Assembly (NCBI RefSeq): GCF_011044255.1
Contig: NZ_CP049107.1
Coordinates: forward strand, 930,001-994,000
Source of the DNA: Rhizorhabdus phycosphaerae
GTDB lineage: Bacteria > Pseudomonadota > Alphaproteobacteria > Sphingomonadales > Sphingomonadaceae
Direction of reading: 5' to 3'
DNA length: 64,000 nucleotides
Position 1 is the stretch's first letter. Each line of letters begins with the position of its first letter. Of this stretch, positions 1 through 64,000 are shown one piece after another. The notes below the pieces were generated by a model that was not told where the DNA came from, made no database searches, and worked only from the letters and a program-made list of their open reading frames with translations. A program made the translations under genes and the position numbers.

Positions 1-917
1 TGCATCCAGTAAGCGTTCTGCATATTGGCGATCTGCGCACCGGCCTCGATCGCCATCAGCAGCCCGTCGCCCTCATTCTCGGGAACGCTGACAGGCCCCG
101 TCAAAGGGCCGCGCAGGAAGGCCTTCACCAGCGTCTCGTTCCACTCGAAACCGCCCGTTGCGATGACCACGCCCCGCCGCGCCCGGACATGGACAGTCCG
201 GCCGCTCGCATCCTCGGCGATCACGCCCACGACCCGGTCGCCATCCTTGACCAGGCGGCGGGCGCGTGTTTCGAACTCCACGGGGATATTCCGCTCGATC
301 ACCGCCAGGAACAGCGAGCCCGCGAGCGCCTGGCCCAATCCGCGATAGTCGCCAGCCTCACGCTCGGCGAGGGTCTGCTCGTCCAGTGTTCCGCGCGTCG
401 CTTCCATCAGGCTGCCGCGCAACGGATAGGCCATCTTGCTGGGGTTCACCCGCGACGCCCATTTGCCCAGCCGCGCGAAGGAGAAAGCGGCATTGTCGAG
501 CGACCGCCCGCCATCGGGCTTCGCACCGGGAGCATAGGGCTGATAGTCCGGAAAGTCGGCGAAGGCATGGAGGCGCACCGGCGTCTTCTCGTCAAAGTAG
601 CGCAGCATCTCGGGGCCGTTCTGCATGAACGCCCAGAGCGTCTCGGGATCGAGCGCCCCCGGCGCGAGCGAGTCGAGATAGGTGACGATATCCTCATCCG
701 AATCCGCGATCCCGGCTGCCTGCTGGTGATGGTTGTTGGGTATCCAGAGCATGCCGCCCGACATTGCAGTGGTTCCACCCACCATGCCCGAGCGTTCGAG
801 GATCACGACATCCTTCGCCCCGAAATCATGGGCCGTAATCGCTGCAGTCATCGCCGCCCCGCCCGACCCCAGGACGACGACGTCCGCTTCCCGGTCCCAC
901 ACAACCGCTCCAGCCAC
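1..917 (-). CDS. FAD-binding dehydrogenase, fumarate reductase / 3-ketosteroid dehydrogenase-like (partial, 3' end off window)
   Basis: The first 305 residues of a flavoprotein that runs off the left edge. A GSGGAA dinucleotide-binding motif lies at about residues 17-22, followed by an acidic strand end (ILE) and the GGTTAMSGG segment typical of the FAD_binding_2 family (succinate/fumarate reductase flavoproteins, 3-oxosteroid 1-dehydrogenases). A second FAD-contact motif, VVIATGGFEWN, comes later. I chose the GTG at 917 because a GAGGAGAG ribosome site lies just upstream; no in-frame ATG fits. No signal peptide is visible. It follows the cytochrome c and amine oxidase genes on the same strand after a 98-bp AT-rich gap, so it may have its own promoter. 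The family is clear, but the substrate cannot be told from a partial protein. Confidence 0.85.
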   Translation of the reverse strand, partial: MAGAVVWDREADVVVLGSGGAAMTAAITAHDFGAKDVVILERSGMVGGTTAMSGGMLWIPNNHHQQAAGIADSDEDIVTYLDSLAPGALDPETLWAFMQNGPEMLRYFDEKTPVRLHAFADFPDYQPYAPGAKPDGGRSLDNAAFSFARLGKWASRVNPSKMAYPLRGSLMEATRGTLDEQTLAEREAGDYRGLGQALAGSLFLAVIERNIPVEFETRARRLVKDGDRVVGVIAEDASGRTVHVRARRGVVIATGGFEWNETLVKAFLRGPLTGPVSVPENEGDGLLMAIEAGAQIANMQNAYWM

Positions 918-965
918 GATTCTCTCCTCATCGATATCGTCGAAGAGAATTTTAATGTGACAGCG

Positions 966-991
966 GTTTTATAAAACTATGACCTATGTCA
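966..991. promoter_or_regulatory. AT-rich palindromes upstream of the FAD dehydrogenase
   Basis: The perfect 12-bp palindrome GTTTTATAAAAC (966-977) is followed at once by the inverted repeat TGACCTATGTCA (980-991). Both sit about 50-75 bp upstream of the GTG start at 917, in a short AT-rich patch inside otherwise GC-rich DNA. This is the expected place for a promoter and operator of the leftmost gene. The regulator is not identifiable. Confidence 0.35.
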
Positions 992-1015
992 GGTAAGGTT
1001 GCCCTGGGCGCGGGC

Positions 1016-1444
1016 TCAGCGGAGCGCCTTCACCTCTTCGGCGGTGACTGCATCACCATAATTATTGCCGAAGTGCGTTCTGACATAGTTGACCACCTCG
1101 GCCACCTGCTGGTCGGTCATCATGCGCCCAAGAGCAGGCATGCCGTTCATACCGTTGAGCAATATATAGACGGGATAGCCCCCTGCCTCCAGCTTGGGAT
1201 TGGCCGCCAGCGCCGGGTAGAAGCCGGCCCCGTTGGAAACCCCCTCGCCCTTCGGCATATGACAACCGGCACAGACCCGCCGGTACATAGCTTCTCCGGT
1301 CGGTTCACTGAACTTCGCGGCGGTCACGAAGGCGCCGTCGGCATCACCGGCGGGGCCGCTCTGCGCGACCGCAGCCACGGCGCCGCCCGCCGCGAGCGCC
1401 AGCCCGGCGAGACAGAGGGCAGAAATGCTCTTACTCTTGCTCAT
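1016..1444 (-). CDS. Periplasmic class I cytochrome c (amine-oxidase partner 1)
   Basis: A 142-residue c-type cytochrome. It has a Sec signal peptide (residues 1 to about 27, ending AVAQ), a single haem-attachment motif CAGCH (Cys58, Cys61, His62) and a likely distal Met ligand in the GMPAL segment. The ATG at 1444 gives the n-region MSKSKS; upstream in-frame sequence is the end of the preceding gene's region in another frame. The gene starts only 11 bp after the stop of the amine oxidase (1456-3048), so the two are almost certainly co-transcribed. The likely role, inferred from the NicA2/CycN precedent, is to accept electrons from that flavoenzyme in the periplasm. Confidence 0.93.
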   Translation of the reverse strand: MSKSKSISALCLAGLALAAGGAVAAVAQSGPAGDADGAFVTAAKFSEPTGEAMYRRVCAGCHMPKGEGVSNGAGFYPALAANPKLEAGGYPVYILLNGMNGMPALGRMMTDQQVAEVVNYVRTHFGNNYGDAVTAEEVKALR

Positions 1445-1455
1445 GCAGTGTCCCT

Positions 1456-3048
1456 TCACGCCGCCTGAACCCGCTGATGCAGCCGCCCGATCGCGTCGAG
1501 CGCAGAAGTTATGCCGCCCTCCTGCCAGCCGCCGACATAGGAGGCATGTTCGCCGGCCAGCACGATGCGCCCGTCGAGCTGGCACAGATTCTTGTAATGC
1601 TGCGCCCGGCTCTCCTCGGTCCAGATGCCGAAGCAACCTTGCGTCCACGGCACGCGGTGCCAGCCTACCGACACGCCGCTGACGAACTCCTCGCGATATT
1701 GCGGGTGGATCTGCGCGCCCCAATCGAGGGTCAGGCGCACCCGTTCCTCGGGCGACAGGCTCGTGAATTCATAGGCATAGGCGCCATAGGCATAAGCGGC
1801 GAGCAGCGTCCCCGGCCCCTTCGAACCGTAATTGTAACTGGGATAGCTGATCTGCCCGATCGGAAGGTCGGTCGTGGTAATGCCGCCGTAGATCTGCTCG
1901 TCCTGTTCCCAGAAGCGTCGTTTGAACTCGATGCCGGTCTTGACGCTCGGCATATAGGGCACCGCGTGGATCGCGGCGTTCAGTTCAGGTCCGACGTTCA
2001 TCTCGATCTGGCTGAGGATCGACAGAGGGATCGTGCAGATGCACCAGTCGGCTTTGGCCGTCAGCTGGTCGCCCTTGACCGTATCGACATAGTCGACGGT
2101 CACACCGGTTTCGGACTGGCGGATCGCCTTCACCTTGCTGTTCAGCCGGACCAGATGACCGACGGCGCGTTCAAAACCCTTGGCAACCTGCTCCATGCCG
2201 CCCACGGGCTGGAAGATCGCATATTGATGGTCGTTGGTCAGATGCTGGCCGATGCCGCGCCACAAGCCGGACTTGAGCACCGTGGACAGATCGAGCGGAT
2301 CGGACGGGATCGGTTCGGCCGTCAGACCGCCGCCTGGATTCTTCTTCCATCCGCGCCGACCCGATGATTCCGGGCCTTTGACATAGCGATAACTGGAATC
2401 GAGCGCGCCCCAGCTCTTCAGCGCTTCCAGCAGGATGGCGCTATCCTCGGTGCTGACTTCGTCGGTCAGCGCGCTCTTCTTGACCGACTTGGCAAGAAGC
2501 TCGCCGACATGGCCGTAAAAGTCGGCCTGGATCGTGCTGTAGCGCTGCGGCTTGCCCCCGAACGCCTTGGTCGAGTGCAGATAGGCATTGTAGTTGAGCT
2601 GTTGAAAGGGCTCCAGCGCGACACCGAGTTGCTGGCAATAGTGCATGATCCCGCGATGCTGCCAAGGGATACGCCATGGACCGGGATTGATGTAGTTACC
2701 CGACGCGAAGGTGCATTTCTGGGTGGCGCCGCCAAGCTCGGTGTACGTGTCTCCGCCCTTCAGCGTCCAGCAGCGCCCGCCGATACGATCATTATACTCG
2801 AGCACCTGGACCTTGTAGCCGGCGCGGCTGAGCTCGAGCGCCGCCGTCATCCCCGCGACACCCGCGCCGAGAATGAGGACCGATGCGCCCTTGGCCCCGC
2901 CGGCGAGATCGATGGGCCCCTTGAACGGCGTCGGTGCTGCGTGGCCGAGGCTCGACATCGCCATATACATGGCGGAGGCCCCCCCAGCCTTACCGATCAG
3001 CGCCAGCAAGTCCCGCTTGGTCATGCCCCCGACTTGCTCTTCGGCCAT
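1456..3048 (-). CDS. Tat-exported flavin amine oxidase/dehydrogenase, paralogue 1
   Basis: About 530 residues of the flavin-containing amine oxidoreductase family (PF01593). The GxGxxG motif GAGVAG is at residues 61-66, with GGRCW and, near the C terminus, the FAD-contacting segment LAGEHAS. The N terminus (TKRDLLALIGKAGG, then GHAAP) resembles a Tat leader with KR in place of RR, as in the two paralogues. The ATG at 3048 is preferred because GGGGA lies 5 nt upstream and the length then equals that of paralogue 3; in-frame GTG (3069) and ATG (3060) starts also exist. It is followed by a cytochrome c gene. Family members oxidise amines to imines, and the nicotine enzyme NicA2 uses cytochrome c rather than oxygen. 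It is the most divergent of the three copies here, so it may have a different substrate. Confidence 0.9.
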   Translation of the reverse strand: MAEEQVGGMTKRDLLALIGKAGGASAMYMAMSSLGHAAPTPFKGPIDLAGGAKGASVLILGAGVAGMTAALELSRAGYKVQVLEYNDRIGGRCWTLKGGDTYTELGGATQKCTFASGNYINPGPWRIPWQHRGIMHYCQQLGVALEPFQQLNYNAYLHSTKAFGGKPQRYSTIQADFYGHVGELLAKSVKKSALTDEVSTEDSAILLEALKSWGALDSSYRYVKGPESSGRRGWKKNPGGGLTAEPIPSDPLDLSTVLKSGLWRGIGQHLTNDHQYAIFQPVGGMEQVAKGFERAVGHLVRLNSKVKAIRQSETGVTVDYVDTVKGDQLTAKADWCICTIPLSILSQIEMNVGPELNAAIHAVPYMPSVKTGIEFKRRFWEQDEQIYGGITTTDLPIGQISYPSYNYGSKGPGTLLAAYAYGAYAYEFTSLSPEERVRLTLDWGAQIHPQYREEFVSGVSVGWHRVPWTQGCFGIWTEESRAQHYKNLCQLDGRIVLAGEHASYVGGWQEGGITSALDAIGRLHQRVQAA

Positions 3049-3119
3049 TATTTTCCCCATGTACGACACCGGATCGGTGCCTCATGGGATCAGTGTCGGG
3101 ACGAAAGCCGGGGCTGTTG

Positions 3120-3137
3120 ATACGCCATCATGCGTAT
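3120..3137. promoter_or_regulatory. Inverted repeat between RND permease and amine oxidase 1
   Basis: ATACGC-N6-GCGTAT lies in the 117-bp gap between the permease stop (3166) and the amine oxidase start (3048). It could be an operator or a weak hairpin separating two transcription units; no T-run follows on the minus strand. Confidence 0.3.
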
Positions 3138-3165
3138 TGCGAGCGAAGCGCGCGGCGAGACCGGT

Positions 3166-6100
3166 TCAGTTGCCCCGAGAGCGCCAGACGCGCCAGCGTT
3201 CGACTTGCTGGTGAACCAGAATGAAACCGAGCGGGATGTAGAAGACCGCCAGCAAGGTGGCCGACACCATCCCGCCCAGAACCGAGGTGCCGATTGCGAT
3301 ACGGCTGTTTGCGCCCGGCCCCGTCGCCACGACCAGCGGCAGCACGCCGAAGATGAAGGCCGAGCTGGTCATCAGGATCGGGCGCAGGCGGATGCGCGCG
3401 GCGTCCAGCACGGCTTCGACCGCGCCGCGCCCCTCACGCACCGACCGCTCGGCGAATTCGATCATCAGGATCGCATTCTTCGCGGCAAGCCCCATGGTCG
3501 TGACCAGCCCGATCTGGAGATAGACATCGTTCTGAAGTCCCCTGAACGAAACAGCCAGGATCGCGCCGAGCAGGCCGAGCGGGATCACGAACAACACCGC
3601 GACGGGAACGGACCAGCTTTCGTACAACCCCGCAAGGCAGAGAAACACCACCAGCAGCGCGAGCACGTAGAGGATCCACGCCTGCCCGCCAGCGAGCCGC
3701 TCCTGAAAGGACGCTCCGGCCCAGGCGAGCGACACCCCCGGATATTTGCCGATGATCGCCTCGATCGCCGCCATCGCCTGGCCGGAGCTTGATCCCGGCG
3801 CCGCCTGTCCGTTGATCTCGAAATTGGGAATGCCGTTGAAGCGTGTCAGCGAGGTCGGCGCCTGGTTCCAGGAAATGGCGGCAAATGCGGAGAAAGGTAC
3901 CATCTGCCCCGCATTGCCGCGCACATGCCAGAGATCGACATCCTCGGGCCGCGACCGGAACGGCGCATCGGCCTGGACATAGACGCGCTTGACGCGCCCG
4001 CGATCGACGAAGTCGTTCACATATCGCCCGCCCCAGGCCGCTGCCAACGTGGCATTGGCATCGGCGACCGACACGCCGAGCGCCGAGAGCTTCTGGTTAT
4101 CGGTGGTGATCCGCAGCGTGGGCTGGTCGGGCAAGGTCGACAGCCGCACATTGGTCAGCAGCGGATCCTTGCGCGCTTCCGCCAGGACGGCGTCGCGGAT
4201 CGTCAGAAAGGCGTCGCGGGGCATGCCGCTGCTGTTCTGCAGTTCGGCGGTGAAGCCCGAAGACTGGCCGAGACCGCGCACGACCGACGGCACGAGCGCG
4301 TAGAATTCGAGATCGCGATAGCCGCCCAGGGCCTGCGTCGCCCGCCGGGCTACCGCGTTGGCGGTGCGTTGCGCCCCGGGTCGATCGTCCCAGTTGATCA
4401 GCGACATGAAGCCGCGCCCTGCATTCTGCCCGCTGGCATTGCCGCCGCTGCCGGCCCCCGCGACGGTCAGGAGCGTCTTGATATTCTTGCCCTCCTGGCC
4501 GAGCAGATAGTCCTCTATTTGCCTCTGCGCGGCGCGGGTGCGCTCGAGCGTCGCGCCGGCAGGCAGGGTATATTGCAGCTGCGCGAACCCCTGATCCTCG
4601 CTCGGGAGAAAGCCGGTTGGAAGGCGGACGAACAGCAGCCCGAGCAGGATGACCATGGCCCCATAGACGAGCATGGCACCCCGGCGCCGGCCGATCGTCC
4701 AGGTCAGTCGCGCATGATAGCGTTCGGTGAGTCGAGCGAAACGCGGCTCGAACCAGTGGTGGAAAGCGAGGCTCCAGCGCGCGAGCCGGCCACTGCCCTC
4801 CCCGCCCTCGCGCGGCTTGAGCAACGTCGAGGTCAGCGCGGGGCTGAGGATCAGGGCAACCAGCACCGACAGTGCCATCGCCGACACGATCGTCACCGAG
4901 AACTGACGATAGATGACGCCCGTCGATCCGCCGAAAAAGGCCATGGGCAGGAACACCGCCGACAGCACCAGCGCGATCGCCACCAGCGCGCCCTGGATCT
5001 CCTGCATCGAAAGGATCGTTGCTTCGCGCGGAGACATGCCCGGATTTTCGTGCATCAGCCGCTCGACATTCTCGACCACGACGATCGCATCGTCGACCAG
5101 CAGACCGATCGCCAGCACCATGCCGAAGAGGGTGAGCGTGTTGATCGAATAGCCCACCATCGCGAGGACGGCGAAGGTCCCCAGCAGCACCACCGGCACC
5201 GCGATCGCCGGGATGAGGGTCGCCCGCCAGCTCTGGAGAAAGATGAAGATCACCAGCACGACGAGCACCACCGCTTCGAACAGCGTGTGCACGACATCCT
5301 CGACCGACTTCTCCAGGAACGCGGTCGTGTCGTTCGCATAGGCATAGGTGAAGCCGCGCGGGAAATCCTTGGCCTGCTTCTCGATCTCGGCCTTGACCAG
5401 CCGGGCCGTGATCAGCGCGTCGGCGCCGGGCGCGAGCGAGATACCCATGCCCGCGCCCGGGTGCCGGTTGACCCGGCTGACGACATTGTAGCTCTCCGCG
5501 CCCAGTTCGATCCGGGCGACGTCGGACAGGAGCACGGATGCTCCGTCCGCCGTCGACTTGACGACGATGCGCGCAAACTCTTCGGGTGAGGTCAGGCGTG
5601 ACTGTGCGGTGATGGTGGCATTGAGCAACTGCCCAGCCGGGCTCGGAAGGCCGCCGACCACGCCCGCCGCGACCTCGACATTCTGCGAAGCGACCGCCTG
5701 TATGACGTCGCCCGGCATCAGCGCGTTGGCCGCCAGCTTGTTGGGATCCAGCCAGATGCGCATCGCATATTGGGTGCCGAAGACGGTGGTTTGTCCCACG
5801 CCGGGGATCCTCCCGATCGGGTCCTGCAGGCGCGACACCATGAAGTCGGCCACATCGATGTTGGTCGAACGATCGGTGGTGTCGAATATGGTGGCAATCA
5901 GCAGCTGATCGGGATTGGACTTGGTGACGGTGACGCCCTGCTCCTGCACCGCCTGGGGCAGCCGCCCCATCGCCTGCTGGACCTTGTTCTGCACCTGGAC
6001 CTGGGCGATGTCGGGGTTGGTTCCCTTGGCGAAAACGACGGTGATCTGAACCTGCCCCTGGGCGCTGGAGGTCGCGCTGAAATAAAGCAGACCGTCGATG

Positions 6101-6312
6101 CCGGTCAGTTGCTGCTCGATCACCTGCGTCACGCTGGTTTCGAGCGTGGTGGCCGACGCCCCCGGATAGGTGGCGTTGACGTTCACCTGCGGCGGCGCGA
6201 TGTCGGGAAACTGCTCGATCGACATCGTCGTCAGGGCCACCACCCCTACCAATATGGTGATGATGGCAACGACGCAGGCCAGGATCGGCCGGGCTATGAA
6301 AAAGCGGGACAT
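3166..6312 (-). CDS. RND-family multidrug efflux permease (AcrB/MexB-like, HAE1)
   Basis: A 1048-residue inner-membrane proton/drug antiporter. The N terminus MSRFFIARPILACVVAI is the hallmark first helix of HAE1 permeases. The transmembrane-4 proton-relay Asp pair is visible in GLLVDDAIVVVEN, and the two porter/docking halves and the TM10 region (GLAAKNAILMIEF) are intact. It starts 4 bp after the stop of the membrane fusion protein gene, so the two form an operon. No outer-membrane TolC-type gene follows, so a channel encoded elsewhere must be used. The length is normal and no damage is seen. Coupling to an upstream acylase gene rather than to a TetR regulator is unusual. Confidence 0.96.
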   Translation of the reverse strand: MSRFFIARPILACVVAIITILVGVVALTTMSIEQFPDIAPPQVNVNATYPGASATTLETSVTQVIEQQLTGIDGLLYFSATSSAQGQVQITVVFAKGTNPDIAQVQVQNKVQQAMGRLPQAVQEQGVTVTKSNPDQLLIATIFDTTDRSTNIDVADFMVSRLQDPIGRIPGVGQTTVFGTQYAMRIWLDPNKLAANALMPGDVIQAVASQNVEVAAGVVGGLPSPAGQLLNATITAQSRLTSPEEFARIVVKSTADGASVLLSDVARIELGAESYNVVSRVNRHPGAGMGISLAPGADALITARLVKAEIEKQAKDFPRGFTYAYANDTTAFLEKSVEDVVHTLFEAVVLVVLVIFIFLQSWRATLIPAIAVPVVLLGTFAVLAMVGYSINTLTLFGMVLAIGLLVDDAIVVVENVERLMHENPGMSPREATILSMQEIQGALVAIALVLSAVFLPMAFFGGSTGVIYRQFSVTIVSAMALSVLVALILSPALTSTLLKPREGGEGSGRLARWSLAFHHWFEPRFARLTERYHARLTWTIGRRRGAMLVYGAMVILLGLLFVRLPTGFLPSEDQGFAQLQYTLPAGATLERTRAAQRQIEDYLLGQEGKNIKTLLTVAGAGSGGNASGQNAGRGFMSLINWDDRPGAQRTANAVARRATQALGGYRDLEFYALVPSVVRGLGQSSGFTAELQNSSGMPRDAFLTIRDAVLAEARKDPLLTNVRLSTLPDQPTLRITTDNQKLSALGVSVADANATLAAAWGGRYVNDFVDRGRVKRVYVQADAPFRSRPEDVDLWHVRGNAGQMVPFSAFAAISWNQAPTSLTRFNGIPNFEINGQAAPGSSSGQAMAAIEAIIGKYPGVSLAWAGASFQERLAGGQAWILYVLALLVVFLCLAGLYESWSVPVAVLFVIPLGLLGAILAVSFRGLQNDVYLQIGLVTTMGLAAKNAILMIEFAERSVREGRGAVEAVLDAARIRLRPILMTSSAFIFGVLPLVVATGPGANSRIAIGTSVLGGMVSATLLAVFYIPLGFILVHQQVERWRVWRSRGN

Positions 6313-6316
6313 GACA

Positions 6317-7498
6317 TCAGCGCGCCGCCTTGTCCTTGGCCGACTTGGGCCGTTGCGGCGTCGTATCGGGCACCGCCTTCACCGGCTGATCGGGCCGCGC
6401 CTTGCCCAGCCCCTGCGTGATCAGCTTGTCGCCGGGTTTCAGCCCGGCGGTCACCACCCAATTGCTGCCGACAGTGCGTTCAGCCGTGACGAGGCGTTGC
6501 TCGGCCTTGTCGCCCTTGCCCACCAGCAACACCTGCGCCCGCCCCTGTGCGTCGCGCCCCAGCGCGCTCTGCGGCACCAGCATGACACCGCGTTGCACCC
6601 CCTTCACCAGCATCGCCCGCACGAACATGCCCGGCATCAGCAGATTGTCGGGATTGTCGAACCGCGCCCGGAGGGTCACCGTGCTGGTTCCGGTCGCCAC
6701 GGAGACTTCGGAGAACTGGAGGCGCCCGACCGTCGGGTAGATTTCGCCGTCGTCGAGCTTCAGGCGGACTTCCACGCCCATTTTCCCGCCGTCCCGAAGG
6801 GCGATCCGCCGCAGGCGGAACAGCTCGGTCGCGTTCTGCTGGATGTCGACATTGATCGGATCGAGCACGCTGATCCGGGCCAGCGGCTCGACCTGATTGA
6901 TGCTGACCAGCGCGCCTTCGGTCAGCAGCGATCGGCCGACGATGCCCGACACTGGCGCAGGCACGGTGGTGAAGCGCAGATTTATCCGCGCCGTCTCCAG
7001 CGCCGCGCGATTCTGCGCGACCGACGCAGCCGCCTGAAGCGAAGTCGCCACGGCATCGTCGAAGTCCTGCTGCGACACCGCCTGCGCATTGGCGAGCGGG
7101 GTCAGGCGATCGGCGCGCTTCCGCGTCGCCTTGGCCAGTGCCTCGGCCGCCGCCAGATTGGCGGAGGCCTGCCGCACGGCGGTCTGGTACAGGCTGGGAT
7201 CGATCTCGTAGAGCGGCTGTCCGGCGCGGACGAACTGCCCCTCCTCGAACAGCCGTCGGCGGATGACCCCCGTGATCTGTGGCCGCACCTCCGCCTCGCG
7301 CACCGCCGTGGTCCGTCCGGGCAGTTCCGCCTCGAGGGGCACGTCCTGGTAGCGCATCGTGCGATAGCCGACTTCGGGCGGCCCCTTGTCGCGCTCCTCG
7401 CGCGCGGAGCAGCCGGCGAGCGACAGCGTCGCCACCGCCACCAGCAGCAACGTCGGAACGCGACGACGCGACGTTTCAATAATCCGTGCGGGCTTCAA
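6317..7498 (-). CDS. RND efflux periplasmic adaptor (membrane fusion lipoprotein, AcrA/MexA-like)
   Basis: A 393-residue adaptor with a lipoprotein signal ending in LAGC (Cys at about residue 29). It has the split lipoyl/barrel-sandwich domain (RPQITGVI, later APVSGIVG), a central alpha-helical hairpin rich in Ala, and a beta-barrel domain (LLMPGMFVRA). A Lys/Pro-rich tail ends the protein. The start overlaps the end of the acylase gene by 23 bp and the stop is 4 bp before the permease start, so acylase, adaptor and permease form one translationally coupled unit. It links the permease to an outer-membrane channel. Confidence 0.95.
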   Translation of the reverse strand: MKPARIIETSRRRVPTLLLVAVATLSLAGCSAREERDKGPPEVGYRTMRYQDVPLEAELPGRTTAVREAEVRPQITGVIRRRLFEEGQFVRAGQPLYEIDPSLYQTAVRQASANLAAAEALAKATRKRADRLTPLANAQAVSQQDFDDAVATSLQAAASVAQNRAALETARINLRFTTVPAPVSGIVGRSLLTEGALVSINQVEPLARISVLDPINVDIQQNATELFRLRRIALRDGGKMGVEVRLKLDDGEIYPTVGRLQFSEVSVATGTSTVTLRARFDNPDNLLMPGMFVRAMLVKGVQRGVMLVPQSALGRDAQGRAQVLLVGKGDKAEQRLVTAERTVGSNWVVTAGLKPGDKLITQGLGKARPDQPVKAVPDTTPQRPKSAKDKAAR

Positions 7499-9587
7499 GA
7501 TTGGCCTCTACCTGAGCGCGCTCGGTCCAGAGCGTGCGGAGTTGTTTGCGGGAAATGAGATCGAGCTGGTCGCTGCGATGGGGAGAGCCGGGCTGGCTGC
7601 TGTTGCCATAGCTCATCACGCCCATCGCCTTGGGCTTCTGTCCGAATTCGATCAGGGCGACCCAGGTTTCGCCGGCCGTGGGCGTGCGGCGGCCGTTGCG
7701 CAGAGGCCCCCATGTGATCGTGCGGAACAGGCCGAGATTGCCGAAGCCGCCATTGCCCGGCCGGTCGACATCGCCGATCGCGAAGCGCGAGACCTCACCG
7801 AAGGGACGGTCGAGCGCACCGAATTGGGCGATGGTGGTGTCGGCTGCCTGCCGCAGCAGAAGCAGTGCCTTCGCCACGTCACCGACCCCGCTGGGCGTAT
7901 CGATCGGCGATTGCGCGTCCCAGCGCCGGGCGAAGGATGCGTCATCGGTGAAGCGGGATCCCATGAAGAGCCGCGCCCAGCTCTCGAACAGCAGGGCCCC
8001 CCGCGAGTCCGCCTCGAAACGGCCATCCCATGCGGCCAGCACCGCGCCCGCGCTCCGTACCATTGGATCGGAAGAGGCCAGCGCGGCGGGAAGCATGTCC
8101 GGCAGGACCCGCCCGGCGAGCAGCGCAGTCGTATCGTGCTTGCGCGCCAGCAACTGGTCGAAGGTCAGCCGGTCGGTACCGAGCAGCTGGCGCACCGACA
8201 TCTGCGCGCGCAGCGACATCGGCCCCGGCGGCGCGACATAAGCAGGGAAGTCGGTCGCGCGGTAAGGCTGCGGCCAGGTCGGCGTCCATGGCGGGTCGTT
8301 CGCATTCTGGACGAAGCCGCTCGGCGGATCGATCACCTTCGGCAGGTCATCATAGCCATGGACGGCGGTGACAAGGTCCGCGGAATCGTCACCCGGCACC
8401 GGCCGCGACCAGTCGGCGAAACTGCCCTTACGCCGCCGGGGCAATATGCCGTTGTCCATGTACAGGATGTGCCCGTCGCGATCGGCATAGACGATGTTGA
8501 ACATCGGGATCTGCATCCGGCGCAGGATCGAGACGAACTCATCCAGGCCCGATGCCCGCGCCATGTCGAAATACTGCTGGAGCATGCCAGGCCGATCAAG
8601 GCCCGCGACATGGACCGCCACGGTGTCGCCGTCGGCCGTTTCGAAAACGGGACCGTGGACGGTCGAGCGGATCGTCAGCCGCTCACTCCGCAACTGCCCG
8701 TCCGGCTCGCGCACGAGCAGTTCGCGTGTGCGCAGGTCGAACGGACGGACCTTGCCGTCGAGCACATAGCCCCCATCCTGCAGCGTCAGCCGATAGGTCG
8801 TCGAGCCGAGGATGGTGTTGACCGTGTTGGTGAAGCCGATCTTGTCGGTAAAGGCAAAGCGGATGATCGGCAGCCCGACCTGCGTGGCGCCATAGATCGA
8901 GAAACCCGGCGCGCTGATCTGCGCCTCATAATAGGTATATTGCCCCGGCGCCCAGGGCAGGTGCGGATTGGCGAGCAGCATCGCGTTGCCGCTGGCCGAG
9001 CGCGACGGTGCGACCGCCCAGGCGTTGGAGCCGCCAGCCGGCTCCTCCCCCAGCGTCTTTTGCCGTGACGCGATGTAGACATAGTTCACGAGCCGCAGCG
9101 CGTGCGCGATCACGTCGGTGCCAGTGACCGGCAGCACGCGTCGTACTTCGGGATCCAGGGCCTGGGGATTGGCTGCGGCATAATCGTTGATGCCCGCAGC
9201 GAATGCGTCGAGATCCGCGCGGAAACCGGGCGTCTGCAACCGGTACCATTCGGCCGCCCGCTCCGCTATGCCATGAGAGAGAGTCCAGCGATCGTCGGCG
9301 AGATGCTCGGCCCCCCAATATTCGGCGCCGCGCCCCCGCGCGAGGCCATAGAGTCGCAGAATCACATTGCCGTGGCTGTGCGCCTGCGCCCATCCGAAGC
9401 CGCGAAAGGCGTCTGCCTCGCTCTTCGCATAGACATGCGGCACGCCGTAGCGGTCCCAGAGGATTTCCCCATGGCGTTCCGCGGCATGAGCGACGTCGCC
9501 GAGGGCCGCGCAAAGGATGATACTGATTCCGCGAATAAAATTGGCTGTTATACTTGCTCGATGCTTGGCCATGTCACGCCGGATCAT
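7476..9587 (-). CDS. Penicillin acylase family N-terminal-nucleophile amidohydrolase, secreted
   Basis: A 703-residue Ntn hydrolase of the penicillin/AHL acylase family (PF01804). A Sec signal peptide ends near AHA (about residue 35). The alpha-chain region carries DRYGVPHVYA and FGWAQAHS. The catalytic Ser, which becomes the new beta-chain N terminus after self-cleavage, is Ser187 in GGSNAWAV. Downstream are NPHLPW and the beta-chain core with NANDPPW and RAQM. The ATG at 9587 has AGAGGA 7 nt upstream. Family members cleave amide bonds of beta-lactams, N-acyl-homoserine lactones or acylated aromatic amines; which one applies here is unknown. It heads the operon with the RND pump. Inference: it may free an amine for the nearby amine oxidases, or degrade a toxic or signalling amide. 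Confidence 0.92.
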   Translation of the reverse strand: MIRRDMAKHRASITANFIRGISIILCAALGDVAHAAERHGEILWDRYGVPHVYAKSEADAFRGFGWAQAHSHGNVILRLYGLARGRGAEYWGAEHLADDRWTLSHGIAERAAEWYRLQTPGFRADLDAFAAGINDYAAANPQALDPEVRRVLPVTGTDVIAHALRLVNYVYIASRQKTLGEEPAGGSNAWAVAPSRSASGNAMLLANPHLPWAPGQYTYYEAQISAPGFSIYGATQVGLPIIRFAFTDKIGFTNTVNTILGSTTYRLTLQDGGYVLDGKVRPFDLRTRELLVREPDGQLRSERLTIRSTVHGPVFETADGDTVAVHVAGLDRPGMLQQYFDMARASGLDEFVSILRRMQIPMFNIVYADRDGHILYMDNGILPRRRKGSFADWSRPVPGDDSADLVTAVHGYDDLPKVIDPPSGFVQNANDPPWTPTWPQPYRATDFPAYVAPPGPMSLRAQMSVRQLLGTDRLTFDQLLARKHDTTALLAGRVLPDMLPAALASSDPMVRSAGAVLAAWDGRFEADSRGALLFESWARLFMGSRFTDDASFARRWDAQSPIDTPSGVGDVAKALLLLRQAADTTIAQFGALDRPFGEVSRFAIGDVDRPGNGGFGNLGLFRTITWGPLRNGRRTPTAGETWVALIEFGQKPKAMGVMSYGNSSQPGSPHRSDQLDLISRKQLRTLWTERAQVEANLEARTDY

Positions 9588-9862
9588 GCGTCAGTCCTCT
9601 GCAATGCAGCATGAAACGCCCGGTAATTACCGAAAAAAATGGCGGATTTCTGCGGCGCAGCAACGTATTCGCCTTGTTCGGCGAGGGCGACGGACTTATG
9701 TGCGACCCAAGCGCATCTAGAACGCTTTACAGGTGTGATGCTGCGGAGATGGGCCCGTTCGTCGAAGCCCGAACCGTTCGGCAAAGACCTGATGCGATAT
9801 CGATCGTAGATAAAAATAAAGTAATTACAAAAAGATAAATGTCGTTTGCAGGAGTATTTGCT
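9588..9862. promoter_or_regulatory. Divergent intergenic region, acylase operon / urcA-like gene
   Basis: A 275-bp gene-free region between divergent genes. The part at 9785-9840 is strikingly AT-rich (runs such as ATAAAAATAAAG) against the 65% GC background, as expected for the promoter of the rightward gene. No unambiguous -35/-10 pair can be assigned by eye. Confidence 0.4.
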
Positions 9863-10171
9863 ATGAAGAACTTGGTTGTCGCACTGTCGGCGGCTTGCCT
9901 TCTGGCGCTGCCCGCCGCCGTTTCGGCCGAGGGCCGTCAGCCGGTGTCGTTCAAGACGTCGGTCGAAGGTGTCAATCTGCTCGATCCCGTCGCCGTCGAA
10001 CAGTTCCGGAACCGCATGACGCGCGAAATCGCCGCCATGTGCGAGCCGGAAGATCGCGTCGGCGGCGATGGTCAGCCCGATTGGCGCTGCCGTCGCGAGA
10101 TGAACGCCAGCCTCGACGCGGCGCTCCGCACCGCAGCCGAGAATAACTCGGTGCGCGTCGCCGCGAACTGA
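9863..10171 (+). CDS. UrcA-family small secreted protein
   Basis: A 102-residue protein with a clean Sec signal peptide (MKNLVVALSAACLLALPA... ending VSAEG). The mature part has VSFKTSVEGVNLLDP, two Cys residues and a helical C terminus, the layout of the UrcA family found mainly in sphingomonads and Caulobacterales. An earlier in-frame ATG at 9839 exists, but AGGAG lies 8 nt before the ATG at 9863, which also gives the proper signal peptide. The function of UrcA proteins is not known. It is a monocistronic gene followed by a strong hairpin. Confidence 0.75.
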   Translation: MKNLVVALSAACLLALPAAVSAEGRQPVSFKTSVEGVNLLDPVAVEQFRNRMTREIAAMCEPEDRVGGDGQPDWRCRREMNASLDAALRTAAENNSVRVAAN

Positions 10172-10207
10172 GGCCACCGTCCGGCGACGGACGGGCCCAA
10201 GCCTTGC

Positions 10208-10243
10208 GAACGACCTCCGATACCCGCGTATCGGAGGTCGTTC
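10208..10243. terminator. Strong bidirectional hairpin between convergent genes
   Basis: A perfect 16-bp inverted repeat (10208-10223 with 10228-10243) with the 4-nt loop CCGC. It lies between the urcA-like stop (10171) and the stop of amine oxidase 2 (10303) on the opposite strand. There is only a poor T-run, but the position between converging genes fits a shared transcription terminator. Confidence 0.75.
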
Positions 10244-10302
10244 TGCGTTTGCGGGTCCCCCTCCCGCAAAATGGACGCTTGATGCGGCGCGCATCCCCGA
10301 TC

Positions 10303-11892
10303 CTAGGCAGCCAGGGCCCGCTGGTGCAGCCGGGTGATGGCGTCGATCGAGGACAGCAGCGCTCCCTCCTGCCAGCAGCCATAATAAGAGGCATGTTCAC
10401 CAGCGAGGGCGATGCGGCCGTCTAGCGCGACGAGATTCTGGTAATGCTCCTTGCGCGTCGCCTCGGTCCAGGTGGCGCAGCATCCGAGTATCCAGGGCTG
10501 GCGCGCCCAGGCGAAGGAGGCGCCGTTCATATACTCCTTGCGAATTTCCGGGTGGAACAGCGAGCCCTGTTCAAGCGCCGCTTCGATGCGCTGCTCATGC
10601 GTCATGCCCGCGATCATGAACCCGCCCGGGCCGCCCGACAGGGAGGTGAGCATGCCCGGAGCATCGCGGAAGAAATCGAAATTGGGATAGGACAGCGTCC
10701 CGATCGACGGATGATCCGAAAAGCTGTGCCCGCCATAGATGGAGTAGTCCTCCTCCCAGAAGCGGCGGCGCATCTCGAGGCCCATCTTGGCCGAGCTCGA
10801 ATAGGGCAGCGCCTTGATGGCCGCCTTCTTGGCATCGCTGATCTGGATGTCCATCTGGTTGAGGATGCTGGTCGGCAGCGTGCACACGCACCAGTCGGCC
10901 TTGGCCTCGCCCTTCTGCCCGGTCCTGGCATCTTCCCAGGCGACGCTGACGCCCTTGGGGCTTTGGGCGATCTTCACGACCTTCGTGTTGTAGCGGATCA
11001 TCTGGCCCAGCTGCTGGGCGAAGGCCTTGCCGATCATGTCCATGCCGCCCTTGGGCTGGAACATGGTCGTCTGCATCACATAGTTGAAATAGAAGCCCAT
11101 CTGGGACCAGACCTTCGAGGAGAGCACGTCTCCCAAGGCGTTGACCTTCGACGGGGTCGGAGCACCGCCGACGCCGCCACCGGGCGCCCGGTCATAGCCA
11201 CGCTGGGCCGACACCGCGATGCTGCTGTCATAGGCGAGGTCGGCATTGAGCACGCCCCATTCGCGCATCGCCTGGAGCAGCTTCTCCTTGTCTTCCTTGC
11301 CCAGCGTCGTGTCGAGCGCGCCCGCATTGAGCGACTTGGACAGCAATTCCGAGACATGGCCCTTGAAGTCGACAGCAAGCTCGCGATAGCGCTGCGGCTT
11401 GCCGCCAAAGGCATCCTTGCGATGAACGAACACATTGTGGTTCATCTGAATGAACGGTTCGAGCTCGACCCCGAAAGCCTTGCAATAATGGAGGATGGTC
11501 CGGTGGTGGTGCGGGATGCGCCACGGGCCCGGGTTGAGATAATTGCCCGGTGCGAAATTGACCGACTGGGTGGCGCCACCCACTTCGACGATCTTGTCAC
11601 CACCGCGCACCGTATAGTTCCGGCCCCCGGGTCGATCCTGATATTCGAGCAGCTGGACCTTGTAGCCGGCCTTGGACAGCTCATAGGCGGCGACCAGCCC
11701 CGCCAGGCCCGCGCCCAGTACCACCACCGACGCGCCGGGGCGAGCGCCGGTCAGCTTGGGCGGCCCGCCGAACTGCGTCTCGGCCGCATGACCCAACGCC
11801 GTCATGGCCTGATACATCGCCATGCCCCCGCCGACGCGGCCGATCATCGTCAGCCATTCCCGGCGCGTCTGCGGCGCCATGTCGTTGAGCAT
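10303..11892 (-). CDS. Tat-exported flavin amine oxidase/dehydrogenase, paralogue 2
   Basis: A 529-residue PF01593 flavoenzyme. The leader TRREWLTMIGRVGG (RR at residues 10-11) followed by GHAAE looks like a Tat signal. The GxGxxG motif GAGLAG is at residues 60-65, RPGGRN follows, and LAGEHAS is near the C terminus. It is very similar to paralogue 3 (GPPKL, NPGPWRIPHHH and FQPKGGMDMIGK are shared), so the two look like a recent tandem duplication. The ATG at 11892 has AAGGGGGAT upstream. It lies 30 bp after the cytochrome c gene and is the last gene of the receptor-RidA-oxidase-cytochrome-oxidase string, ending at the 10208 hairpin. The substrate is unknown. Confidence 0.9.
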   Translation of the reverse strand: MLNDMAPQTRREWLTMIGRVGGGMAMYQAMTALGHAAETQFGGPPKLTGARPGASVVVLGAGLAGLVAAYELSKAGYKVQLLEYQDRPGGRNYTVRGGDKIVEVGGATQSVNFAPGNYLNPGPWRIPHHHRTILHYCKAFGVELEPFIQMNHNVFVHRKDAFGGKPQRYRELAVDFKGHVSELLSKSLNAGALDTTLGKEDKEKLLQAMREWGVLNADLAYDSSIAVSAQRGYDRAPGGGVGGAPTPSKVNALGDVLSSKVWSQMGFYFNYVMQTTMFQPKGGMDMIGKAFAQQLGQMIRYNTKVVKIAQSPKGVSVAWEDARTGQKGEAKADWCVCTLPTSILNQMDIQISDAKKAAIKALPYSSSAKMGLEMRRRFWEEDYSIYGGHSFSDHPSIGTLSYPNFDFFRDAPGMLTSLSGGPGGFMIAGMTHEQRIEAALEQGSLFHPEIRKEYMNGASFAWARQPWILGCCATWTEATRKEHYQNLVALDGRIALAGEHASYYGCWQEGALLSSIDAITRLHQRALAA

Positions 11893-11922
11893 CGGCCGAT
11901 CCCCCTTGGTACTCTCTCGAAA

Positions 11923-12366
11923 TCAGTTGCAGGTGGTACAGTCGGGAGCGGATCCCGGATTGCCGGCGCCTACCCGCTTCACGTCCTCGACCGTGACCGG
12001 ATCGGGATAGTTATTGAAATGGCTGCGGATATAGGTTGCGACCGCAGCCATCTGCTCGGGCGTCAGCATGTCGGTGAACCAGGGCATCCCGCCCCGCCCC
12101 TTCAGCAGCAGGGTGATCGGATAATCCTTGTCCTTGAGCTTCGGATTGTTCGCGAGCGCCGGAATCGCCGCGCCCGCGCCGCCGCCGCCCTTGGCGTCGG
12201 CCATGTGGCAGGCCTGGCAGATCTGCTCGTAGACGAGCTTGCCTTCGTTCGCGACCTGCACCGCGCTGACGCCGCCCGCAGAGTCCTGCGCAGAAGCCGA
12301 TGCCGTGGCGACCAACGCGACGACAGCGCCCGCCGCAGCCACCAGCAACGACCGCTCCAGCCTCAT
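11923..12366 (-). CDS. Periplasmic class I cytochrome c (amine-oxidase partner 2)
   Basis: A 147-residue c-type cytochrome with a Sec signal peptide (cleavage near ASASAQ) and one haem motif CQACH (Cys50, Cys53, His54). The candidate Met ligand is in the GGMPWF segment. The start overlaps the stop of amine oxidase 3 by 4 bp (ATGA), showing translational coupling. An oddity is an extra C-terminal tail with a second Cys pair (CTTC), not part of a haem motif because no His follows. It is closely related to the cytochrome at 1016-1444 (both have ALA-NPKL followed by YP). It is the probable electron acceptor for one or both flanking oxidases. Confidence 0.94.
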   Translation of the reverse strand: MRLERSLLVAAAGAVVALVATASASAQDSAGGVSAVQVANEGKLVYEQICQACHMADAKGGGGAGAAIPALANNPKLKDKDYPITLLLKGRGGMPWFTDMLTPEQMAAVATYIRSHFNNYPDPVTVEDVKRVGAGNPGSAPDCTTCN

Positions 12367-13955
12367 GCGGCGAGTGCCTTCTGGTGCAGCCGCTCAATCG
12401 CATCGAGCGCGGAGAGCAGCGAGCCCTCCATCCAGCCGCCATAATAGGTCGCATGCTCACCGGCGAGGACGATGCGGCCGTCGAGCGCGACCAGATTCTG
12501 GTAATGCGCCGCCCGGCTTTCTTCGGTCCAGCGCGAGGTACAGCCGAGGATCCAGGGCTGGCGACTCCATGCGAAGGATACGCCGCTCGCATATTCCTTC
12601 CGATATTCGGCAGGGTGGAAGACCGATCCCTGCGCCAGCGCCGCCTCGATCCGTTGCTCGGGCGTCATGCCCGTCAGTTGCAGCGCGCCGGCATTGCTGG
12701 CGAAAGCGCCCACGAGCACCGCCGGGCCATCCTGGAAGAAATTGTTGTTCGGGTAGGACACCAGCCCGATCGCCTGATCGGTGAAGCTGTGCCCGCCATA
12801 GATGGAATAATCTTCTTCCCAGAAGCGACGGCGCATCTCGAGACCGATCTTGAGCTGGCCGTTATACGGCACGGCGCGGATCGCGGCCTTCATCTTTGGC
12901 CCGACCTGCACGTCGAGCTGACTCAGGACCGGCAGCGGGATCGTGCAGACGCACCAATCGGCCTTGGTATCGCTCACCTGCCCGGTCTTCAGGTCTTCCC
13001 AGCTGACGGTGACGCCCTTGGCGCTCTGAGCAACCTTGGTCACCTTGGCATTATAGCGGATCATATTGCCAAGCTGCTTGGCAAAGCCCTTGCCGATCAT
13101 GTCCATGCCGCCCTTGGGCTGGAACATGGTCGTCTGCATCACATAGTTGAAATAGAAGCCCATCTGCGTCCACACATTGGACGCGAGGACATCGCTCAGA
13201 CCATTGACCTTGGAAGGCGTCGGAGCGCCGCCAACCCCACCACCCGGCGGCTGGTCATAGCCACGCTGGCCCGACACCTTGAGGCTGCTGGTGTAGGCCA
13301 GCTTGTCGTCGAGCACGCCCCATTCGCGCATCGCCAGGAGGAGCTTCTCCTTGTCCTCCTTGCTTACCTTGTCGTCGAGCGCACCCGCGTTGAGCGACTT
13401 TGACAGCAGTTCCGAGACATGGCCCTTGAAGTCGACCGCCAGCTCCTTGTAGCGCTGCGGCTTGCCGCCGAAGGCGCTGGTCCGGTGGACGAACACATTG
13501 TGGTTCATCTGGACGAACGGCTCGAGCTCCACCCCGAACGCCTTGCAATAATGCAGCAGCGTCCGGTGATGGTGCGGAATGCGCCACGGACCAGGGTTCA
13601 GATAATTGCCGGCCGAGAAGGTGCAGGTCTGTTCCGATCCGCCGACCTCGACCACCTTGTCGCCGCCGCGCACCGAATAATTCCGGCCGCCGGGCCGGTC
13701 CTGATATTCGAGGATCTGGACCTTGTAGCCGGCTTTTGCCAGTTCGTAAGCGGCCAGCATGCCCGCAAGGCCGGCACCCAGCACCACCACCGACGCCCCC
13801 GGCCGCGCTCCGCTGAGTTTCGGCGGCCCCTTGAACTGGGTCTCTGCGGCATGCCCCAGAGCCGTCATCGCCTGGTACAGCGCAACACCGCCCCCCATCC
13901 GGCCGATCATGGTCAGGAGATCGCGGCGCGAGGGTCCGGAAGAAGTGTCTGTCAT
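12363..13955 (-). CDS. Tat-exported flavin amine oxidase/dehydrogenase, paralogue 3
   Basis: A 530-residue PF01593 flavoenzyme. SRRDLLTMIGRMGG (RR at 10-11) and GHAAE form a Tat-type leader. The dinucleotide motif GAGLAG, RPGGRN and the C-terminal LAGEHATYYGGW are all present. It is most similar to paralogue 2. It is coupled to the cytochrome c gene by a 4-bp overlap and lies 36 bp after the RidA-like gene, so product imine and imine hydrolase would be made together. By analogy to NicA2 and pseudooxynicotine oxidase it should oxidise a C-N bond and pass electrons to cytochrome c; oxygen as acceptor cannot be ruled out from sequence. Confidence 0.91.
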   Translation of the reverse strand: MTDTSSGPSRRDLLTMIGRMGGGVALYQAMTALGHAAETQFKGPPKLSGARPGASVVVLGAGLAGMLAAYELAKAGYKVQILEYQDRPGGRNYSVRGGDKVVEVGGSEQTCTFSAGNYLNPGPWRIPHHHRTLLHYCKAFGVELEPFVQMNHNVFVHRTSAFGGKPQRYKELAVDFKGHVSELLSKSLNAGALDDKVSKEDKEKLLLAMREWGVLDDKLAYTSSLKVSGQRGYDQPPGGGVGGAPTPSKVNGLSDVLASNVWTQMGFYFNYVMQTTMFQPKGGMDMIGKGFAKQLGNMIRYNAKVTKVAQSAKGVTVSWEDLKTGQVSDTKADWCVCTIPLPVLSQLDVQVGPKMKAAIRAVPYNGQLKIGLEMRRRFWEEDYSIYGGHSFTDQAIGLVSYPNNNFFQDGPAVLVGAFASNAGALQLTGMTPEQRIEAALAQGSVFHPAEYRKEYASGVSFAWSRQPWILGCTSRWTEESRAAHYQNLVALDGRIVLAGEHATYYGGWMEGSLLSALDAIERLHQKALAA

Positions 13956-13991
13956 CGAACTACCTTTTCGGGCGGAGCCGGGGAGCAGGGA

Positions 13992-14474
13992 TCAGGGCGC
14001 CTTGGCGGCAATCGCCTCGATCTCGACGAGCGTGGTGGGTCGGCCGAGCGCGGCGACCTGCACGGTCGAGCGGGTCGGCTTGTTGGGCTGCTCGGGCGTT
14101 CCGAAGAAGGTCTTGAACACCTCGTTCATGGCCGGCGCGTCCATCCGCCCTTCCCGCTCGGGAACGCCGACCAGAAACACGGTCATCTTGACGATGTCGC
14201 CCATGCCGAGGCCGAGCTTTTCCAGCTGCGCCTTCATCTTGGTGAGGATCGACAGCGTCTGCGCCTTGGTGTCGCCGAACTCCTCGGGCTTGGCCGGGTC
14301 GACCGGAGAGGCCGTGCTGCCGGAGAGGAAGTAGAGCTTGGTGCCCGGCGGCACCATCGCGCTGCTCGCGATCACCGCCGTCGGATTGGCGGAGGTCCGC
14401 TCGATCTGGGCTTGCGCGCCCGAGGCCCCAAGGGCCAGGGCGATGGCGGCGGTCATGGCGATCGTGCGGATCAT
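13992..14474 (-). CDS. RidA-family (enamine/imine deaminase) protein with signal peptide, copy 1
   Basis: A 160-residue YjgF/YER057c/UK114 (RidA) fold protein with an added Sec signal peptide (residues 1 to about 22, ending AQAQ). The family's catalytic Arg is in PTRSTVQV, followed by the conserved C-terminal VEIEAIA. The ATG at 14474 has AGGAG 7 nt upstream. Classical RidA hydrolyses reactive imines and enamines in the cytosol; the export signal places this one in the periplasm. It sits between the TonB receptor and amine oxidase 3, which fits hydrolysis of the imine made by the oxidase. That role is inferred. Confidence 0.88.
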   Translation of the reverse strand: MIRTIAMTAAIALALGASGAQAQIERTSANPTAVIASSAMVPPGTKLYFLSGSTASPVDPAKPEEFGDTKAQTLSILTKMKAQLEKLGLGMGDIVKMTVFLVGVPEREGRMDAPAMNEVFKTFFGTPEQPNKPTRSTVQVAALGRPTTLVEIEAIAAKAP

Positions 14475-14543
14475 GGCATGTCTCCTGTGGATGTCGTTGA
14501 GGGGCGGAGGGAGCGCGGGGATTAGGCGCCCCCTCCTAAGCGA

Positions 14544-17201
14544 TCAGAACTTCAGGGTGAGGCGGGCGTAGTAATAGCCGCCGTTGGTGCCGTAGGGCCC
14601 GTGGTTGTACGGCGCGTTGATCGTCGTCGTACCGTTGATGTAGGGCGACACGCCATTGGTCGGCAGGGTCGCGAGCGGCACCAGGCCCGGCGTTTCCGGG
14701 ATCTTGTTGAACAGGTTCTGCGCGCCGATGGCGAGGTTCGCCCATTCGGTGACATCATAGCCGAGCTCGGCATCGACCAGCGCTGCCGCCTTGACCACCG
14801 CCGGGAACAGATTGCCGGTGATCGGCGCCGAAGCGACGGTAATTGCCGGGTTCACGAGAACCGTGGTCTTGCCGAAATAGGTGCCACGCAGATTGGCGCT
14901 GAACGGGCCGCTGGTGAAAAGCGCGTTGGCGACGACCTTATAATCCGGATTAGACGTTTCGATGATCGCCCTTGCTTGGGCACCGAACAGTGTCCCGAGC
15001 CGATTCTTCTTGACCTTGGTGTGGTTGTAATTGGCGCCGAGCGTCAGATCGAGCTTGCCGATCGGCAAGTCCATCGCATACCTGCCCGAGAATTCGACGC
15101 CCTTGGTTTCGGTATTCACCCCGTTGGTAAACGTCTGGATCGCCAGCTGGCCCGTTCTCACGACAGTGTCGTCGATCGCTTTTCCGCTAGCATTGATTGC
15201 TCCGATCACAAGATCGTACGGCGTGATGCCATTGATCAGCGGCGTAAGCACTTGGACGGCCGGAGCATTGGCCGTCGGCGATTGCCGCTGACCAATGATC
15301 GTGCCCGATGAGACGATACGATCACGGATCTTAATCATATAGGCGTCGAGGCTCAGCACCAGGCGCGGAGCCGGGCGGATGACGGTGCCGACCGAGAAGT
15401 TGGTCGACTTCTCCGGACGCAGCGCACCGAAGCCTGCCGCCGCCGAACCCGGCGAGCTCGGCGCCAGTTGCACGGTCGCCGAGGTTGGGCCGACATTGGT
15501 CGCCGAATAGCCCGATTCCGCCAGCGACGGAGCGCGGAAGCCAGTGCTGACGGTGCCGCGCAGCGCGAAGGCCGGGCTGAAGTCGTAGCGTGCGGTCAGT
15601 TTGCCGATGGTGGTGTTGCCGAAGTCGCTATAATCCTCGAAACGACCCGCGAGGTCGACGACGAGGTCGGTGACCGGCTTGAGGATGAAGTTGCCGTAGA
15701 TCGCCTTGACGTTGCGGCGGGTCTTGCCGGCATCGGTGATGCCGTAGCCAGGGAAGGACTGGCCACCCTCGATGTAACGCGAGCCCTCGTCGCCGTAGAA
15801 GATCGAATAGCTTTCCCGCCGATATTCGGCACCGAAAGCGAAGGTCATCGGTTCGGCCATGCCGACTTCGAACTGCTTGTTCACGTCGAGCGTGGCGATG
15901 AACTGGTTGAACTGGAAACCGCCGTCATAGAAATCGCGGGGCGTGAAGCCACGATCGGTAGGCGACGCGGACGCCAAGGCCGCCCTCGTCGTGTCGGCCC
16001 ACAGGCTCGCATTGGCCGAGTTGGTCGTATAGACGTCGGAACGATCTTCCGAATAGGAGCCGCCAAGATCCCAGGCCCAGCCCGAAAGCTCGCCCTTGAT
16101 GCCGCTGGTGAACTGGAACTCGTTCTGCTTCACTTCGATCAGCGGAACCATCCCGGACGCAACCGTCGGCGCAAAGCAATTGGCCGGGTCCGTCGGCGAG
16201 GTCGCGCTACCGGCGACGCAGATACGGTTGGGCGGCCGATAGCCTTGAAGTGCTTTGCCGTGGCGATAGGAGACATCACCGAACGAGTAGATTTGCACGT
16301 CACCGAAGTCGTAACCAGCATTGTAGAAGGCGACATTTAGCTGTGAATTGGGTTGCCCGCCATTGATCCCGGCCGTGCCGTTGCGCGCGTTCAGGGCGTC
16401 ATAAATCGGCTGGAAGCGGACATTGGCGCCCGTCAACCGGACAGTCGAACCGTCAATGTTGCGGACGGTCGTCTGGCCGTCGCCGATCGTCGTATAATCG
16501 TTACGACGGTGGAACAGCGTCAGATTGAGGAAGCCCGAGTCCCCGATCGGCATGCCGAAATTGCCGCTGGCGCTGTAGGTGCGGCCCTCGCCGTCATAAT
16601 ATTCGCCGGCGGTGCTCTCGAACAACAGCCCCTCGGTGCTGTTCTTCGTTATGATGTTGATCACGCCGGCAATGGCGTCGGTGCCATATTGGGCGGCGGC
16701 ACCATCCTGCAGGATTTCGATCCGCGACACCGCCCCCGGCGGGATCAGGTCGATGCTCGGCGCGACCGACCCGCCGAAGGCACCGTTGATCACCTGGAGG
16801 ATCGAATTGTTGTGACGACGCTTGCCGTTGACCATCACGAGCGTGTGGTTCGGGCTGACGCCGCGCAGACGGGCGCTGAGCGAGAAGCTCGCCATGTCGG
16901 TGCCCTGCGTCTGCGCGGTGAAGGACGGGACGAGCTGGGTCAGCGCCTGGTTGAGGTTCGGCTGGCCGACCTTGGCGATCGCGTCCGAATTGACGAGCTG
17001 GATCGGCGTTGCGCTCTCTGCGACCATGCGGCCGCTGGCGCGGGTGCCGGTCACGACGATCTCGCTGGCCGGCTCCTTCTCGGGCGCGTCGGCAGCGGCA
17101 AGCTGAGTCTCAACGTCCGCACGGGCAGGAGCGCAGAGGATCACCGAAGAGAGTGCCGTCGTCGCAAATATGGCGACAGAAAATTTTTCGATAGAACGCA
17201 T
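14544..17201 (-). CDS. TonB-dependent outer-membrane receptor
   Basis: An 885-residue receptor. A Sec signal ends near APARA, the TonB box EIVVTGTR is at about residues 47-54, a plug domain follows (ILQDGAAAQYGTDAIAGVINI), and a long beta-barrel ends with an aromatic C terminus (ARLTLKF). The start at 17201 has AGGGGGGA upstream. It is the first gene of the minus-strand string with RidA copy 1 and oxidases 3 and 2, which suggests it imports their substrate or its precursor. Its size and plug resemble the large receptors common in sphingomonads. The ligand is unknown, and no siderophore genes are nearby. Confidence 0.95.
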   Translation of the reverse strand: MRSIEKFSVAIFATTALSSVILCAPARADVETQLAAADAPEKEPASEIVVTGTRASGRMVAESATPIQLVNSDAIAKVGQPNLNQALTQLVPSFTAQTQGTDMASFSLSARLRGVSPNHTLVMVNGKRRHNNSILQVINGAFGGSVAPSIDLIPPGAVSRIEILQDGAAAQYGTDAIAGVINIITKNSTEGLLFESTAGEYYDGEGRTYSASGNFGMPIGDSGFLNLTLFHRRNDYTTIGDGQTTVRNIDGSTVRLTGANVRFQPIYDALNARNGTAGINGGQPNSQLNVAFYNAGYDFGDVQIYSFGDVSYRHGKALQGYRPPNRICVAGSATSPTDPANCFAPTVASGMVPLIEVKQNEFQFTSGIKGELSGWAWDLGGSYSEDRSDVYTTNSANASLWADTTRAALASASPTDRGFTPRDFYDGGFQFNQFIATLDVNKQFEVGMAEPMTFAFGAEYRRESYSIFYGDEGSRYIEGGQSFPGYGITDAGKTRRNVKAIYGNFILKPVTDLVVDLAGRFEDYSDFGNTTIGKLTARYDFSPAFALRGTVSTGFRAPSLAESGYSATNVGPTSATVQLAPSSPGSAAAGFGALRPEKSTNFSVGTVIRPAPRLVLSLDAYMIKIRDRIVSSGTIIGQRQSPTANAPAVQVLTPLINGITPYDLVIGAINASGKAIDDTVVRTGQLAIQTFTNGVNTETKGVEFSGRYAMDLPIGKLDLTLGANYNHTKVKKNRLGTLFGAQARAIIETSNPDYKVVANALFTSGPFSANLRGTYFGKTTVLVNPAITVASAPITGNLFPAVVKAAALVDAELGYDVTEWANLAIGAQNLFNKIPETPGLVPLATLPTNGVSPYINGTTTINAPYNHGPYGTNGGYYYARLTLKF

Positions 17202-17490
17202 CTTTTCATTCCCCCCTGTGGCGGTGCGTCCCTCTCCGTTTCACGTCATTTACTTCGCCTTGTCCCGGCGATTCTTGCAGAGCGAACCATTGTCCGCATT
17301 TCCCCCTTGGAACAGCGAGACGGTTCGAATCGAACTTGGTAAGTTCTTGTTAGGACATAACAGGGCATCGGCCGGCACATTGCCCATACGCCGTTTTGCG
17401 TACGGCCCCGTCGACCGCTCCGCATATGATCGTCCGCGCCACGGTGGAGGGGGTGTTTCCCGCCGTGCATTCAGCAACGGAGGATGGATC
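17202..17490. promoter_or_regulatory. Divergent control region, TonB receptor / RidA copy 2, with palindrome
   Basis: A 289-bp gene-free region between divergently read genes of the same pathway. It contains the perfect odd palindrome GTTCGAATCGAAC at 17323-17335, a good candidate operator. AT-richer sequence follows at 17336-17360. The nearby LuxR-type response regulator (18019-18936) is a plausible binder, but this is inference. Confidence 0.45.
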
Positions 17491-17994
17491 TTGACGCGCA
17501 CATGGATGATAGCGGGCGCCTGTATGGCGGCCTGCCTCGCAACCGCCTCTCAGGCACAGATCACGCGGATCCAGAACAACCCCAAGGCAGTGATTCTCGA
17601 CGCGGCCAAGGTCTCGGCGGGTGCGGAGACGCTGTACATCTCCGGACAGCTCCCCTCCCCGATCGATCCGGCCAAGTCGATGGCCGACATCAAGAGCATC
17701 GAGGATCTCGGCGACACGAAGACGCAAACCATCAGCGTGCTCAACAAGATCAAGACGATCCTGGAGTCGCAGGGCTATGGGATGCAGGATCTGGTCAAGC
17801 TCAGCCTGTTCGTCGCCCCCGACCCCAAACTGGGCAAGCTCGATTTCATGGGCGCCAACGAGGGCTTCAAGATGTTCTTCGGAACCGCCGAGAATCCGAC
17901 CACGGTCGCGCGCTCGACCTTTCAGGTCGGGGCTCTGGTCGGCCCCTATTTCCTGATCGAGATCGAAGCGATCGCCGCCAGGAAGCCGAAATGA
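17491..17994 (+). CDS. RidA-family protein with signal peptide, copy 2
   Basis: A 167-residue RidA-fold protein. The TTG at 17491 is chosen because GGAGG lies 7 nt upstream and it gives a proper signal peptide beginning MTRTW and ending ASQAQ; the next ATG would lose the basic n-region. It shares INP/NPKAV, YISGQLPSPIDPAK, DLGDTKTQT and the catalytic-Arg segment ARSTFQV plus EIEAIAA with copy 1. An acidic insert (ADIKSIEDLGD) is specific to this copy. It is divergent from the receptor gene and predicted periplasmic. It probably handles an imine or enamine formed outside the cytoplasm. Confidence 0.85.
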   Translation: MTRTWMIAGACMAACLATASQAQITRIQNNPKAVILDAAKVSAGAETLYISGQLPSPIDPAKSMADIKSIEDLGDTKTQTISVLNKIKTILESQGYGMQDLVKLSLFVAPDPKLGKLDFMGANEGFKMFFGTAENPTTVARSTFQVGALVGPYFLIEIEAIAARKPK

Positions 17995-18018
17995 CGCGCG
18001 GGCGATCGCGACCGCGCG

Positions 18019-18936
18019 CTATTGGTCCAATAGCCGCGTCGCGATCGCTGCCGCTGCCGAGCGCATCTCGACGCCCAGCTTTTCGTAGATGCGTTCGAGG
18101 TGCTTCTGCACCGTACGAGGGCTGATGTTCAGCACGTCGCTTATGTCGATGCTCGCCTTGCCATAGCTGACCCATAGCAGCACCTCGGCCTCGCGATGGG
18201 TCAGCTGGAGCTGCTCGCGCAGGCGAACGACATGTTTTTCGGGATCGAGCTGGTTGATCCGTATGAGCACCTCGTCTCCGCGATAGCGGGCGATGATCAC
18301 CAGTTCGAGATTACCGGCAAAGCCGGGCGGCCCGATCTTGACCGAGGACCCCGGACTGCCCCGCTCGACCAGGGTGGCAACCTTCTGCCCCAGGGCGGGG
18401 GGAAGATCGGCCCCCCGCTTCCAGCCCGGCACGATACCGCCGATCGCCTGCTCGGCGCCGGGCGTGCACCAGAGCAGTTTGCCGCGCGTATCGGTCGCGA
18501 TCATGAGACGACCGGTGGCGTCGAGGCTGGCGACGCTGGCCTGGACCGCTCGACCCTGCGCCATATGGACGCGGACGCGCGCGACGAGCTCCGACAGCTG
18601 CACCGGCTTCTTGACATAGTCGACGCCGCCGACCTCGAACGCCTCGACGACATGTTCGCTTTCGGTCAGCCCGGTCATGAAGATGACAGGGACATGGTGG
18701 AGTTCGGGCCGCTTCTTGATCTGCGCCGTGACCTCGAACCCGTCCATCTCGGGCATGACCGCATCCATCAGGATGAGGTCGGGTACGATGTGGTGGAGAC
18801 GATCGAGCGCGGCCTTGCCCGAGGTCGCGACGAGCACCGCCAGATCGGCGGCCTCAAGGGCACGGCTGATTGCGCGCAGCGAGTCCGGCTCGTCGTCGAC
18901 GATGAGGACGGTGTCGCTGTGACCGGGAATGTTCAA
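18019..18936 (-). CDS. Response regulator, REC-PAS-like-LuxR HTH
   Basis: A 305-residue regulator with an N-terminal receiver (phosphoacceptor Asp58 in LILMDAVMPEMDGF). The middle part (ATDTRGKLLWCTPGAEQAIGG) looks PAS-like, and a C-terminal LuxR/FixJ helix-turn-helix (LTHREAEVLLWV, SPRTVQKHLERIYEKL) ends it. The start overlaps the stop of the hybrid kinase by 4 bp, so kinase and regulator are a translationally coupled pair. It is convergent with RidA copy 2. Probably it controls the receptor/oxidase genes around it, though no binding site is proven. Confidence 0.92.
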   Translation of the reverse strand: MNIPGHSDTVLIVDDEPDSLRAISRALEAADLAVLVATSGKAALDRLHHIVPDLILMDAVMPEMDGFEVTAQIKKRPELHHVPVIFMTGLTESEHVVEAFEVGGVDYVKKPVQLSELVARVRVHMAQGRAVQASVASLDATGRLMIATDTRGKLLWCTPGAEQAIGGIVPGWKRGADLPPALGQKVATLVERGSPGSSVKIGPPGFAGNLELVIIARYRGDEVLIRINQLDPEKHVVRLREQLQLTHREAEVLLWVSYGKASIDISDVLNISPRTVQKHLERIYEKLGVEMRSAAAAIATRLLDQ

Positions 18937-20624
18937 CCCTCATACTCCTCGACAAGTCGCGCCATGCCTTCGAGATCGAACCGGTCGAGCCGGTCGAACA
19001 GTTCCGCACTCAGCCGCTGCGCCTCGGGGCATTGGTCCGCCAGCTCGCGTATCTCGTCCTCCAGGCCCCGGAAGTGGCCGATCTTCAGCAGTTCGGTGAT
19101 CCGCCGGAGGCGAGCCTCCATCTCCTCCCCCAGGCGCCCGCCGCGACGGTCTCCCTCGCCACCCTTGCGGGGCACCGGCTCGTCCGCCTCGAAGCGCCAG
19201 ACCAGCTCGAGCTGGGACCCGATCGTCTCGATCAGGGCGGCGAAGCTGACGGGCTTGGTCAGGAAATGGTCGTGCACGGGGTTCGGGAAGTCCGGCCGGT
19301 GCAGCTCATGGGCATTGGCGGACAGCATGACGATCCGCAGATCGCTCCCGCCCCGCAGCCTAAGCTCGGATGCGGTCGCCCATCCCGAGATTCCGGGCAG
19401 GCTGATGTCGAGCAGGACGAGGTCGAACTGCCGGTCCAATGCGAGCGCGATCGCCGATTCCCCGTCTGGTGCGCACCAGACATCGAAGCCCATGCCCCCG
19501 AGAAACCCGTCGAGGAACTGGCGCTGATCGGCGTCGTCGTCGACGATGAGGATCGAGCGTCGGGGGCCATGATAGCCCTCGATCTGCGGCTTCTTCTCGC
19601 TACTGCCCTGCCTGGCTACCACCTCGCTCAACAACAATGTGACCCGCAGGCAGGTCCCGGTCGGGCTGCTCTCGACCAGTTCGAGCTGGCCGCCCAATAT
19701 CTCGACGATCGCGCGCGATATCGAAAGCCCCAGCCCCGCTCCCGGCTTGGACCGGACATGCTCCTCCCCGCCCCGCGCATAGGGATCGAAGATCGTCGGC
19801 TGGTCCTCGGGGCTGATGCCGCGCCCGGTGTCGCGTATCTCGAAGGTCGCGACCTGGGCGGCATAATGGAGGCTGAGCGTCACCGAGCCCCTGTCTGTAT
19901 AGGCGATCGCGTTGGACAGCAGGTTCAGGAAGACCTGGCGCAGGCGGTTGGGATCGGTGCGCACATGCTCGGGCAACCGGCCGCGCTTTACATAGTCCAG
20001 GTGCAGGCCCTTGGCCGCAGCGGCGGGCCGCACCATCGAGATCAGCTGGTCGATGAATTTATCGAGCCGCACGACCTCGGATCTTACGCGCAGTACGCCA
20101 TGTTCGATCTGGGCGACATCGAGCAGCCCCTCGACGAGGCTCGTCATATGCTCGGCGCAGCGGCGTATCACCCGCACCGCCTCCTTCGCGCCGACGCCGT
20201 CATTGCCCTCGATCAGCTGGGCATAGCCATAGATGGCGTTGAGCGGCGAGCGGATCTCATGGCTGACATTGCTGATATAGCGACTCTTGGTGACGTTGGC
20301 CGTCTCCGCTGCATCCTTCGCGCGCCGCAGTAGCTGCATCTGCTCCAACTGCTCGGCGATGCGGCGCGACCCTTGGTGGAACATCCTGAAACAGGCCCAG
20401 GCGGCATAGCCGATCAGCAGCTGGACCAGCGCCAGGATCGACCAGTAAATCCAGTCGGCGCCGTCGGTCGCGATCTCGAGCACCAACACCACGCAGTCCA
20501 GCACGCAGGCTGCGAAGATCAGCATCATACCCTGAAAATAGCGGCGATTACCGTCGCCAGCGAGGTGTCGGGCCGCGTCCGGGGCGTCGACGTCGCTCGC
20601 GGAACTGGGCGCCATGGCTGTCAT
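18933..20624 (-). CDS. Membrane hybrid histidine kinase (HisKA-HATPase-REC)
   Basis: About 563 residues. There are two adjacent transmembrane helices (about residues 32-53 and 60-80), then a coiled linker, a HisKA box SHEIRSPLN (His122) and an HATPase_c domain with NLLSNAIAYT, DTGRGIS and GAGLGLSI. A C-terminal receiver with LVLLDISLPG and a short His/Leu-rich helical tail follow. The ATG at 20624 has GGAG upstream; a TTG at 20645 would add 7 residues. There is almost no periplasmic loop between the helices, so the signal is sensed in the membrane or through partners. It forms an operon with the LuxR-type regulator at 18019-18936. Confidence 0.92.
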   Translation of the reverse strand: MTAMAPSSASDVDAPDAARHLAGDGNRRYFQGMMLIFAACVLDCVVLVLEIATDGADWIYWSILALVQLLIGYAAWACFRMFHQGSRRIAEQLEQMQLLRRAKDAAETANVTKSRYISNVSHEIRSPLNAIYGYAQLIEGNDGVGAKEAVRVIRRCAEHMTSLVEGLLDVAQIEHGVLRVRSEVVRLDKFIDQLISMVRPAAAAKGLHLDYVKRGRLPEHVRTDPNRLRQVFLNLLSNAIAYTDRGSVTLSLHYAAQVATFEIRDTGRGISPEDQPTIFDPYARGGEEHVRSKPGAGLGLSISRAIVEILGGQLELVESSPTGTCLRVTLLLSEVVARQGSSEKKPQIEGYHGPRRSILIVDDDADQRQFLDGFLGGMGFDVWCAPDGESAIALALDRQFDLVLLDISLPGISGWATASELRLRGGSDLRIVMLSANAHELHRPDFPNPVHDHFLTKPVSFAALIETIGSQLELVWRFEADEPVPRKGGEGDRRGGRLGEEMEARLRRITELLKIGHFRGLEDEIRELADQCPEAQRLSAELFDRLDRFDLEGMARLVEEYEG

Positions 20625-20925
20625 CCGGCCGCTCCGGCGGCGCAAGCATCCGGTCCAGCCGCTGCTGGCGCATTTCGCCGCTTGTATCGCTCCATCAAGA
20701 CCAATTCCCGCCCCCTGGAATCGCTCATTATCTGACCATCATGCTGCGCCGACTCCTGCTGCAACGCAACAGCAATCCATTGCAGATTTTACGACTTAAG
20801 GGTGAGGCACGGAGCAACTCAGGATCCAGTCCAGCATTACCGCCTGTAAACGCCGCGCGCAGCAGTCCACAAAACGGACCGGGCCACCCTCACCCTCTAT
20901 CGCGCCGCACAAATTTCTAGACTCT
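20625..20925. other. Gene-free interval
   Basis: A roughly 300-bp interval between the kinase start and the cytochrome c stop. I see no convincing ORF, strong hairpin or repeat. It probably contains the kinase promoter and the end of the cytochrome transcript. Confidence 0.5.
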
Positions 20926-21390
20926 TCAGCGCGATGCGGCACCGGCCCCCGGTCCATCGAACGCAATCGCCGACAGCCCTGCCTGATCCGACGGGAGCGG
21001 ACGCTCGCCCGCTGGCAGCCCATTCGCTTCGAGCAGGAAGGCAATGAGAGCGGCGTTTTCGGTGGGGGACAGGGATCCCGGCGCCGGCTGCGGCATCGCT
21101 CTCGACACATAATCGAACAGCGGCCAGACCGGTCGCCGAGCCCAGTGGGCGACGAACTTGCCCGTCAGCGCGGGAACCTCGTAGCTGCCTTCGAGCCGCG
21201 AACCATGGCAGACCGCACAACGGATGGCATAGGTGCGTGCCCCCGCCTTAGCCTGCTCGGCGGTATAGACACCCTCCCTGACGCCGAGAGCGGGGGCGGC
21301 AGCGGGCCGGGTCGCTGGCCCCGCCGCGACGGCGAGCGTCGTCCAGACGACAGCGGCGAGCGCGAGTGCAATGGCCGGCCGGCTGCTCAT
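20926..21390 (-). CDS. Periplasmic cytochrome c (partner of DAO-like flavoenzyme)
   Basis: A 154-residue c-type cytochrome with a Sec signal peptide (about 1-23, VAAG) and one haem motif CAVCH (Cys58, Cys61, His62). A possible Met ligand is in RAMPQPAPGSL. It differs from the two amine-oxidase-linked cytochromes (different length and spacing), so it is a separate lineage. Its start overlaps the stop of the preceding flavoprotein gene by 4 bp (ATGA). It is the likely electron acceptor of that enzyme. Confidence 0.92.
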   Translation of the reverse strand: MSSRPAIALALAAVVWTTLAVAAGPATRPAAAPALGVREGVYTAEQAKAGARTYAIRCAVCHGSRLEGSYEVPALTGKFVAHWARRPVWPLFDYVSRAMPQPAPGSLSPTENAALIAFLLEANGLPAGERPLPSDQAGLSAIAFDGPGAGAASR

Positions 21391-22655
21391 GCCAGGCGCT
21401 CCGGCCGCGCCGCCGCGAGAACAGGTGCGATGATCGCCAGGCCTTCTTCTATCGCGCTACGGTTGGGCAGTTCATTGGAGTCGCCCACACCGAGCATGTC
21501 GCCGATCTCCGGATTGTTGTTCATGACGACGACCCCGTCAGCCTTGGAGAGAAGCGAGATATTCTTGTAGCGGACGCCATAGTCGACCGCAGGCTGCGGC
21601 ATCAGCCAGCCGGTCTGACCACGCACCGGGATGATCGTATTGTCGCGCCACAAGTCGCGCGCAGCATAGCCGGTCGAATGGATTACCACCTTCTGCGGCA
21701 GCGTCGCCAGTTCGGACGGGTCGGCGAAGTCGCGCACGACGAATTGCCCGCCCCGCTCGAAAAATTCCGAAAGCAGGCAATGGGCGTAGCTCGCGAAGTT
21801 GAAATGCATGTTCGACGAGCGCTGGGCATAAGCCACGGGAAAAGGGTTTTCCTCGGGCGACAGGTCCGTGCCCAGCGGAACGATGTCCCGGATCCGGTCG
21901 ATGTAATGGCCGAACTCCGCATTCTGGCGCGGAAGACCGCCCGGCTTCCAGCTGTCCGTGATCGCCGGATCGGCGGGCCAGATACGCCGCTTGATCGGCT
22001 CGTCGGACAGCGCGAAACTGTCGCTGAAAGCCACCGGATTGCCCGGCAGGCCGAGAAAGGTGCGGAAGGTCTTCCACGACAGACGCGCCATCTGCTCCCA
22101 CAGCGGGCCGAAGGCGGCACCGGCCGGCTCGGCCAGCGCGACACGTGCATCCGGCGTAAAGGAGCCGCTGGCGCGGAAGGAGCGCGTCTTCTGAATCAGC
22201 TCGCGCGCGTAGATAGTGACCTTCAGCCCCGCCCTCTGGGCAACGATCGCGCTCGTAAGCCCGACGATCCCGCAGCCGACCACGGCGATCTCGCGGGGGA
22301 GAACCGAGAGCGCCTTTCCGACCGCAATGTCCGCCGATCCCCACGACAACGACCAGCCGCTGCCGCCATGACCGTAATTGTGGACGACCAGCGTGTCGCC
22401 GACCATCTCGGTACCAAGATTGGGGCCTGCCGCGCGCAGCGGCCGGATGCAGCATTTGACGTCGACGATCTCGCGCGGCGTCGCACGGAACGGAACCAGC
22501 GTGCGGGTGCCATCGAGCCGGGCCAGTTTGGCAGCGGTCGCAAGCCGCTTCGAGCCTACCGGCGCGCAGGCGCTCAGCCCGGCGACGATCCCCGCCGCGC
22601 CGGCCCGCCGCAGAAGGGCCCTGCGGCCCAGTGTGTCGTCATAAGCTCCGGCCAT
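21387..22655 (-). CDS. FAD-dependent oxidoreductase of the D-amino-acid oxidase (DAO) type, Tat-exported
   Basis: About 422 residues. The N terminus GRRALLRRAG plus a hydrophobic stretch ending LSAC looks like a Tat leader with a possible lipobox. The dinucleotide motif VVGCGIVGL and the DAO-family features VVHNYGHGGSGWSLSWG (placed early) and VIHSTGYAARDL are present, suggesting D-amino acid oxidase/DASOX relatives with the conserved GHGG segment. The ATG at 22655 has GGGGGAA close upstream; the longer ORF to 22706 lacks a ribosome site. It is coupled to a cytochrome c gene by a 4-bp overlap. It probably oxidises an amine or amino acid in the periplasm, giving an imine that RidA proteins could hydrolyse. 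The substrate is unknown. Confidence 0.82.
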   Translation of the reverse strand: MAGAYDDTLGRRALLRRAGAAGIVAGLSACAPVGSKRLATAAKLARLDGTRTLVPFRATPREIVDVKCCIRPLRAAGPNLGTEMVGDTLVVHNYGHGGSGWSLSWGSADIAVGKALSVLPREIAVVGCGIVGLTSAIVAQRAGLKVTIYARELIQKTRSFRASGSFTPDARVALAEPAGAAFGPLWEQMARLSWKTFRTFLGLPGNPVAFSDSFALSDEPIKRRIWPADPAITDSWKPGGLPRQNAEFGHYIDRIRDIVPLGTDLSPEENPFPVAYAQRSSNMHFNFASYAHCLLSEFFERGGQFVVRDFADPSELATLPQKVVIHSTGYAARDLWRDNTIIPVRGQTGWLMPQPAVDYGVRYKNISLLSKADGVVVMNNNPEIGDMLGVGDSNELPNRSAIEEGLAIIAPVLAAARPERLA

Positions 22656-22851
22656 CTGCTTCCCCCGCAATTCCGGAAAGTTGCGGATGCCCCGCCAGCC
22701 GGCCAATGGCGCATTTTACGTATTGCGACTTTCCGCCAGCCGATCAGGTACGTCCGGACCGGGGACAGGCGCGCCCGATCCGGAAGCGCCCACGTGGACC
22801 CATGAGGCGGGTCGCCTCTGGCGGAACGTCGAAAACAAGGGATAAGCGCGC

Positions 22852-22927
22852 TGGTGGGCCCGGCAGGACTCGAACCCGCAACCTAGCCGTTATGAGCGGC
22901 CAGCTCTAACCGTTGAGCTACAGGCCC
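22852..22927 (-). tRNA. tRNA-Ile2 (anticodon CAU, lysidine-modified, reads AUA)
   Basis: A 76-nt cloverleaf on the minus strand including an encoded CCA end. The acceptor stem is GGGCCTG with CGGGCCC, the D stem GCTC/GAGC, the anticodon stem GGCCG/CGGCT with loop CTCATAA, and a TTCGAGT T-loop is present. Anticodon CAU alone could be Met or Ile2. The C4-G69 and C5-G68 pairs, which are known TilS recognition elements, favour Ile2. The tRNA-Ile lysidine synthase gene tilS is at 47163-48104 in this window. Confidence 0.85.
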
Positions 22928-23012
22928 CGACCAGCGCCGCCCGGCGATAGCGAAGGGCGGGGCCGGCGGCAAGGGCACGCGATGCGGTTCAATCGCCCTG
23001 TGCGTGATCCAG

Positions 23013-24998
23013 TCAGCGCGCGCCCTGTTCGGCGCGGCCGCCGCGATCGTCGAGCGGGAGGCTCAGATAAAAACGCGTCGAATCGATCTCGAGCATGCCG
23101 CCGCTGGCAATAGCGAGGTTTCGAACCAGCCGGAGCGCAAAGCCGAGACCGAGGACCGGGGCGTCGGGCCAGTTGCCGCCGGGATTATAACCGGGATCGA
23201 GCAGCATCTTCTCGTCGCGCCCGTCGAGCGAGCGCGGGCGCAGGACCGTCAGCAGCACATGGCTGGCGCGGCGCGGGTCGCGCTGCAGGTCGACGCTGAT
23301 GCGCTCGCCCTCGCCCGCCATGGCGATCGTGGCGGCGAGGAGCCGTGAAAGCATCCGCTCCACCGTTGCGGCGTCGACCGCAACCGGCGGCAGCGTCGAA
23401 TCGATCCGAAAGGCGATGCCGCTCGCGCGCTCGGCCGCCACGTCCTCGAAATTGCTGTGCAGACGCGCGAGGATGGCAGAAACGTCCACCGCGCCCGGGG
23501 CGCCGCCCTGCTCGACCGGCTTGGTCTGCGCTACCAGATCGAGATCCTCGACCGCGCTCAGCAGCTTCTTGCTCTGCTCCAATATCTCCTGCGCACGGCT
23601 CCGATAGGGCGCCGCGGCGGGCCCCCGCACCTGCCCCTCGATCATCTCTGAAAAGCCGATGATCGCGTTGAGCGGCGTCCGCAGTTCATGGACAAGGTGG
23701 CGCAGCGAATCCTGCACAGCCGGTTCGTCGGCTTTCTGGCGGCCCGTCGACAGGCTCGCAGCATTTTCGTCGGCGCGCGGACGCCGCGCGGTTCCCCGAT
23801 AGCCGCTGAACCGCCCATCCTTCGGGTCGAAGAAGGGCACCGCCGAAATCCGCCACTCGCCCGAAGCCGGCCCTTCGCCCGCTATGGTGAGGCGTGCATC
23901 GCGAAAAGGCGTGCGGCTGCGATAGGCCCCGGCGGCATGGCCATCGACGCCATGGTCGGTCTGGTGAGCGGCAACGGCGATCGTCTCACCGATGACGGGT
24001 CCGCGCGGCACCCCCTGCACCCAACAGATGACGCCGTCCACGCCGGTCTCGAACCGGAAATTCTCGGCCTGGGCAGGGACGACCGACGGTTCCTCCGCGA
24101 GCGCGGCGGCCTGCGCTTCGTCCAGCTCGGTCGGGCTGCTGGCCGGATAGCGGGTCCGGAAGGTCTCGATACGCGAGAGAAGTTCGCGAATCTGGCTGTC
24201 GCCGGGAGAAAGAGCGGCATCGGACGACAGGACTGCCTCTGCCGCTGGCGGCGGAGAAGGCTCGGCCAGCGCCCCCTCGACATCATAGCGAGCGAGCGGC
24301 GGCGGCGCTGGCGAAGGCTGGGGTGACGGCGCAGTCGAAGCGGCAGCGACGGCAGGCCTGGCGTCGGAAGCCGGCGCAGGAACCGGTGCCGGCTGGGCCA
24401 CCTCGGCGGACGCCTTCAGCGCATCGATCGGCGCAGCCAGCGGCGCAAGCGCGGATGGCGAAGGCTCGACCGGTCCCTGGATGAGGAAATCGGTCGCGCC
24501 GAACCCTTCCAGCGCCTTCTCGACCGCCCGCCCGAGGTCGCGCCGGTTGCGCAGCAGGTTGCGCGCGCTTGGCGAAAGGCGCGGCAACAGATCCAGCCAT
24601 TGTTGCGACGACAGCAGGACATTGCCCAGCATCGGCGCCGCAATGTGCGGCAGATCCTCGGCAAACAGCATCACCAGTTCGGGCGGGACGCGCCGGCCGG
24701 CCAGGCCGCGACCGGCAGCGAGACGCAATTCGGCCGGAATCTCCGGCCGGGTTGCACGCAGGAAATTATAGGCATCGACAGCGCGCGGCGCGTCGACCAG
24801 AGGATCGTCTACGCGGTGGCCGCGCCCCTGCGCCAGCACGTCCACCACCTGCCGCCACAGGAAGATGCGCGCGTCGGCAGTGGGCGTCGGCTGTGCCAGC
24901 AAGGTGGCCAACATGTCGTCAAAACGCAAAGGCCCGCCTCCGATCGGTGCCGAACGAATGAACCGAACCGGTCCCCCTTCGCTCCATAGTAAACGCAT
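23013..24998 (-). CDS. Cytosolic sensor-histidine-kinase-like protein with degenerate ATP-binding domain
   Basis: About 661 residues with no membrane segment. An N-terminal helical region (residues about 25-160) is followed by a long Ala/Pro-rich linker, a PAS-like region (FETGVDGVICWVQGVPRG), a good HisKA box VHELRTPLNAIIGFSEM and a C-terminal HATPase-like part. In the latter, the N-box Asn (usual NLLxNA; here RLLAATIAMA) and the DxGxG G1 box (here LTVLRPRSLDG) are not recognisable, while a G2-like GLGFALRLV remains. The ATG at 24998 is used; a TTG at 25013 would add 5 residues. No partner regulator is adjacent. It may be a phosphatase, scaffold or inactive kinase. Confidence 0.82.
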   Translation of the reverse strand: MRLLWSEGGPVRFIRSAPIGGGPLRFDDMLATLLAQPTPTADARIFLWRQVVDVLAQGRGHRVDDPLVDAPRAVDAYNFLRATRPEIPAELRLAAGRGLAGRRVPPELVMLFAEDLPHIAAPMLGNVLLSSQQWLDLLPRLSPSARNLLRNRRDLGRAVEKALEGFGATDFLIQGPVEPSPSALAPLAAPIDALKASAEVAQPAPVPAPASDARPAVAAASTAPSPQPSPAPPPLARYDVEGALAEPSPPPAAEAVLSSDAALSPGDSQIRELLSRIETFRTRYPASSPTELDEAQAAALAEEPSVVPAQAENFRFETGVDGVICWVQGVPRGPVIGETIAVAAHQTDHGVDGHAAGAYRSRTPFRDARLTIAGEGPASGEWRISAVPFFDPKDGRFSGYRGTARRPRADENAASLSTGRQKADEPAVQDSLRHLVHELRTPLNAIIGFSEMIEGQVRGPAAAPYRSRAQEILEQSKKLLSAVEDLDLVAQTKPVEQGGAPGAVDVSAILARLHSNFEDVAAERASGIAFRIDSTLPPVAVDAATVERMLSRLLAATIAMAGEGERISVDLQRDPRRASHVLLTVLRPRSLDGRDEKMLLDPGYNPGGNWPDAPVLGLGFALRLVRNLAIASGGMLEIDSTRFYLSLPLDDRGGRAEQGAR

Positions 24999-25118
24999 CG
25001 GCCCGCTGCGCAAAGGGCGTTTGCCGCCGCCGGTACCATTGCGGGGCAGCTTCTATTTTAATTGCAGCCCGCAGTAACTTTATTCTAAAGATCGGGGTAA
25101 TCGTTGAAAGGTTACACC

Positions 25119-25595
25119 ATGTCGGCTCCCTCGCTTGATCCTATCGATCGGACTATCCTCCACGAGCTGCAGGAGGACGGGCGGATGACCAACGTCGATC
25201 TCGCTCGCAAGGCCGGTCTGACGGCGCCGCCCTGCCTGCGCCGCGTGCGCGCACTGGAAGAAGCGGGCGTCATCGAGAGCTATCACGCCCGGCTCAACGC
25301 GGCCGCCCTCGGCTATGGCATTACGGTGTTCGCGCTCGTCTCGCTCCGTAGCCAGGCGGAGGAGGACCTGCGCCAGTTCGAAGCCCATGTGGCAGCGCTC
25401 CCCGAAGTGCGCGAATGCCATATGCTGAACGGCGAGATCGACTTCATCCTGAAGATCGTGGCGCACGATCTCCAGGCGTTCCAGCAGTTCCTGACGTCGC
25501 AGCTGACGACGGCGCCCAATGTGGCGAGCGTGAAGACCTCGCTCACCATCCGTACGTCGAAGGACGTACCGGGGATTCCCGTCGACGGAGCCTGA
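25119..25595 (+). CDS. Lrp/AsnC-family transcriptional regulator
   Basis: A 158-residue regulator. An N-terminal winged helix-turn-helix (LDPIDRTILHELQEDGR, then LARKAGLTAPPCLRRV) is followed by an RAM/AsnC effector-binding domain (VRECHMLNGEIDFILKI). AAAGG precedes the ATG at 25119; an upstream TTG at 25104 is less likely. It has full family length. The 120 bp upstream are AT-rich and probably hold its promoter and autoregulatory sites. Members sense amino acids; the effector is unknown. It is convergent with the TPR gene, with a shared terminator between them. Confidence 0.94.
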   Translation: MSAPSLDPIDRTILHELQEDGRMTNVDLARKAGLTAPPCLRRVRALEEAGVIESYHARLNAAALGYGITVFALVSLRSQAEEDLRQFEAHVAALPEVRECHMLNGEIDFILKIVAHDLQAFQQFLTSQLTTAPNVASVKTSLTIRTSKDVPGIPVDGA

Positions 25596-25618
25596 TCGCT
25601 ATCTGCGGCGCTAAAAAG

Positions 25619-25652
25619 AAGGCCCCGGCCGGATTGCTCCGACCGGGGCCTT
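25619..25652. terminator. Bidirectional rho-independent terminator
   Basis: Inverted repeat AAGGCCCCGG / CCGGGGCCTT (25619-25628 with 25643-25652), with extra pairing inside the loop. It is flanked by an A-run (25614-25618) on the left and TTTC on the right, so it can serve both the lrp-like gene and the converging TPR gene (stop at 25670). Confidence 0.85.
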
Positions 25653-25669
25653 TCATTCCTTAAGCGCGA

Positions 25670-26944
25670 TCAGGATGCGGCGGGGTGGTCGACCCACACC
25701 TTCGCATATTGCGCCAGGACGCCATAATTGCCGGTGGTGCCGGCCGCGTCGAACGCCGCCTTGGCGCCTTCCTTGTCACCCGCCTGCGCAAGCGCAAGGC
25801 CGAGACGGAAGTTCGCCTGGGCCGTGTCAGCCCCCGGCTTCGTCAGAGCGACCTTGTAGATCTCTGCCGCCTTCGCGAAGTCCTTGTAGCCATAGAGAAG
25901 GTCGGCGGTGGTCATTGCCGACTTGAACGTAGCCTTCGGACCGTTTGCAGCCGTGATCGCCGCCGGGATCGAGGCCTTGTCGGGGCCGAGCTTGGGCTGC
26001 GACAGGGCGATGATCTCGCGGGTGTTCTGGCTGGTCGACGGGTTCAGCTTGCCGGCCTTGATGCCTTCGTTGAGCACGTCGACGGCTTCGTTCGGGAAGC
26101 GCAGATAGACCGCCAGCGCATAGTCGACATAGTTGGACTGAGCCGACAGCGGCAGCGCATCGACGGCGCGCGCGAGACGCAGCAGGTCGAGGTCGTTCTC
26201 ACCCGACAGGCCGGCCATCTGACGATAGATGAACAGCGAATCATGCCAGTTCTGCTTGACCGGATAGGCGGCGAGCCAGGACGTCGTGATCTTCACGAAC
26301 TCACCCGGCAGCTTGGCGCGCGAGGCAATGTCGGCGCCACGACCGTACCAGTCGGTGGGGACAGGCTGACCAGCCGCCGCCTTGGTCTGGATGACCTTCT
26401 GCAGCGTCGCGAGCGCCTCGGCCGGCTTGCCATTGCGGTTCTGGACGTCGGCAAGAACGGCATAAGCGTCGGCTTCGGTAGAACCGGCGGCGATCGCCTT
26501 GGTCAGCGACGCTTCCGCCTTGGCATAATTCTTCGTCTGATAGGCGAACTGGCCCTGGAACCAGTAGAATTTGGCGCGCTGGTCGTCGGGCAGCTTGCCG
26601 GCAGCCTCGCCCGTCGCGATCAGTTCGTCGAGCGCCGCGGAGAGCTTCGCCTGGTCACCGCTCGCCTGGGCGGCGTTGAGGCCATATTGCGCGACGACAT
26701 ATTGCTCGTCCGGGGTCTTCGCGGCCTGCTTGGCCTGGGCCAAAGCGGCTTCTGCGCCGGGGATGTTCTTGGCCTTGATGGCCGCGTCGGCTTCCGCCAG
26801 CGGCTTGCGGACCGCGTCGCCGATCTTCAGCTGCGGGGTCGCGGCCTCCTCCTTCTTCTTGGCGAAAGCGGGCGCGCCCGGCGCCACGGCGGCAAGCGCG
26901 AAGCCAAGCGCCGCAACAAGCGCATAGCGGGACGTGGATTTCAT
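25670..26944 (-). CDS. Periplasmic tetratricopeptide-repeat protein
   Basis: A 424-residue protein with a Sec signal peptide (MKSTSRYALVAALGFALA..., cleavage near APAFA) and a Lys/Glu-rich mature start. Helical TPR-type repeats run through it, for example FYWFQGQFAYQTKNYAKAEASL, ADAYAVLADVQNRNGKPAEAL and AQANFRLGLALAQAGDKEGAKAAF. It probably acts as an exported scaffold or assembly factor. It is monocistronic as far as can be seen, with its own upstream region and a terminator shared with the convergent lrp-like gene. No specific function can be assigned. Confidence 0.85.
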   Translation of the reverse strand: MKSTSRYALVAALGFALAAVAPGAPAFAKKKEEAATPQLKIGDAVRKPLAEADAAIKAKNIPGAEAALAQAKQAAKTPDEQYVVAQYGLNAAQASGDQAKLSAALDELIATGEAAGKLPDDQRAKFYWFQGQFAYQTKNYAKAEASLTKAIAAGSTEADAYAVLADVQNRNGKPAEALATLQKVIQTKAAAGQPVPTDWYGRGADIASRAKLPGEFVKITTSWLAAYPVKQNWHDSLFIYRQMAGLSGENDLDLLRLARAVDALPLSAQSNYVDYALAVYLRFPNEAVDVLNEGIKAGKLNPSTSQNTREIIALSQPKLGPDKASIPAAITAANGPKATFKSAMTTADLLYGYKDFAKAAEIYKVALTKPGADTAQANFRLGLALAQAGDKEGAKAAFDAAGTTGNYGVLAQYAKVWVDHPAAS

Positions 26945-27141
26945 TCTTCAGGCCTCCTGATCGACGGCCGAAAGGGACGGCCGACGGTAAAACACGCCGG
27001 TTGACTAATCGCTCCCTCGCCTGCGCACAAGCACAGGCGAAATGAACCGGCTTAACTCGTCGCACTCTGCGCACCGTTCGCTGAACGGGCATTGAACCGC
27101 GACGGTTGATCCCGCCCCACGCCGGGGCTAGGGCTTCGACC

Positions 27142-27903
27142 ATGCTGCTCCTGCTCTCGCCCGCCAAATCCCTCGATTATTCCAGCCCCCTCCCGGATGT
27201 CGACGCGACCACCCCGCGCTTTGCCCAGGAGGCACTCGCCACCGCCGAAGCGGCTTCGCGGCTGGGCCCGAAGAAGCTGGCAAAGCTGATGAGCATCTCG
27301 GACAAACTCGCCCAACTGAACGCCGACCGCTACGCGATGTTCGCCGAGCAGGAGGAGCGCCCTGCCCTCTACGCCTTTTCGGGCGACGTCTATATCGGGC
27401 TGGAGGCGCGGACCCTGGACGAGCCGGCGGTCCATTATGCGCAGGACCATGTCCGTATCCTGTCGGGGCTTTACGGTCTGCTCAAGCCGCTCGACCGCAT
27501 CCGCCCCTATCGCCTCGAAATGGGCACGCGTTGGGCGCCGGGCCGCACGCGCAACCTCTACGCGATGTGGGGCAACAAGGTATCCGATGCGCTCGCCGCC
27601 GATCTTCTGGCGGAAGGATCGGACACGATCATCAACTGCGCCAGCAAGGAATATTGGCACGTCGTCGAGCAGGCGCCGCCAAAGGGCGTGCGGATCATCA
27701 CCATGGACTTCCGAGAGAACGGGCCAAAGGGCCTCGTCTTCAACAGTTTCGGCGCGAAGCGCGCACGGGGCATGATGGCGCGCTGGATGTGCGAACATCG
27801 CATCGCCAAGCCGGAGGACCTGAAAGGCTTCGACAGCGACGGCTATGCCTTCGTGGCAGCGGATTCGGACGAACAGGTCTGGCGCTTCGTGCGGCAACGC
27901 TGA
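27142..27903 (+). CDS. yaaA: Peroxide stress resistance protein YaaA (UPF0246)
   Basis: A 253-residue UPF0246/YaaA protein. The N-terminal signature LLLLSPAKSLDY is diagnostic, as are LYGLLKPLDRIRPYRLEMG and NCASKEYW further on, and VFNSFGAKRARGMMARW near the C terminus. The ATG at 27142 begins the conserved sequence, so an upstream extension is not used. In E. coli YaaA limits free iron and DNA damage during peroxide stress, and it can bind DNA. It is a single gene, followed 78 bp later by a small membrane-protein gene on the same strand. Confidence 0.96.
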   Translation: MLLLLSPAKSLDYSSPLPDVDATTPRFAQEALATAEAASRLGPKKLAKLMSISDKLAQLNADRYAMFAEQEERPALYAFSGDVYIGLEARTLDEPAVHYAQDHVRILSGLYGLLKPLDRIRPYRLEMGTRWAPGRTRNLYAMWGNKVSDALAADLLAEGSDTIINCASKEYWHVVEQAPPKGVRIITMDFRENGPKGLVFNSFGAKRARGMMARWMCEHRIAKPEDLKGFDSDGYAFVAADSDEQVWRFVRQR

Positions 27904-27981
27904 GCCCCGCCCGGGCCTTTCGGCAGGAACATCCCCCCTCTCCACCCGTTGGTCGCGGGAAGCTTATTTGGAGAGATCATC

Positions 27982-28155
27982 ATGGAAACGCATGTGCGCC
28001 CCGACGGCAGCGACCAGGAAGCCGTGCACCTCAGCACCGATGAAGCCCGTGCAGGCGCGACCCCGCATGTCACGCGAAACGTCCTCGGATGGGGCCTTGC
28101 GCTAGTCCTCGTAGGCTTTGCCGTCGTGCTCGCTATCTACATGGTCGCGAGCTGA
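27982..28155 (+). CDS. Small single-pass membrane protein (57 aa)
   Basis: A 57-residue protein starting at the ATG at 27982 with a good GGAGAG ribosome site. A polar N-terminal half (METHVRPDGSDQEAVHL) is followed by one hydrophobic helix at about residues 34-55 (VLGWGLALVLVGFAVVLAIY). It has no recognised domain. It sits between yaaA and gyrA on the same strand. The clear start site and hydrophobic pattern support it as a real gene; its role is unknown. Confidence 0.65.
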   Translation: METHVRPDGSDQEAVHLSTDEARAGATPHVTRNVLGWGLALVLVGFAVVLAIYMVAS

Positions 28156-28289
28156 TATTGCCCTGTGGCCGGCCTCGATAGGGCGGGCTCCGGGCGCATT
28201 GCACTAGCCATAAGGCACATCGTCCGTTAGGAGCGTCAGACACCCCGTTCCGGGGCATATTGGCGCTTCAAACAGACGGATCGTAAGAC

Positions 28290-31040
28290 TTGGCCAGCGT
28301 ACCGCCGCCTATCGAAAACAGCGATATTTCTCCAATCTCGATCGTCGACGAGATGAAGTCGAGTTATCTCGACTATGCGATGTCGGTGATCGTGTCGCGC
28401 GCGCTCCCCGACGTGCGCGACGGTCTGAAGCCCGTCCATCGCCGCATTCTCTACGCCTGTCAGGAAGGCGGTTTCGTCGCCGGACGCCCCTATCGCAAGT
28501 CAGCGAAGATCGTCGGCGACGTGATGGGTAATTATCACCCGCACGGCGATTCCTCTATCTATGACGCGCTCGCACGCCTCGCCCAGGATTGGGCGATGCG
28601 TGTGCCGCTGATCGACGGCCAAGGCAATTTCGGATCGATGGATCCCGATCCGCCCGCGTCGATGCGCTACACCGAGGCGCGCCTCGCCAAGGTGACGATG
28701 ACCCTGCTCGAGGATCTCGAGAAGGACACCGTCAACTTCACGCCCAATTATGACGGCTCGCGGCAGGAGCCGCAGGTCCTGCCCGCGCGCTTCCCCAATC
28801 TGCTGGTCAACGGCGCCGGCGGCATCGCGGTCGGCATGGCGACCAACATTCCGCCGCACAATCTGGGTGAGGTCATCACCGCCTGCAAAGCCTATGTCGA
28901 GAACCCGGCGATCACGATCGACGAGTTGATGGCCATCGTCCCCGCGCCGGATTTCCCTACCGGGGCGATGATCCTCGGCCAGTCGGGCGCGCGCCAGGCC
29001 TATCACACCGGCCGCGGCTCGATCATCATGCGCTCGCGCCATGTGGTCGAAGAGGGCCGCAACGACCGCCGCTCGATCGTGCTGACCGAGATCCCCTATC
29101 AGGTCGGCAAGTCGGGCCTCGTCGAGAAGATTGCCGAAGCCGCCAAGGACAAGCGGATCGAGGGCGTCTCCGACATCCGCGACGAGTCCAACCGCCACGG
29201 CGTCCGCATCGTTCTCGAGCTGAAGCGCGACGCCACTCCCGATGTCGTGCTCAACCAGCTGTGGCGGCACACGCCCGCGCAGACCAGCTTCCCGGCCAAC
29301 ATGCTCGCAATCCGCGGCGGCCGCCCGGAAACGCTGAACCTGCGCGACATCATCGAGTCCTTCGTCAAGTTCCGCGAAGAGGTGATCACGCGCCGGTCGA
29401 AGTTCGAGCTCAACAAGGCCCGCGAGCGCGCGCATATCCTGCTCGGACTGGTGATCGCGGTCACCAATCTCGACGAGGTGGTGCGCATCATCCGTGGCTC
29501 GGCAAGCCCGGCGGAAGCGCGTGCCTCGCTGCTCGCGCGCGAATGGCCGCGTGGTGAAATCGAATCCTACATCAAGCTGGTCGAGGCGGTCGACACGATC
29601 GGCGACGCGCCGACCTATCAGCTGACCGAGACCCAGGTCCGCGCGATCCTCGACCTGCGCCTGCACCGGCTGACCGCACTCGGCCGCGACGAGATCGGCG
29701 GGGAGCTGGCGGAGCTGGCGGCCTCGATCGCCGAGCTGCTCGACATTCTCGGCAATCGCGCGCGCCTCTATCAGGTGATGATCGAGGAGTTCGACGCGGT
29801 CCAGGTCGAGTTCGCGACGCCGCGCCGCACGCTCATCGCACCGGCCGGCGACGATATCGACGACGAGGACCTGATCGAGCGCGAGGACATGGTCGTCACC
29901 GTGACGCATGGCGGCTACATCAAGCGCACCCCGCTCGAAGCCTTCCGTGCGCAGCGCCGTGGCGGCAAGGGCCGCTCGGGCATGGCGACCAAGGAAGAGG
30001 ATGCCGTCACCGAGCTGTTCGTGACGAGCACCCACACGCCGGTGCTGTTCTTCTCGAACCACGGCAAGGTCTATCGCAAGAAGGTGTGGCGCCTGCCCGA
30101 GGGCGCGCCGCAGGCGCGCGGGCGGCCGATGATCAACCTGCTGCCACTCGCGGACGGCGAGAAGATTACCACTGTGCTGCCGCTGCCCGAGGACGAGGAA
30201 AGCTGGGGTTCGCTTCACGTCGTCTTCGCGACGGCGCATGGCAATGTCCGCCGTAACTCGATGGACGCCTTCGCGAACGTACCGACCAACGGCAAATTCG
30301 CGATGCGCTTCGACGAGGACGCAACCGATCGCCTGATCGGCGTGGCGCTGCTGACCGAAAGCGACGACGTCCTGCTGGCTACCCGCGCGGGCAAGGCGAT
30401 CCGCTTTGCTTCCACCGAAGTGCGCGAGTTCCAGAGCCGCACCTCAACGGGTGTGCGCGGCATCCTGCTCAAGGATGGCGACGAAGTGATCTCGCTCTCG
30501 ATCCTCAAGGGGTTTGAAGCCACCACTGAGGAGCGCGAGGCCTATCTCCGCGCCGCGCCGTGGAAGGACAATGGCGCCGACCCAACGCTGTCGCCCGAGC
30601 GGATGGCCGAGTTCGAAGCCGCAGAGGAGTTCATCCTCACCGTTTGCGCCAATGGCTATGGCAAGCGCAGCTCGGCCTACGAATATCGCCGGACCGGCCG
30701 TGGCGGCCAGGGCATCGGCAATATCGACAATCTGGAGCGCAACGGCCCGGTCGTCGCCAGCTTCCCGGCGCATAATGGCGAGCAGCTGATGCTGGTCACC
30801 GATCAGGCCAAGCTGATCCGCCTTTCGGTGGGCGATACGCGCGTCATCGGGCGCAACTCTGCGGGCGTTCGCCTCTTCAACGTGTCCGACAACGAACATG
30901 TCGTCGGCGCGGCGCGGATCGAAGAAAGCGAAGAGGATGCCGAGGTTGATCTGGGCGATGGCGAGCAGACCATCGCGCCGGACGATGGCGCCGTTATCGG
31001 CGAAGACCTTGCCGATGGCGGAGAGGACAGCGAAGCGTGA
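28290..31040 (+). CDS. gyrA: DNA gyrase subunit A
   Basis: 916 residues, normal for alphaproteobacterial GyrA. The catalytic Tyr127 is in RYTEARL, and the breakage-reunion core is intact. The quinolone-determining segment [10 protein letters not shown] keeps Ser88 and Asp92 (E. coli Ser83 and Asp87), i.e. the drug-sensitive residues. The C-terminal domain carries the GyrA box QRRGGKG, which separates it from ParC. The start is TTG at 28290, giving MASVPPP; no ATG lies nearby in frame before conserved sequence. The C terminus is acidic. With GyrB it introduces negative supercoils. Confidence 0.98.
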
Positions 31041-31074
31041 TCGAGGGGGCGGCCGACGGCCGCCCCTTTCGCCC

Positions 31075-31515
31075 TCAGTGCGCCAGCAGCAGCTTTTCCA
31101 CCTTGTCGATCGGATGATTGACATAGTCCTTGTCGAGTTCGGCGACGATCCTGTCGGCAACGCTGTGATCATAGGCCTGGCGTAGCTCTCCCAAGGTGCG
31201 CGGTGGCGCGACTACGATGATGTCCGCGTCGCCATTCTTTTGAACCTTGGCCTTTAGCACCTCCGCCATGTCGCGGGCGAAGCGGTCCTCTTCGATCTGG
31301 TGATAGTCGGGCTCCTCGTAGCTGTTGAGCCCGCCGCCTACCTGATTCATCGCTCTGCCTGGCGCGTCGGTCTTGAGCTCGCGATCATCCAGTCCCGGCT
31401 GGGCTCGCTGATCCTCGACCACCAGATTGGGATAGTCGGCATCGCCTTCGTTGCGCAGGAACAGCGACTTCCGGCCGTCTGCCAGCATCACGAGGACGTC
31501 ATGTGCGATCCGCAT
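31075..31515 (-). CDS. Host attachment family protein (PF10116)
   Basis: 146 residues starting at the ATG at 31515, with AGGAC upstream. It matches the family annotated as required for attachment to host cells: LVMLADGRKSLFLRNEGD near the start, and IIVVAPPRTLGELRQAYD with a C-terminal IVAELDKDYVNHPIDKVEKLL. The fold resembles an RNase H-like/eRF1-domain nucleotide-binding protein. The name comes from Agrobacterium work and the molecular role is unclear. It is convergent with gyrA, with a 34-bp gap. The longer ORF to 31800 extends into the neighbouring gene's region and is not used. Confidence 0.88.
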   Translation of the reverse strand: MRIAHDVLVMLADGRKSLFLRNEGDADYPNLVVEDQRAQPGLDDRELKTDAPGRAMNQVGGGLNSYEEPDYHQIEEDRFARDMAEVLKAKVQKNGDADIIVVAPPRTLGELRQAYDHSVADRIVAELDKDYVNHPIDKVEKLLLAH

Positions 31516-31580
31516 GAATTCTGTCCTTTCAATGAGTTGAAAGGGAAACGTCTCATCACCTTCGAGGGTTGCCCCCCTCG

Positions 31581-31865
31581 TCAGTAATTGCGGAAGATCT
31601 TCCGAACCAGCTGCCCGCGCCAGGGGCGGCCATGATAGTTGAAGAAGAACCAGCCATAGACCGTCGTGAAAAACAGGACCAGCGGCGCGAGCGGATCGCG
31701 GTTCGCCCGCATGTGCCGATACAGCGCCAGATCGGCCGCGCGCCGGTCGCGCTCGGTTCCGCCGCCATATATGCCATAGGCATTGTCGTGCGCCCGGCAC
31801 CCCGCGTTGCGATTATGCTTGGTGCCATCCATGAAAAGGCAATAGTGACGTTCCTGGTCGGCCAT
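31581..31865 (-). CDS. Small protein with phospholipase A2-like CxxHDxxY motif and a membrane helix
   Basis: 94 residues from the ATG at 31865 (an in-frame TTG at 31901 could add 12). It contains GCRAHDNAYG (Cys23, His26, Asp27, Tyr30) and, 15 residues on, AADLAL (Asp45). This HD...Tyr...Asp layout is the active-site signature of secretory and parvovirus-type phospholipase A2 domains. The calcium loop is not obvious. A C-terminal hydrophobic stretch (about residues 57-72, LVLFFTTVYGWFFF) would anchor it in the membrane. It is divergent from, and its upstream region overlaps, the alpha/beta hydrolase gene. The gene is likely real; the enzyme function is inference. Confidence 0.6.
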   Translation of the reverse strand: MADQERHYCLFMDGTKHNRNAGCRAHDNAYGIYGGGTERDRRAADLALYRHMRANRDPLAPLVLFFTTVYGWFFFNYHGRPWRGQLVRKIFRNY

Positions 31866-31887
31866 GAGGATCGAGTAAGCAGCGGCG

Positions 31888-33018
31888 ATGCCGGGGTTCA
31901 AGCGTAAAATATTCTATCTCAGCGGTTTCGATCCCCGTGGCGCCCGCTTCTACCACCAGCTCTATGCCGAGCAGGCGGCGCTCTATGCGCGCGCCAGCGG
32001 CCATGAGATCGACGTGGGAAAGCGTCGCCGGCTGCCACCCCATTCGGTCGGCTGGACCGTCGAGGACCGCACCGACGATGCCGTGACCGAGCATGAATTT
32101 CTCGGCTGGGACGACGTCATTCGCGCGCATTGGGTCAAGAACCCGATCGGACTGCTGCGCCACTCGGTGCGTGCCTATTGGAACTTCACCCGTCTGCTCG
32201 ACTGGCCGATCGTGCGGAAATTCCCGTGGGGCGTGCGCTTCGCCTTCTATTATCCGGGCGTCTCGACGATCCTGCTGCCGATCCTGTTCGGACTGCTGCT
32301 GGCGCTGCCGGCGGCGATCCTGCTGGGGCCGCTATGGGGTGGGCTTGCCGCCGCACTGGTCGGTCTGGCGGTCGCGATGTTCGTGGTGCGCAAGATCCAG
32401 GGCTTCTGGCTGCTGCGCTTCATCATCTTCAACGACACGCTGGCCGGCGATCGCCTGCCCGGCGACGTCGACGAGCGCATGGCCGCCTTCGCCGACCGCA
32501 TCCGCGCGAGCCTGTCGGAGGACTGGGACGAAATCCTGTTCGTCACCCACAGCAACGGCTCGATCATGGCGGTGCCGATCATGGCACGCATCCTGGCGGC
32601 CGAGGGCGGCGCCCTCCCCGACCGGTTCAGTCTCGTCACCCTCGGCTCCTGCATCGCCCTGATCGGCAACCGCAAGGACAGCCACCGCTTCCACGAGCAG
32701 CTGGAGGCGGTCGGCCAGGGCGATTTCCACTGGCTCGACATCGGATCGATTACCGACGGCGCCTGCATCGCCGGCATCGACCCGTGCATCAGCTGCAAGC
32801 AGCCGCGCCGGGCCCACCTGTTCCAGACCAGCCCGCGCTGGTTCAAATATTGCGATCCCGCCACCTATCAGGCGCGCCGCCGCAACAAGTACGAGACGCA
32901 TTTCGACTATCTGCGGACGTTCGACCGCCTCTCTCCGCTCGACTATATCGGGCTAAGCTCGGGCGCCCGGCCGCTCGCCGGATCGATCGAAGCGTTCAAG
33001 GCCGACAATCATGGCTGA
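31888..33018 (+). CDS. Membrane-anchored alpha/beta-hydrolase-like protein
   Basis: 376 residues. An N-terminal strand IFYLSGFDPRG is followed by a double hydrophobic segment at about residues 115-168 (two membrane helices). A nucleophile elbow FVTHSNGS with Ser222 comes next, then LVTLGSCIAL and SSPRWF-type loops as in lipase/esterase folds. A Cys pair (CISC) is near residue 298. It has no signal peptide. The gene overlaps the start of the P450 gene by 8 bp, so they are co-translated. It may act on a membrane lipid or hydrophobic ester before or after P450 oxidation; this is inferred from context only. Confidence 0.72.
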   Translation: MPGFKRKIFYLSGFDPRGARFYHQLYAEQAALYARASGHEIDVGKRRRLPPHSVGWTVEDRTDDAVTEHEFLGWDDVIRAHWVKNPIGLLRHSVRAYWNFTRLLDWPIVRKFPWGVRFAFYYPGVSTILLPILFGLLLALPAAILLGPLWGGLAAALVGLAVAMFVVRKIQGFWLLRFIIFNDTLAGDRLPGDVDERMAAFADRIRASLSEDWDEILFVTHSNGSIMAVPIMARILAAEGGALPDRFSLVTLGSCIALIGNRKDSHRFHEQLEAVGQGDFHWLDIGSITDGACIAGIDPCISCKQPRRAHLFQTSPRWFKYCDPATYQARRRNKYETHFDYLRTFDRLSPLDYIGLSSGARPLAGSIEAFKADNHG

Positions 33019-34432
33019 GCCGTCCACAGAAGATTGCGGCTTCATCCCGCCCTACCCGGTTCCGCACCGGGACAAGGCATCGCTGGTCAAGCGCTTCCTG
33101 ACCGGCTGGAACAGCTGGATCCACACGCTGTTCGAGCGCAGCTACACGATGCAGATGGGCGAAATCCGCCTGCCCCGCCTCGATTTCTATATCGCCAACG
33201 ACCTGTCGGTGGTCGACCGGGTGATGGACGACAAGGACAAGGTGTTTCCCAAGCACCGCTTCCTCAACGACCTGCTCGATCCGCTGATCGGCAACAGCGT
33301 CTTCTCGGCCAATGGGCAGGACTGGGAAGAGCAGCGGACGATGGTGAACCCCGCCTTCGCCCACACCAATCTCAAGCGCGTCTTTCCCGCGATGCAGGGG
33401 GCGGTCGACGACCTGCTCGCGACGATCGCGGCGATGGATCGCAGCCGTCCGATCGAGGTCGATCCGCTGATGACCCATGTCGCGGCCGACATCATCTATC
33501 GCACGATCTTCTCGGTGAAGCTCGACGCCGCCAGCGCCGAGCATATCTACCACGCCTTCCATCGCTACCAGAAGAACGTCCAGCCGGCGGCGATGCTCAA
33601 GCTCTACGGCCTGCCGCTGCTCGGCTATCGCAAGCGCGCCGAAAAGGCCGCGAAGGCGATCCACGGCGTGTTCGGACCGATCGTGCGGACCCGCTATGAC
33701 GCCTGGCATGCCGGCACCGGCGAAGCCCAGGACGACATTCTCCAGTCGCTGCTCGAAGCCCGCCATCCGCGCACCGGCCAGCCCTTCACCTATGTCGAGC
33801 TGATGGAGCAGATCTCGACGATCTTCCTGGCCGGCCACGAGACCGCCGCCTCGGCGATGAGCTGGGCGCTCTACCTTCTCGCCGAATGCCCCCATGCGCA
33901 GGACGCGCTGGTGGCGGAGATCGAGCGCGAGACGGCGGGCGAAGCGATCAGCTTCGAATCGCTGCGCGGCATGACGGCGGTGCGCAACCTGTTCAAGGAA
34001 ACGCTGCGCCTCTACCCGCCGGTCAGCTTCTTCGTGCGCGAGGTGACTGCGGACCTCACGCTGCGCGACAAATGGCTGAAGAAGGGCGCGATGCTCGTCA
34101 TCTCGCCCTGGCTGATCCAGCGCAACCGCAACAACTGGAAATGCCCCCACGCCTTCGCGCCCGAACGGTTCGACGACCCCGACCAGGCCGAAGCCAGCCG
34201 CCGCGCCTATATGCCCTTCGGCAAGGGCCCCCGCATCTGCATCGGCGCGGGCTTCGCCCAGCAGGAAGGGATACTGATCATCGCCAGCATCGTCCGCGCG
34301 TTCAGGTTACGCTATCCCGAGCATATAAAGAGGCCGGAACCGGTGAGCCGGCTGACGTTGCGGCCGAAAGAGGCGGTGCAGTTGTTTTTCGAGGAGCGTG
34401 CGTTGGGCCGATTAGATGATCGATACCTTTAG
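33011..34432 (+). CDS. Cytochrome P450
   Basis: 473 residues with all P450 signatures: I-helix AGHETAA (274-280), K-helix ETLR (330-333), and haem-binding loop PFGKGPRICIG with the axial Cys410. There is no N-terminal membrane anchor, as usual for soluble bacterial P450s. The start at 33011 overlaps the hydrolase gene by 8 bp. No ferredoxin or reductase gene is adjacent, so electrons must come from partners elsewhere. The family resembles class II-like bacterial P450s with an extended C terminus; the substrate is unknown. It is followed by a drop in GC content. Confidence 0.96.
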   Translation: MAEPSTEDCGFIPPYPVPHRDKASLVKRFLTGWNSWIHTLFERSYTMQMGEIRLPRLDFYIANDLSVVDRVMDDKDKVFPKHRFLNDLLDPLIGNSVFSANGQDWEEQRTMVNPAFAHTNLKRVFPAMQGAVDDLLATIAAMDRSRPIEVDPLMTHVAADIIYRTIFSVKLDAASAEHIYHAFHRYQKNVQPAAMLKLYGLPLLGYRKRAEKAAKAIHGVFGPIVRTRYDAWHAGTGEAQDDILQSLLEARHPRTGQPFTYVELMEQISTIFLAGHETAASAMSWALYLLAECPHAQDALVAEIERETAGEAISFESLRGMTAVRNLFKETLRLYPPVSFFVREVTADLTLRDKWLKKGAMLVISPWLIQRNRNNWKCPHAFAPERFDDPDQAEASRRAYMPFGKGPRICIGAGFAQQEGILIIASIVRAFRLRYPEHIKRPEPVSRLTLRPKEAVQLFFEERALGRLDDRYL

Positions 34433-34480
34433 GCGCGCTGTCCGGAAGCAGACCTGCAAAATCTTTGCCTCGGTGGGAGT

Positions 34481-34753
34481 ATGTTTGTGATCGCTCGGCT
34501 CACGATCCTATTCTCCGTAGTAGCAACAGTGTCGGCCTGCGCAGACCATAGACGACCGCTCACGCCCGACATATTCGACATCGCCAAGACCAAGTGTGAG
34601 GCACCTGACGCCCATCTATCGAAGTCTGACCCACAAACAATTCTCTTGCGGGGAAACTCGCCAGACAACCCCGCAAAAGCCAGATGCCTGATGGAGCAGC
34701 TAAGAGGTACGGATGCCAGAGGGATTGCATTCATAAGCGAACCACCGCGCTAA
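34481..34753 (+). CDS. Small putative lipoprotein
   Basis: A 90-residue ORF with a hydrophobic N terminus ending in the lipobox VSAC (Cys20), then a short polar domain with two more Cys. Start ATG 34481 or GTG 34487; GGGAG lies 8 nt before the GTG, which may be the true start. GC content falls here compared with neighbours. No family is recognised. It probably belongs to a strain-specific insert. Confidence 0.5.
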   Translation: MFVIARLTILFSVVATVSACADHRRPLTPDIFDIAKTKCEAPDAHLSKSDPQTILLRGNSPDNPAKARCLMEQLRGTDARGIAFISEPPR

Positions 34754-34969
34754 ACGCGCTAAACCGCTGTTCATCGGCTCGGCTCGCGTTAGCCGACACA
34801 TCCGGGAACCGGTCGTTTCGCTAATAAGGCGAAACAGTACTAGACCCGCCGCAACCTGATTTGAGCCCGAAGCCCCGGGAGTTAAGTGCAGCGTCACCGT
34901 AATCCTGCGAGGCCGAGCTTCGGATCTGTCAGAAGGCGACCTATTGCAGAGGCTTTGTGCGCCTGTAAG

Positions 34970-35392
34970 ATGAAATATGTGAACAAATCCCAGCGCGCTT
35001 CTCTCGTTTTGATTGCAACGCTGGCGGGGTGCAATACGTCCACTTACAATCCCGTAATTACTGCCCGGACTTTTGCCCGATTTGAGTGCAAGGCCGAAGG
35101 CTCAGCTGAAGATGCAGCCAAAAGCATCAACGGATTTGCAAAGCGGTTAAATGCAACCGCAGAAATTCACGATATTACGTACGGAAAGACAGGAAAAGTG
35201 GTTGTCGTAAATCGTGTAAAATCCGATAAAAATGATGTTCAACTAGTCTTCATATATCTAGAAAATAGCCCGACAGTAGAATTACTCGGAGTAAAGCCGG
35301 GACACCCAAATGCAAGTGACAAAGCCCTAATTTCTTCGACAATGCAGGCTGCACCCGTCAGAGACTGCAAGCCGTTGCCATTCGGCTCCTAA
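34970..35392 (+). CDS. Putative lipoprotein, low-GC accessory gene
   Basis: About 140 residues from the ATG at 34970. A basic n-region (MKYVNKSQR) and hydrophobic stretch end in the lipobox LAGC, followed by a mixed alpha/beta domain (FECKAEG, VVVVNRVKSDKNDVQLVFIYLEN). GC content is visibly lower, with AT-rich codons such as GAA, AAA and ATT, unlike the surrounding genes. The ribosome site is weak. No family is recognised. The composition suggests acquisition by transfer. Confidence 0.55.
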   Translation: MKYVNKSQRASLVLIATLAGCNTSTYNPVITARTFARFECKAEGSAEDAAKSINGFAKRLNATAEIHDITYGKTGKVVVVNRVKSDKNDVQLVFIYLENSPTVELLGVKPGHPNASDKALISSTMQAAPVRDCKPLPFGS

Positions 35393-35496
35393 AAAATCTC
35401 GAAAATCGCTTCCTCCTGCTCGGTTCACGTCGTGATCGGCGGATTGTTGCCTCGTACCATGCAGATAAGAGCGAAATTGAGGACCAGCGCTCGAAC

Positions 35497-35808
35497 TCAC
35501 GCCCCGCGCAGCAGCAGGTCCGCCTTATCCAGCACCAGTACCGAACTCGGGCACCAGCCCTGCCACACGACGCGGGGGATACTGTTGCTGATCAGGGTCG
35601 GCTCGTCGAACGAGTCGGTCAGTTCATAGCGCTCGGGAAGGCGGAAGATCATGCCGAGGGTCTGCTGCACGTCCCGACCACCGAAGCGGCGGACATGGTC
35701 GTCCTGGCCGAAGCGTGCGGTCGCGTCGGCGGGGTCGAGCGGGTCGAAATCGACCGGGTCATAGCCCTCGCCCCATATTTCGCGAAAACGCCCAGTCCAA
35801 CACGCTTC
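35497..35808 (-). pseudogene. Decayed partial copy of the zinc-ribbon methyltransferase domain
   Basis: The minus-strand translation matches the C-terminal part of the fusion gene at 37179-38567. GRFREIWGEGYDPVDFDP is joined directly to DPADATARFGQDDHVRRFGG and continues to the shared end DLLLRGA and stop. The roughly 77 codons that hold the SAM-site segment (HSHVMEHIPG) are missing in frame, and there is no homologous N terminus beyond the EAC residues. The two copies form a direct repeat of about 300 bp flanking the AerR-like gene. It is non-functional as a methyltransferase. Confidence 0.8.
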
Positions 35809-35984
35809 CGACGCGCCGCTATTCAAGGGGTTGTCGCACGTGTCACCGTCAACCCCAACTATGTCCACGCGCCCAGAGTCTACGGCAAATGGTGCAGCGG
35901 CAACCTAAGCTATCGACACCTGCCGTCCGATGTGTTGATTTCAGACATTGCGATCGCCACCAAGGCGGGGCGCGGAGAAAATTT

Positions 35985-36893
35985 ATGGGGCAGGCGATCA
36001 GTCCGTTGGCGAGACCAGCAATCGACGGTCAAAGCCTGAAGCGACTCGAAACGCACTTCATCGCTCCCGAATTCTATCGCCGCGAAGACGTGGCAGAGCG
36101 CCAGGCGAAGCTGGCGCGCATCGTGTCGAGCGAGATAGTCCCGCGGCTGCTCAGGCTGCACAGCGAGGCTGTTCCGGCTGCCCCGCCCGTGAAGCTCGTC
36201 ATCGAAACCCTGGCCCCGACCAGCGCCGACATCACAGGCCTTGCCGACATCGTGCTTGGCAGCGATCTGGAGGCTGCCGCCGCTTACGTGCTGGTTCTCC
36301 GCGACCGGGGGCTTTCGATGGACACGTTGTTCCTCGAATTGATCGAGCCTACCGCGCGCTGTCTCGGCGAGATGTGGGACCGCGACGAGTGTGATTTCAT
36401 CGATGTCACCCTGGGCGTCGCCCGGCTGCAGAAGCTGCTGGCGGTCTTCAACGACACCTATACCCTGCTGGCGCTGGACGAACGTCGCCATGTCCTGATG
36501 GCGATGACGCCGGGTAACCAGCATTCCTTCGGGGTCAAGATTGTGGAACGGTTCCTGCTGGCTGCCGGTTGGCAGGTCCGGACCGAGCTTGAGGGAACGT
36601 CCGCAGACATCGCGGAGATCGCCAAGAACAGCTGGTTCGCGGTCGTCGGGCTGACGGCGGGATCGGAGCGGCAACTCGCGAGCATGAGCTCGACCATTGC
36701 GCAGATACGCCGGGAGTCTCGCAATCAGGCGGTCGGCATCATGGTCGGCGGGCCGATGTTTACCGCGAATTCCAAGCTTGCCCACGACGTCGGTGCAGAC
36801 GCCACGGCCCCTAACGCGCCGTCCGCCGTCATTGTCGCACAGAAACTGTTCGACCTTTCCGTGGCTGCATTCCATGGCACGGCGCGGCCATAG
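35985..36893 (+). CDS. AerR/PpaA-like cobalamin (B12)-binding regulator
   Basis: 302 residues from the ATG at 35985 (GGAG 8 nt upstream); the longer upstream ORF runs over the pseudogene and is rejected. The middle part RGLSMDTLFLELIEPTARCLGEMW and DFIDVTLGVARLQ is the helical cap, and MTPGNQHSFGVKIVERFLLAAGW with VGLTAGSE and IMVGGPMF is the Rossmann B12-binding domain. His180 is the candidate cobalt ligand. This matches AerR/PpaA light- and B12-responsive antirepressors of the photosynthesis regulator CrtJ/PpsR. No photosynthesis genes are in the window, so its target is open. A GC-rich hairpin follows. Confidence 0.82.
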   Translation: MGQAISPLARPAIDGQSLKRLETHFIAPEFYRREDVAERQAKLARIVSSEIVPRLLRLHSEAVPAAPPVKLVIETLAPTSADITGLADIVLGSDLEAAAAYVLVLRDRGLSMDTLFLELIEPTARCLGEMWDRDECDFIDVTLGVARLQKLLAVFNDTYTLLALDERRHVLMAMTPGNQHSFGVKIVERFLLAAGWQVRTELEGTSADIAEIAKNSWFAVVGLTAGSERQLASMSSTIAQIRRESRNQAVGIMVGGPMFTANSKLAHDVGADATAPNAPSAVIVAQKLFDLSVAAFHGTARP

Positions 36894-36968
36894 GCCAGCC
36901 CCCGCAAATCGAAACACAGCGGCGGCGCGTCCTCTCGGCACCTTGAGGTGCAAATCTGTGTTTCTATT

Positions 36969-37004
36969 CCGGCCCGGCGGGCAATCCGCGATCTGCCGGG
37001 CCGG
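36969..37004 (+). terminator. Hairpin downstream of AerR-like gene
   Basis: Perfect 10-bp arms CCGGCCCGGC (36969-36978) and GCCGGGCCGG (36995-37004) with a 16-nt loop, 75 bp after the gene's stop. No T-run follows, so it could be a rho-assisted terminator or another structured element. Confidence 0.5.
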
Positions 37005-37141
37005 CGAGACCGAGCTTGAACTTATCGGACTGGCATAGAAATCCTGATCCGTTCGGCTACAAAGTCCGCCTGGAGCGGTTCCCGATCTGACTGCGTCAGA
37101 TCAACTGCTCTATCCTCTTCGTTTGTCGCGTTTTCTGAATC

Positions 37142-37176
37142 GTCGGGTGATTCCACCCGACTGGAAAACGTTCCAG
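37142..37176 (-). terminator. Tandem hairpins downstream of the HAD-methyltransferase gene
   Basis: Two adjacent perfect inverted repeats, CTGGAA-N4-TTCCAG (37161-37176) and GTCGGGTG-ATTC-CACCCGAC (37142-37161), lie immediately after the minus-strand stop at 37179. Position and stacking suggest a transcript end. Confidence 0.55.
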
Positions 37177-37178
37177 GC

Positions 37179-38567
37179 TCATGCCCCGCGCAGCAGCAAA
37201 TCCTCCTTGCCGAGCGCCAGCACCGAACTCGGGCACCAGCCCCGCCATACGACGCGGGGGATGTTGTTGCGGATCAGGGTCGGCTCGTCGAACGTGGCGG
37301 TCAGGTCATAATGTTCGGGCAGGCGGAAGATCATGCCCAGGGTCTGCTGGACGTCCCGACCGCCGAAGCGGCGGACATGGTCGTCCTGACCGAAGCGCGC
37401 GGTCGCGTCGGCGGGGTCGAGGGGGCCGAGGTCTTCGGCCGAATGACCGTCGCGGATGATGGGGATGCAGCAGATATGCCTGCCCTCGGGCTTGAGCGCG
37501 CGGTGGAGATGGTAGAGCACCGCCGTCACATTGCCGGGGATATGCTCCATCACATGCGAGTGGATGATCAGGTCGTAATGGCCGGAGGGCAGCGCGGCCG
37601 CATCGCGGACGAGGTCCATCGCGCGGATGCCGGGGACATGGGAGAAGAGCGACGGGTCGAAGTCGACCGGGTCATAGCCCTCGCCCCAGATCTCGCGGAA
37701 GCGGCCGGCGAAGCAGGCCTCGGGCGCGAAGTGGAGGACGCGCAGGCCGGGGCGGAGCAGCCCTTCGCGCTCGAGCATCATCCACAGCAACCGAGCCCGG
37801 ACGTTCGAGCCGCAGCCGGCACATGTGATATGCGGCTTTGAGCCCGCCCCTTCGAAGCGCGCCGTGCCGCAGATCGGGCAGCGCATCCACTGTTCGTCCT
37901 GCCCCAGTCGCTCGAGCGTCGGGATCAACTCGTCGAAATGGTCGATCAGTGCTGCCGCCCCCAGCTGCTCGGGCGGGCGATCGGAAAAGCCGAAGCTCAC
38001 CGCGACGGTCGGGATGTTCGCATTGCGGCCGGTGTCGGTGTCGGTGATCGAGTCGCCGACATAGGCCGCCCTGCCCCCGCCGCAGCGCGCGATCGCCTCG
38101 AACAGCGGCGCCGGGTCGGGCTTGCGGACGGGCAGCGTGTCGCCGCCGACCAGCGCGTCGAAGCGGTCGGCCCAGCCGAGCTCGTCGATGCAGCGGCGCG
38201 CCAGCTTTTCGGCCTTGTTGGTGCACACCGCCAGCTTCACGCCGCGCGCCGCCAAGGTATCGAGCGCCTTGTTCAGCCCCGGAAAGATCGTTGTCCCGTC
38301 GGCGATATGGTCGAGATAATATTCGATGAAGATCGGGAAGCCCTGCTCGACCAGCGCCTCGGTCATCTCGCCGGTGGCGGCGAGGCCCTTCTGGAGCAGC
38401 GCGCGGGCGCCATGGCCGACCATGTGGCGCACATCCTCGGCGGGCACGGCGGGCCGCCCCAGCGCGCCCAACGCGTGATTCAGCGCGGCGGTGAGGTCCG
38501 GGGCGGTGTCGGCAAGAGTGCCGTCCAGATCGAATGCGACGACGTCGAAGGGAAAATCAGCAGCCAT
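37179..38567 (-). CDS. Fusion: HAD phosphatase (phosphoglycolate phosphatase-like) - zinc ribbon - SAM methyltransferase
   Basis: 462 residues in one frame. Residues 1-225 are a HAD hydrolase of the Gph type: DLDGT with Asp13 and Asp15, CTNK, KPDPAPL and GDSITD. Residues 230-252 form a zinc ribbon (Cys230, Cys233, Cys249, Cys252). Residues about 272-462 are a class I methyltransferase (LRVLHFAPE, DFDPS, YDLIIHSHVMEH). The ATG at 38567 has GGAG 7 nt upstream. Gph is normally a stand-alone protein of about 220 residues removing phosphate from 2-phosphoglycolate, so the fusion is unusual. An internal ATG at Met228 could allow separate translation of the methyltransferase. It is divergent from glmU. 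The end is duplicated at 35497-35808. Confidence 0.88.
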   Translation of the reverse strand: MAADFPFDVVAFDLDGTLADTAPDLTAALNHALGALGRPAVPAEDVRHMVGHGARALLQKGLAATGEMTEALVEQGFPIFIEYYLDHIADGTTIFPGLNKALDTLAARGVKLAVCTNKAEKLARRCIDELGWADRFDALVGGDTLPVRKPDPAPLFEAIARCGGGRAAYVGDSITDTDTGRNANIPTVAVSFGFSDRPPEQLGAAALIDHFDELIPTLERLGQDEQWMRCPICGTARFEGAGSKPHITCAGCGSNVRARLLWMMLEREGLLRPGLRVLHFAPEACFAGRFREIWGEGYDPVDFDPSLFSHVPGIRAMDLVRDAAALPSGHYDLIIHSHVMEHIPGNVTAVLYHLHRALKPEGRHICCIPIIRDGHSAEDLGPLDPADATARFGQDDHVRRFGGRDVQQTLGMIFRLPEHYDLTATFDEPTLIRNNIPRVVWRGWCPSSVLALGKEDLLLRGA

Positions 38568-38628
38568 GGGGCGCTCCATCGCCCGCCCCATATGGAAAAG
38601 GCAAGCGCTTCGTGGCAGAGCGTCGCGG

Positions 38629-39987
38629 ATGACGCACCGTCCGTTCGCCGCCCTGATCCTTGCCGCCGGCAAGGGCACCCGCATGAAGTCCGATCTGCAC
38701 AAGGTCCTGCACCCGGTCGCGGGACGGCCGATGCTCGGCCATCTGATCGCGGCGGTCGACGAACTGGGGGCTGCGCGCAAGCTGGTCGTCACCGGCGCGG
38801 GGCGTGAGCAGGTCGAGACCTTCGTGGCGCCGCTGGGCGTCGAAGTGGCGACGCAGGAGCCCCAGCTCGGCACGGCTCATGCTGTGCAGCAGGGAGAAGC
38901 GAGCCTCGCCGGCTTCGCGGGCGATATCCTGATCCTCTACGGCGACGTGCCGCTCGTGCCCGCCGCGACGATGCGCCGCATGCTCGACCGCCTCAACGAG
39001 GCCGATGCGCCGGTCGCGGTCGTGCTCGGTTTCCGTCCGGCCGATCCGCTCGCTTATGGCCGCATTCTCGCAGCGTCCGACGGGACGATCGAGGACATGG
39101 TCGAGTTTAAGGACGCCACGCCCGAACAACGCGCGGTCGACCTGTGCAATTCGGGGCTGATGGCGGTGCGCGGGGAGCGGCTCTGGCCGCTGCTGGCGCA
39201 GGTCGGCAACGACAATGCGGCTGGCGAATATTATCTGCCAGACATCGTCCGCATCGCCCGTGCGCAGGGTGAGTGCTCGGTGGTGATCGAGGCCGAGGCC
39301 TGGGAGGTCGCGGGCGTTAACAGCCGGGCCGAACTGGCTGCGGTCGAGCAGGAATGGCAGCGACGGCGGCGACTGCAGGCCATGGCGGACGGCGCGACGC
39401 TGATCGCGCCGAAAACGGTCTGGTTCGCGCATGACACGAAGGTCGGACGCGACGTGGTGATCGAACCCAATGTGGTGTTCGGGCCCGGCGTCACGATCGG
39501 CGACCGGGTGACGATCCACGCCTTCAGCCACATTGAGGGTGCGCATGTCCGCGCGGAGGCTGAGATCGGCCCTTATGCCCGGCTCCGGCCCGGCGCGGAC
39601 ATCGGCGAACAGGCGAAGATCGGCAATTTCGTCGAGGTGAAGAAAGCGACCTTCGGCAAGGGCGCCAAGGCCAATCACCTGTCCTATATCGGCGATGCGG
39701 AGATCGGTGCGAAGGCCAATATCGGGGCGGGCACGATCACCTGCAATTATGACGGCTTCCTCAAATATCGCACGGTGGTCGGCGAAGGCACGTTCATCGG
39801 GTCGAACAGCGCGCTGGTCGCGCCAGTGACGATCGGCGACGGCGCGATGGTGGCTGCCGGTTCGGTCATCACCCGCGATATCGAGGCCGGCGCGCTGGCA
39901 GTCGCCCGCGGACAGCAGGAGGCGCGCTCGGGCTGGGCTTCGCGATTCCGCGAGGCGATGGCGGCCAAGAAGGCGGCAAAGGGCTGA
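38629..39987 (+). CDS. glmU: Bifunctional UDP-N-acetylglucosamine pyrophosphorylase / glucosamine-1-phosphate N-acetyltransferase
   Basis: 452 residues. An N-terminal nucleotidyltransferase (LILAAGKGTRMKS, LYGDVPLV, then CNSGLMAV) is followed by a left-handed beta-helix acetyltransferase with hexapeptide repeats (IGDRVTIHAFSHIEGA, KIGNFVEVKK, NHLSYIGDAEIG, GAGTITCNYDG). It makes UDP-GlcNAc for peptidoglycan and LPS. The ATG at 38629 is the first fitting start; the longer ORF runs into the divergent gene. It stands 87 bp before glmS, so the two consecutive amino-sugar steps are probably one operon. Confidence 0.98.
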   Translation: MTHRPFAALILAAGKGTRMKSDLHKVLHPVAGRPMLGHLIAAVDELGAARKLVVTGAGREQVETFVAPLGVEVATQEPQLGTAHAVQQGEASLAGFAGDILILYGDVPLVPAATMRRMLDRLNEADAPVAVVLGFRPADPLAYGRILAASDGTIEDMVEFKDATPEQRAVDLCNSGLMAVRGERLWPLLAQVGNDNAAGEYYLPDIVRIARAQGECSVVIEAEAWEVAGVNSRAELAAVEQEWQRRRRLQAMADGATLIAPKTVWFAHDTKVGRDVVIEPNVVFGPGVTIGDRVTIHAFSHIEGAHVRAEAEIGPYARLRPGADIGEQAKIGNFVEVKKATFGKGAKANHLSYIGDAEIGAKANIGAGTITCNYDGFLKYRTVVGEGTFIGSNSALVAPVTIGDGAMVAAGSVITRDIEAGALAVARGQQEARSGWASRFREAMAAKKAAKG

Positions 39988-40022
39988 CATTCGTTCGCCG
40001 GACTTCGTAAGTCGGCATTCAT

Positions 40023-40043
40023 CGTGGCTCTAACATAGCCACG
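40023..40043 (+). other. Hairpin between glmU and glmS
   Basis: CGTGGCT (40023-40029) and AGCCACG (40037-40043) pair around a 7-nt loop, 32 bp before the glmS start. No T-run follows. It may be an RNA processing or attenuation element; it does not resemble the glmS ribozyme of Firmicutes. Confidence 0.35.
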
Positions 40044-40074
40044 CGCGGTTGAACTCTGGTGGGGCTTAAGGTCG

Positions 40075-41901
40075 ATGTGCGGCATTATCGGCATAGTGGG
40101 CAAGGAAGACGTTTCGGAGCGGCTGGTGGCCGGTCTCCGGCGGCTCGAATATCGCGGCTATGACTCGGCCGGCATCTGCACGATCCATGACGGCCAGCTC
40201 GAGCGGCGCCGCGCCGAGGGCAAGCTCGACAATCTCGCGCGCAAGCTGGATGCCGAACCGCTGCCGGGCCTGATCGGCATCGCCCACACCCGCTGGGCGA
40301 CGCATGGTGCGCCGACGCAGGACAATGCCCATCCGCACGCGACGGGTGAGGTCGCGCTCGTCCACAATGGCATCATCGAGAATTTCAAGCCGCTGCGCGA
40401 CGAGCTGATCGCCAAGGGCCGCGTGTTCGAGAGCCAGACCGACACCGAAGTGGTCGCGCACCTGATTTCCGCCGATGTCGAAGCCGGCATGGACCCGGTC
40501 GAGGCGGTCCGCACCAATCTCAAGCGGCTGCACGGCGCCTTCGCGCTCGCGATACTGTTCCGGCAGAACCCGGACATGCTGATCGGCGCGCGTCTCGGTT
40601 CGCCGCTGGTCGTCGGCTATGGCGACAATGGCGAGACCTATCTCGGGTCGGACGCCCTCGCGCTCGCCCCCCTGACCCAGCGGATCAGCTATCTCGACGA
40701 GGGCGACTGGGTCGTCATCACGCGCGAGAAGACCCAGATCTACGACCGTGACGACCAGCCGGTCGACCGCCCGATCGTCCTGTCGGGTGCGTCGAACCTG
40801 ACGATCGACAAGGGCAATCACCGGCACTTCATGCTCAAGGAAATCTACGAGCAGCCGATCGTCGTCGCCCAGACGCTGAAATCCTATGTCCGCAGGCTAG
40901 AGGATCGGGTGTCGCTGCCCGTCCCCGATTTCGACCTGGGCTCGATCCGCCGCGTGACGATCGTCGCCTGCGGGACGAGCTTCTATGCGGGCATGGTCGC
41001 CAAATATTGGTTCGAGCAGTTCGCGCGCGTGCCCGTCGACCTCGATGTGGCGTCCGAGTTCCGCTACCGCGCGCCGGTGATGGAAGAGGGCGGCCTGGCT
41101 CTCTTCATCAGCCAGTCGGGCGAGACCGCCGACACGCTCGCCGCCCTGCGCCACGCGCGCGCCGAGGGGCAGAAGATAGCGGTGGTGGTCAACGTGCCCA
41201 CCTCCACCATGGCCCGCGAAGCCGACCTGCTGCTGCCCACCCATGCGGGCCCGGAGATCGGCGTCGCCTCGACCAAGGCGTTCACCTGCCAGCTGGCGGT
41301 GCTGGCCGCGCTCGCCGCCAATCTCGCCCGGGCCAAAGGACGCCTGTCCGAGCGCGAGGAGAAGGACATCGTCCGACATCTGTCGGAGGCCCCCGCCGCG
41401 ATCAACGGCGCGCTCGCCTATGACGCGACGATCGAGGCGATGGCCGGCACGATCGCGACCGCACGCGACGTCCTCTATCTCGGCCGCGGCACCGATTATC
41501 CGCTGGCACTCGAAGGCGCGCTGAAGCTTAAGGAGATCAGCTACATCCACGCCGAAGGCTATGCCGCAGGCGAAATGAAGCATGGGCCGATCGCCCTGAT
41601 CGACGACAAGGTGCCGGTGATCGTCATCGCACCGTCGGGGCCGCTGTTCGACAAGACCGTGTCGAACATGCAGGAGGTCCAGGCGCGCGGCGGCAAGGTC
41701 GTCCTCATCTCCGACTATGACGGGGTCGCGGCAGCCGGCGAGGGATGCATGGCGACGATCACCATGCCCAAGGTCCATCCGCTGATCGCCCCGATCGTCT
41801 ATGCCATTCCGGTGCAGTTGCTGGCCTATCATGTCGCGGTCGCCAAGGGCACCGACGTCGATCAGCCGCGCAACCTCGCAAAGTCGGTGACCGTCGAGTA
41901 A
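40075..41901 (+). CDS. glmS: Glutamine--fructose-6-phosphate aminotransferase (isomerizing)
   Basis: 608 residues starting MCGIIGIVG with the catalytic Cys2 of the class II glutaminase domain (EYRGYDSAG, HTRWATHG, HNGIIEN). Two SIS domains follow for fructose-6-phosphate isomerisation (ACGTSFYAGM, SQSGETADTL, STKAFTCQ, AEGYAAGEMKHGP), ending LAKSVTVE. It makes glucosamine-6-phosphate, the first committed step to UDP-GlcNAc. It is downstream of glmU. The length and the catalytic segments seen are normal for the family. Confidence 0.98.
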   Translation: MCGIIGIVGKEDVSERLVAGLRRLEYRGYDSAGICTIHDGQLERRRAEGKLDNLARKLDAEPLPGLIGIAHTRWATHGAPTQDNAHPHATGEVALVHNGIIENFKPLRDELIAKGRVFESQTDTEVVAHLISADVEAGMDPVEAVRTNLKRLHGAFALAILFRQNPDMLIGARLGSPLVVGYGDNGETYLGSDALALAPLTQRISYLDEGDWVVITREKTQIYDRDDQPVDRPIVLSGASNLTIDKGNHRHFMLKEIYEQPIVVAQTLKSYVRRLEDRVSLPVPDFDLGSIRRVTIVACGTSFYAGMVAKYWFEQFARVPVDLDVASEFRYRAPVMEEGGLALFISQSGETADTLAALRHARAEGQKIAVVVNVPTSTMAREADLLLPTHAGPEIGVASTKAFTCQLAVLAALAANLARAKGRLSEREEKDIVRHLSEAPAAINGALAYDATIEAMAGTIATARDVLYLGRGTDYPLALEGALKLKEISYIHAEGYAAGEMKHGPIALIDDKVPVIVIAPSGPLFDKTVSNMQEVQARGGKVVLISDYDGVAAAGEGCMATITMPKVHPLIAPIVYAIPVQLLAYHVAVAKGTDVDQPRNLAKSVTVE

Positions 41902-41902
41902 C

Positions 41903-41917
41903 GGCCTCGGCGAGGCC
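41903..41917 (+). terminator. Short hairpin after glmS
   Basis: GGCCTC-GGC-GAGGCC (6-bp arms) starts 2 bp after the glmS stop. It lacks a T-run, so it is a weak candidate terminator or transcript-end stabiliser before ugd. Confidence 0.3.
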
Positions 41918-41998
41918 CTGGATTGAAACTGTCATGGCTGCGCCCTTATGCAGCCGGGCGAGACGCGCTTATTGGCGCGCAACGGCAAGGATATAACG

Positions 41999-43303
41999 AT
42001 GCGATTGGCGATCATCGGCACCGGCTATGTCGGTCTCGTTTCCGGAGCCTGCTTCTCCGAGTTCGGCCATGACGTGACCTGCGTCGACATCAACGAGGCG
42101 ACCATCGCCAAGCTCAAGGCCGGCGAGATTCCGATCTACGAGCCGGGACTGGACGATCTCGTCCGTCGCAACAGCCGGTCGGGGCGTCTCAGCTTCACGA
42201 GCGACATCGCCGAGGGCGTGCGCGACGCCGACGCAGTCTTCATCGCCGTGGGAACCCCCTCCAGGCGCGGCGACGGCCATGCGGACCTGTCCTATGTCTT
42301 TGCGGCGGCAGAACAGGCAGCGAAGGCACTGACGAAGCCATGCGTCATGGTGACCAAGTCGACGGTCCCGGTCGGTACCGCGAAACAGGTCGCCGAGATC
42401 GTCGAGAAGGCACGCCCCGACCTGCGGATCGAGGTCGCCTCCAATCCCGAATTCCTCCGCGAGGGATCGGCGATCGAGGATTTCATGCGCCCCGACCGCG
42501 TGGTCTGCGGCACCTCGGACGAAAATGCCAAGGCCGTGCTGCGCGACATCTACCGCCCCCTGTCGCTGCGCGAGGTTCCGATCCTGTTTGTCGACTGCGC
42601 GACGTCCGAGCTGATCAAATATGCCGCCAACGCCTTTCTCGCGGTGAAGATCACCTTCATCAACGAGATCGCCGATCTGTGCGAAAAGGCGGGTGCGAAC
42701 GTCCAGGCGGTCGCCCATGGCATCGGCATGGACAAGCGGATCGGCAGCAAATTCCTCCATGCCGGGCCCGGCTATGGCGGTTCCTGCTTCCCCAAGGATA
42801 CCACGGCGCTGCTGAAGACCGCCGAAGACCATGAGACGCCGCTCCAGATCGTCAAGGCGACGGTCGACGTGAACAGCCAGCGCAAGCGCTCGATGGGACG
42901 GCGCGTCATCGCGGCGGCGGGCGGATCGGTGAAGGACAAGAAGATCGCGCTGCTCGGCCTGACCTTCAAGCCGAACACCGACGACATGCGCGACAGCCCG
43001 GCGATCGACATCGTGCGCGTGCTGCAGGACCATGGCGCACAGGTCAGCGCCTATGACCCCGAGGGGCGCCATCAGGCCGAAGCCATGCTCGACGGGGTGG
43101 CGTTCGCCGACGATGCCTATCAGGCGATGGACGGCGCCGAGGTGCTGGTCCTCGTTACCGAGTGGAACGAGTTCCGCGCGCTCGATCTCGACCGCGTCCG
43201 TCGCCTGTTGCGCACCCCGACGATCGTCGACCTGCGCAACATCTATCCGCCCGAGCAGATGCGCGCGGCGGGCTTCGACTATAGCTCGATCGGCCGGCCT
43301 TGA
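41999..43303 (+). CDS. ugd: UDP-glucose 6-dehydrogenase
   Basis: 434 residues. The NAD-binding N terminus is MRLAIIGTGYVGLVSGACF, with SNPEFLREGSAI in the middle. The catalytic Cys263 is in GPGYGGSCFPKD, and the C-terminal UDP-binding domain contains LGLTFKPNTDDMRDSP. The ATG at 41999 has AAGGA upstream. It oxidises UDP-glucose to UDP-glucuronate, a precursor for exopolysaccharide and, in sphingomonads, for glucuronosyl glycosphingolipids of the outer membrane. It lies 97 bp after glmS on the same strand. Confidence 0.97.
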   Translation: MRLAIIGTGYVGLVSGACFSEFGHDVTCVDINEATIAKLKAGEIPIYEPGLDDLVRRNSRSGRLSFTSDIAEGVRDADAVFIAVGTPSRRGDGHADLSYVFAAAEQAAKALTKPCVMVTKSTVPVGTAKQVAEIVEKARPDLRIEVASNPEFLREGSAIEDFMRPDRVVCGTSDENAKAVLRDIYRPLSLREVPILFVDCATSELIKYAANAFLAVKITFINEIADLCEKAGANVQAVAHGIGMDKRIGSKFLHAGPGYGGSCFPKDTTALLKTAEDHETPLQIVKATVDVNSQRKRSMGRRVIAAAGGSVKDKKIALLGLTFKPNTDDMRDSPAIDIVRVLQDHGAQVSAYDPEGRHQAEAMLDGVAFADDAYQAMDGAEVLVLVTEWNEFRALDLDRVRRLLRTPTIVDLRNIYPPEQMRAAGFDYSSIGRP

Positions 43304-43406
43304 GCGCGCGCCGCGCGCTGCACCGGCCGACCTGATCATTCCGCCCATGGGCGGCCGCTCCCGCTGAGGCTATGGCGAAAGGAAAGACCGAGGCGAGAGG
43401 GCGAAA

Positions 43407-45053
43407 ATGGCGGGATCCGGCGGGGTCGAGGCAGCGATAGACTTCGGCAGCTATGATTATGTGATCGCGGGAGCCGGCACCGCCGGCAGCCTGCTCGCCA
43501 ACCGCCTGTCTTCCGACCCGCGCAACCGCGTGCTGGTGCTCGAGGCCGGCGGTCAGGACGACTGGATCTGGTTCCATATTCCGGTCGGCTATCTGTTCGC
43601 GATCGGCCACCGCCGCGCCGACTGGCTGTTCGAGACAGAAGTCGAGGCCGGATTGGGTGGACGAAAACTCGCTTATCCGCGTGGCAAGGTGATCGGCGGA
43701 TGCTCGTCGATCAACGCGATGGTCTATATGCGCGGGCAAGCCGCAGACTATGACGGATGGCGGCAACTGGGCCTGACCGGCTGGGGCTGGGACGACGTCT
43801 TGCCCCATTTTCTGGCCCATGAGGATCATTGCGCAGCGGACGGACGCTTTCACCGCGCCGGGGGCGAATGGCGCGTCGAAAACCCTCGCATAAGCTGGGA
43901 GATATTGGACGCCATTCGCGCGGCCGCGCAGGCCGCCGGGATCGCGCCGATCGCCGACTTCAACCGGGGCGACAATGAGGGCTCCTCCTACTTCCAAGTC
44001 AACCAGCGCAACGGCCGGCGGGTCAGCGCAGCCGGCGCCTTCCTGAAACCCGCCCTGTCCCGTCCCAATTTGCGCCTCGAAACCGGTGTCGAGATCGAGC
44101 GCGTCACGATCGAAGATGGCCGGGCTATGGGCATCCTCTTCCGCAAGCAGGGGCAACTGCACCACGCCAGTTCGAACCGGGAGACCATCCTCGCGGCCGG
44201 CGCGATCGGCAGCCCCAAGCTGCTGCAACTGTCGGGCATCGGCGATCCCGAGCGGCTGACCGAGGCGGGGATAGGCGTGCGTCATGCGCTCCCCGGCGTC
44301 GGCGCCAATCTGCAAGACCATCTGCAGATCCGGCCGATCTACAAGGTGTCCGGCGTCCGCACGCTCAACACGGATTATGCTAATCTCTTCAAGCGCGCGA
44401 AGATGGGCTGGGATTATCTGCTGTTCCGCAATGGCCCGCTGACCATGGCGCCGTCGCAGATGGGGGCCTTCGCCCGCTCCTCCCCCGATCAGGACCGCGC
44501 CAATCTGCAATACCACTTCCAGCCGCTGTCGCTCGACAAATGGGGCGACGGGCTGCACCGCTTCGGCGCCTTCACCGCCAGCGTGTGCAACTTGCGACCG
44601 ACGAGCCGGGGGCGGGTAGATCTGGCGGGCCCCGACGCCGCCCTGCCCCCACGCATCCGTCCTAACTATCTCTCGACGGACGAGGACCAGCGCGTCGCAG
44701 TCGAATCGCTGCGACTGACCCGGCGGATCGTGTCGCAGCAGCCGCTCTCGAAATATCGGCCGGAAGAGTTCCGGCCCGGCCCTGCCGCCAACAGCGACGA
44801 GGAACTGCTACAGGCTGCAGCCGATCTCGCGACAACGATTTTTCACCCCGTGGGTACGGCGGCCATGGGGATCGAAGGCGACCCGATGGCGGTCCTCGAC
44901 GAACGGCTTCGCGTGCGCGGGATGGGCGGACTGCGCGTGATCGACGCCTCGGCGATGCCGCGCATCGTATCGGGCAACACAAGCTCCCCCACGCTGATGA
45001 TCGCCGAAAAGGGCGCGGCGATGGTGCTGGAAGATGCGCGGGCAGGATGCTGA
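43407..45053 (+). CDS. GMC-family FAD oxidoreductase (choline/alcohol dehydrogenase type)
   Basis: 548 residues. The FAD motif AGAGTAGSLLANRL is at about residues 18-31, and the GMC signature GGCSSINAMVYMRG and second signature AGAIGSPKLLQLSGIG are present. The C-terminal active-site His lies in FHPVGTAAMG, and GNTSSPTLMIAEKG follows. No signal peptide is visible, so it is cytosolic. GAGAGG precedes the ATG. Family members oxidise primary alcohols, choline or polyethylene glycol to aldehydes; the substrate here is unknown. It stands alone between ugd and a bidirectional terminator. Confidence 0.94.
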   Translation: MAGSGGVEAAIDFGSYDYVIAGAGTAGSLLANRLSSDPRNRVLVLEAGGQDDWIWFHIPVGYLFAIGHRRADWLFETEVEAGLGGRKLAYPRGKVIGGCSSINAMVYMRGQAADYDGWRQLGLTGWGWDDVLPHFLAHEDHCAADGRFHRAGGEWRVENPRISWEILDAIRAAAQAAGIAPIADFNRGDNEGSSYFQVNQRNGRRVSAAGAFLKPALSRPNLRLETGVEIERVTIEDGRAMGILFRKQGQLHHASSNRETILAAGAIGSPKLLQLSGIGDPERLTEAGIGVRHALPGVGANLQDHLQIRPIYKVSGVRTLNTDYANLFKRAKMGWDYLLFRNGPLTMAPSQMGAFARSSPDQDRANLQYHFQPLSLDKWGDGLHRFGAFTASVCNLRPTSRGRVDLAGPDAALPPRIRPNYLSTDEDQRVAVESLRLTRRIVSQQPLSKYRPEEFRPGPAANSDEELLQAAADLATTIFHPVGTAAMGIEGDPMAVLDERLRVRGMGGLRVIDASAMPRIVSGNTSSPTLMIAEKGAAMVLEDARAGC

Positions 45054-45076
45054 GCGCCATCGGACGGCGTATATGA

Positions 45077-45110
45077 AAAGGGCCGGCTCGCCTTAGCGGG
45101 CCGGCCCTTT
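45077..45110. terminator. Bidirectional rho-independent terminator
   Basis: Perfect 11-bp arms AAAGGGCCGGC (45077-45087) and GCCGGCCCTTT (45100-45110) with a 12-nt loop lie between the converging GMC oxidoreductase and ftsH genes. A- and T-ends make it usable on both strands. Confidence 0.88.
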
Positions 45111-45129
45111 CATGCATCGGGGATTAGCC

Positions 45130-47082
<1,953 letters not shown>

Positions 47083-47162
47083 CGTTCAGGTCTGCCTTTC
47101 GGGGGGCAAGATAGGCATGATCGGCTTAATAACAATGGAACAGATCGGACGAGCGGGCCCTT

Positions 47163-48104
47163 TCATCGACGGGGCGGTGCTCTTTCGACCAGGATGCGGC
47201 GGCCGGGCGAAAGTTTCAGTCGCCCCACCGTCGCGGTCGACCCTTGCTCCAGCCGCTTCATGGCGGTTTCCAGCGTCGGGCCATCCACATGCGAATCGGC
47301 CTCGCCGACCAGCCGTGCGAGTATCCGCCTTGTGATCTCGCGCGGCAAGCCCTCGAGGTCGGCAAGCATGCGTCCATTGGGGAAATGGGAAACCCGCGAG
47401 CGCATCGCCTCGGCAGTGACCCAGCACAAAGCCTCTTCCGCCTCGGCGAGATGCGCTGCCGAAGCGGCCAGTCGTTCTACGTCCAGTCCACTGCCGACGC
47501 CGGCAAGCAGGGCGCGAAACCTGCTGCGGTCGTGGCGCGGATCATGGTTGCTGGGGTCATCGACGGTCGCGACTGCGGCCGCGATCGCCTTCAATTCCGT
47601 TCGCCGCCAGCCGAGCAGCGGACGGACCAGCCGCACGCCGCCCAGTGTACGGGAAGCTCTGATAGCGACGAGGCCGGCCAGCCCTGCGCCCCGATCGAGC
47701 CGCATCAGCAGCGTTTCGGCCTGGTCATCGGCATGGTGCGCGGTGGCAATGGCGTCCAACTGCCGGTCCGATGCCCAATCGGCCAGGGCCGCGTAACGCG
47801 CTTCCCGCGCCGCCGCCTGGACGCTCGCGCCGGGGGCAACCGTCACCGCCAGCGTGGCATGCGGAACATCCAGCCGCGCACAGGCGGACGCGACCAGCGC
47901 GGCCTCTGCCGCCGCCTCAGGACGCAACCCATGGTCCACCGTGGCCGCCTCGACCCGGCCGGGACAGGAACGCGCCGCGAGAAGCAGCATAGCCATGCTG
48001 TCGGGCCCGCCGGAAACGGCGAGCCCTACGCGATCCGACGGCGTCGACAGGAGCCGTTCCAGGTCCGCCCGGAATCGCTCGACCTGGGCCGCCTCTATCG
48101 TCAT
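47163..48104 (-). CDS. tilS: tRNA(Ile)-lysidine synthase
   Basis: 313 residues. The PP-loop ATPase motif SGGPDS is at 31-36, followed by VDHGLRPEAAAEA and TAHHADDQAETLLMRLDRG, the family hallmarks, and the usual DPSNHDPRHDRSRFR segment. It converts C34 of tRNA-Ile(CAU) to lysidine so that it reads AUA; such a tRNA is at 22852-22927. It is a short form lacking the long C-terminal domains of E. coli TilS, as is common in alphaproteobacteria. It lies between cpoB and ftsH in an apparent operon. Confidence 0.96.
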   Translation of the reverse strand: MTIEAAQVERFRADLERLLSTPSDRVGLAVSGGPDSMAMLLLAARSCPGRVEAATVDHGLRPEAAAEAALVASACARLDVPHATLAVTVAPGASVQAAAREARYAALADWASDRQLDAIATAHHADDQAETLLMRLDRGAGLAGLVAIRASRTLGGVRLVRPLLGWRRTELKAIAAAVATVDDPSNHDPRHDRSRFRALLAGVGSGLDVERLAASAAHLAEAEEALCWVTAEAMRSRVSHFPNGRMLADLEGLPREITRRILARLVGEADSHVDGPTLETAMKRLEQGSTATVGRLKLSPGRRILVERAPPRR

Positions 48105-48143
48105 GGCCGCAAAGGCCGGATCGACGAGGCGGAGGTCAGCCGC

Positions 48144-49061
48144 CTATTTGCATTTTGCATCGGTCCGGCCCTTGGCGACCATCTGCGCCAGCGGACCGGT
48201 CGTTACCTGATCGGGATATTTGGCCGACAATACGTCATAAGCCTGACAAGCCTTGTCGAACAAAGGCGGCTTACGCTTCATCAGCGCTTCGGCCATGAAG
48301 ACATAGCTGTGCGGTGCCCGCTCGCCATCCTCGATCTTCGTATTCTCGAAGAACTCGCGGATAGCCTCGTTATACTGCCCGCTGTCCAGATAGGCCCGGC
48401 CCGCAAGATTGCGGGCATAGCTGGCATATTTGTCTTTGGGATATTTGGCGTACATCGCCTTGAGTGCAGCGATCGCCTCCGGATATTTCTTCGCCATCCA
48501 CAGGTCGTAACCCGCCATATAGGCGTCCTTGCCGGGATTGCCGCTGGGCGGCGTCGCGACCGGCGCGGCGGCGGGCGTTGTGGCAGCTGGCGGCGTGGCG
48601 GCGGGGGCACCCGGCTTCGGCGCTGGCGGCACCACATAGGGCAGGCTCGCCCCGCCCGTCGCCGGACCGGACGCAGCCGGCGCCTTGCCTTCCAGCGTGT
48701 TGAGGCGGAACTCGGTATCGCCCTTCATCTTGGCGAACTGATCTTCCAGCTTGCGCAGATTATAGCTGTTCTGCTCGACCTGACCGGTCATCGCGGCCAG
48801 TGCCTTCTCCAGCGCGTCGACGCGGCGGCTGAGGTCGACCAGCGGCGCATCGGCCGGCGAACCCGCCGGGGCGGGAGCCGCCGCCTGCGGCTTGATCTCG
48901 GGTTCGAAATAGGTCTGTGCGCCGCCGGGGAACACCTTCCGCTGGACGGCCTTGATCTCCTTCTCGAGCTTGTCGACGCGCTTCTCGACGGGCATCGACT
49001 GCTGCGCCAGCGCTGGCGTCGCAACCGTGACGAGCAGGAGGGCGATCATCGCCTTTTTCAT
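48144..49061 (-). CDS. cpoB: Tol-Pal cell-division coordinator CpoB (YbgF)
   Basis: 305 residues. A Sec signal peptide (ending PALAQ) is followed by an N-terminal coiled coil (VEKRVDKLEKEIKAVQ; LSRRVDALEKALAAM) for trimerisation, a Pro/Ala-rich linker, and C-terminal TPR repeats (DAYMAGYDLWMAKKYPEAIAALKAM; SYARNLAGRAYLDSGQYNEAI). This is the YbgF/CpoB layout. It acts in the periplasm, linking outer-membrane constriction and peptidoglycan synthesis. It is followed by tilS 39 bp later. The other tol-pal genes are not in this window. Confidence 0.92.
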   Translation of the reverse strand: MKKAMIALLLVTVATPALAQQSMPVEKRVDKLEKEIKAVQRKVFPGGAQTYFEPEIKPQAAAPAPAGSPADAPLVDLSRRVDALEKALAAMTGQVEQNSYNLRKLEDQFAKMKGDTEFRLNTLEGKAPAASGPATGGASLPYVVPPAPKPGAPAATPPAATTPAAAPVATPPSGNPGKDAYMAGYDLWMAKKYPEAIAALKAMYAKYPKDKYASYARNLAGRAYLDSGQYNEAIREFFENTKIEDGERAPHSYVFMAEALMKRKPPLFDKACQAYDVLSAKYPDQVTTGPLAQMVAKGRTDAKCK

Positions 49062-49119
49062 TCTGAACCTAATCCCATGATCGTTTCGCGTGGATAATGC
49101 AGCCTGTCGGGGCCCCGGA

Positions 49120-50112
49120 TCAAGGCTGGCCGCGCCGATCCGTCCCAGAGGCGGGCTCGGCCGCCGGAGCGGTCGTGGTCGGCTCGGCCGGGGGCGTCAC
49201 GTCACGAAAGGCGGGTGGCAGTGATGCCCTCTCTCGGCGCCGGGCAGGCCTTGTCGCTTCGGCCGAAGAGGCGGGCGCCGCTTCCGGCGTCGCGGCATTG
49301 CCGTCGGCATCGCTTTCCGTGGTTTCGGGCTTGGCCGTCGCGATCGCCACCAACGCGTCGCGCTTGAGGCTATAGGCGCGCACCAGCCGGTCCGGCTCCC
49401 CGATCGGCGGCAGCGCGGTGGCGCCGATCGCGACACGAACCGACTGCGGACGGCCGGTGCGCAGGACCGGATCGATAACGTCCTCGGCCAGCGTGTAGCT
49501 CTGCCCTGCGGGCAGCACGCTCATGAAATAGGTCCGTCCATCACGCTCGGAAACCTTGAGCCAGACATCCTCGATCGCCGTGACGGTGATCGGGCCGGTC
49601 GGCACGGCAGGTTCGGCGGGCGGCGGCGGGACGACCGGCTTGGGCGGCAGGGGGCGGTTGTCTTCCACCGTGTCCGCTGCAAGCCTGGCCAGATCCACAT
49701 TGTCTTCCTGGAAGCGCAGCAGCAAATAGCCCATGCCGAGCAGCAGGGCGACGCCCAGCGCGACCATCGCCAGCAGGCGTGACGGCACGCGCGACGGATC
49801 GACCGGCTCATAGGCGGTGGGCTCGAAATGGCCGCGGCGCTCGTCGCCGATCTCATCGCGAAAAGCGCGGGACAGCAGCGTACCGTCTAACCCCAGAGTC
49901 GTTGCGTAGGTTCGCACGAATCCGACCGAATAGGGCGCGGCAGGCAGGCCTTCATGGTTGCCGCTCTCGATCGCCTCGAGATGCCGCAGCGGAATTCGCG
50001 TGCGCGCGGCGACGTCGCTGAGCTCGATATTCTGACGCACGCGTTCCGCCGCCAATTGCTGGCCGACGCTCCGCGGAGCCTTGTTCTGCTCTTCACCAGC
50101 GCTTTCGCTCAT
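49120..50112 (-). CDS. RodZ-like membrane HTH protein
   Basis: 330 residues. An N-terminal cytoplasmic Xre-type helix-turn-helix (VGQQLAAERVRQNIELSDVA, then RHLEAIESG) is followed by YSVGFVRTYA, a single membrane helix (112-133) and a periplasmic part with a Pro-rich stretch and a DUF4115-like beta domain (VTAIEDVWLKVSERDGR). A disordered Ala/Thr/Pro tail ends it. RodZ anchors MreB and helps set rod shape; sphingomonad members are often annotated this way. It lies 59 bp upstream of cpoB on the same strand. Confidence 0.88.
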   Translation of the reverse strand: MSESAGEEQNKAPRSVGQQLAAERVRQNIELSDVAARTRIPLRHLEAIESGNHEGLPAAPYSVGFVRTYATTLGLDGTLLSRAFRDEIGDERRGHFEPTAYEPVDPSRVPSRLLAMVALGVALLLGMGYLLLRFQEDNVDLARLAADTVEDNRPLPPKPVVPPPPAEPAVPTGPITVTAIEDVWLKVSERDGRTYFMSVLPAGQSYTLAEDVIDPVLRTGRPQSVRVAIGATALPPIGEPDRLVRAYSLKRDALVAIATAKPETTESDADGNAATPEAAPASSAEATRPARRRERASLPPAFRDVTPPAEPTTTAPAAEPASGTDRRGQP

Positions 50113-50226
50113 CGCGTACTCCTTCGCGCTCCGTGGCGATCACGCAGGCAGGACGGTCTCAAAAAACGGTCTGCCAGCGCCGCACGAAGCGTCGTTCCCC
50201 CTGGCTGCTTAGGTCTGCCCCGCAAA

Positions 50227-52533
50227 TCAGGATACCGCAACCCCATTGCGTTCGGCCCAGGCACCGAGATCGCCACGCAGACTACGGACCGGACGCGCCA
50301 GAAAGTCCCCCATTTCCGCGCGCAGCTTGCCCAGGTCCAGCGTGCGGAGCATCGCCTTGACCGGTCCGACCGAGGCCGGCGTGATCGAGAGGCGCCCGAT
50401 GCCCAGTCCCACCAGCGCCATCGCCTCGAGCGGACGGCCGCCCATCTCGCCGCACACGCCGATCGGAACGCCGGCGTCGAGCGTCTGCCGCGTGACCCGG
50501 TTGAGGAAGCGCAGGATCGACGGGCTCAGCCAGTCATAGCGCTCAGCCAGCTTGGGGTTGGCGCGATCGGCCGCGAACAGGAACTGGGTCAGATCGTTGG
50601 TGCCGATCGACAGGAAGTCGAGCTTCGGCAGCAGCATGTCGAGACTTTCCGCGAGCGCGGGAACCTCGAGCATCGTGCCATAGCGAATGGCATTGGGAAC
50701 GCCGCGTCCATGGTCGTGGATCCATTTGCGCTGTGCCTCGAACAGCGCCACCGCCTCTTCATATTCCCAAGGCTCCGACACCATCGGGAACATGACATTG
50801 AGCGTCCGGCCAGCCGCTGCCTCGATCAGCGCGCGCGCCTGGACCTTCATCAACGCGTCGCGTTCCAGGCCAAGACGGATCGCCCGCCAGCCCAGCGCCG
50901 GATTCTCCTCGGTGACATCGTCCGCCGTCTTGAGATAGGGCAGCGCCTTGTCGCCGCCGATATCGACCGTGCGGAAGATGACGGGCCGATCGCCCGCCGC
51001 CTCCATCACTTCGCGGTAGAGACGCTGCTGTCGCTCGCGCTGCGGCAGCGTCGCCGAGACGAGGAACTGGAACTCGGTGCGGAACAACCCGATGCCGTCG
51101 GCGCCGGTGACGTCGAGCGCGGCGATATCGTCGCGCAGGCCAGCATTGACCATCAGTTCGATCCGCACGCCGTCCGCAGTCTCGGCCGGCAGGTCGCGCA
51201 TGGCGGCGAACTCGGCGCGACGCTTCTGGCTGACGACGAGCTTGGCCTCGAACGCCTCTTCCATCGACACATTGGGCCGGACCACGACCGAGCCGGTCGA
51301 GCTGTCGAGCAGGAGATAATCTCCGTCGGCGACCGTCCGGCGAACGTCCTTCACGCGGCCGAGAACCGGAATGCCCATCGCCCGCGCCACGATCGTGACA
51401 TGCGCGGTCAGCGAGCCCTCCTCGAGCACGACGCCCTTGAGCCGCCGCCGGTCATATTCGAGCAGTTCGGCCGGTCCCAGGTTGCGCGCGATCAGGATCG
51501 AATCCTGCCGCAGACCCAATTGCGCGGCGGTCCCAAGTTGGCCCGAAACGATCCTCAGCAGCCGGTTGGACAGATCCTCCAGATCGTGCATCCGGTCGGC
51601 AAGCAGCGGATCGCCAATCTCGCGCATCCGCATCCGCGTACGCTGCTGGACGCGTTCGATCGCCGCCTCCGCGGTCAGGCCGCTGTCGATCGCCTCGTTG
51701 ATCCGCCGGATCCAGCCTTCGTCATAGGCGAACATCTTGTACATCGCGAGAATGTCCTGATGCTCCCCTGCCGCGCCGAAATCGGCTTCGCGCGTCATCC
51801 GTTCGATCTGGTCGCGCATCCGCGCAAAGGCGGAAATCACCCGATGCCGTTCCACCTCGACATCTTCGGCGACCGTATGCTCGATCTCGATCCTGGGCTG
51901 GTGATAGACGGCCCGCCCCCCGGCCATACCCTCGACGAGCTTCAGGCCGAGCAGGCGTACCGGGCTCGAGTCGCGCACGCCCTTGGCGCCCGGCCCCTTT
52001 TCGTCGACCAGCCCGGCTCCGGCGATCAGTTCGGCGAGCACCATCGCCACCGTCTGCAACGCCTCGATCTCGACCTCGTCGAAGCGACGCTGGTCGCGAT
52101 GCTGGACCGACAGGACGCCGACCGCCTGTTCGCGCCGGACGATCGGGACGCCGGCAAAGCTGTGGAACAGCTCCTCGCCCGTTTCGGGCTTGTACGCGAA
52201 GTCGGGGTGGCTCGTCGCCTCGTCGAGGTTGAGCGTCTCGACGTTCTTGGCGATCGTGCCGACCAGACCCTCGCCCAGCGCGAGCTTGGTAACGTGGACG
52301 GCTTCCTGCTTAAGGCCGCGGGTCGCAAACAGCTCGAGGACACCGTCGCGAAGCAGGTAGATCGAGCAAACCTCGGTCCCCAGCTCCTCGCCGATGATCT
52401 GCACGACCTGATTGAGTTTTGTCTGCGCCGCCGACCGCGATGCCATCACGTCGTGCAGGCGCGTCAATATGGTGCGCGCGGCGGAAGTGGCGATCAGCGG
52501 TGACATCAGGAGCGCGCTATCAGAAAGCGGCAC
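50227..52533 (-). CDS. ptsP: Nitrogen phosphotransferase system enzyme I (PtsP, EI-Ntr)
   Basis: 768 residues. An N-terminal GAF sensor domain (about 20-175, with EGLVGTIAKNVETLNL and HSFAGVPIVRR) is followed by the PTS EI N-terminal and phospho-His domain (His378 in LTAHVTIVARAMGIP) and the PEP-binding barrel (GIGLFRTEFQFL, LPKLDFLSIGTNDLTQF, PIGVCGEMGG). It passes phosphate from PEP to NPr and EIIA-Ntr, linking nitrogen status (glutamine via GAF) to regulation. The GTG start at 52533 has GAGG upstream; an ATG at 52506 is a shorter alternative. The length and catalytic motifs seen are normal. Confidence 0.96.
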   Translation of the reverse strand: MPLSDSALLMSPLIATSAARTILTRLHDVMASRSAAQTKLNQVVQIIGEELGTEVCSIYLLRDGVLELFATRGLKQEAVHVTKLALGEGLVGTIAKNVETLNLDEATSHPDFAYKPETGEELFHSFAGVPIVRREQAVGVLSVQHRDQRRFDEVEIEALQTVAMVLAELIAGAGLVDEKGPGAKGVRDSSPVRLLGLKLVEGMAGGRAVYHQPRIEIEHTVAEDVEVERHRVISAFARMRDQIERMTREADFGAAGEHQDILAMYKMFAYDEGWIRRINEAIDSGLTAEAAIERVQQRTRMRMREIGDPLLADRMHDLEDLSNRLLRIVSGQLGTAAQLGLRQDSILIARNLGPAELLEYDRRRLKGVVLEEGSLTAHVTIVARAMGIPVLGRVKDVRRTVADGDYLLLDSSTGSVVVRPNVSMEEAFEAKLVVSQKRRAEFAAMRDLPAETADGVRIELMVNAGLRDDIAALDVTGADGIGLFRTEFQFLVSATLPQRERQQRLYREVMEAAGDRPVIFRTVDIGGDKALPYLKTADDVTEENPALGWRAIRLGLERDALMKVQARALIEAAAGRTLNVMFPMVSEPWEYEEAVALFEAQRKWIHDHGRGVPNAIRYGTMLEVPALAESLDMLLPKLDFLSIGTNDLTQFLFAADRANPKLAERYDWLSPSILRFLNRVTRQTLDAGVPIGVCGEMGGRPLEAMALVGLGIGRLSITPASVGPVKAMLRTLDLGKLRAEMGDFLARPVRSLRGDLGAWAERNGVAVS

Positions 52534-52618
52534 CGGATTCCAACCTCGACGTACCGTTCCCGCAATCTCCCGTACATCCGGGCAGCGCCGACCAGCGCCC
52601 GTGCCCGGCCGACCGCAG

Positions 52619-53635
52619 TCAGGCGTTACGCAATTCGAGTGCCGCTGCGGCTTCCTCGATCAGCTTTGCGACGATATCGGCAAGCGGTTCTTCGCGAGTC
52701 ACCATGCCGACGGACTGGCCGGCCATGACCGAACCATGTTCGATATCACCGTCGACCACCGCACGACGCAGGGCGCCGGCCCAGTAATGCTCGATCTGCA
52801 GTTGGGCCTCGGCCATCTCGACCTTGCCGTCGTCGAGCAGTTGCGCGACCTCGCGCTGCTTGGCGGTGAACAGCTCGGACGAGGCGTTACGGAGCGCGCG
52901 CACCGGGATCACCGGCAGGCGGGGATCGATCTGCACGCTTGCGACCGCGTCGCGCGCCGAAGCGCGGATGAACGCCTTCTTGAAGTTGGGATGTGCGATC
53001 GATTCGGTCGCGCAGACGAAGCGCGTGCCGAGCTGGACCCCGGCGGCGCCCATTTCGAGATAGGAGGCGATCGCTTCGCCCCGGCCGATTCCACCCGCGA
53101 CGAACACGGGGAGATCCTTGCCCACCACGGGCAATATCTCCTGGGCCAGGACCGAGGTGGAGACAGGACCGATATGGCCGCCGGCTTCCATGCCCTCGAT
53201 CACCAGCGCATCGACCCCCGAGCGGATCAGCTTCTTGGCCAGCGCCAGCGCGGGAGCGAAGCATATCACCCTGGCGCCCGACGCCTTGATCTTCTCGATC
53301 GCCCCGCCCGGTGGCAGACCGCCTGCCAGCACCACATGACCGACGCCGTGCTTGGCGCACACGTCGATCAGCGCATCGAGCTGCGGGTGCATGGTGATGA
53401 GGTTCACGCCGAACGGCTTCGACGTCAGCGCCTTCGTGCCAGCGATCTCCGCGTCGAGCAGTTCGGGCGTCATTGCGCCGCAGGCGATCACGCCGAAGCA
53501 GCCGGCGTTGGACATCGCCGCGACGAGATTGCGCTCCGAGACCCAGCTCATCGCGCCGCCGAGGATCGCATAGTCGCTGCCGAGCAGATCGACGCCACGC
53601 GCCATCAGCGCCGTGAGGCGGGCCGCGCCGCTCAT
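52619..53635 (-). CDS. Nitronate monooxygenase (2-nitropropane dioxygenase-like, FMN)
   Basis: 338 residues of the NPD/NMO family. The N-terminal GGAMSWVS, SNAGCFGVI, the active-site region EGMEAGGHIG (candidate catalytic His) and the FMN phosphate loop VAGGIGRGEAIA with GAAGVQLGTRF are all present. It oxidises alkyl nitronates such as propionate-3-nitronate to aldehydes and nitrite; some members are enoyl-reductase relatives. The start shares one base with the stop of lysC at 53635, so they are co-transcribed, although no metabolic link is obvious. Confidence 0.93.
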   Translation of the reverse strand: MSGAARLTALMARGVDLLGSDYAILGGAMSWVSERNLVAAMSNAGCFGVIACGAMTPELLDAEIAGTKALTSKPFGVNLITMHPQLDALIDVCAKHGVGHVVLAGGLPPGGAIEKIKASGARVICFAPALALAKKLIRSGVDALVIEGMEAGGHIGPVSTSVLAQEILPVVGKDLPVFVAGGIGRGEAIASYLEMGAAGVQLGTRFVCATESIAHPNFKKAFIRASARDAVASVQIDPRLPVIPVRALRNASSELFTAKQREVAQLLDDGKVEMAEAQLQIEHYWAGALRRAVVDGDIEHGSVMAGQSVGMVTREEPLADIVAKLIEEAAAALELRNA

Positions 53636-54891
53636 CAGGCGGCGTCCTCCGCGTCGAGTCCGTAGGCAGTGTGCAGCACGCGGACCGCCAGTTCGGTATA
53701 ATCCTCGTGGATCAGGACCGAGACCTTGATCTCGGAGGTGGTGATCGCGAGGACGTTGATCCCGCGCTGGGCCAGCGCGTCGAACATCTTCGAGGCAACA
53801 CCCGCATGGCTGCGCATGCCTACGCCCACCACCGAGATCTTGGCGACATTGGTGTCGTGGACCAGCTTTTCATAGCCGATCTTGCCGCGCTCCCGCTCGA
53901 GCACGTCGAGCGAGCGGGCCAGCTCGGCCGAGGGCACGGTGAAGGTCACGTCGGTCGATCCGGTGTCGTGCGCGACATTCTGCACGATCATGTCGACGTT
54001 GATATTGGCTTCGGCGAGCGGCGCGAAGATCGCTGCGACCGCGCCCGGACGGTCCGGAACCTGGGTCAGCGTGATCTTGGTCTCGTTCTTGTCATAGGCG
54101 ATGCCGGTGATGAGCTGGCGTTCCATGGCGCTTCCTTCGAGTTCTTCCTCGCTGACGATCATCGTGCCAGGCGTTGGGTTATCGGTCGGCTGGTCGAAGG
54201 ACGAGAGCACCTGCACCCGCACCTTCTCCTTCATCGCAAGCCCGACCGAGCGGGTCTGCAGGACCTTGGCACCGACCGACGCCAGTTCCAGCATCTCCTC
54301 ATAGGTCACCTTGGCGAGCTTACGCGCCTTGGGGACGATCCGCGGATCGGTCGTATAGACGCCGTCGACGTCGGTATAGATGTCACAGCGATCGGCCTTC
54401 ATCGCCGCCGCGACCGCGACCGCCGAGGTGTCGGAGCCCCCACGGCCCAGCGTCGTGATCCGCTGGTCCTCGGTCAGGCCCTGGAAACCCGGGATGACGG
54501 CGACCTCGCCCGAGGCCATCGCCTTGCCGATCGCGTCGGAATTGATCTGCTCGATCCGCGCCGAGGCGTGGGCGTCGGAGGTGGTGATGGGCAGCTGCCA
54601 GCCGAGCCAGCTGCGCGCCTTCACTCCCATCGACTGGAGCACGATCGCGAGCAGGCCACTCGTCACCTGCTCGCCCGAGGACACCACGACGTCATATTCG
54701 CGCGGATCGTAGAGCGGCGAAGCCTCGCGGCAGAAGTTGACGAGACGGTCGGTTTCGCCGGACATGGCCGACACGACCACCGCGACTTCGTTGCCGAGCT
54801 CGACCTCATGCTTCACGCGGTTCGCTACGTTGCGAATTCGTTCGATCCCCGCCATCGAGGTGCCGCCGAATTTCATTACGATGCGCGCCAT
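53635..54891 (-). CDS. lysC: Aspartate kinase
   Basis: 418 residues from the ATG at 54891, giving MARIVMKFGGTSMAG with the family signature KFGGTS at 7-12. The kinase domain has VVSAMSGETD, GRGGSDTSAVA and DVDGVYTTDPR. Two ACT domains follow (ITLTQVPDRPGAVAAIF; ISVVGVGMRSHAGVASKMF) for feedback control by lysine and/or threonine. It phosphorylates aspartate in the Lys/Thr/Met pathway. A longer in-frame ORF upstream lacks conservation. It is divergent from ubiG. Confidence 0.97.
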   Translation of the reverse strand: MARIVMKFGGTSMAGIERIRNVANRVKHEVELGNEVAVVVSAMSGETDRLVNFCREASPLYDPREYDVVVSSGEQVTSGLLAIVLQSMGVKARSWLGWQLPITTSDAHASARIEQINSDAIGKAMASGEVAVIPGFQGLTEDQRITTLGRGGSDTSAVAVAAAMKADRCDIYTDVDGVYTTDPRIVPKARKLAKVTYEEMLELASVGAKVLQTRSVGLAMKEKVRVQVLSSFDQPTDNPTPGTMIVSEEELEGSAMERQLITGIAYDKNETKITLTQVPDRPGAVAAIFAPLAEANINVDMIVQNVAHDTGSTDVTFTVPSAELARSLDVLERERGKIGYEKLVHDTNVAKISVVGVGMRSHAGVASKMFDALAQRGINVLAITTSEIKVSVLIHEDYTELAVRVLHTAYGLDAEDAA

Positions 54892-54972
54892 AGACCCACA
54901 TATTCCCCAGAGGCGAAAGCGCCGGAAATGCCCTCTGGACCAAGGGCGCGGCCCTGATAGAGAGGGGGCGTG

Positions 54973-55707
54973 ATGAACGCAAGCGCACAACAGCATGGGT
55001 CGATCCTCGCAGAGGAAGCGGCCCATTTCGGCAGCATGGCGGCGGAATGGTGGGATCCGAAAGGGTCATCGGCCATGCTCCACAAGCTCAACCCCCCTCG
55101 CCTGCGCCACGTGCGCGACACGGTCGATCGGCACTGGTCTCTCGATCCGCAGAGCCTGCGGCCGTTGGTGGGTCGTCGTGTGGCGGACATAGGCTGTGGC
55201 GCAGGGCTGCTCGCCGAACCGCTGGCGCGGCTCGGCGCGGAGATGGTCGCGGTCGATGCCGCAGCCGAGAATATCGCCGTCGCCCGTATCCACGCCGAAA
55301 AGCAAGGCCTGACGATCGACTATCGTCATGGTGGGTTCGAAGCGCTCGCCGGCGAGCGCTTCGATCTGGTGACCTCGATGGAGGTGATCGAGCATGTCTC
55401 AGACCCGGCAAGCTTCGTGGCGGGCCTGGCCGATCTCCTCGCCCCGGACGGCATCCTGATCCTCTCGACGCCGAACCGCAGCCCCCTGTCGCGGCTCGCG
55501 CTGATCGGCGTTGCCGAGGGCTTCGGCCTGATCCCCAGGGGCACGCATGACTGGAACCGCTTCCTGACACCCGACGAACTTGCGGCCCATGTCGAGGCGG
55601 CCGGCCTGCGCGTGATCGATCGCAAGGGCCTCTCCTTCTCGATCGCGTCGGGCTTCCAGCTGAGCGACGACCTGACGCTCGACTATTTCCTGACGGCGGT
55701 CCGGTGA
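54973..55707 (+). CDS. ubiG: Ubiquinone biosynthesis O-methyltransferase UbiG
   Basis: 244 residues. The N-terminal ILAEEAAHFGSMAAEWWDP and LNPPRLRHVRD segments are diagnostic. The SAM site is [20 protein letters not shown], then SMEVIEHVSDP, LILSTPNRS and GTHDWNRFLTPDEL. It carries out both O-methylations in ubiquinone synthesis. The ATG at 54973 follows GAGAGGGG; a GTG directly before it is in frame. The stop overlaps the GTG start of the next methyltransferase by 4 bp, forming an operon. Confidence 0.97.
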   Translation: MNASAQQHGSILAEEAAHFGSMAAEWWDPKGSSAMLHKLNPPRLRHVRDTVDRHWSLDPQSLRPLVGRRVADIGCGAGLLAEPLARLGAEMVAVDAAAENIAVARIHAEKQGLTIDYRHGGFEALAGERFDLVTSMEVIEHVSDPASFVAGLADLLAPDGILILSTPNRSPLSRLALIGVAEGFGLIPRGTHDWNRFLTPDELAAHVEAAGLRVIDRKGLSFSIASGFQLSDDLTLDYFLTAVR

Positions 55708-56453
55708 GCAGCTTCAAGGACCATTTCTCGTCTCACGCCTCGGCCTATTCGACCTACAGGCCCCGTTATCCAGCCGCGCTGGCCGACTGGCTCGCCTCCG
55801 AAGCGCCCTCGAGGTCGCTTGCCGTCGACGTCGGCTGCGGGTCCGGGCAACTGTCGATCCTTCTCGCCGACTGCTTCGCACAGGTAGCCGCGCTCGATCC
55901 AAGCGCCGAGCAGATCGCCAATGCCTCTCCTCATGCCCGGGTCGCCTATCGGGTCGCGCCGGCCGAGCAGACCGGCATCGCGGCAGACAGCGCCGATCTG
56001 CTGACCGCTGCACAGGCCGCCCACTGGTTCGACCTTCCCGCCTTCTTTGCCGAAGCGCAGCGCATCCTGAAGCCCGGCGGGCTCATCGCGCTGGTAACCT
56101 ATGCCGGGATGCTTCCGGGCACGCCCGTCGCCGACATCGTCGAGACCTTCCGCACCGACGTGCTCGCACCTTTTTGGCCGCCCGAGAGGGCCATGGTCGA
56201 CAATGACTATCGGGATATCCGGCTGCCGTTCGAGGCGGTCGACGCTCCGCGCATGATCCTCGAGGCACGCTGGTCGCTCGACGCGCTGATCGGCTATCTC
56301 GACACATGGTCGGCGGTTCGGGCGATGGAGCGCTCCATTGGGAGAGCAGATTTCGATCGGACCGTCGAGCTGTTGCGAGACGCCTGGGGGCCTTCCGAGG
56401 ACAGCAAGCTCCTGCAATGGCCGCTGACCGTCGTCGTGGGCCGGAAAGGGTGA
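55704..56453 (+). CDS. Class I SAM-dependent methyltransferase
   Basis: 249 residues, GTG start overlapping the ubiG stop (GTGA). It has FKDHFSSHASAYSTYRPRYP at the N terminus and SAM motif I VDVGCGSGQLSILLA, then ALDPSAEQIANA, AAQAAHWFDL and ILKPGGLIALV. This pattern is typical of the trans-aconitate/ubiE-like methyltransferase group that includes many uncharacterised proteins. The stop overlaps the start of the Nudix gene, so the three genes are coupled. The substrate is unknown. Confidence 0.92.
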   Translation: MSSFKDHFSSHASAYSTYRPRYPAALADWLASEAPSRSLAVDVGCGSGQLSILLADCFAQVAALDPSAEQIANASPHARVAYRVAPAEQTGIAADSADLLTAAQAAHWFDLPAFFAEAQRILKPGGLIALVTYAGMLPGTPVADIVETFRTDVLAPFWPPERAMVDNDYRDIRLPFEAVDAPRMILEARWSLDALIGYLDTWSAVRAMERSIGRADFDRTVELLRDAWGPSEDSKLLQWPLTVVVGRKG

Positions 56454-57253
56454 GCGACGACCTCCCTCCTGCGGCATTGGCGGCAACGCTGATCCTGCTG
56501 CGCGAGCGGCGGGACGGCCCTCCGGAGATTCCGATGATCGGCCGCAGCGCGCGCATGCGCTTCGCCGCCAGCCGCATGGTCTTTCCCGGCGGCCGGCTCG
56601 ATGCCGACGACTTCGCCATCGCCGCGCGCGGGGATCTGGTTGCCGACGCCGAGGGACTGGATGAAGCCGAGATCGCCCATCGAGTGGCGGCCGTGCGCGA
56701 GACGATCGAGGAGATCGGGCTGGCCCCCTGCGTCGCCGGGCTCGATACGGCCGCGCAGATCGGAGAGCTTCGCGAGCGGCTCCACGCAGGCGAGCCTCTT
56801 ACGCGCCTTCTCGAAACCCATGGCCTGACGCTGCACCTGCGTGAGCTTCATCCTTTTTCGCGCTGGCGGCCCGATCATGCGCTGACCCACCGGTTCGACA
56901 CGCGCTTCTATATCGCCCGCGTGCCCGAGATGGGCGAAGCGGTCGCCGACGGGGGCGAGAGCGTCCATTGCCGCTGGGGCACCGCGCGCGAGCATCTGTC
57001 GCAGAGCGGGCTGATCTTTCCCACGCAGCGCAATCTGGAAAGGATCGCCCAGGCGGCGAGCTGGGCGGAGGCGGTGGAGATTTCGGCGCGTTACCCGATG
57101 GAGGTCGTCACGCCCTGGGTCGAAGAACGGGATGGCGTGCCATGGCTGCACATCCCAGAGCATCTCGGCTATCCGGTCACCGCGCAACTGCTGTCGGAGG
57201 TGGACCGGGCGATGGATCCAAGGAGATTGCCCAGCACGTCAGCGCCCGGATAG
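56450..57253 (+). CDS. Nudix hydrolase of the NUDT19 type (expanded Nudix box)
   Basis: 267 residues from the GTG at 56450, overlapping the preceding stop. The Nudix helix RETIEEIGL is clear, but the start of the box (FPGGRLDADD) is separated from it by a roughly 30-residue insert instead of the usual 5-7, as in the mammalian NUDT19/RP2 family of CoA diphosphatases. C-terminal HRFDTRFYIARVP and IFPTQRNLERIA also fit. It may hydrolyse CoA or acyl-CoA. Its 3' end overlaps the convergent mannose-6-phosphate isomerase gene by 85 bp. Confidence 0.85.
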   Translation: MSDDLPPAALAATLILLRERRDGPPEIPMIGRSARMRFAASRMVFPGGRLDADDFAIAARGDLVADAEGLDEAEIAHRVAAVRETIEEIGLAPCVAGLDTAAQIGELRERLHAGEPLTRLLETHGLTLHLRELHPFSRWRPDHALTHRFDTRFYIARVPEMGEAVADGGESVHCRWGTAREHLSQSGLIFPTQRNLERIAQAASWAEAVEISARYPMEVVTPWVEERDGVPWLHIPEHLGYPVTAQLLSEVDRAMDPRRLPSTSAPG

Positions 57254-58053
57254 GCGGCATAGACCGTGCTGTCCGGCGACAGGGTGACCCTGCTCGGCCC
57301 TTCGACGAGGATAGCGTCGCCGAGTCCCGCAGCACGGCCATCGACCTCGAGCGTGCCGGCGACCGGAAGCAGCCACAGCGGCAATGTCCCCGGATCGACA
57401 TCCTGCAGGCCCGCGCTGCTCCATCGTTCGAGGACGAATTTGCCGCCCTCGGCCATGATCTCGCGGCCGTCACCGATGGGGCGAGCGATTGTCTTTCCCG
57501 CAAATGGCGTAAAATCCGAGACCGCCATCGCATCGTCGAGATGCAGTTCGCGCGCCGATCCATAGTCGTAGAAGCGATAGGTGAGGTCGAGATTCTGCTG
57601 CACCTCGACCACCCGCAGGCCCTTGCCGATCGCATGAACCGTTCCGGCCGGAGAATAGATGACGTCGCCCGCCTGCACGGGCTGCCAATGCAGCATATGC
57701 TCGATCGACCCGTCGAGAGCCGCTGCTCGGACCGCTGCGGCATCATGCGGCTCTCGGAAGCCGAGCGCGATGGTCGAGTCCGGTTCGGCCGAGAGGATGA
57801 TCCACGCCTCGTCCTTGCCTCGGGCGAAGCCGCGGTCGCGGGCGGCGTCGTCGTCGGGGTGCACTTGCACCGACAGACGTTCGCTGGTGAAGAGATATTT
57901 GATCAACAGGTCGTGGGCGCCGCCGCGCGGATCGTCGTACCAGATCTCCCCGATCGCCGGTTCGTCAGGCGCGGCGTCGGGAAACAGCGGGGCCAGGTCG
58001 CGGCGTCCCCAGGGTTTTTCGACCGCATGATGGGTCAGGAAAGTCGCCGCCAT
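57169..58053 (-). CDS. Class I mannose-6-phosphate isomerase-like protein (cupin)
   Basis: 294 residues from the ATG at 58053. Features are VEKPWGRRDL, GEIWYDD, LLIKYLFTSERLSVQVHPDD (metal-site His), GKDEAWIIL (metal-site Glu), GDVIYSPAGTVHAIG (metal-site His) and the C-terminal VLERW. This is the shorter bacterial class I PMI form. It interconverts fructose-6-phosphate and mannose-6-phosphate for GDP-mannose and exopolysaccharide. It is convergent with the Nudix gene, with which its last 85 bp overlap. The longer ORF upstream (to 58125) lacks a ribosome site. Confidence 0.93.
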   Translation of the reverse strand: MAATFLTHHAVEKPWGRRDLAPLFPDAAPDEPAIGEIWYDDPRGGAHDLLIKYLFTSERLSVQVHPDDDAARDRGFARGKDEAWIILSAEPDSTIALGFREPHDAAAVRAAALDGSIEHMLHWQPVQAGDVIYSPAGTVHAIGKGLRVVEVQQNLDLTYRFYDYGSARELHLDDAMAVSDFTPFAGKTIARPIGDGREIMAEGGKFVLERWSSAGLQDVDPGTLPLWLLPVAGTLEVDGRAAGLGDAILVEGPSRVTLSPDSTVYAAYPGADVLGNLLGSIARSTSDSSCAVTG

Positions 58054-58230
58054 GATACACCTATCGCCACGCTTCCCGCCCGCCGGCGAGGCCGGAGCGG
58101 GAAGGAATACCCCTACAGAAATCATCCTACAAAGCTGCGGACGATCCCAAAGGTTCCGCTGCCTGCCGATCTACCCGCAACTTCGGCGGATCGGCAAGCG
58201 CGCGATACGTGGTCGGTGCGAAGACAGCGC

Positions 58231-58779
58231 TCAGTTAGGGAGACGCGCTTCCACCTTGTCGACCCATTCCGGGTAGAAAACGGGCTCACGGTTCGACCAG
58301 CCTGCAGCTGTCGCGGCCGCTTCGCTGATCGACTGGAGCAGCAGGCGCCGCTTCTCCGGATGAAGATGCGGCAGCGCCGCCGCCGAACAGAATGCCGCCG
58401 GCAGCCAGGGCCGAACGTCCGCGCCGATCAGCCGCTCATATAGAAAGCGATAGGCACCGAAGCTGGCGAGCCTGTCCTGTCCGAGATCGAAGGCCGAGAT
58501 CGTGATGAGCGGCGCCATGAAGGGTTCCACCGCATCGAGACCGCTATCGTCGGGAACGACCTCGCGGATATACTCCAGCCGCGAATAGATGCGCGACTGC
58601 GCCATGATGCTCGCAGACTCGATCACGTCGCGCGACCAGCGCGCGAGTGCGTCTTCACGGCCGAGGCCGATGTCGAGGGAGCGGCGAATATAGCGTTGGG
58701 TGGAAGCCGGGAAACTGGCGAACTCTTTCATTTCCGCCAAGGTCAGCGCGCCGTCTGCAGGTTTCATGTGCGTGCCCAT
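58231..58779 (-). CDS. Uncharacterised helical protein
   Basis: About 182 residues from the ATG at 58779, where AGGGG lies 7 nt upstream; the ORF could extend to 58953 but without a ribosome site. The protein is mostly helical (LTLAEMKEFASFPASTQRYI, ARWSRDVIESASIMAQSRIYSRL) with no signal peptide, membrane helix or motif I recognise. Codon use fits the genome. It lies alone between the isomerase and a small acidic protein. Confidence 0.7.
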   Translation of the reverse strand: MGTHMKPADGALTLAEMKEFASFPASTQRYIRRSLDIGLGREDALARWSRDVIESASIMAQSRIYSRLEYIREVVPDDSGLDAVEPFMAPLITISAFDLGQDRLASFGAYRFLYERLIGADVRPWLPAAFCSAAALPHLHPEKRRLLLQSISEAAATAAGWSNREPVFYPEWVDKVEARLPN

Positions 58780-58997
58780 ACAATAGCCCCTAAGCTGGAA
58801 GCCCTGTCCGGGTTTATACGCCCACCTTGGTTTATGGACGCTTAAGCCCTCGTAAGGCCTCTGTTCATCAACGGACCATGTTTCTTGCTGCAACGCAACA
58901 AGCAAACGCGTTCGCCCCTCGTGCCGCTCATATATCTGTGGATAAATGGACAAAGAGGGCTGCGCGCCGGCCCTTTTTGCCTGGCGCGCAACTTCCC

Positions 58998-59246
58998 TCA
59001 GTGACGGTCTTCCCGCCGCTTTTCCTCGTCTTCGTCATAGCCCGACGACGGTGCCGGATCCTTGCCCTTTCCGGGTTGTGTGTTCGACGGCGGGTCTGAT
59101 GTCGGGAAGCTCTCGTCCAAGGCGACATCGAGTTTGGCATCCTCGTCCGCCGGATCGGCCTCGAGTCTGGCGTCGTCCCCTGCGTCGTGGGCGGTGCGCA
59201 CATAGGTCGTGCACGCCTTTTTCTCGTCCTCGTCCTCACCATTCAT
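58998..59246 (-). CDS. Small highly acidic protein with ESFPTSDPPS motif
   Basis: 82 residues from the ATG at 59246 with a strong AGGAG site. It is rich in Asp/Glu, with a conserved short motif DESFPTSDPPS seen in many small proteobacterial proteins of unknown function. It ends in a charged tail. It has no signal or membrane segment and is probably disordered. It is divergent from the LytS-type kinase. Confidence 0.7.
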   Translation of the reverse strand: MNGEDEDEKKACTTYVRTAHDAGDDARLEADPADEDAKLDVALDESFPTSDPPSNTQPGKGKDPAPSSGYDEDEEKRREDRH

Positions 59247-59414
59247 GCTACGGCTCCTCTTCCAGCTCGAAGAGTCAAACGTCCGCACCGCAGCGCTGTT
59301 CCGGGCCGCGGCGAAGTGTCGAAAAGCTGAACTTTCGATGAACGGCATGGGGGCATCGACGAACATCACTGACATGGACGGGCATATTTACAACGATGAA
59401 GATATAGGGGTTTG

Positions 59415-61226
59415 ATGACGTTCAACGCTGACACGCCGCGCGGTGCCTCGGTAAGCCCGCGCGTGGCCCTGATCTCGATCATCTGCTTCTGGATGGTCTA
59501 TTGCGTCATCGCGACGATCCGGTCCTTCATGATCGACCTCGGGCACCAGACCGATATGCTGGCCGCCCGCGCCTTCGTGTCGATCGGTTCGATGGTGGCG
59601 ACATTCATAGTCTATCTCGCCATGCGTCCTCTCGCGCGGAAGTCGCTGGCGGTGAAGATCACTGCGGTCGCGCTGCTGTCGATTCCCGCAGCGATCGCCT
59701 ACAGTTCGATGAACTGGATGGCTTTCCGGGAAATCGACCGCCGGATCGATGCCGACAAGGCCGAGAAGGAGATGAGGCCGACGTCGGAATCGACCGCCGC
59801 GGAGCAATCTCGTGCGCAGGTCAAGGCAGCCATCGAAGCCGCGCGCGCCGCCGTGCGCGAAGCCGCAGAGCGCGCCCGCGAAGCCGCGGAACAGAAAGCG
59901 GAAACGCAGCGCGAAGCCGCCGAACGCCGGGCCGAGATCCAAAGCCGGCTGGCCGAGGCTCAGAGCGAACTTGCCCGGGCAAGCGCCGAACGCCGGCGAC
60001 AGATCGAGGAAGCCAAGCGGGAGGTGGCGGAGCGTCAGGCTGAAATCCAGCGCAAGCTGGCGACCGCCCGAAGCGAACTGGCCCGAGCGGGTATCGAACG
60101 TCGGCAGCAAATCGCCGAAAGCAAACGTGAAGCCGAGGAGGCTGTGCGCGAAGCGGCGGAGGCGCAGCAGGAGGCCTATCGGGAAGCCGTTCGCGATTAT
60201 CGTGATCAGATGAAGGAGGTGCGGCTCGCTGTCGAGGAAGCCCGGCAGCAAGGCGTGAAGATCGACGACCTCGATATGGTGATGTCGGCCATGCCGCCAC
60301 CGCCTGCCGCACCGGCGGTGCCTGCGCCCGCTACGACACCCGAAGCGCCGACCGCGCCACAGACCCCGTCCACGATCGAGATACCCGAGATCAAGATTCC
60401 GATGCCCGTGATCAGCGAGCCGTCGCCGGGCACGGTGATGATCCAGGTCGGCAGGCCGACCGACACCTATAAGGAGCATGACAAGTCGGTCCTGGCCCAG
60501 ATCGCCGACCAGGCGCTGAACGGCTACTTCTTCTTCATCGCCTGGGGCGCGCTCTTCCTTGCCCTCTCCTACGCATCGGCGGTGCGCGAGGCCGAGCGGC
60601 AGGCGGCTTCCTACCGTGCGGCAGCGCGCGACGCCGAGCTTCGGGCGTTGCGTTACCAGGTGAACCCGCACTTCCTGTTCAACACGCTCAACTCGCTATC
60701 GACGCTGATCCTCAAGGACAGCCGCGACGAAGCGGAAGCGATGATCCTGAATCTGTCTACCTTCTTCCGGACGAGCCTGACCTGCGACCCTACCGAGGAC
60801 GTTGTCCTGGCCGAGGAGATCCGGCTGCAACGGCTCTATCTGGACATCGAGGCCATTCGTTTCCCTGAGCGTCTGATCGTCCAGATTCACGTCCCGACAG
60901 AACTCGAGGATGCGTGCGTGCCCTGTCTCATCCTCCAGCCGCTGGTCGAGAACGCTATCAAATATGGCGTCTCGCGGGCCAAGCGACCGGTCACCCTGCG
61001 CATCACTGCGCGGGAAGACTCGCATGGCCTCGTCCTCGCGGTCGAGGACGACGGAGATCCGCTCGAGGGGAGCGAGAAGCCGACCGGTACCGGCGTTGGT
61101 CTGCGCAACGTATCGGACCGGCTGCGCGCGCGGTTCGGCGACGATGCGAGCTGTCGCTATGGTCCCCTTCCCAATGGCGGTTTTGGCGTCACGCTTTTCA
61201 TGCCATTGATTCGGAATGGCCGCTGA
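59415..61226 (+). CDS. LytS-type sensor histidine kinase with long predicted periplasmic coiled coil
   Basis: About 603 residues (ATG 59415; a TTG directly before it is in frame). Three N-terminal membrane helices (about 17-37, 52-72, 80-100) are followed by a predicted coiled coil of about 175 residues rich in Ala/Glu/Arg (107-283), a Pro-rich linker (295-340) and a fourth helix (about 371-390). The kinase part has the HisKA_3-like/PF06580 box NPHFLFNTLNSL (His about 419), LQPLVENAIKYG and GTGVGLRNV. The helix count puts the coiled coil outside the membrane and the kinase inside. It overlaps the LytTR regulator gene by 11 bp. Confidence 0.92.
   Translation: MTFNADTPRGASVSPRVALISIICFWMVYCVIATIRSFMIDLGHQTDMLAARAFVSIGSMVATFIVYLAMRPLARKSLAVKITAVALLSIPAAIAYSSMNWMAFREIDRRIDADKAEKEMRPTSESTAAEQSRAQVKAAIEAARAAVREAAERAREAAEQKAETQREAAERRAEIQSRLAEAQSELARASAERRRQIEEAKREVAERQAEIQRKLATARSELARAGIERRQQIAESKREAEEAVREAAEAQQEAYREAVRDYRDQMKEVRLAVEEARQQGVKIDDLDMVMSAMPPPPAAPAVPAPATTPEAPTAPQTPSTIEIPEIKIPMPVISEPSPGTVMIQVGRPTDTYKEHDKSVLAQIADQALNGYFFFIAWGALFLALSYASAVREAERQAASYRAAARDAELRALRYQVNPHFLFNTLNSLSTLILKDSRDEAEAMILNLSTFFRTSLTCDPTEDVVLAEEIRLQRLYLDIEAIRFPERLIVQIHVPTELEDACVPCLILQPLVENAIKYGVSRAKRPVTLRITAREDSHGLVLAVEDDGDPLEGSEKPTGTGVGLRNVSDRLRARFGDDASCRYGPLPNGGFGVTLFMPLIRNGR
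59925..60140 (+). repeat. Internal tandem repeat (2 x 36 codons) in the kinase coiled coil
   Basis: Two consecutive 36-residue units (ORF residues about 172-207 and 208-243) share 24 identical positions by eye, including the blocks SELARA, ERR and KRE. This marks an internal duplication that lengthened the coiled coil. Confidence 0.75.
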
Positions 61227-61953
61227 TTCGCCGATAAGAACGCTGGTTGTCGACGACGAGCCGCTTGCAATCGAGCGTCTCCAGATCCTGTGCGCGCGCG
61301 AACCGATGATCGACCTTGTCGGCACGGCGTCCGACGGGGAAGCCGCGCTGCGGCTGATCGACGCGCTCGAACCCGAAATGCTGTTGCTCGACATCGCTAT
61401 GCCGGGCCTCGACGGTATCGGGGTGGCCCGCGCGATCGAGCAAGGGCGATGCAAGCCGGCGGTCGTGTTCTGCACCGCCTTCGATCAATATGCGGTGACG
61501 GCCTTCGACCTGTCCGCCACCGACTATCTCCTCAAGCCGGTCGCCCAGGATCGCCTCGGGCGCGCCGTGGCGCGGGTCCTGGAGCGCCGCAAAGCACCGA
61601 CCGACGATAGTCCAGCCTCCCAATATGCGCAGGAATTCTGGGTCCCCCACAGATCGGAGATGATCAGGGTTGCGGCGCAGGATATCGACCGGATCGAGGC
61701 CGAGCGCGACTATATGCGGCTGCATATCGGCCAGCGCAGCTTCCTCCTTCACCAGACGATCACCGAGCTCGAACGGCGGCTCGATCCGGCCGAGTTCGTG
61801 CGTCTCCACCGCAGCACGATCGTTCGGCGCGATCATATCGCGCGGCTGAGCCACGACGGCATGGGCGTATGGCATGCGGTGCTGCGCGACGAGGAGAAGA
61901 TCCGGATCGGCCGGACCTATCTCCCCGCTGCCAGAGCGCTCATGGGGCGCTAG
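61216..61953 (+). CDS. LytTR-family response regulator
   Basis: 245 residues. The receiver domain has the phosphoacceptor Asp59 in MLLLDIAMPGLDG, with VVDDEPLA at the N terminus and FDQYAVTAFDLSATDYLLKP. A C-terminal LytTR DNA-binding domain has IDRIEAERDYMRLHI, FVRLHRSTIV and IGRTYLP. The start overlaps the kinase gene by 11 bp, so this is a coupled two-component pair of the LytS/LytR type, which often controls cell-surface genes. The target promoter is not evident here. Confidence 0.95.
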   Translation: MAADSPIRTLVVDDEPLAIERLQILCAREPMIDLVGTASDGEAALRLIDALEPEMLLLDIAMPGLDGIGVARAIEQGRCKPAVVFCTAFDQYAVTAFDLSATDYLLKPVAQDRLGRAVARVLERRKAPTDDSPASQYAQEFWVPHRSEMIRVAAQDIDRIEAERDYMRLHIGQRSFLLHQTITELERRLDPAEFVRLHRSTIVRRDHIARLSHDGMGVWHAVLRDEEKIRIGRTYLPAARALMGR

Positions 61954-61962
61954 GCGCGCGCC

Positions 61963-63006
61963 TCAGAGGACTGCGAGGACGGCGTCGCCCATTTCGCTGG
62001 TCGTCATCGAACCACCGAGATCGGCCGTCCGCGCGCCATTTTCGAGCGCCTTGGCCACGGCCGCCTCGATCCGGTCAGCTTCCGCCGCCATGCCCAGCGA
62101 ATAACGCAGCATCATCGCAGCCGACAGGATCGTCGCCAGCGGGTTGGCCTTGCCCTGACCCGCGATATCTGGCGCCGAGCCGTGGATCGGTTCGTACAGG
62201 CCCTTTTGGTTCGCATCGAGCGCGGCCGAAGCGAGCATGCCGATCGAGCCTGCGCACATCGAGGCCTGGTCGGACAGGATATCGCCGAACAGATTGCCGG
62301 TGACGATGACGTCGAACTGGCCCGGATTGCGCACCAGCTGCATCGCGGCATTGTCGACATACATGTGGCTGAGCACGACGTCGGGATACTCGGCCGAAAT
62401 CTCGATCACCACGTCGCGCCACAGCTGCGAGGTCTCGAGCACATTGGCCTTGTCGACCGAACACAAGCGGCCGTTGCGCGCGCGCGCCGTCTCGAAGCCG
62501 ACCCGCGCGATCCGCGCCACCTCATCCTCGTCATAGGACATGACGTCATAGCCCTGACGGCGGCCATCGGCGGTCTTCCGCATGCCTTTCTCGCCGAAAT
62601 AGACGTCCCCATTCAGTTCGCGCACGATGACCATGTCGATCGCGCCGGCCACCTCAGGGCGCAGAGCCGAGGCATCGGCCAGTTCCTTGAACAGCTTGGC
62701 AGGGCGCAGATTGGCGAACATGCCGAGCGCCTTGCGGAGACCCAATATGGCCTGCTCGGGGCGCAGGTGGCGCTCGAGCGCGTCGCAGTCGGGGTCGCCG
62801 ACCGCACCGAACAGGATGGCGTCGGCGCGCTTCGCGAGGTCGAGCGTCGCCGGCGGCAGGGGATGGCCCTCGGCCTTGTAGGCCGCACCGCCGACGAGAC
62901 CCGTCTCGAACGTGAGGCGATCGCCGGCGACGACGTCGAGCACACGCACCGCTTCGGCGACGACTTCCGGTCCGATGCCGTCTCCGGGCAACAAGGCAAT
63001 CAGCAT
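61963..63006 (-). CDS. leuB: 3-isopropylmalate dehydrogenase
   Basis: 347 residues. The N terminus [16 protein letters not shown] is characteristic, with [39 protein letters not shown] (catalytic Tyr region) and the C-terminal [24 protein letters not shown] signature. It decarboxylates 3-isopropylmalate in leucine synthesis with NAD. It stands convergent to the LytTR gene, 9 bp apart. leuC and leuD are not in the window. Confidence 0.97.
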
Positions 63007-63084
63007 GACTTTCCCCTTATCGATTTCGCCGCCGCCCGATGCCCTGCCCTCGCCCCGCGCGCAATCGCTTTGTCGCGAAGCCGA

Positions 63085-63816
63085 TCAGACCAGGCGCCGG
63101 ATGCGGTCGATCAGCCGCTCCCGGGCGTCGAGCGCGTCGCGGCGGCGATCCACGAAAATGTCCCGGCCCAGAAAATAGCCGGTGAGCTTGAGCCCGTCGA
63201 GGATATCGCCCCAGTCGGCCGCCTCGCCGCCCGCAACGAGGAACGGTGGCAGGCGCAGGAGGCGGTCGGCATAGGGCTCGCCGGCCGCGCGCGATACCGC
63301 GGCGCCGCTCTTCGGACTGACATAAGCGAGGTCGTCAGACGGGCCGCCCGCCGCACATCCCGACAGATCGAGCGCATAGCCCAGTTCGGTCATGACCAGC
63401 AGCTCGTAGCGCACGGCAGACGTCGCCCAACCGCGCGCCGAGGGCGCATATTCGACCGCCGCCAGCGTTCCGTCCAGCGCATCGTAGAGGCGGGCATGCG
63501 GTTGCCCCTCGGCGAGGCCGACCGCCGTCAGGGTGGTCAGCCAGTCGATCGCGGAGGCGGCCAGCGGCTCGGCCAGCAGCCCTGCCCGGCTGTGATTCAA
63601 TTCCACCGTCAGCCCCGGCAGTTGCTCCGGGGTTCGCGCGCGAAAGTCAGCCGCCACGAGATTGCCGGGGACGAGCACTGGTCGCAGCCGCCGCGATCGC
63701 CCCCCACGCACATAGCCCGCGAGCAGGCCGTTGGCGGGAGTGAGCGCGCGCACGACCGCTCCATGCTCGCCATGGGCGCGCATCGAGCAGATGATGGCGG
63801 AGGTGCGCAACTGCAT
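63085..63816 (-). CDS. recO: DNA repair protein RecO
   Basis: About 243 residues from the ATG at 63816 ([21 protein letters not shown]). The N-terminal OB fold contains [19 protein letters not shown]-terminal helical domain follows with [21 protein letters not shown], in which a single Cys replaces the usual zinc Cys cluster start, and [11 protein letters not shown]. RecO loads RecA with RecF/RecR in gap repair. It is co-directional with leuB, 78 bp upstream, and with the gene at the right edge. Confidence 0.93.
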
Positions 63817-63862
63817 GAACCTGTTGAAGCCTTCAACCAGCGCCGGGGCAAGGCCCCGACGG

Positions 63863-64000
63863 TCAACCGCGCTCTTCGACCTTGTTCGACCACATCTGTT
63901 CGAACAACCGCCCCATGCGGCGCAGCCCCGCACTCGGCAGCAGCACCGAGGGCTTGTCGAGCGGAATAGCGTCCAGGTCAGAGAAATAGGCGGTAGGAAA
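63863..64000 (-). CDS. C-terminal end of an unidentified gene (partial)
   Basis: An open frame enters from the right edge and stops at 63863 (TGA). The last 45 residues include [31 protein letters not shown] and [10 protein letters not shown]. Codon use looks coding and the stop lies 46 bp before recO on the same strand. There is too little to name it. Confidence 0.6.

Follow-up and report, generated by a model that had tools for sequence, protein, structure and literature searches.

What is gained by placing a TonB receptor, exported Rid proteins, Tat-type flavoenzymes and a cytochrome c in one string of genes, and how far does that set extend? The window (the whole 64,000-nucleotide stretch of DNA that was analysed) contains, at 10303-17994, every gene named there in the initial annotation, as judged from open reading frames and Pfam domains. 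On the minus strand these are a TonB-dependent outer-membrane receptor (14544-17201; PF07715 and PF00593), RID1 (13992-14474; PF01042), which is closest to the Rid3 subfamily and carries the predicted export signal MIRTIAMTAAIALALGASGAQA, the Tat-type flavoenzyme AO2 (12363-13955; PF01593), the class I cytochrome c CYT (11923-12366; CxxCH) and a second Tat-type flavoenzyme, AO1 (10303-11892; PF01593). The start of CYT and the stop of AO2 overlap by 4 bases. RID2, a second, likewise putatively exported Rid3-like protein (17491-17994), is divergent on the plus strand.

Beyond 10303-17994, the window holds a third oxidase, AO3 (1456-3069, minus strand; KR-type Tat-like motif), which starts at either GTG 3069 or ATG 3048 and is paired with the cytochrome c CYT3 (1016-1444, minus strand). 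It also holds a hybrid sensor histidine kinase (18933-20624, minus strand; HisKA, HATPase_c and receiver domains), the gene of which overlaps (18933-18936) that of a response regulator (18019-18936, minus strand) with receiver and LuxR-type HTH domains in the domain scan, a common palindrome, and a D-amino-acid-oxidase-like protein (DAO) with its own cytochrome. Observed directly were the genes themselves and their linkage, the proteins they most resemble, N-termini that look like signals, and the conservation of residues and of the operator; the set probably constitutes a regulated regulon for periplasmic amino-acid dehydrogenation.

The flavoenzymes had been annotated as amine oxidases. Oxidation stands as a prediction, but the generic identity was dropped in favour of L-amino acid oxidase (LAAO) on the PDB ranking, and 'amine' should probably read 'alpha-amino acid'. 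The chain closest to AO2 is 2jae, the LAAO of R. opacus (RoLAAO; E 6.6e-84, 285.8 bits), and the next matches are LAAO ancestors at 149 bits; no NicA2-labelled chain occurs among the best 60 of 108 PDB sequences, some of which are labelled just 'Amine oxidase'. AO1 is 36% identical to RoLAAO over the aligned stretch (35-36% for the window oxidases), 75% identical to AO2 and 48% identical to AO3. Arg is found at RoLAAO position 84 in 86/86 aligned rows and Trp at position 467 in 85/86, the rows being 83 hits (the window's three included) and those three again as queries. Positions 84, 371, 426 and 467 are ones that we take to have roles in the R. opacus enzyme; our literature search found no paper on RoLAAO residue roles. 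Positions 371 and 426 vary among AO1, AO2 and AO3, with the Tyr at 371 missing from AO1 and AO2 and the Trp at 426 missing from all window oxidases, so these enzymes may act on something other than a common amino acid.

These altered pocket residues, which differ among the three paralogues, would suit enzymes specialised for one amine, or for an unusual amino acid, imported by the TonB receptor, ie a catabolic pathway of the nicotine type. The receptor does head the gene string, and NicA2 and Pnao are described as the founding users of cytochrome c. We nevertheless consider such a pathway unlikely, given that the nearest proteins of known structure are L-amino acid oxidases, that the Arg of position 84 is retained in every aligned row, that 44 of the 68 relatives' loci have no such receptor within 6 kb, and that a Pfam comparison of 17 window proteins revealed nothing recognisable as a downstream catabolic gene. 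A receptor of the same type lies within 6 kb in 13/28 named loci, 7/23 further loci of at least 48% identity and 4/17 more distant ones. This patchy presence marks the receptor as accessory; it would import the substrate or a carrier of the substrate. For L-amino acids a TonB receptor is not usually required.

In the regulon as we read it, the reduced FAD of the oxidases would be re-oxidised by the cytochromes c encoded in the neighbouring genes (CYT and CYT3), not by oxygen, and these would pass the electrons into the respiratory chain. As read by eye from the sequence, Tat-like motifs are present in AO2 (SRRDLLT) and AO1 (TRREWLT), and the adjacent gene encodes a cytochrome c with a Sec-type signal at its N-terminus (CYT). 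According to a 2025 study with kinetic evidence, cytochrome-c dehydrogenases can be predicted from a Tat signal and a cytochrome c gene next door (PMC12224317). In 28/28 named loci and in 23/23 further stretches with at least 48% identity, a cytochrome gene on the same strand is found no more than 400 bp from the AO homologue, as against 5/17 more distant loci. If the enzymes were instead periplasmic oxidases that use oxygen and give off hydrogen peroxide, with the cytochromes serving other routes, this would accord with the name oxidase borne by the R. opacus enzyme and with the report that O2 reacted rapidly with most of the tested Tat enzymes that have no cytochrome gene beside them (PMC12224317). 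The adjacent cytochrome gene in all 51 close loci, the 4-base overlap of AO2 with CYT, and the description in the same study of an adjacent cytochrome gene as the stronger predictor of dehydrogenase function make that arrangement very improbable here.

NicA2, Pnao, CycN and their relatives (PMC12224317; also PMC9396064) share the combination of a PF01593-type Tat flavoenzyme and, next to its gene, one for a Sec-type cytochrome c. The survey in the former paper, with its NicA2-centred clades 1-3, was seeded by the top 5000 NicA2 BLAST hits, whereas AO2 is nearest to the R. opacus LAAO. The margin over the next solved protein is wide, so AO2 may belong to a further lineage of cytochrome-c dehydrogenases. 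The locus also predicts another lineage of flavin amine oxidoreductases with cytochrome c rather than oxygen as electron acceptor, and it supplies natural enzyme-cytochrome pairs for assay together with a small candidate regulon with an exact predicted operator.

Export of the Rid proteins, also proposed in the initial annotation, is supported by the signal-like N-termini of both, which read as Sec-type signals. A home-made signal rule was passed by 60/60 Rid hits from 69 sources and by 96/341 other genes, a contrast somewhat flattered by the free choice of start codon for the Rids and its fixed position in the control. The RID2 frame is open from 17170, and its likely start is the TTG at 17491, behind GGAGG. 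The solved proteins closest to both Rids are the Rid3 proteins PFL_1385 and PSPTO_3006, ahead of RidA: RID1 matches 9bka at 1.5e-27 and 9bkc at 5e-27 (next match 9.5e-12), and RID2 matches 9bkc (PFL1385) at 1.4e-28 and 9bka at 7.3e-23 (next match 4.4e-10). The Arg (TRS) and Glu (VEIEA) of RID1 align with those of other Rids. The Arg for imine hydrolysis, shared with the two solved Rid3 proteins (PMC5619798, PMC4433059), is found in both window Rids, lying within ARSTFQV in RID2. At the position of the RidA active-site Tyr, for which the Rid3 subfamily has Ile, RID1 has Ser by pairwise alignment, with Ile two residues off. A third exported Rid of the same genome is encoded 2.6 Mb away, beside no oxidase.

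PFL_1385 and PSPTO_3006 are reported to have reduced the trapping of imines that L-amino acid oxidase formed from five amino acids (PMC5619798). Rid3 genes sometimes cluster with those of FAD amine oxidases, and the main texts of both papers concerned (PMC5619798, PMC4433059) nowhere use 'periplasm', 'signal' or 'signal peptide'. According to the 2015 paper, what Rid1-3 act on in vivo is unknown (PMC4433059); exported Rid3 proteins linked to LAAO-like genes make the present locus a direct test case. The two Sec-exported Rid3 proteins would hydrolyse imino acids to 2-oxo acids and ammonium, removing them before they react with periplasmic components. Linkage that recurs in several families, the signal-like N-termini of the Rids and the Arg in both lend comparative support to the original suggestion that oxidation, electron transfer and imine hydrolysis take place in the periplasm.

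The co-occurrence to be expected of such a system was found. Among 398 Pseudomonadota genomes (its own included) the oxidase occurs in at least 27, an exported Rid in at least 25 and both in at least 24; these are lower bounds, with three candidates per genome scored in one pass and up to nine in another, and the p-value of the co-occurrence carries no correction for kinship among the genomes. The oxidase was found alone in three genomes and the Rid alone in one, and these exceptions stood when the four were re-searched with every candidate scored, no missed partner being found. The Rid gene lies within 4.1 kb of an oxidase in 26 of 28 cases, and linkage of oxidase, cytochrome and Rid recurs in several families. 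In 10 of the 28 named loci (five Phenylobacterium, three Novosphingobium and two metagenome-assembled genomes) the oxidase and cytochrome occur with no Rid within 10 kb, which implies that the Rid is not obligatory.

The two arms of the putative regulon are joined by an operator-like palindrome. Exact TACGC-N6-GCGTA occurs twice in the 4.33 Mb genome and both copies are in the window, one (17387-17402) in the divergent region between the receptor and RID2, preceding the 10303-17994 cluster, the other (3121-3136) upstream of the AO3-CYT3 pair at 1016-3069. With no more than one mismatch the motif is present in 10/10 divergent regions compared, and it is found in 10/10 loci with a neighbouring response regulator against 5/32 without. 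Looser matches are not enriched: 22 sites with up to two mismatches were counted in the window where 30 were expected, and genome-wide, at up to one mismatch, there are 46 sites against 334 for the reversed pattern. Some near-exact copies counted as upstream fall inside genes, as at 19036 of the window (kinase) and in locus L019 (cytochrome). Weight was given solely to the exact copies, to where they lie and to how they are conserved. The response regulator is the probable binder, and the histidine kinase and this LuxR-type regulator would activate both arms through the operator. A PvdQ-like acylase and RND pump (3166-9587), which lie between the arms, were weighed as members of the system and left out: the 28 named related loci yielded no acylase homologues, and homologues of the RND pump or fusion protein occur in 6/28.

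The keto acids that Proteus-type deaminases produce serve as siderophores, and the product rather than the removal of nitrogen could be the point of the system. External 2-oxo acids would be made, for example indole-3-pyruvate on the way to IAA or iron-binding keto acids, with the TonB receptor recovering the iron-keto-acid complex, and would serve signalling or iron supply. IAA formation in Gluconacetobacter diazotrophicus is reported to need lao-cccA-ridA, with no IAA in lao mutants and ccm mutants cited at 5% of wild type (PMC5053998), results that also count for the coupling to cytochrome c. None of the features recognised in the window points to IAA or iron, and we are doubtful of this purpose, which is compatible with the same chemistry as the dehydrogenation regulon and differs from it in purpose alone.

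The earlier statement that no such system had been described went too far, since the core is published, both as lao-cccA-ridA (PMC5053998) and among the Tat dehydrogenases (PMC12224317). For the operon of G. diazotrophicus PAL5 a periplasmic site and coupling to cytochrome c were proposed, conservation in Caulobacter and Xanthomonas was reported, and the LAAO was given as 34% identical to that of R. opacus (PMC5053998). Common to that operon and the present locus are a PF01593 LAAO with a Tat signal and adjacent cytochrome c and Rid genes, here also on the same strand as the oxidase. The window goes beyond it in having three oxidases, two cytochromes and two Rids, together with the TonB receptor, the two-component system and the common operator, and the account in PMC5053998 reports a signal for the LAAO and leaves Rid export unmentioned. 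As far as our search of the literature goes, the regulation and the full extent of the set appear to be new. Among the matches listed, which cover few subscription journals, no exported bacterial Rid acting with an oxidase was found besides that paper. The periplasmic LAAO-RidA complex of Chlamydomonas (PMC10805672 among the matches) likewise pairs an LAAO with a RidA-type subunit; as cited in PMC5053998 it is eukaryotic and is thought to scavenge ammonium, with cytochrome c unmentioned. A chitin-oxidation cluster includes a RidA, TonB receptors and a D-amino acid deaminase, the reactions being placed in the cytoplasm (PMC9537276), and a nicotine cluster has a Rid6-type gene (PMC7688666).

A broader reading is offered tentatively and is less likely than not. 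One operator and one two-component system would govern two cytochromes, two periplasmic Rid3 imine hydrolases, a TonB receptor and three L-amino-acid dehydrogenases of a lineage outside the known cytochrome-c users, amounting to a dedicated, signal-controlled periplasmic 'amino-acid respiration' of sphingomonads, with an exported, circularly permuted D-amino-acid dehydrogenase and its own cytochrome c alongside. If this were true, L- and D-amino acids would both lose their nitrogen outside the cytoplasm, and Rid3 would have its physiological role in shielding the periplasm from imines.

The D-amino-acid partner in this broader reading would be the Tat/lipobox-type DAO (21387-22655, minus strand), the gene of which overlaps by 4 bases that of its cytochrome c (20926-21390, minus strand). 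A D-amino acid oxidase fold is predicted for it, residues 119-415 of the model matching 2-264 of chain 6rkf_B. The canonical order, with the FAD-binding GxGxxG at the N-terminus and HNYGHGG near the C-terminus, is absent, HNYGHGG preceding GxGxxG by about 31-33 residues, as in a circular permutation; no circularly permuted D-amino acid oxidase appeared among the best 10 of 382 literature matches. Control of the DAO gene by TACGC-N6-GCGTA is not claimed, no copy with 0-1 mismatch being present before it. Of the 10 DAO hits from the 69 sources, 7 have a cytochrome no more than 400 bp away, and across the phylum a CxxCH frame of 80-260 residues flanks 1 of 18 DAO loci in the flanks examined, that of the window itself. 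The pairing of this DAO with a cytochrome is local.

The receptor, Rid, oxidase and cytochrome genes reported in the initial annotation between 10303 and 17994 were all located there. The minus-strand order is TonB receptor (14544-17201), the Rid gene RID1 (13992-14474), the oxidase gene AO2 (12363-13955), the cytochrome c gene CYT (11923-12366) and a second oxidase gene, AO1 (10303-11892); the stop of AO2 overlaps the start of CYT by 4 bases. RID2 diverges from this set; its frame is open from 17170, and its likely start is a TTG at 17491, which is preceded by GGAGG and yields a normal-looking signal peptide. Judged by eye, the receptor, CYT and both Rids carry Sec-type signals, while the motifs in AO2 and AO1 are SRRDLLT and TRREWLT, respectively. 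Outside those coordinates lies a third oxidase-cytochrome pair, AO3-CYT3 (1016-3069), whose oxidase is 48% identical to AO1. Two regulatory genes follow beyond RID2: one (18019-18936) encodes a response regulator, the other (18933-20624) a hybrid histidine kinase. An Lrp/AsnC-type regulator gene is also nearby (25185-25595, plus strand); regulators of this type often sense amino acids.

The best solved relative of AO2, the only oxidase used as a PDB query, was the Rhodococcus opacus L-amino acid oxidase (RoLAAO; 2jae, E 6.6e-84, 285.8 bits). Next came L-amino acid oxidase ancestors at 149 bits, and the top labelled monoamine oxidase among the matches listed scored 45.7 bits. AO1 and AO3 are each 36% identical to the same RoLAAO stretch. 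The oxidase alignment had 86 rows, ie 83 matches in 69 sources, including the window's three, plus those three repeated as queries. Arg at RoLAAO position 84 and a conserved Lys are present in 86/86 rows, and Trp at 467 in 85/86, the remaining row having a gap. Position 371 is L, F and Y, and position 426 is C, T and F, in AO1, AO2 and AO3, respectively. The substrates of AO1-AO3 are inferred to be alpha-amino acids with differing side chains.

RID1 and RID2 best match the Rid3 proteins PFL_1385 and PSPTO_3006, and the catalytic Arg and subsequent Glu are both in place. With snake L-amino acid oxidase acting on L-Leu, Gln, Phe, Met or His, both of these proteins reduced the amount of semicarbazone formed, and they also used iminoarginine (PMC5619798). 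Niehaus et al. report that RidA, and sometimes Rid3, clusters with FAD amine oxidases, and describe the in vivo substrates of Rid1-3 as wholly unknown (PMC4433059). A signal rule of our own, applied more leniently to Rids than to other genes, was passed by 60/60 Rid matches in the 69 sources versus 96/341 other genes.

In the proposed scheme an amino acid would reach the periplasm, perhaps via the TonB receptor, and be oxidised there by AO1-AO3; electrons would pass to CYT or CYT3, RID1 and RID2 would hydrolyse the imino acid, and the 2-oxo acid and ammonium would enter the cell interior. The cytochrome step is proposed because of the gene pairing and two published precedents (PMC12224317, PMC5053998). 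Kinetics place many Tat-oxidase/cytochrome pairs among cytochrome-c dehydrogenases (PMC12224317). In G. diazotrophicus, IAA is lost in lao mutants, and cytochrome-maturation mutants are cited as retaining 5% (PMC5053998). The suggestion that no such system had been described does not hold, since the lao-cccA-ridA cluster of 2016 has the same oxidase-cytochrome-Rid core, and a periplasmic, cytochrome-coupled hypothesis was published with it (PMC5053998). Among the matches listed, literature searches found no description of Rid export or of a linked TonB receptor in such clusters, of the two-arm regulon and its operator, or of a permuted D-amino-acid-oxidase partner.

A genome scan gave 28 loci, chiefly in Sphingomonadales and Phenylobacterium. 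The 40 additional stretches fetched comprised every listed place of at least 48% identity outside the own genome (23) and part of the more distant places (17). A cytochrome gene within 400 bp on the oxidase strand was found in 28/28 scan loci, 23/23 closer stretches and 5/17 distant ones. The corresponding counts were 18/28, 15/23 and 8/17 for a Rid within 10 kb, and 13/28, 7/23 and 4/17 for a receptor of the window type within 6 kb. Stretch lengths of about 20 kb and contig ends bound all of these neighbour counts, including those given below for D-amino-acid-oxidase-like (DAO-like) genes. In one 20-kb stretch of genus g43 (L076), no cytochrome c or Rid neighbours were seen; its source genome and others of g43 have up to 8 LAAO-like paralogues each, often in tandem.

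Of 398 evenly sampled genomes of Pseudomonadota, counting the own genome, at least 27 carry the oxidase, at least 25 the Rid and at least 24 both, part of the candidates having been scored (Fisher p 3.7e-34, relatedness ignored). Four discordant genomes stayed so with all candidates scored. The oxidase lies within 800 bp of 22 of the 28 Rid places and within 4.1 kb of 26; the other two are an oxidase-less genome and the own genome's third Rid. This third exported Rid-like protein (L128:5582-6178, minus strand; C1:3508593-3509063) has no amino acid oxidase nearby; its neighbours are an apparent MerR-type regulator and an apparent ligase, judged from their N-terminal sequences.

When ten divergent TonB-receptor/Rid regions were compared, the window's best 18-base site had 19 mismatches summed over nine relatives; the best sites of 20 shuffled sets averaged 54.7. 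Its core, TACGC-N6-GCGTA, is perfect in 8/10 regions and has one mismatch in 2/10. The whole genome holds just two exact copies, at 17387-17402 and, before AO3-CYT3, at 3121-3136. Between the two operator-controlled arms lie minus-strand genes for an RND pump, a membrane fusion protein and a PvdQ-like acylase (3166-9587); no acylase homologue was found in the 28 scan loci. Across the 69 sources, 11/12 exact copies, and 22/31 with 0-1 mismatch, are followed within 450 bp by the gene for an oxidase, Rid, receptor, DAO or regulator; a few of the copies so counted are inside neighbouring genes, one (L019) within a cytochrome gene. For the 42 Rid-bearing loci, the operator is present in 10/10 with the response regulator versus 5/32 without, two of these five (L009 and L032) being near a contig end. 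We infer that the response regulator binds this operator.

The DAO gene (21387-22655, minus strand) overlaps that of its paired cytochrome c (20926-21390) by 4 bases, and its product is a flavoprotein that has a Tat-like motif and a lipobox-like cysteine. The protein resembles a circularly permuted D-amino acid oxidase; the best ten of 382 literature matches held no description of such a fold. YGHGG lies 31 residues ahead of GxGxxG in 13/13 loci with both motifs found (18 fetched). Relatives occur in 17/398 Pseudomonadota genomes, own included, and a DAO-like gene lies within 12 kb in 6/28 scan loci, 3/23 closer stretches and 0/17 distant ones. Four of the 18 matches (G000, G062, G025 and G711) have one in-frame stop each in the aligned stretch. 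Elsewhere, at L029:15956-18369, the genes that come after a TonB receptor and Rid have, by eye, TonB-ExbB-ExbD-like beginnings, and a LysR-type regulator gene lies on the cluster's other side.
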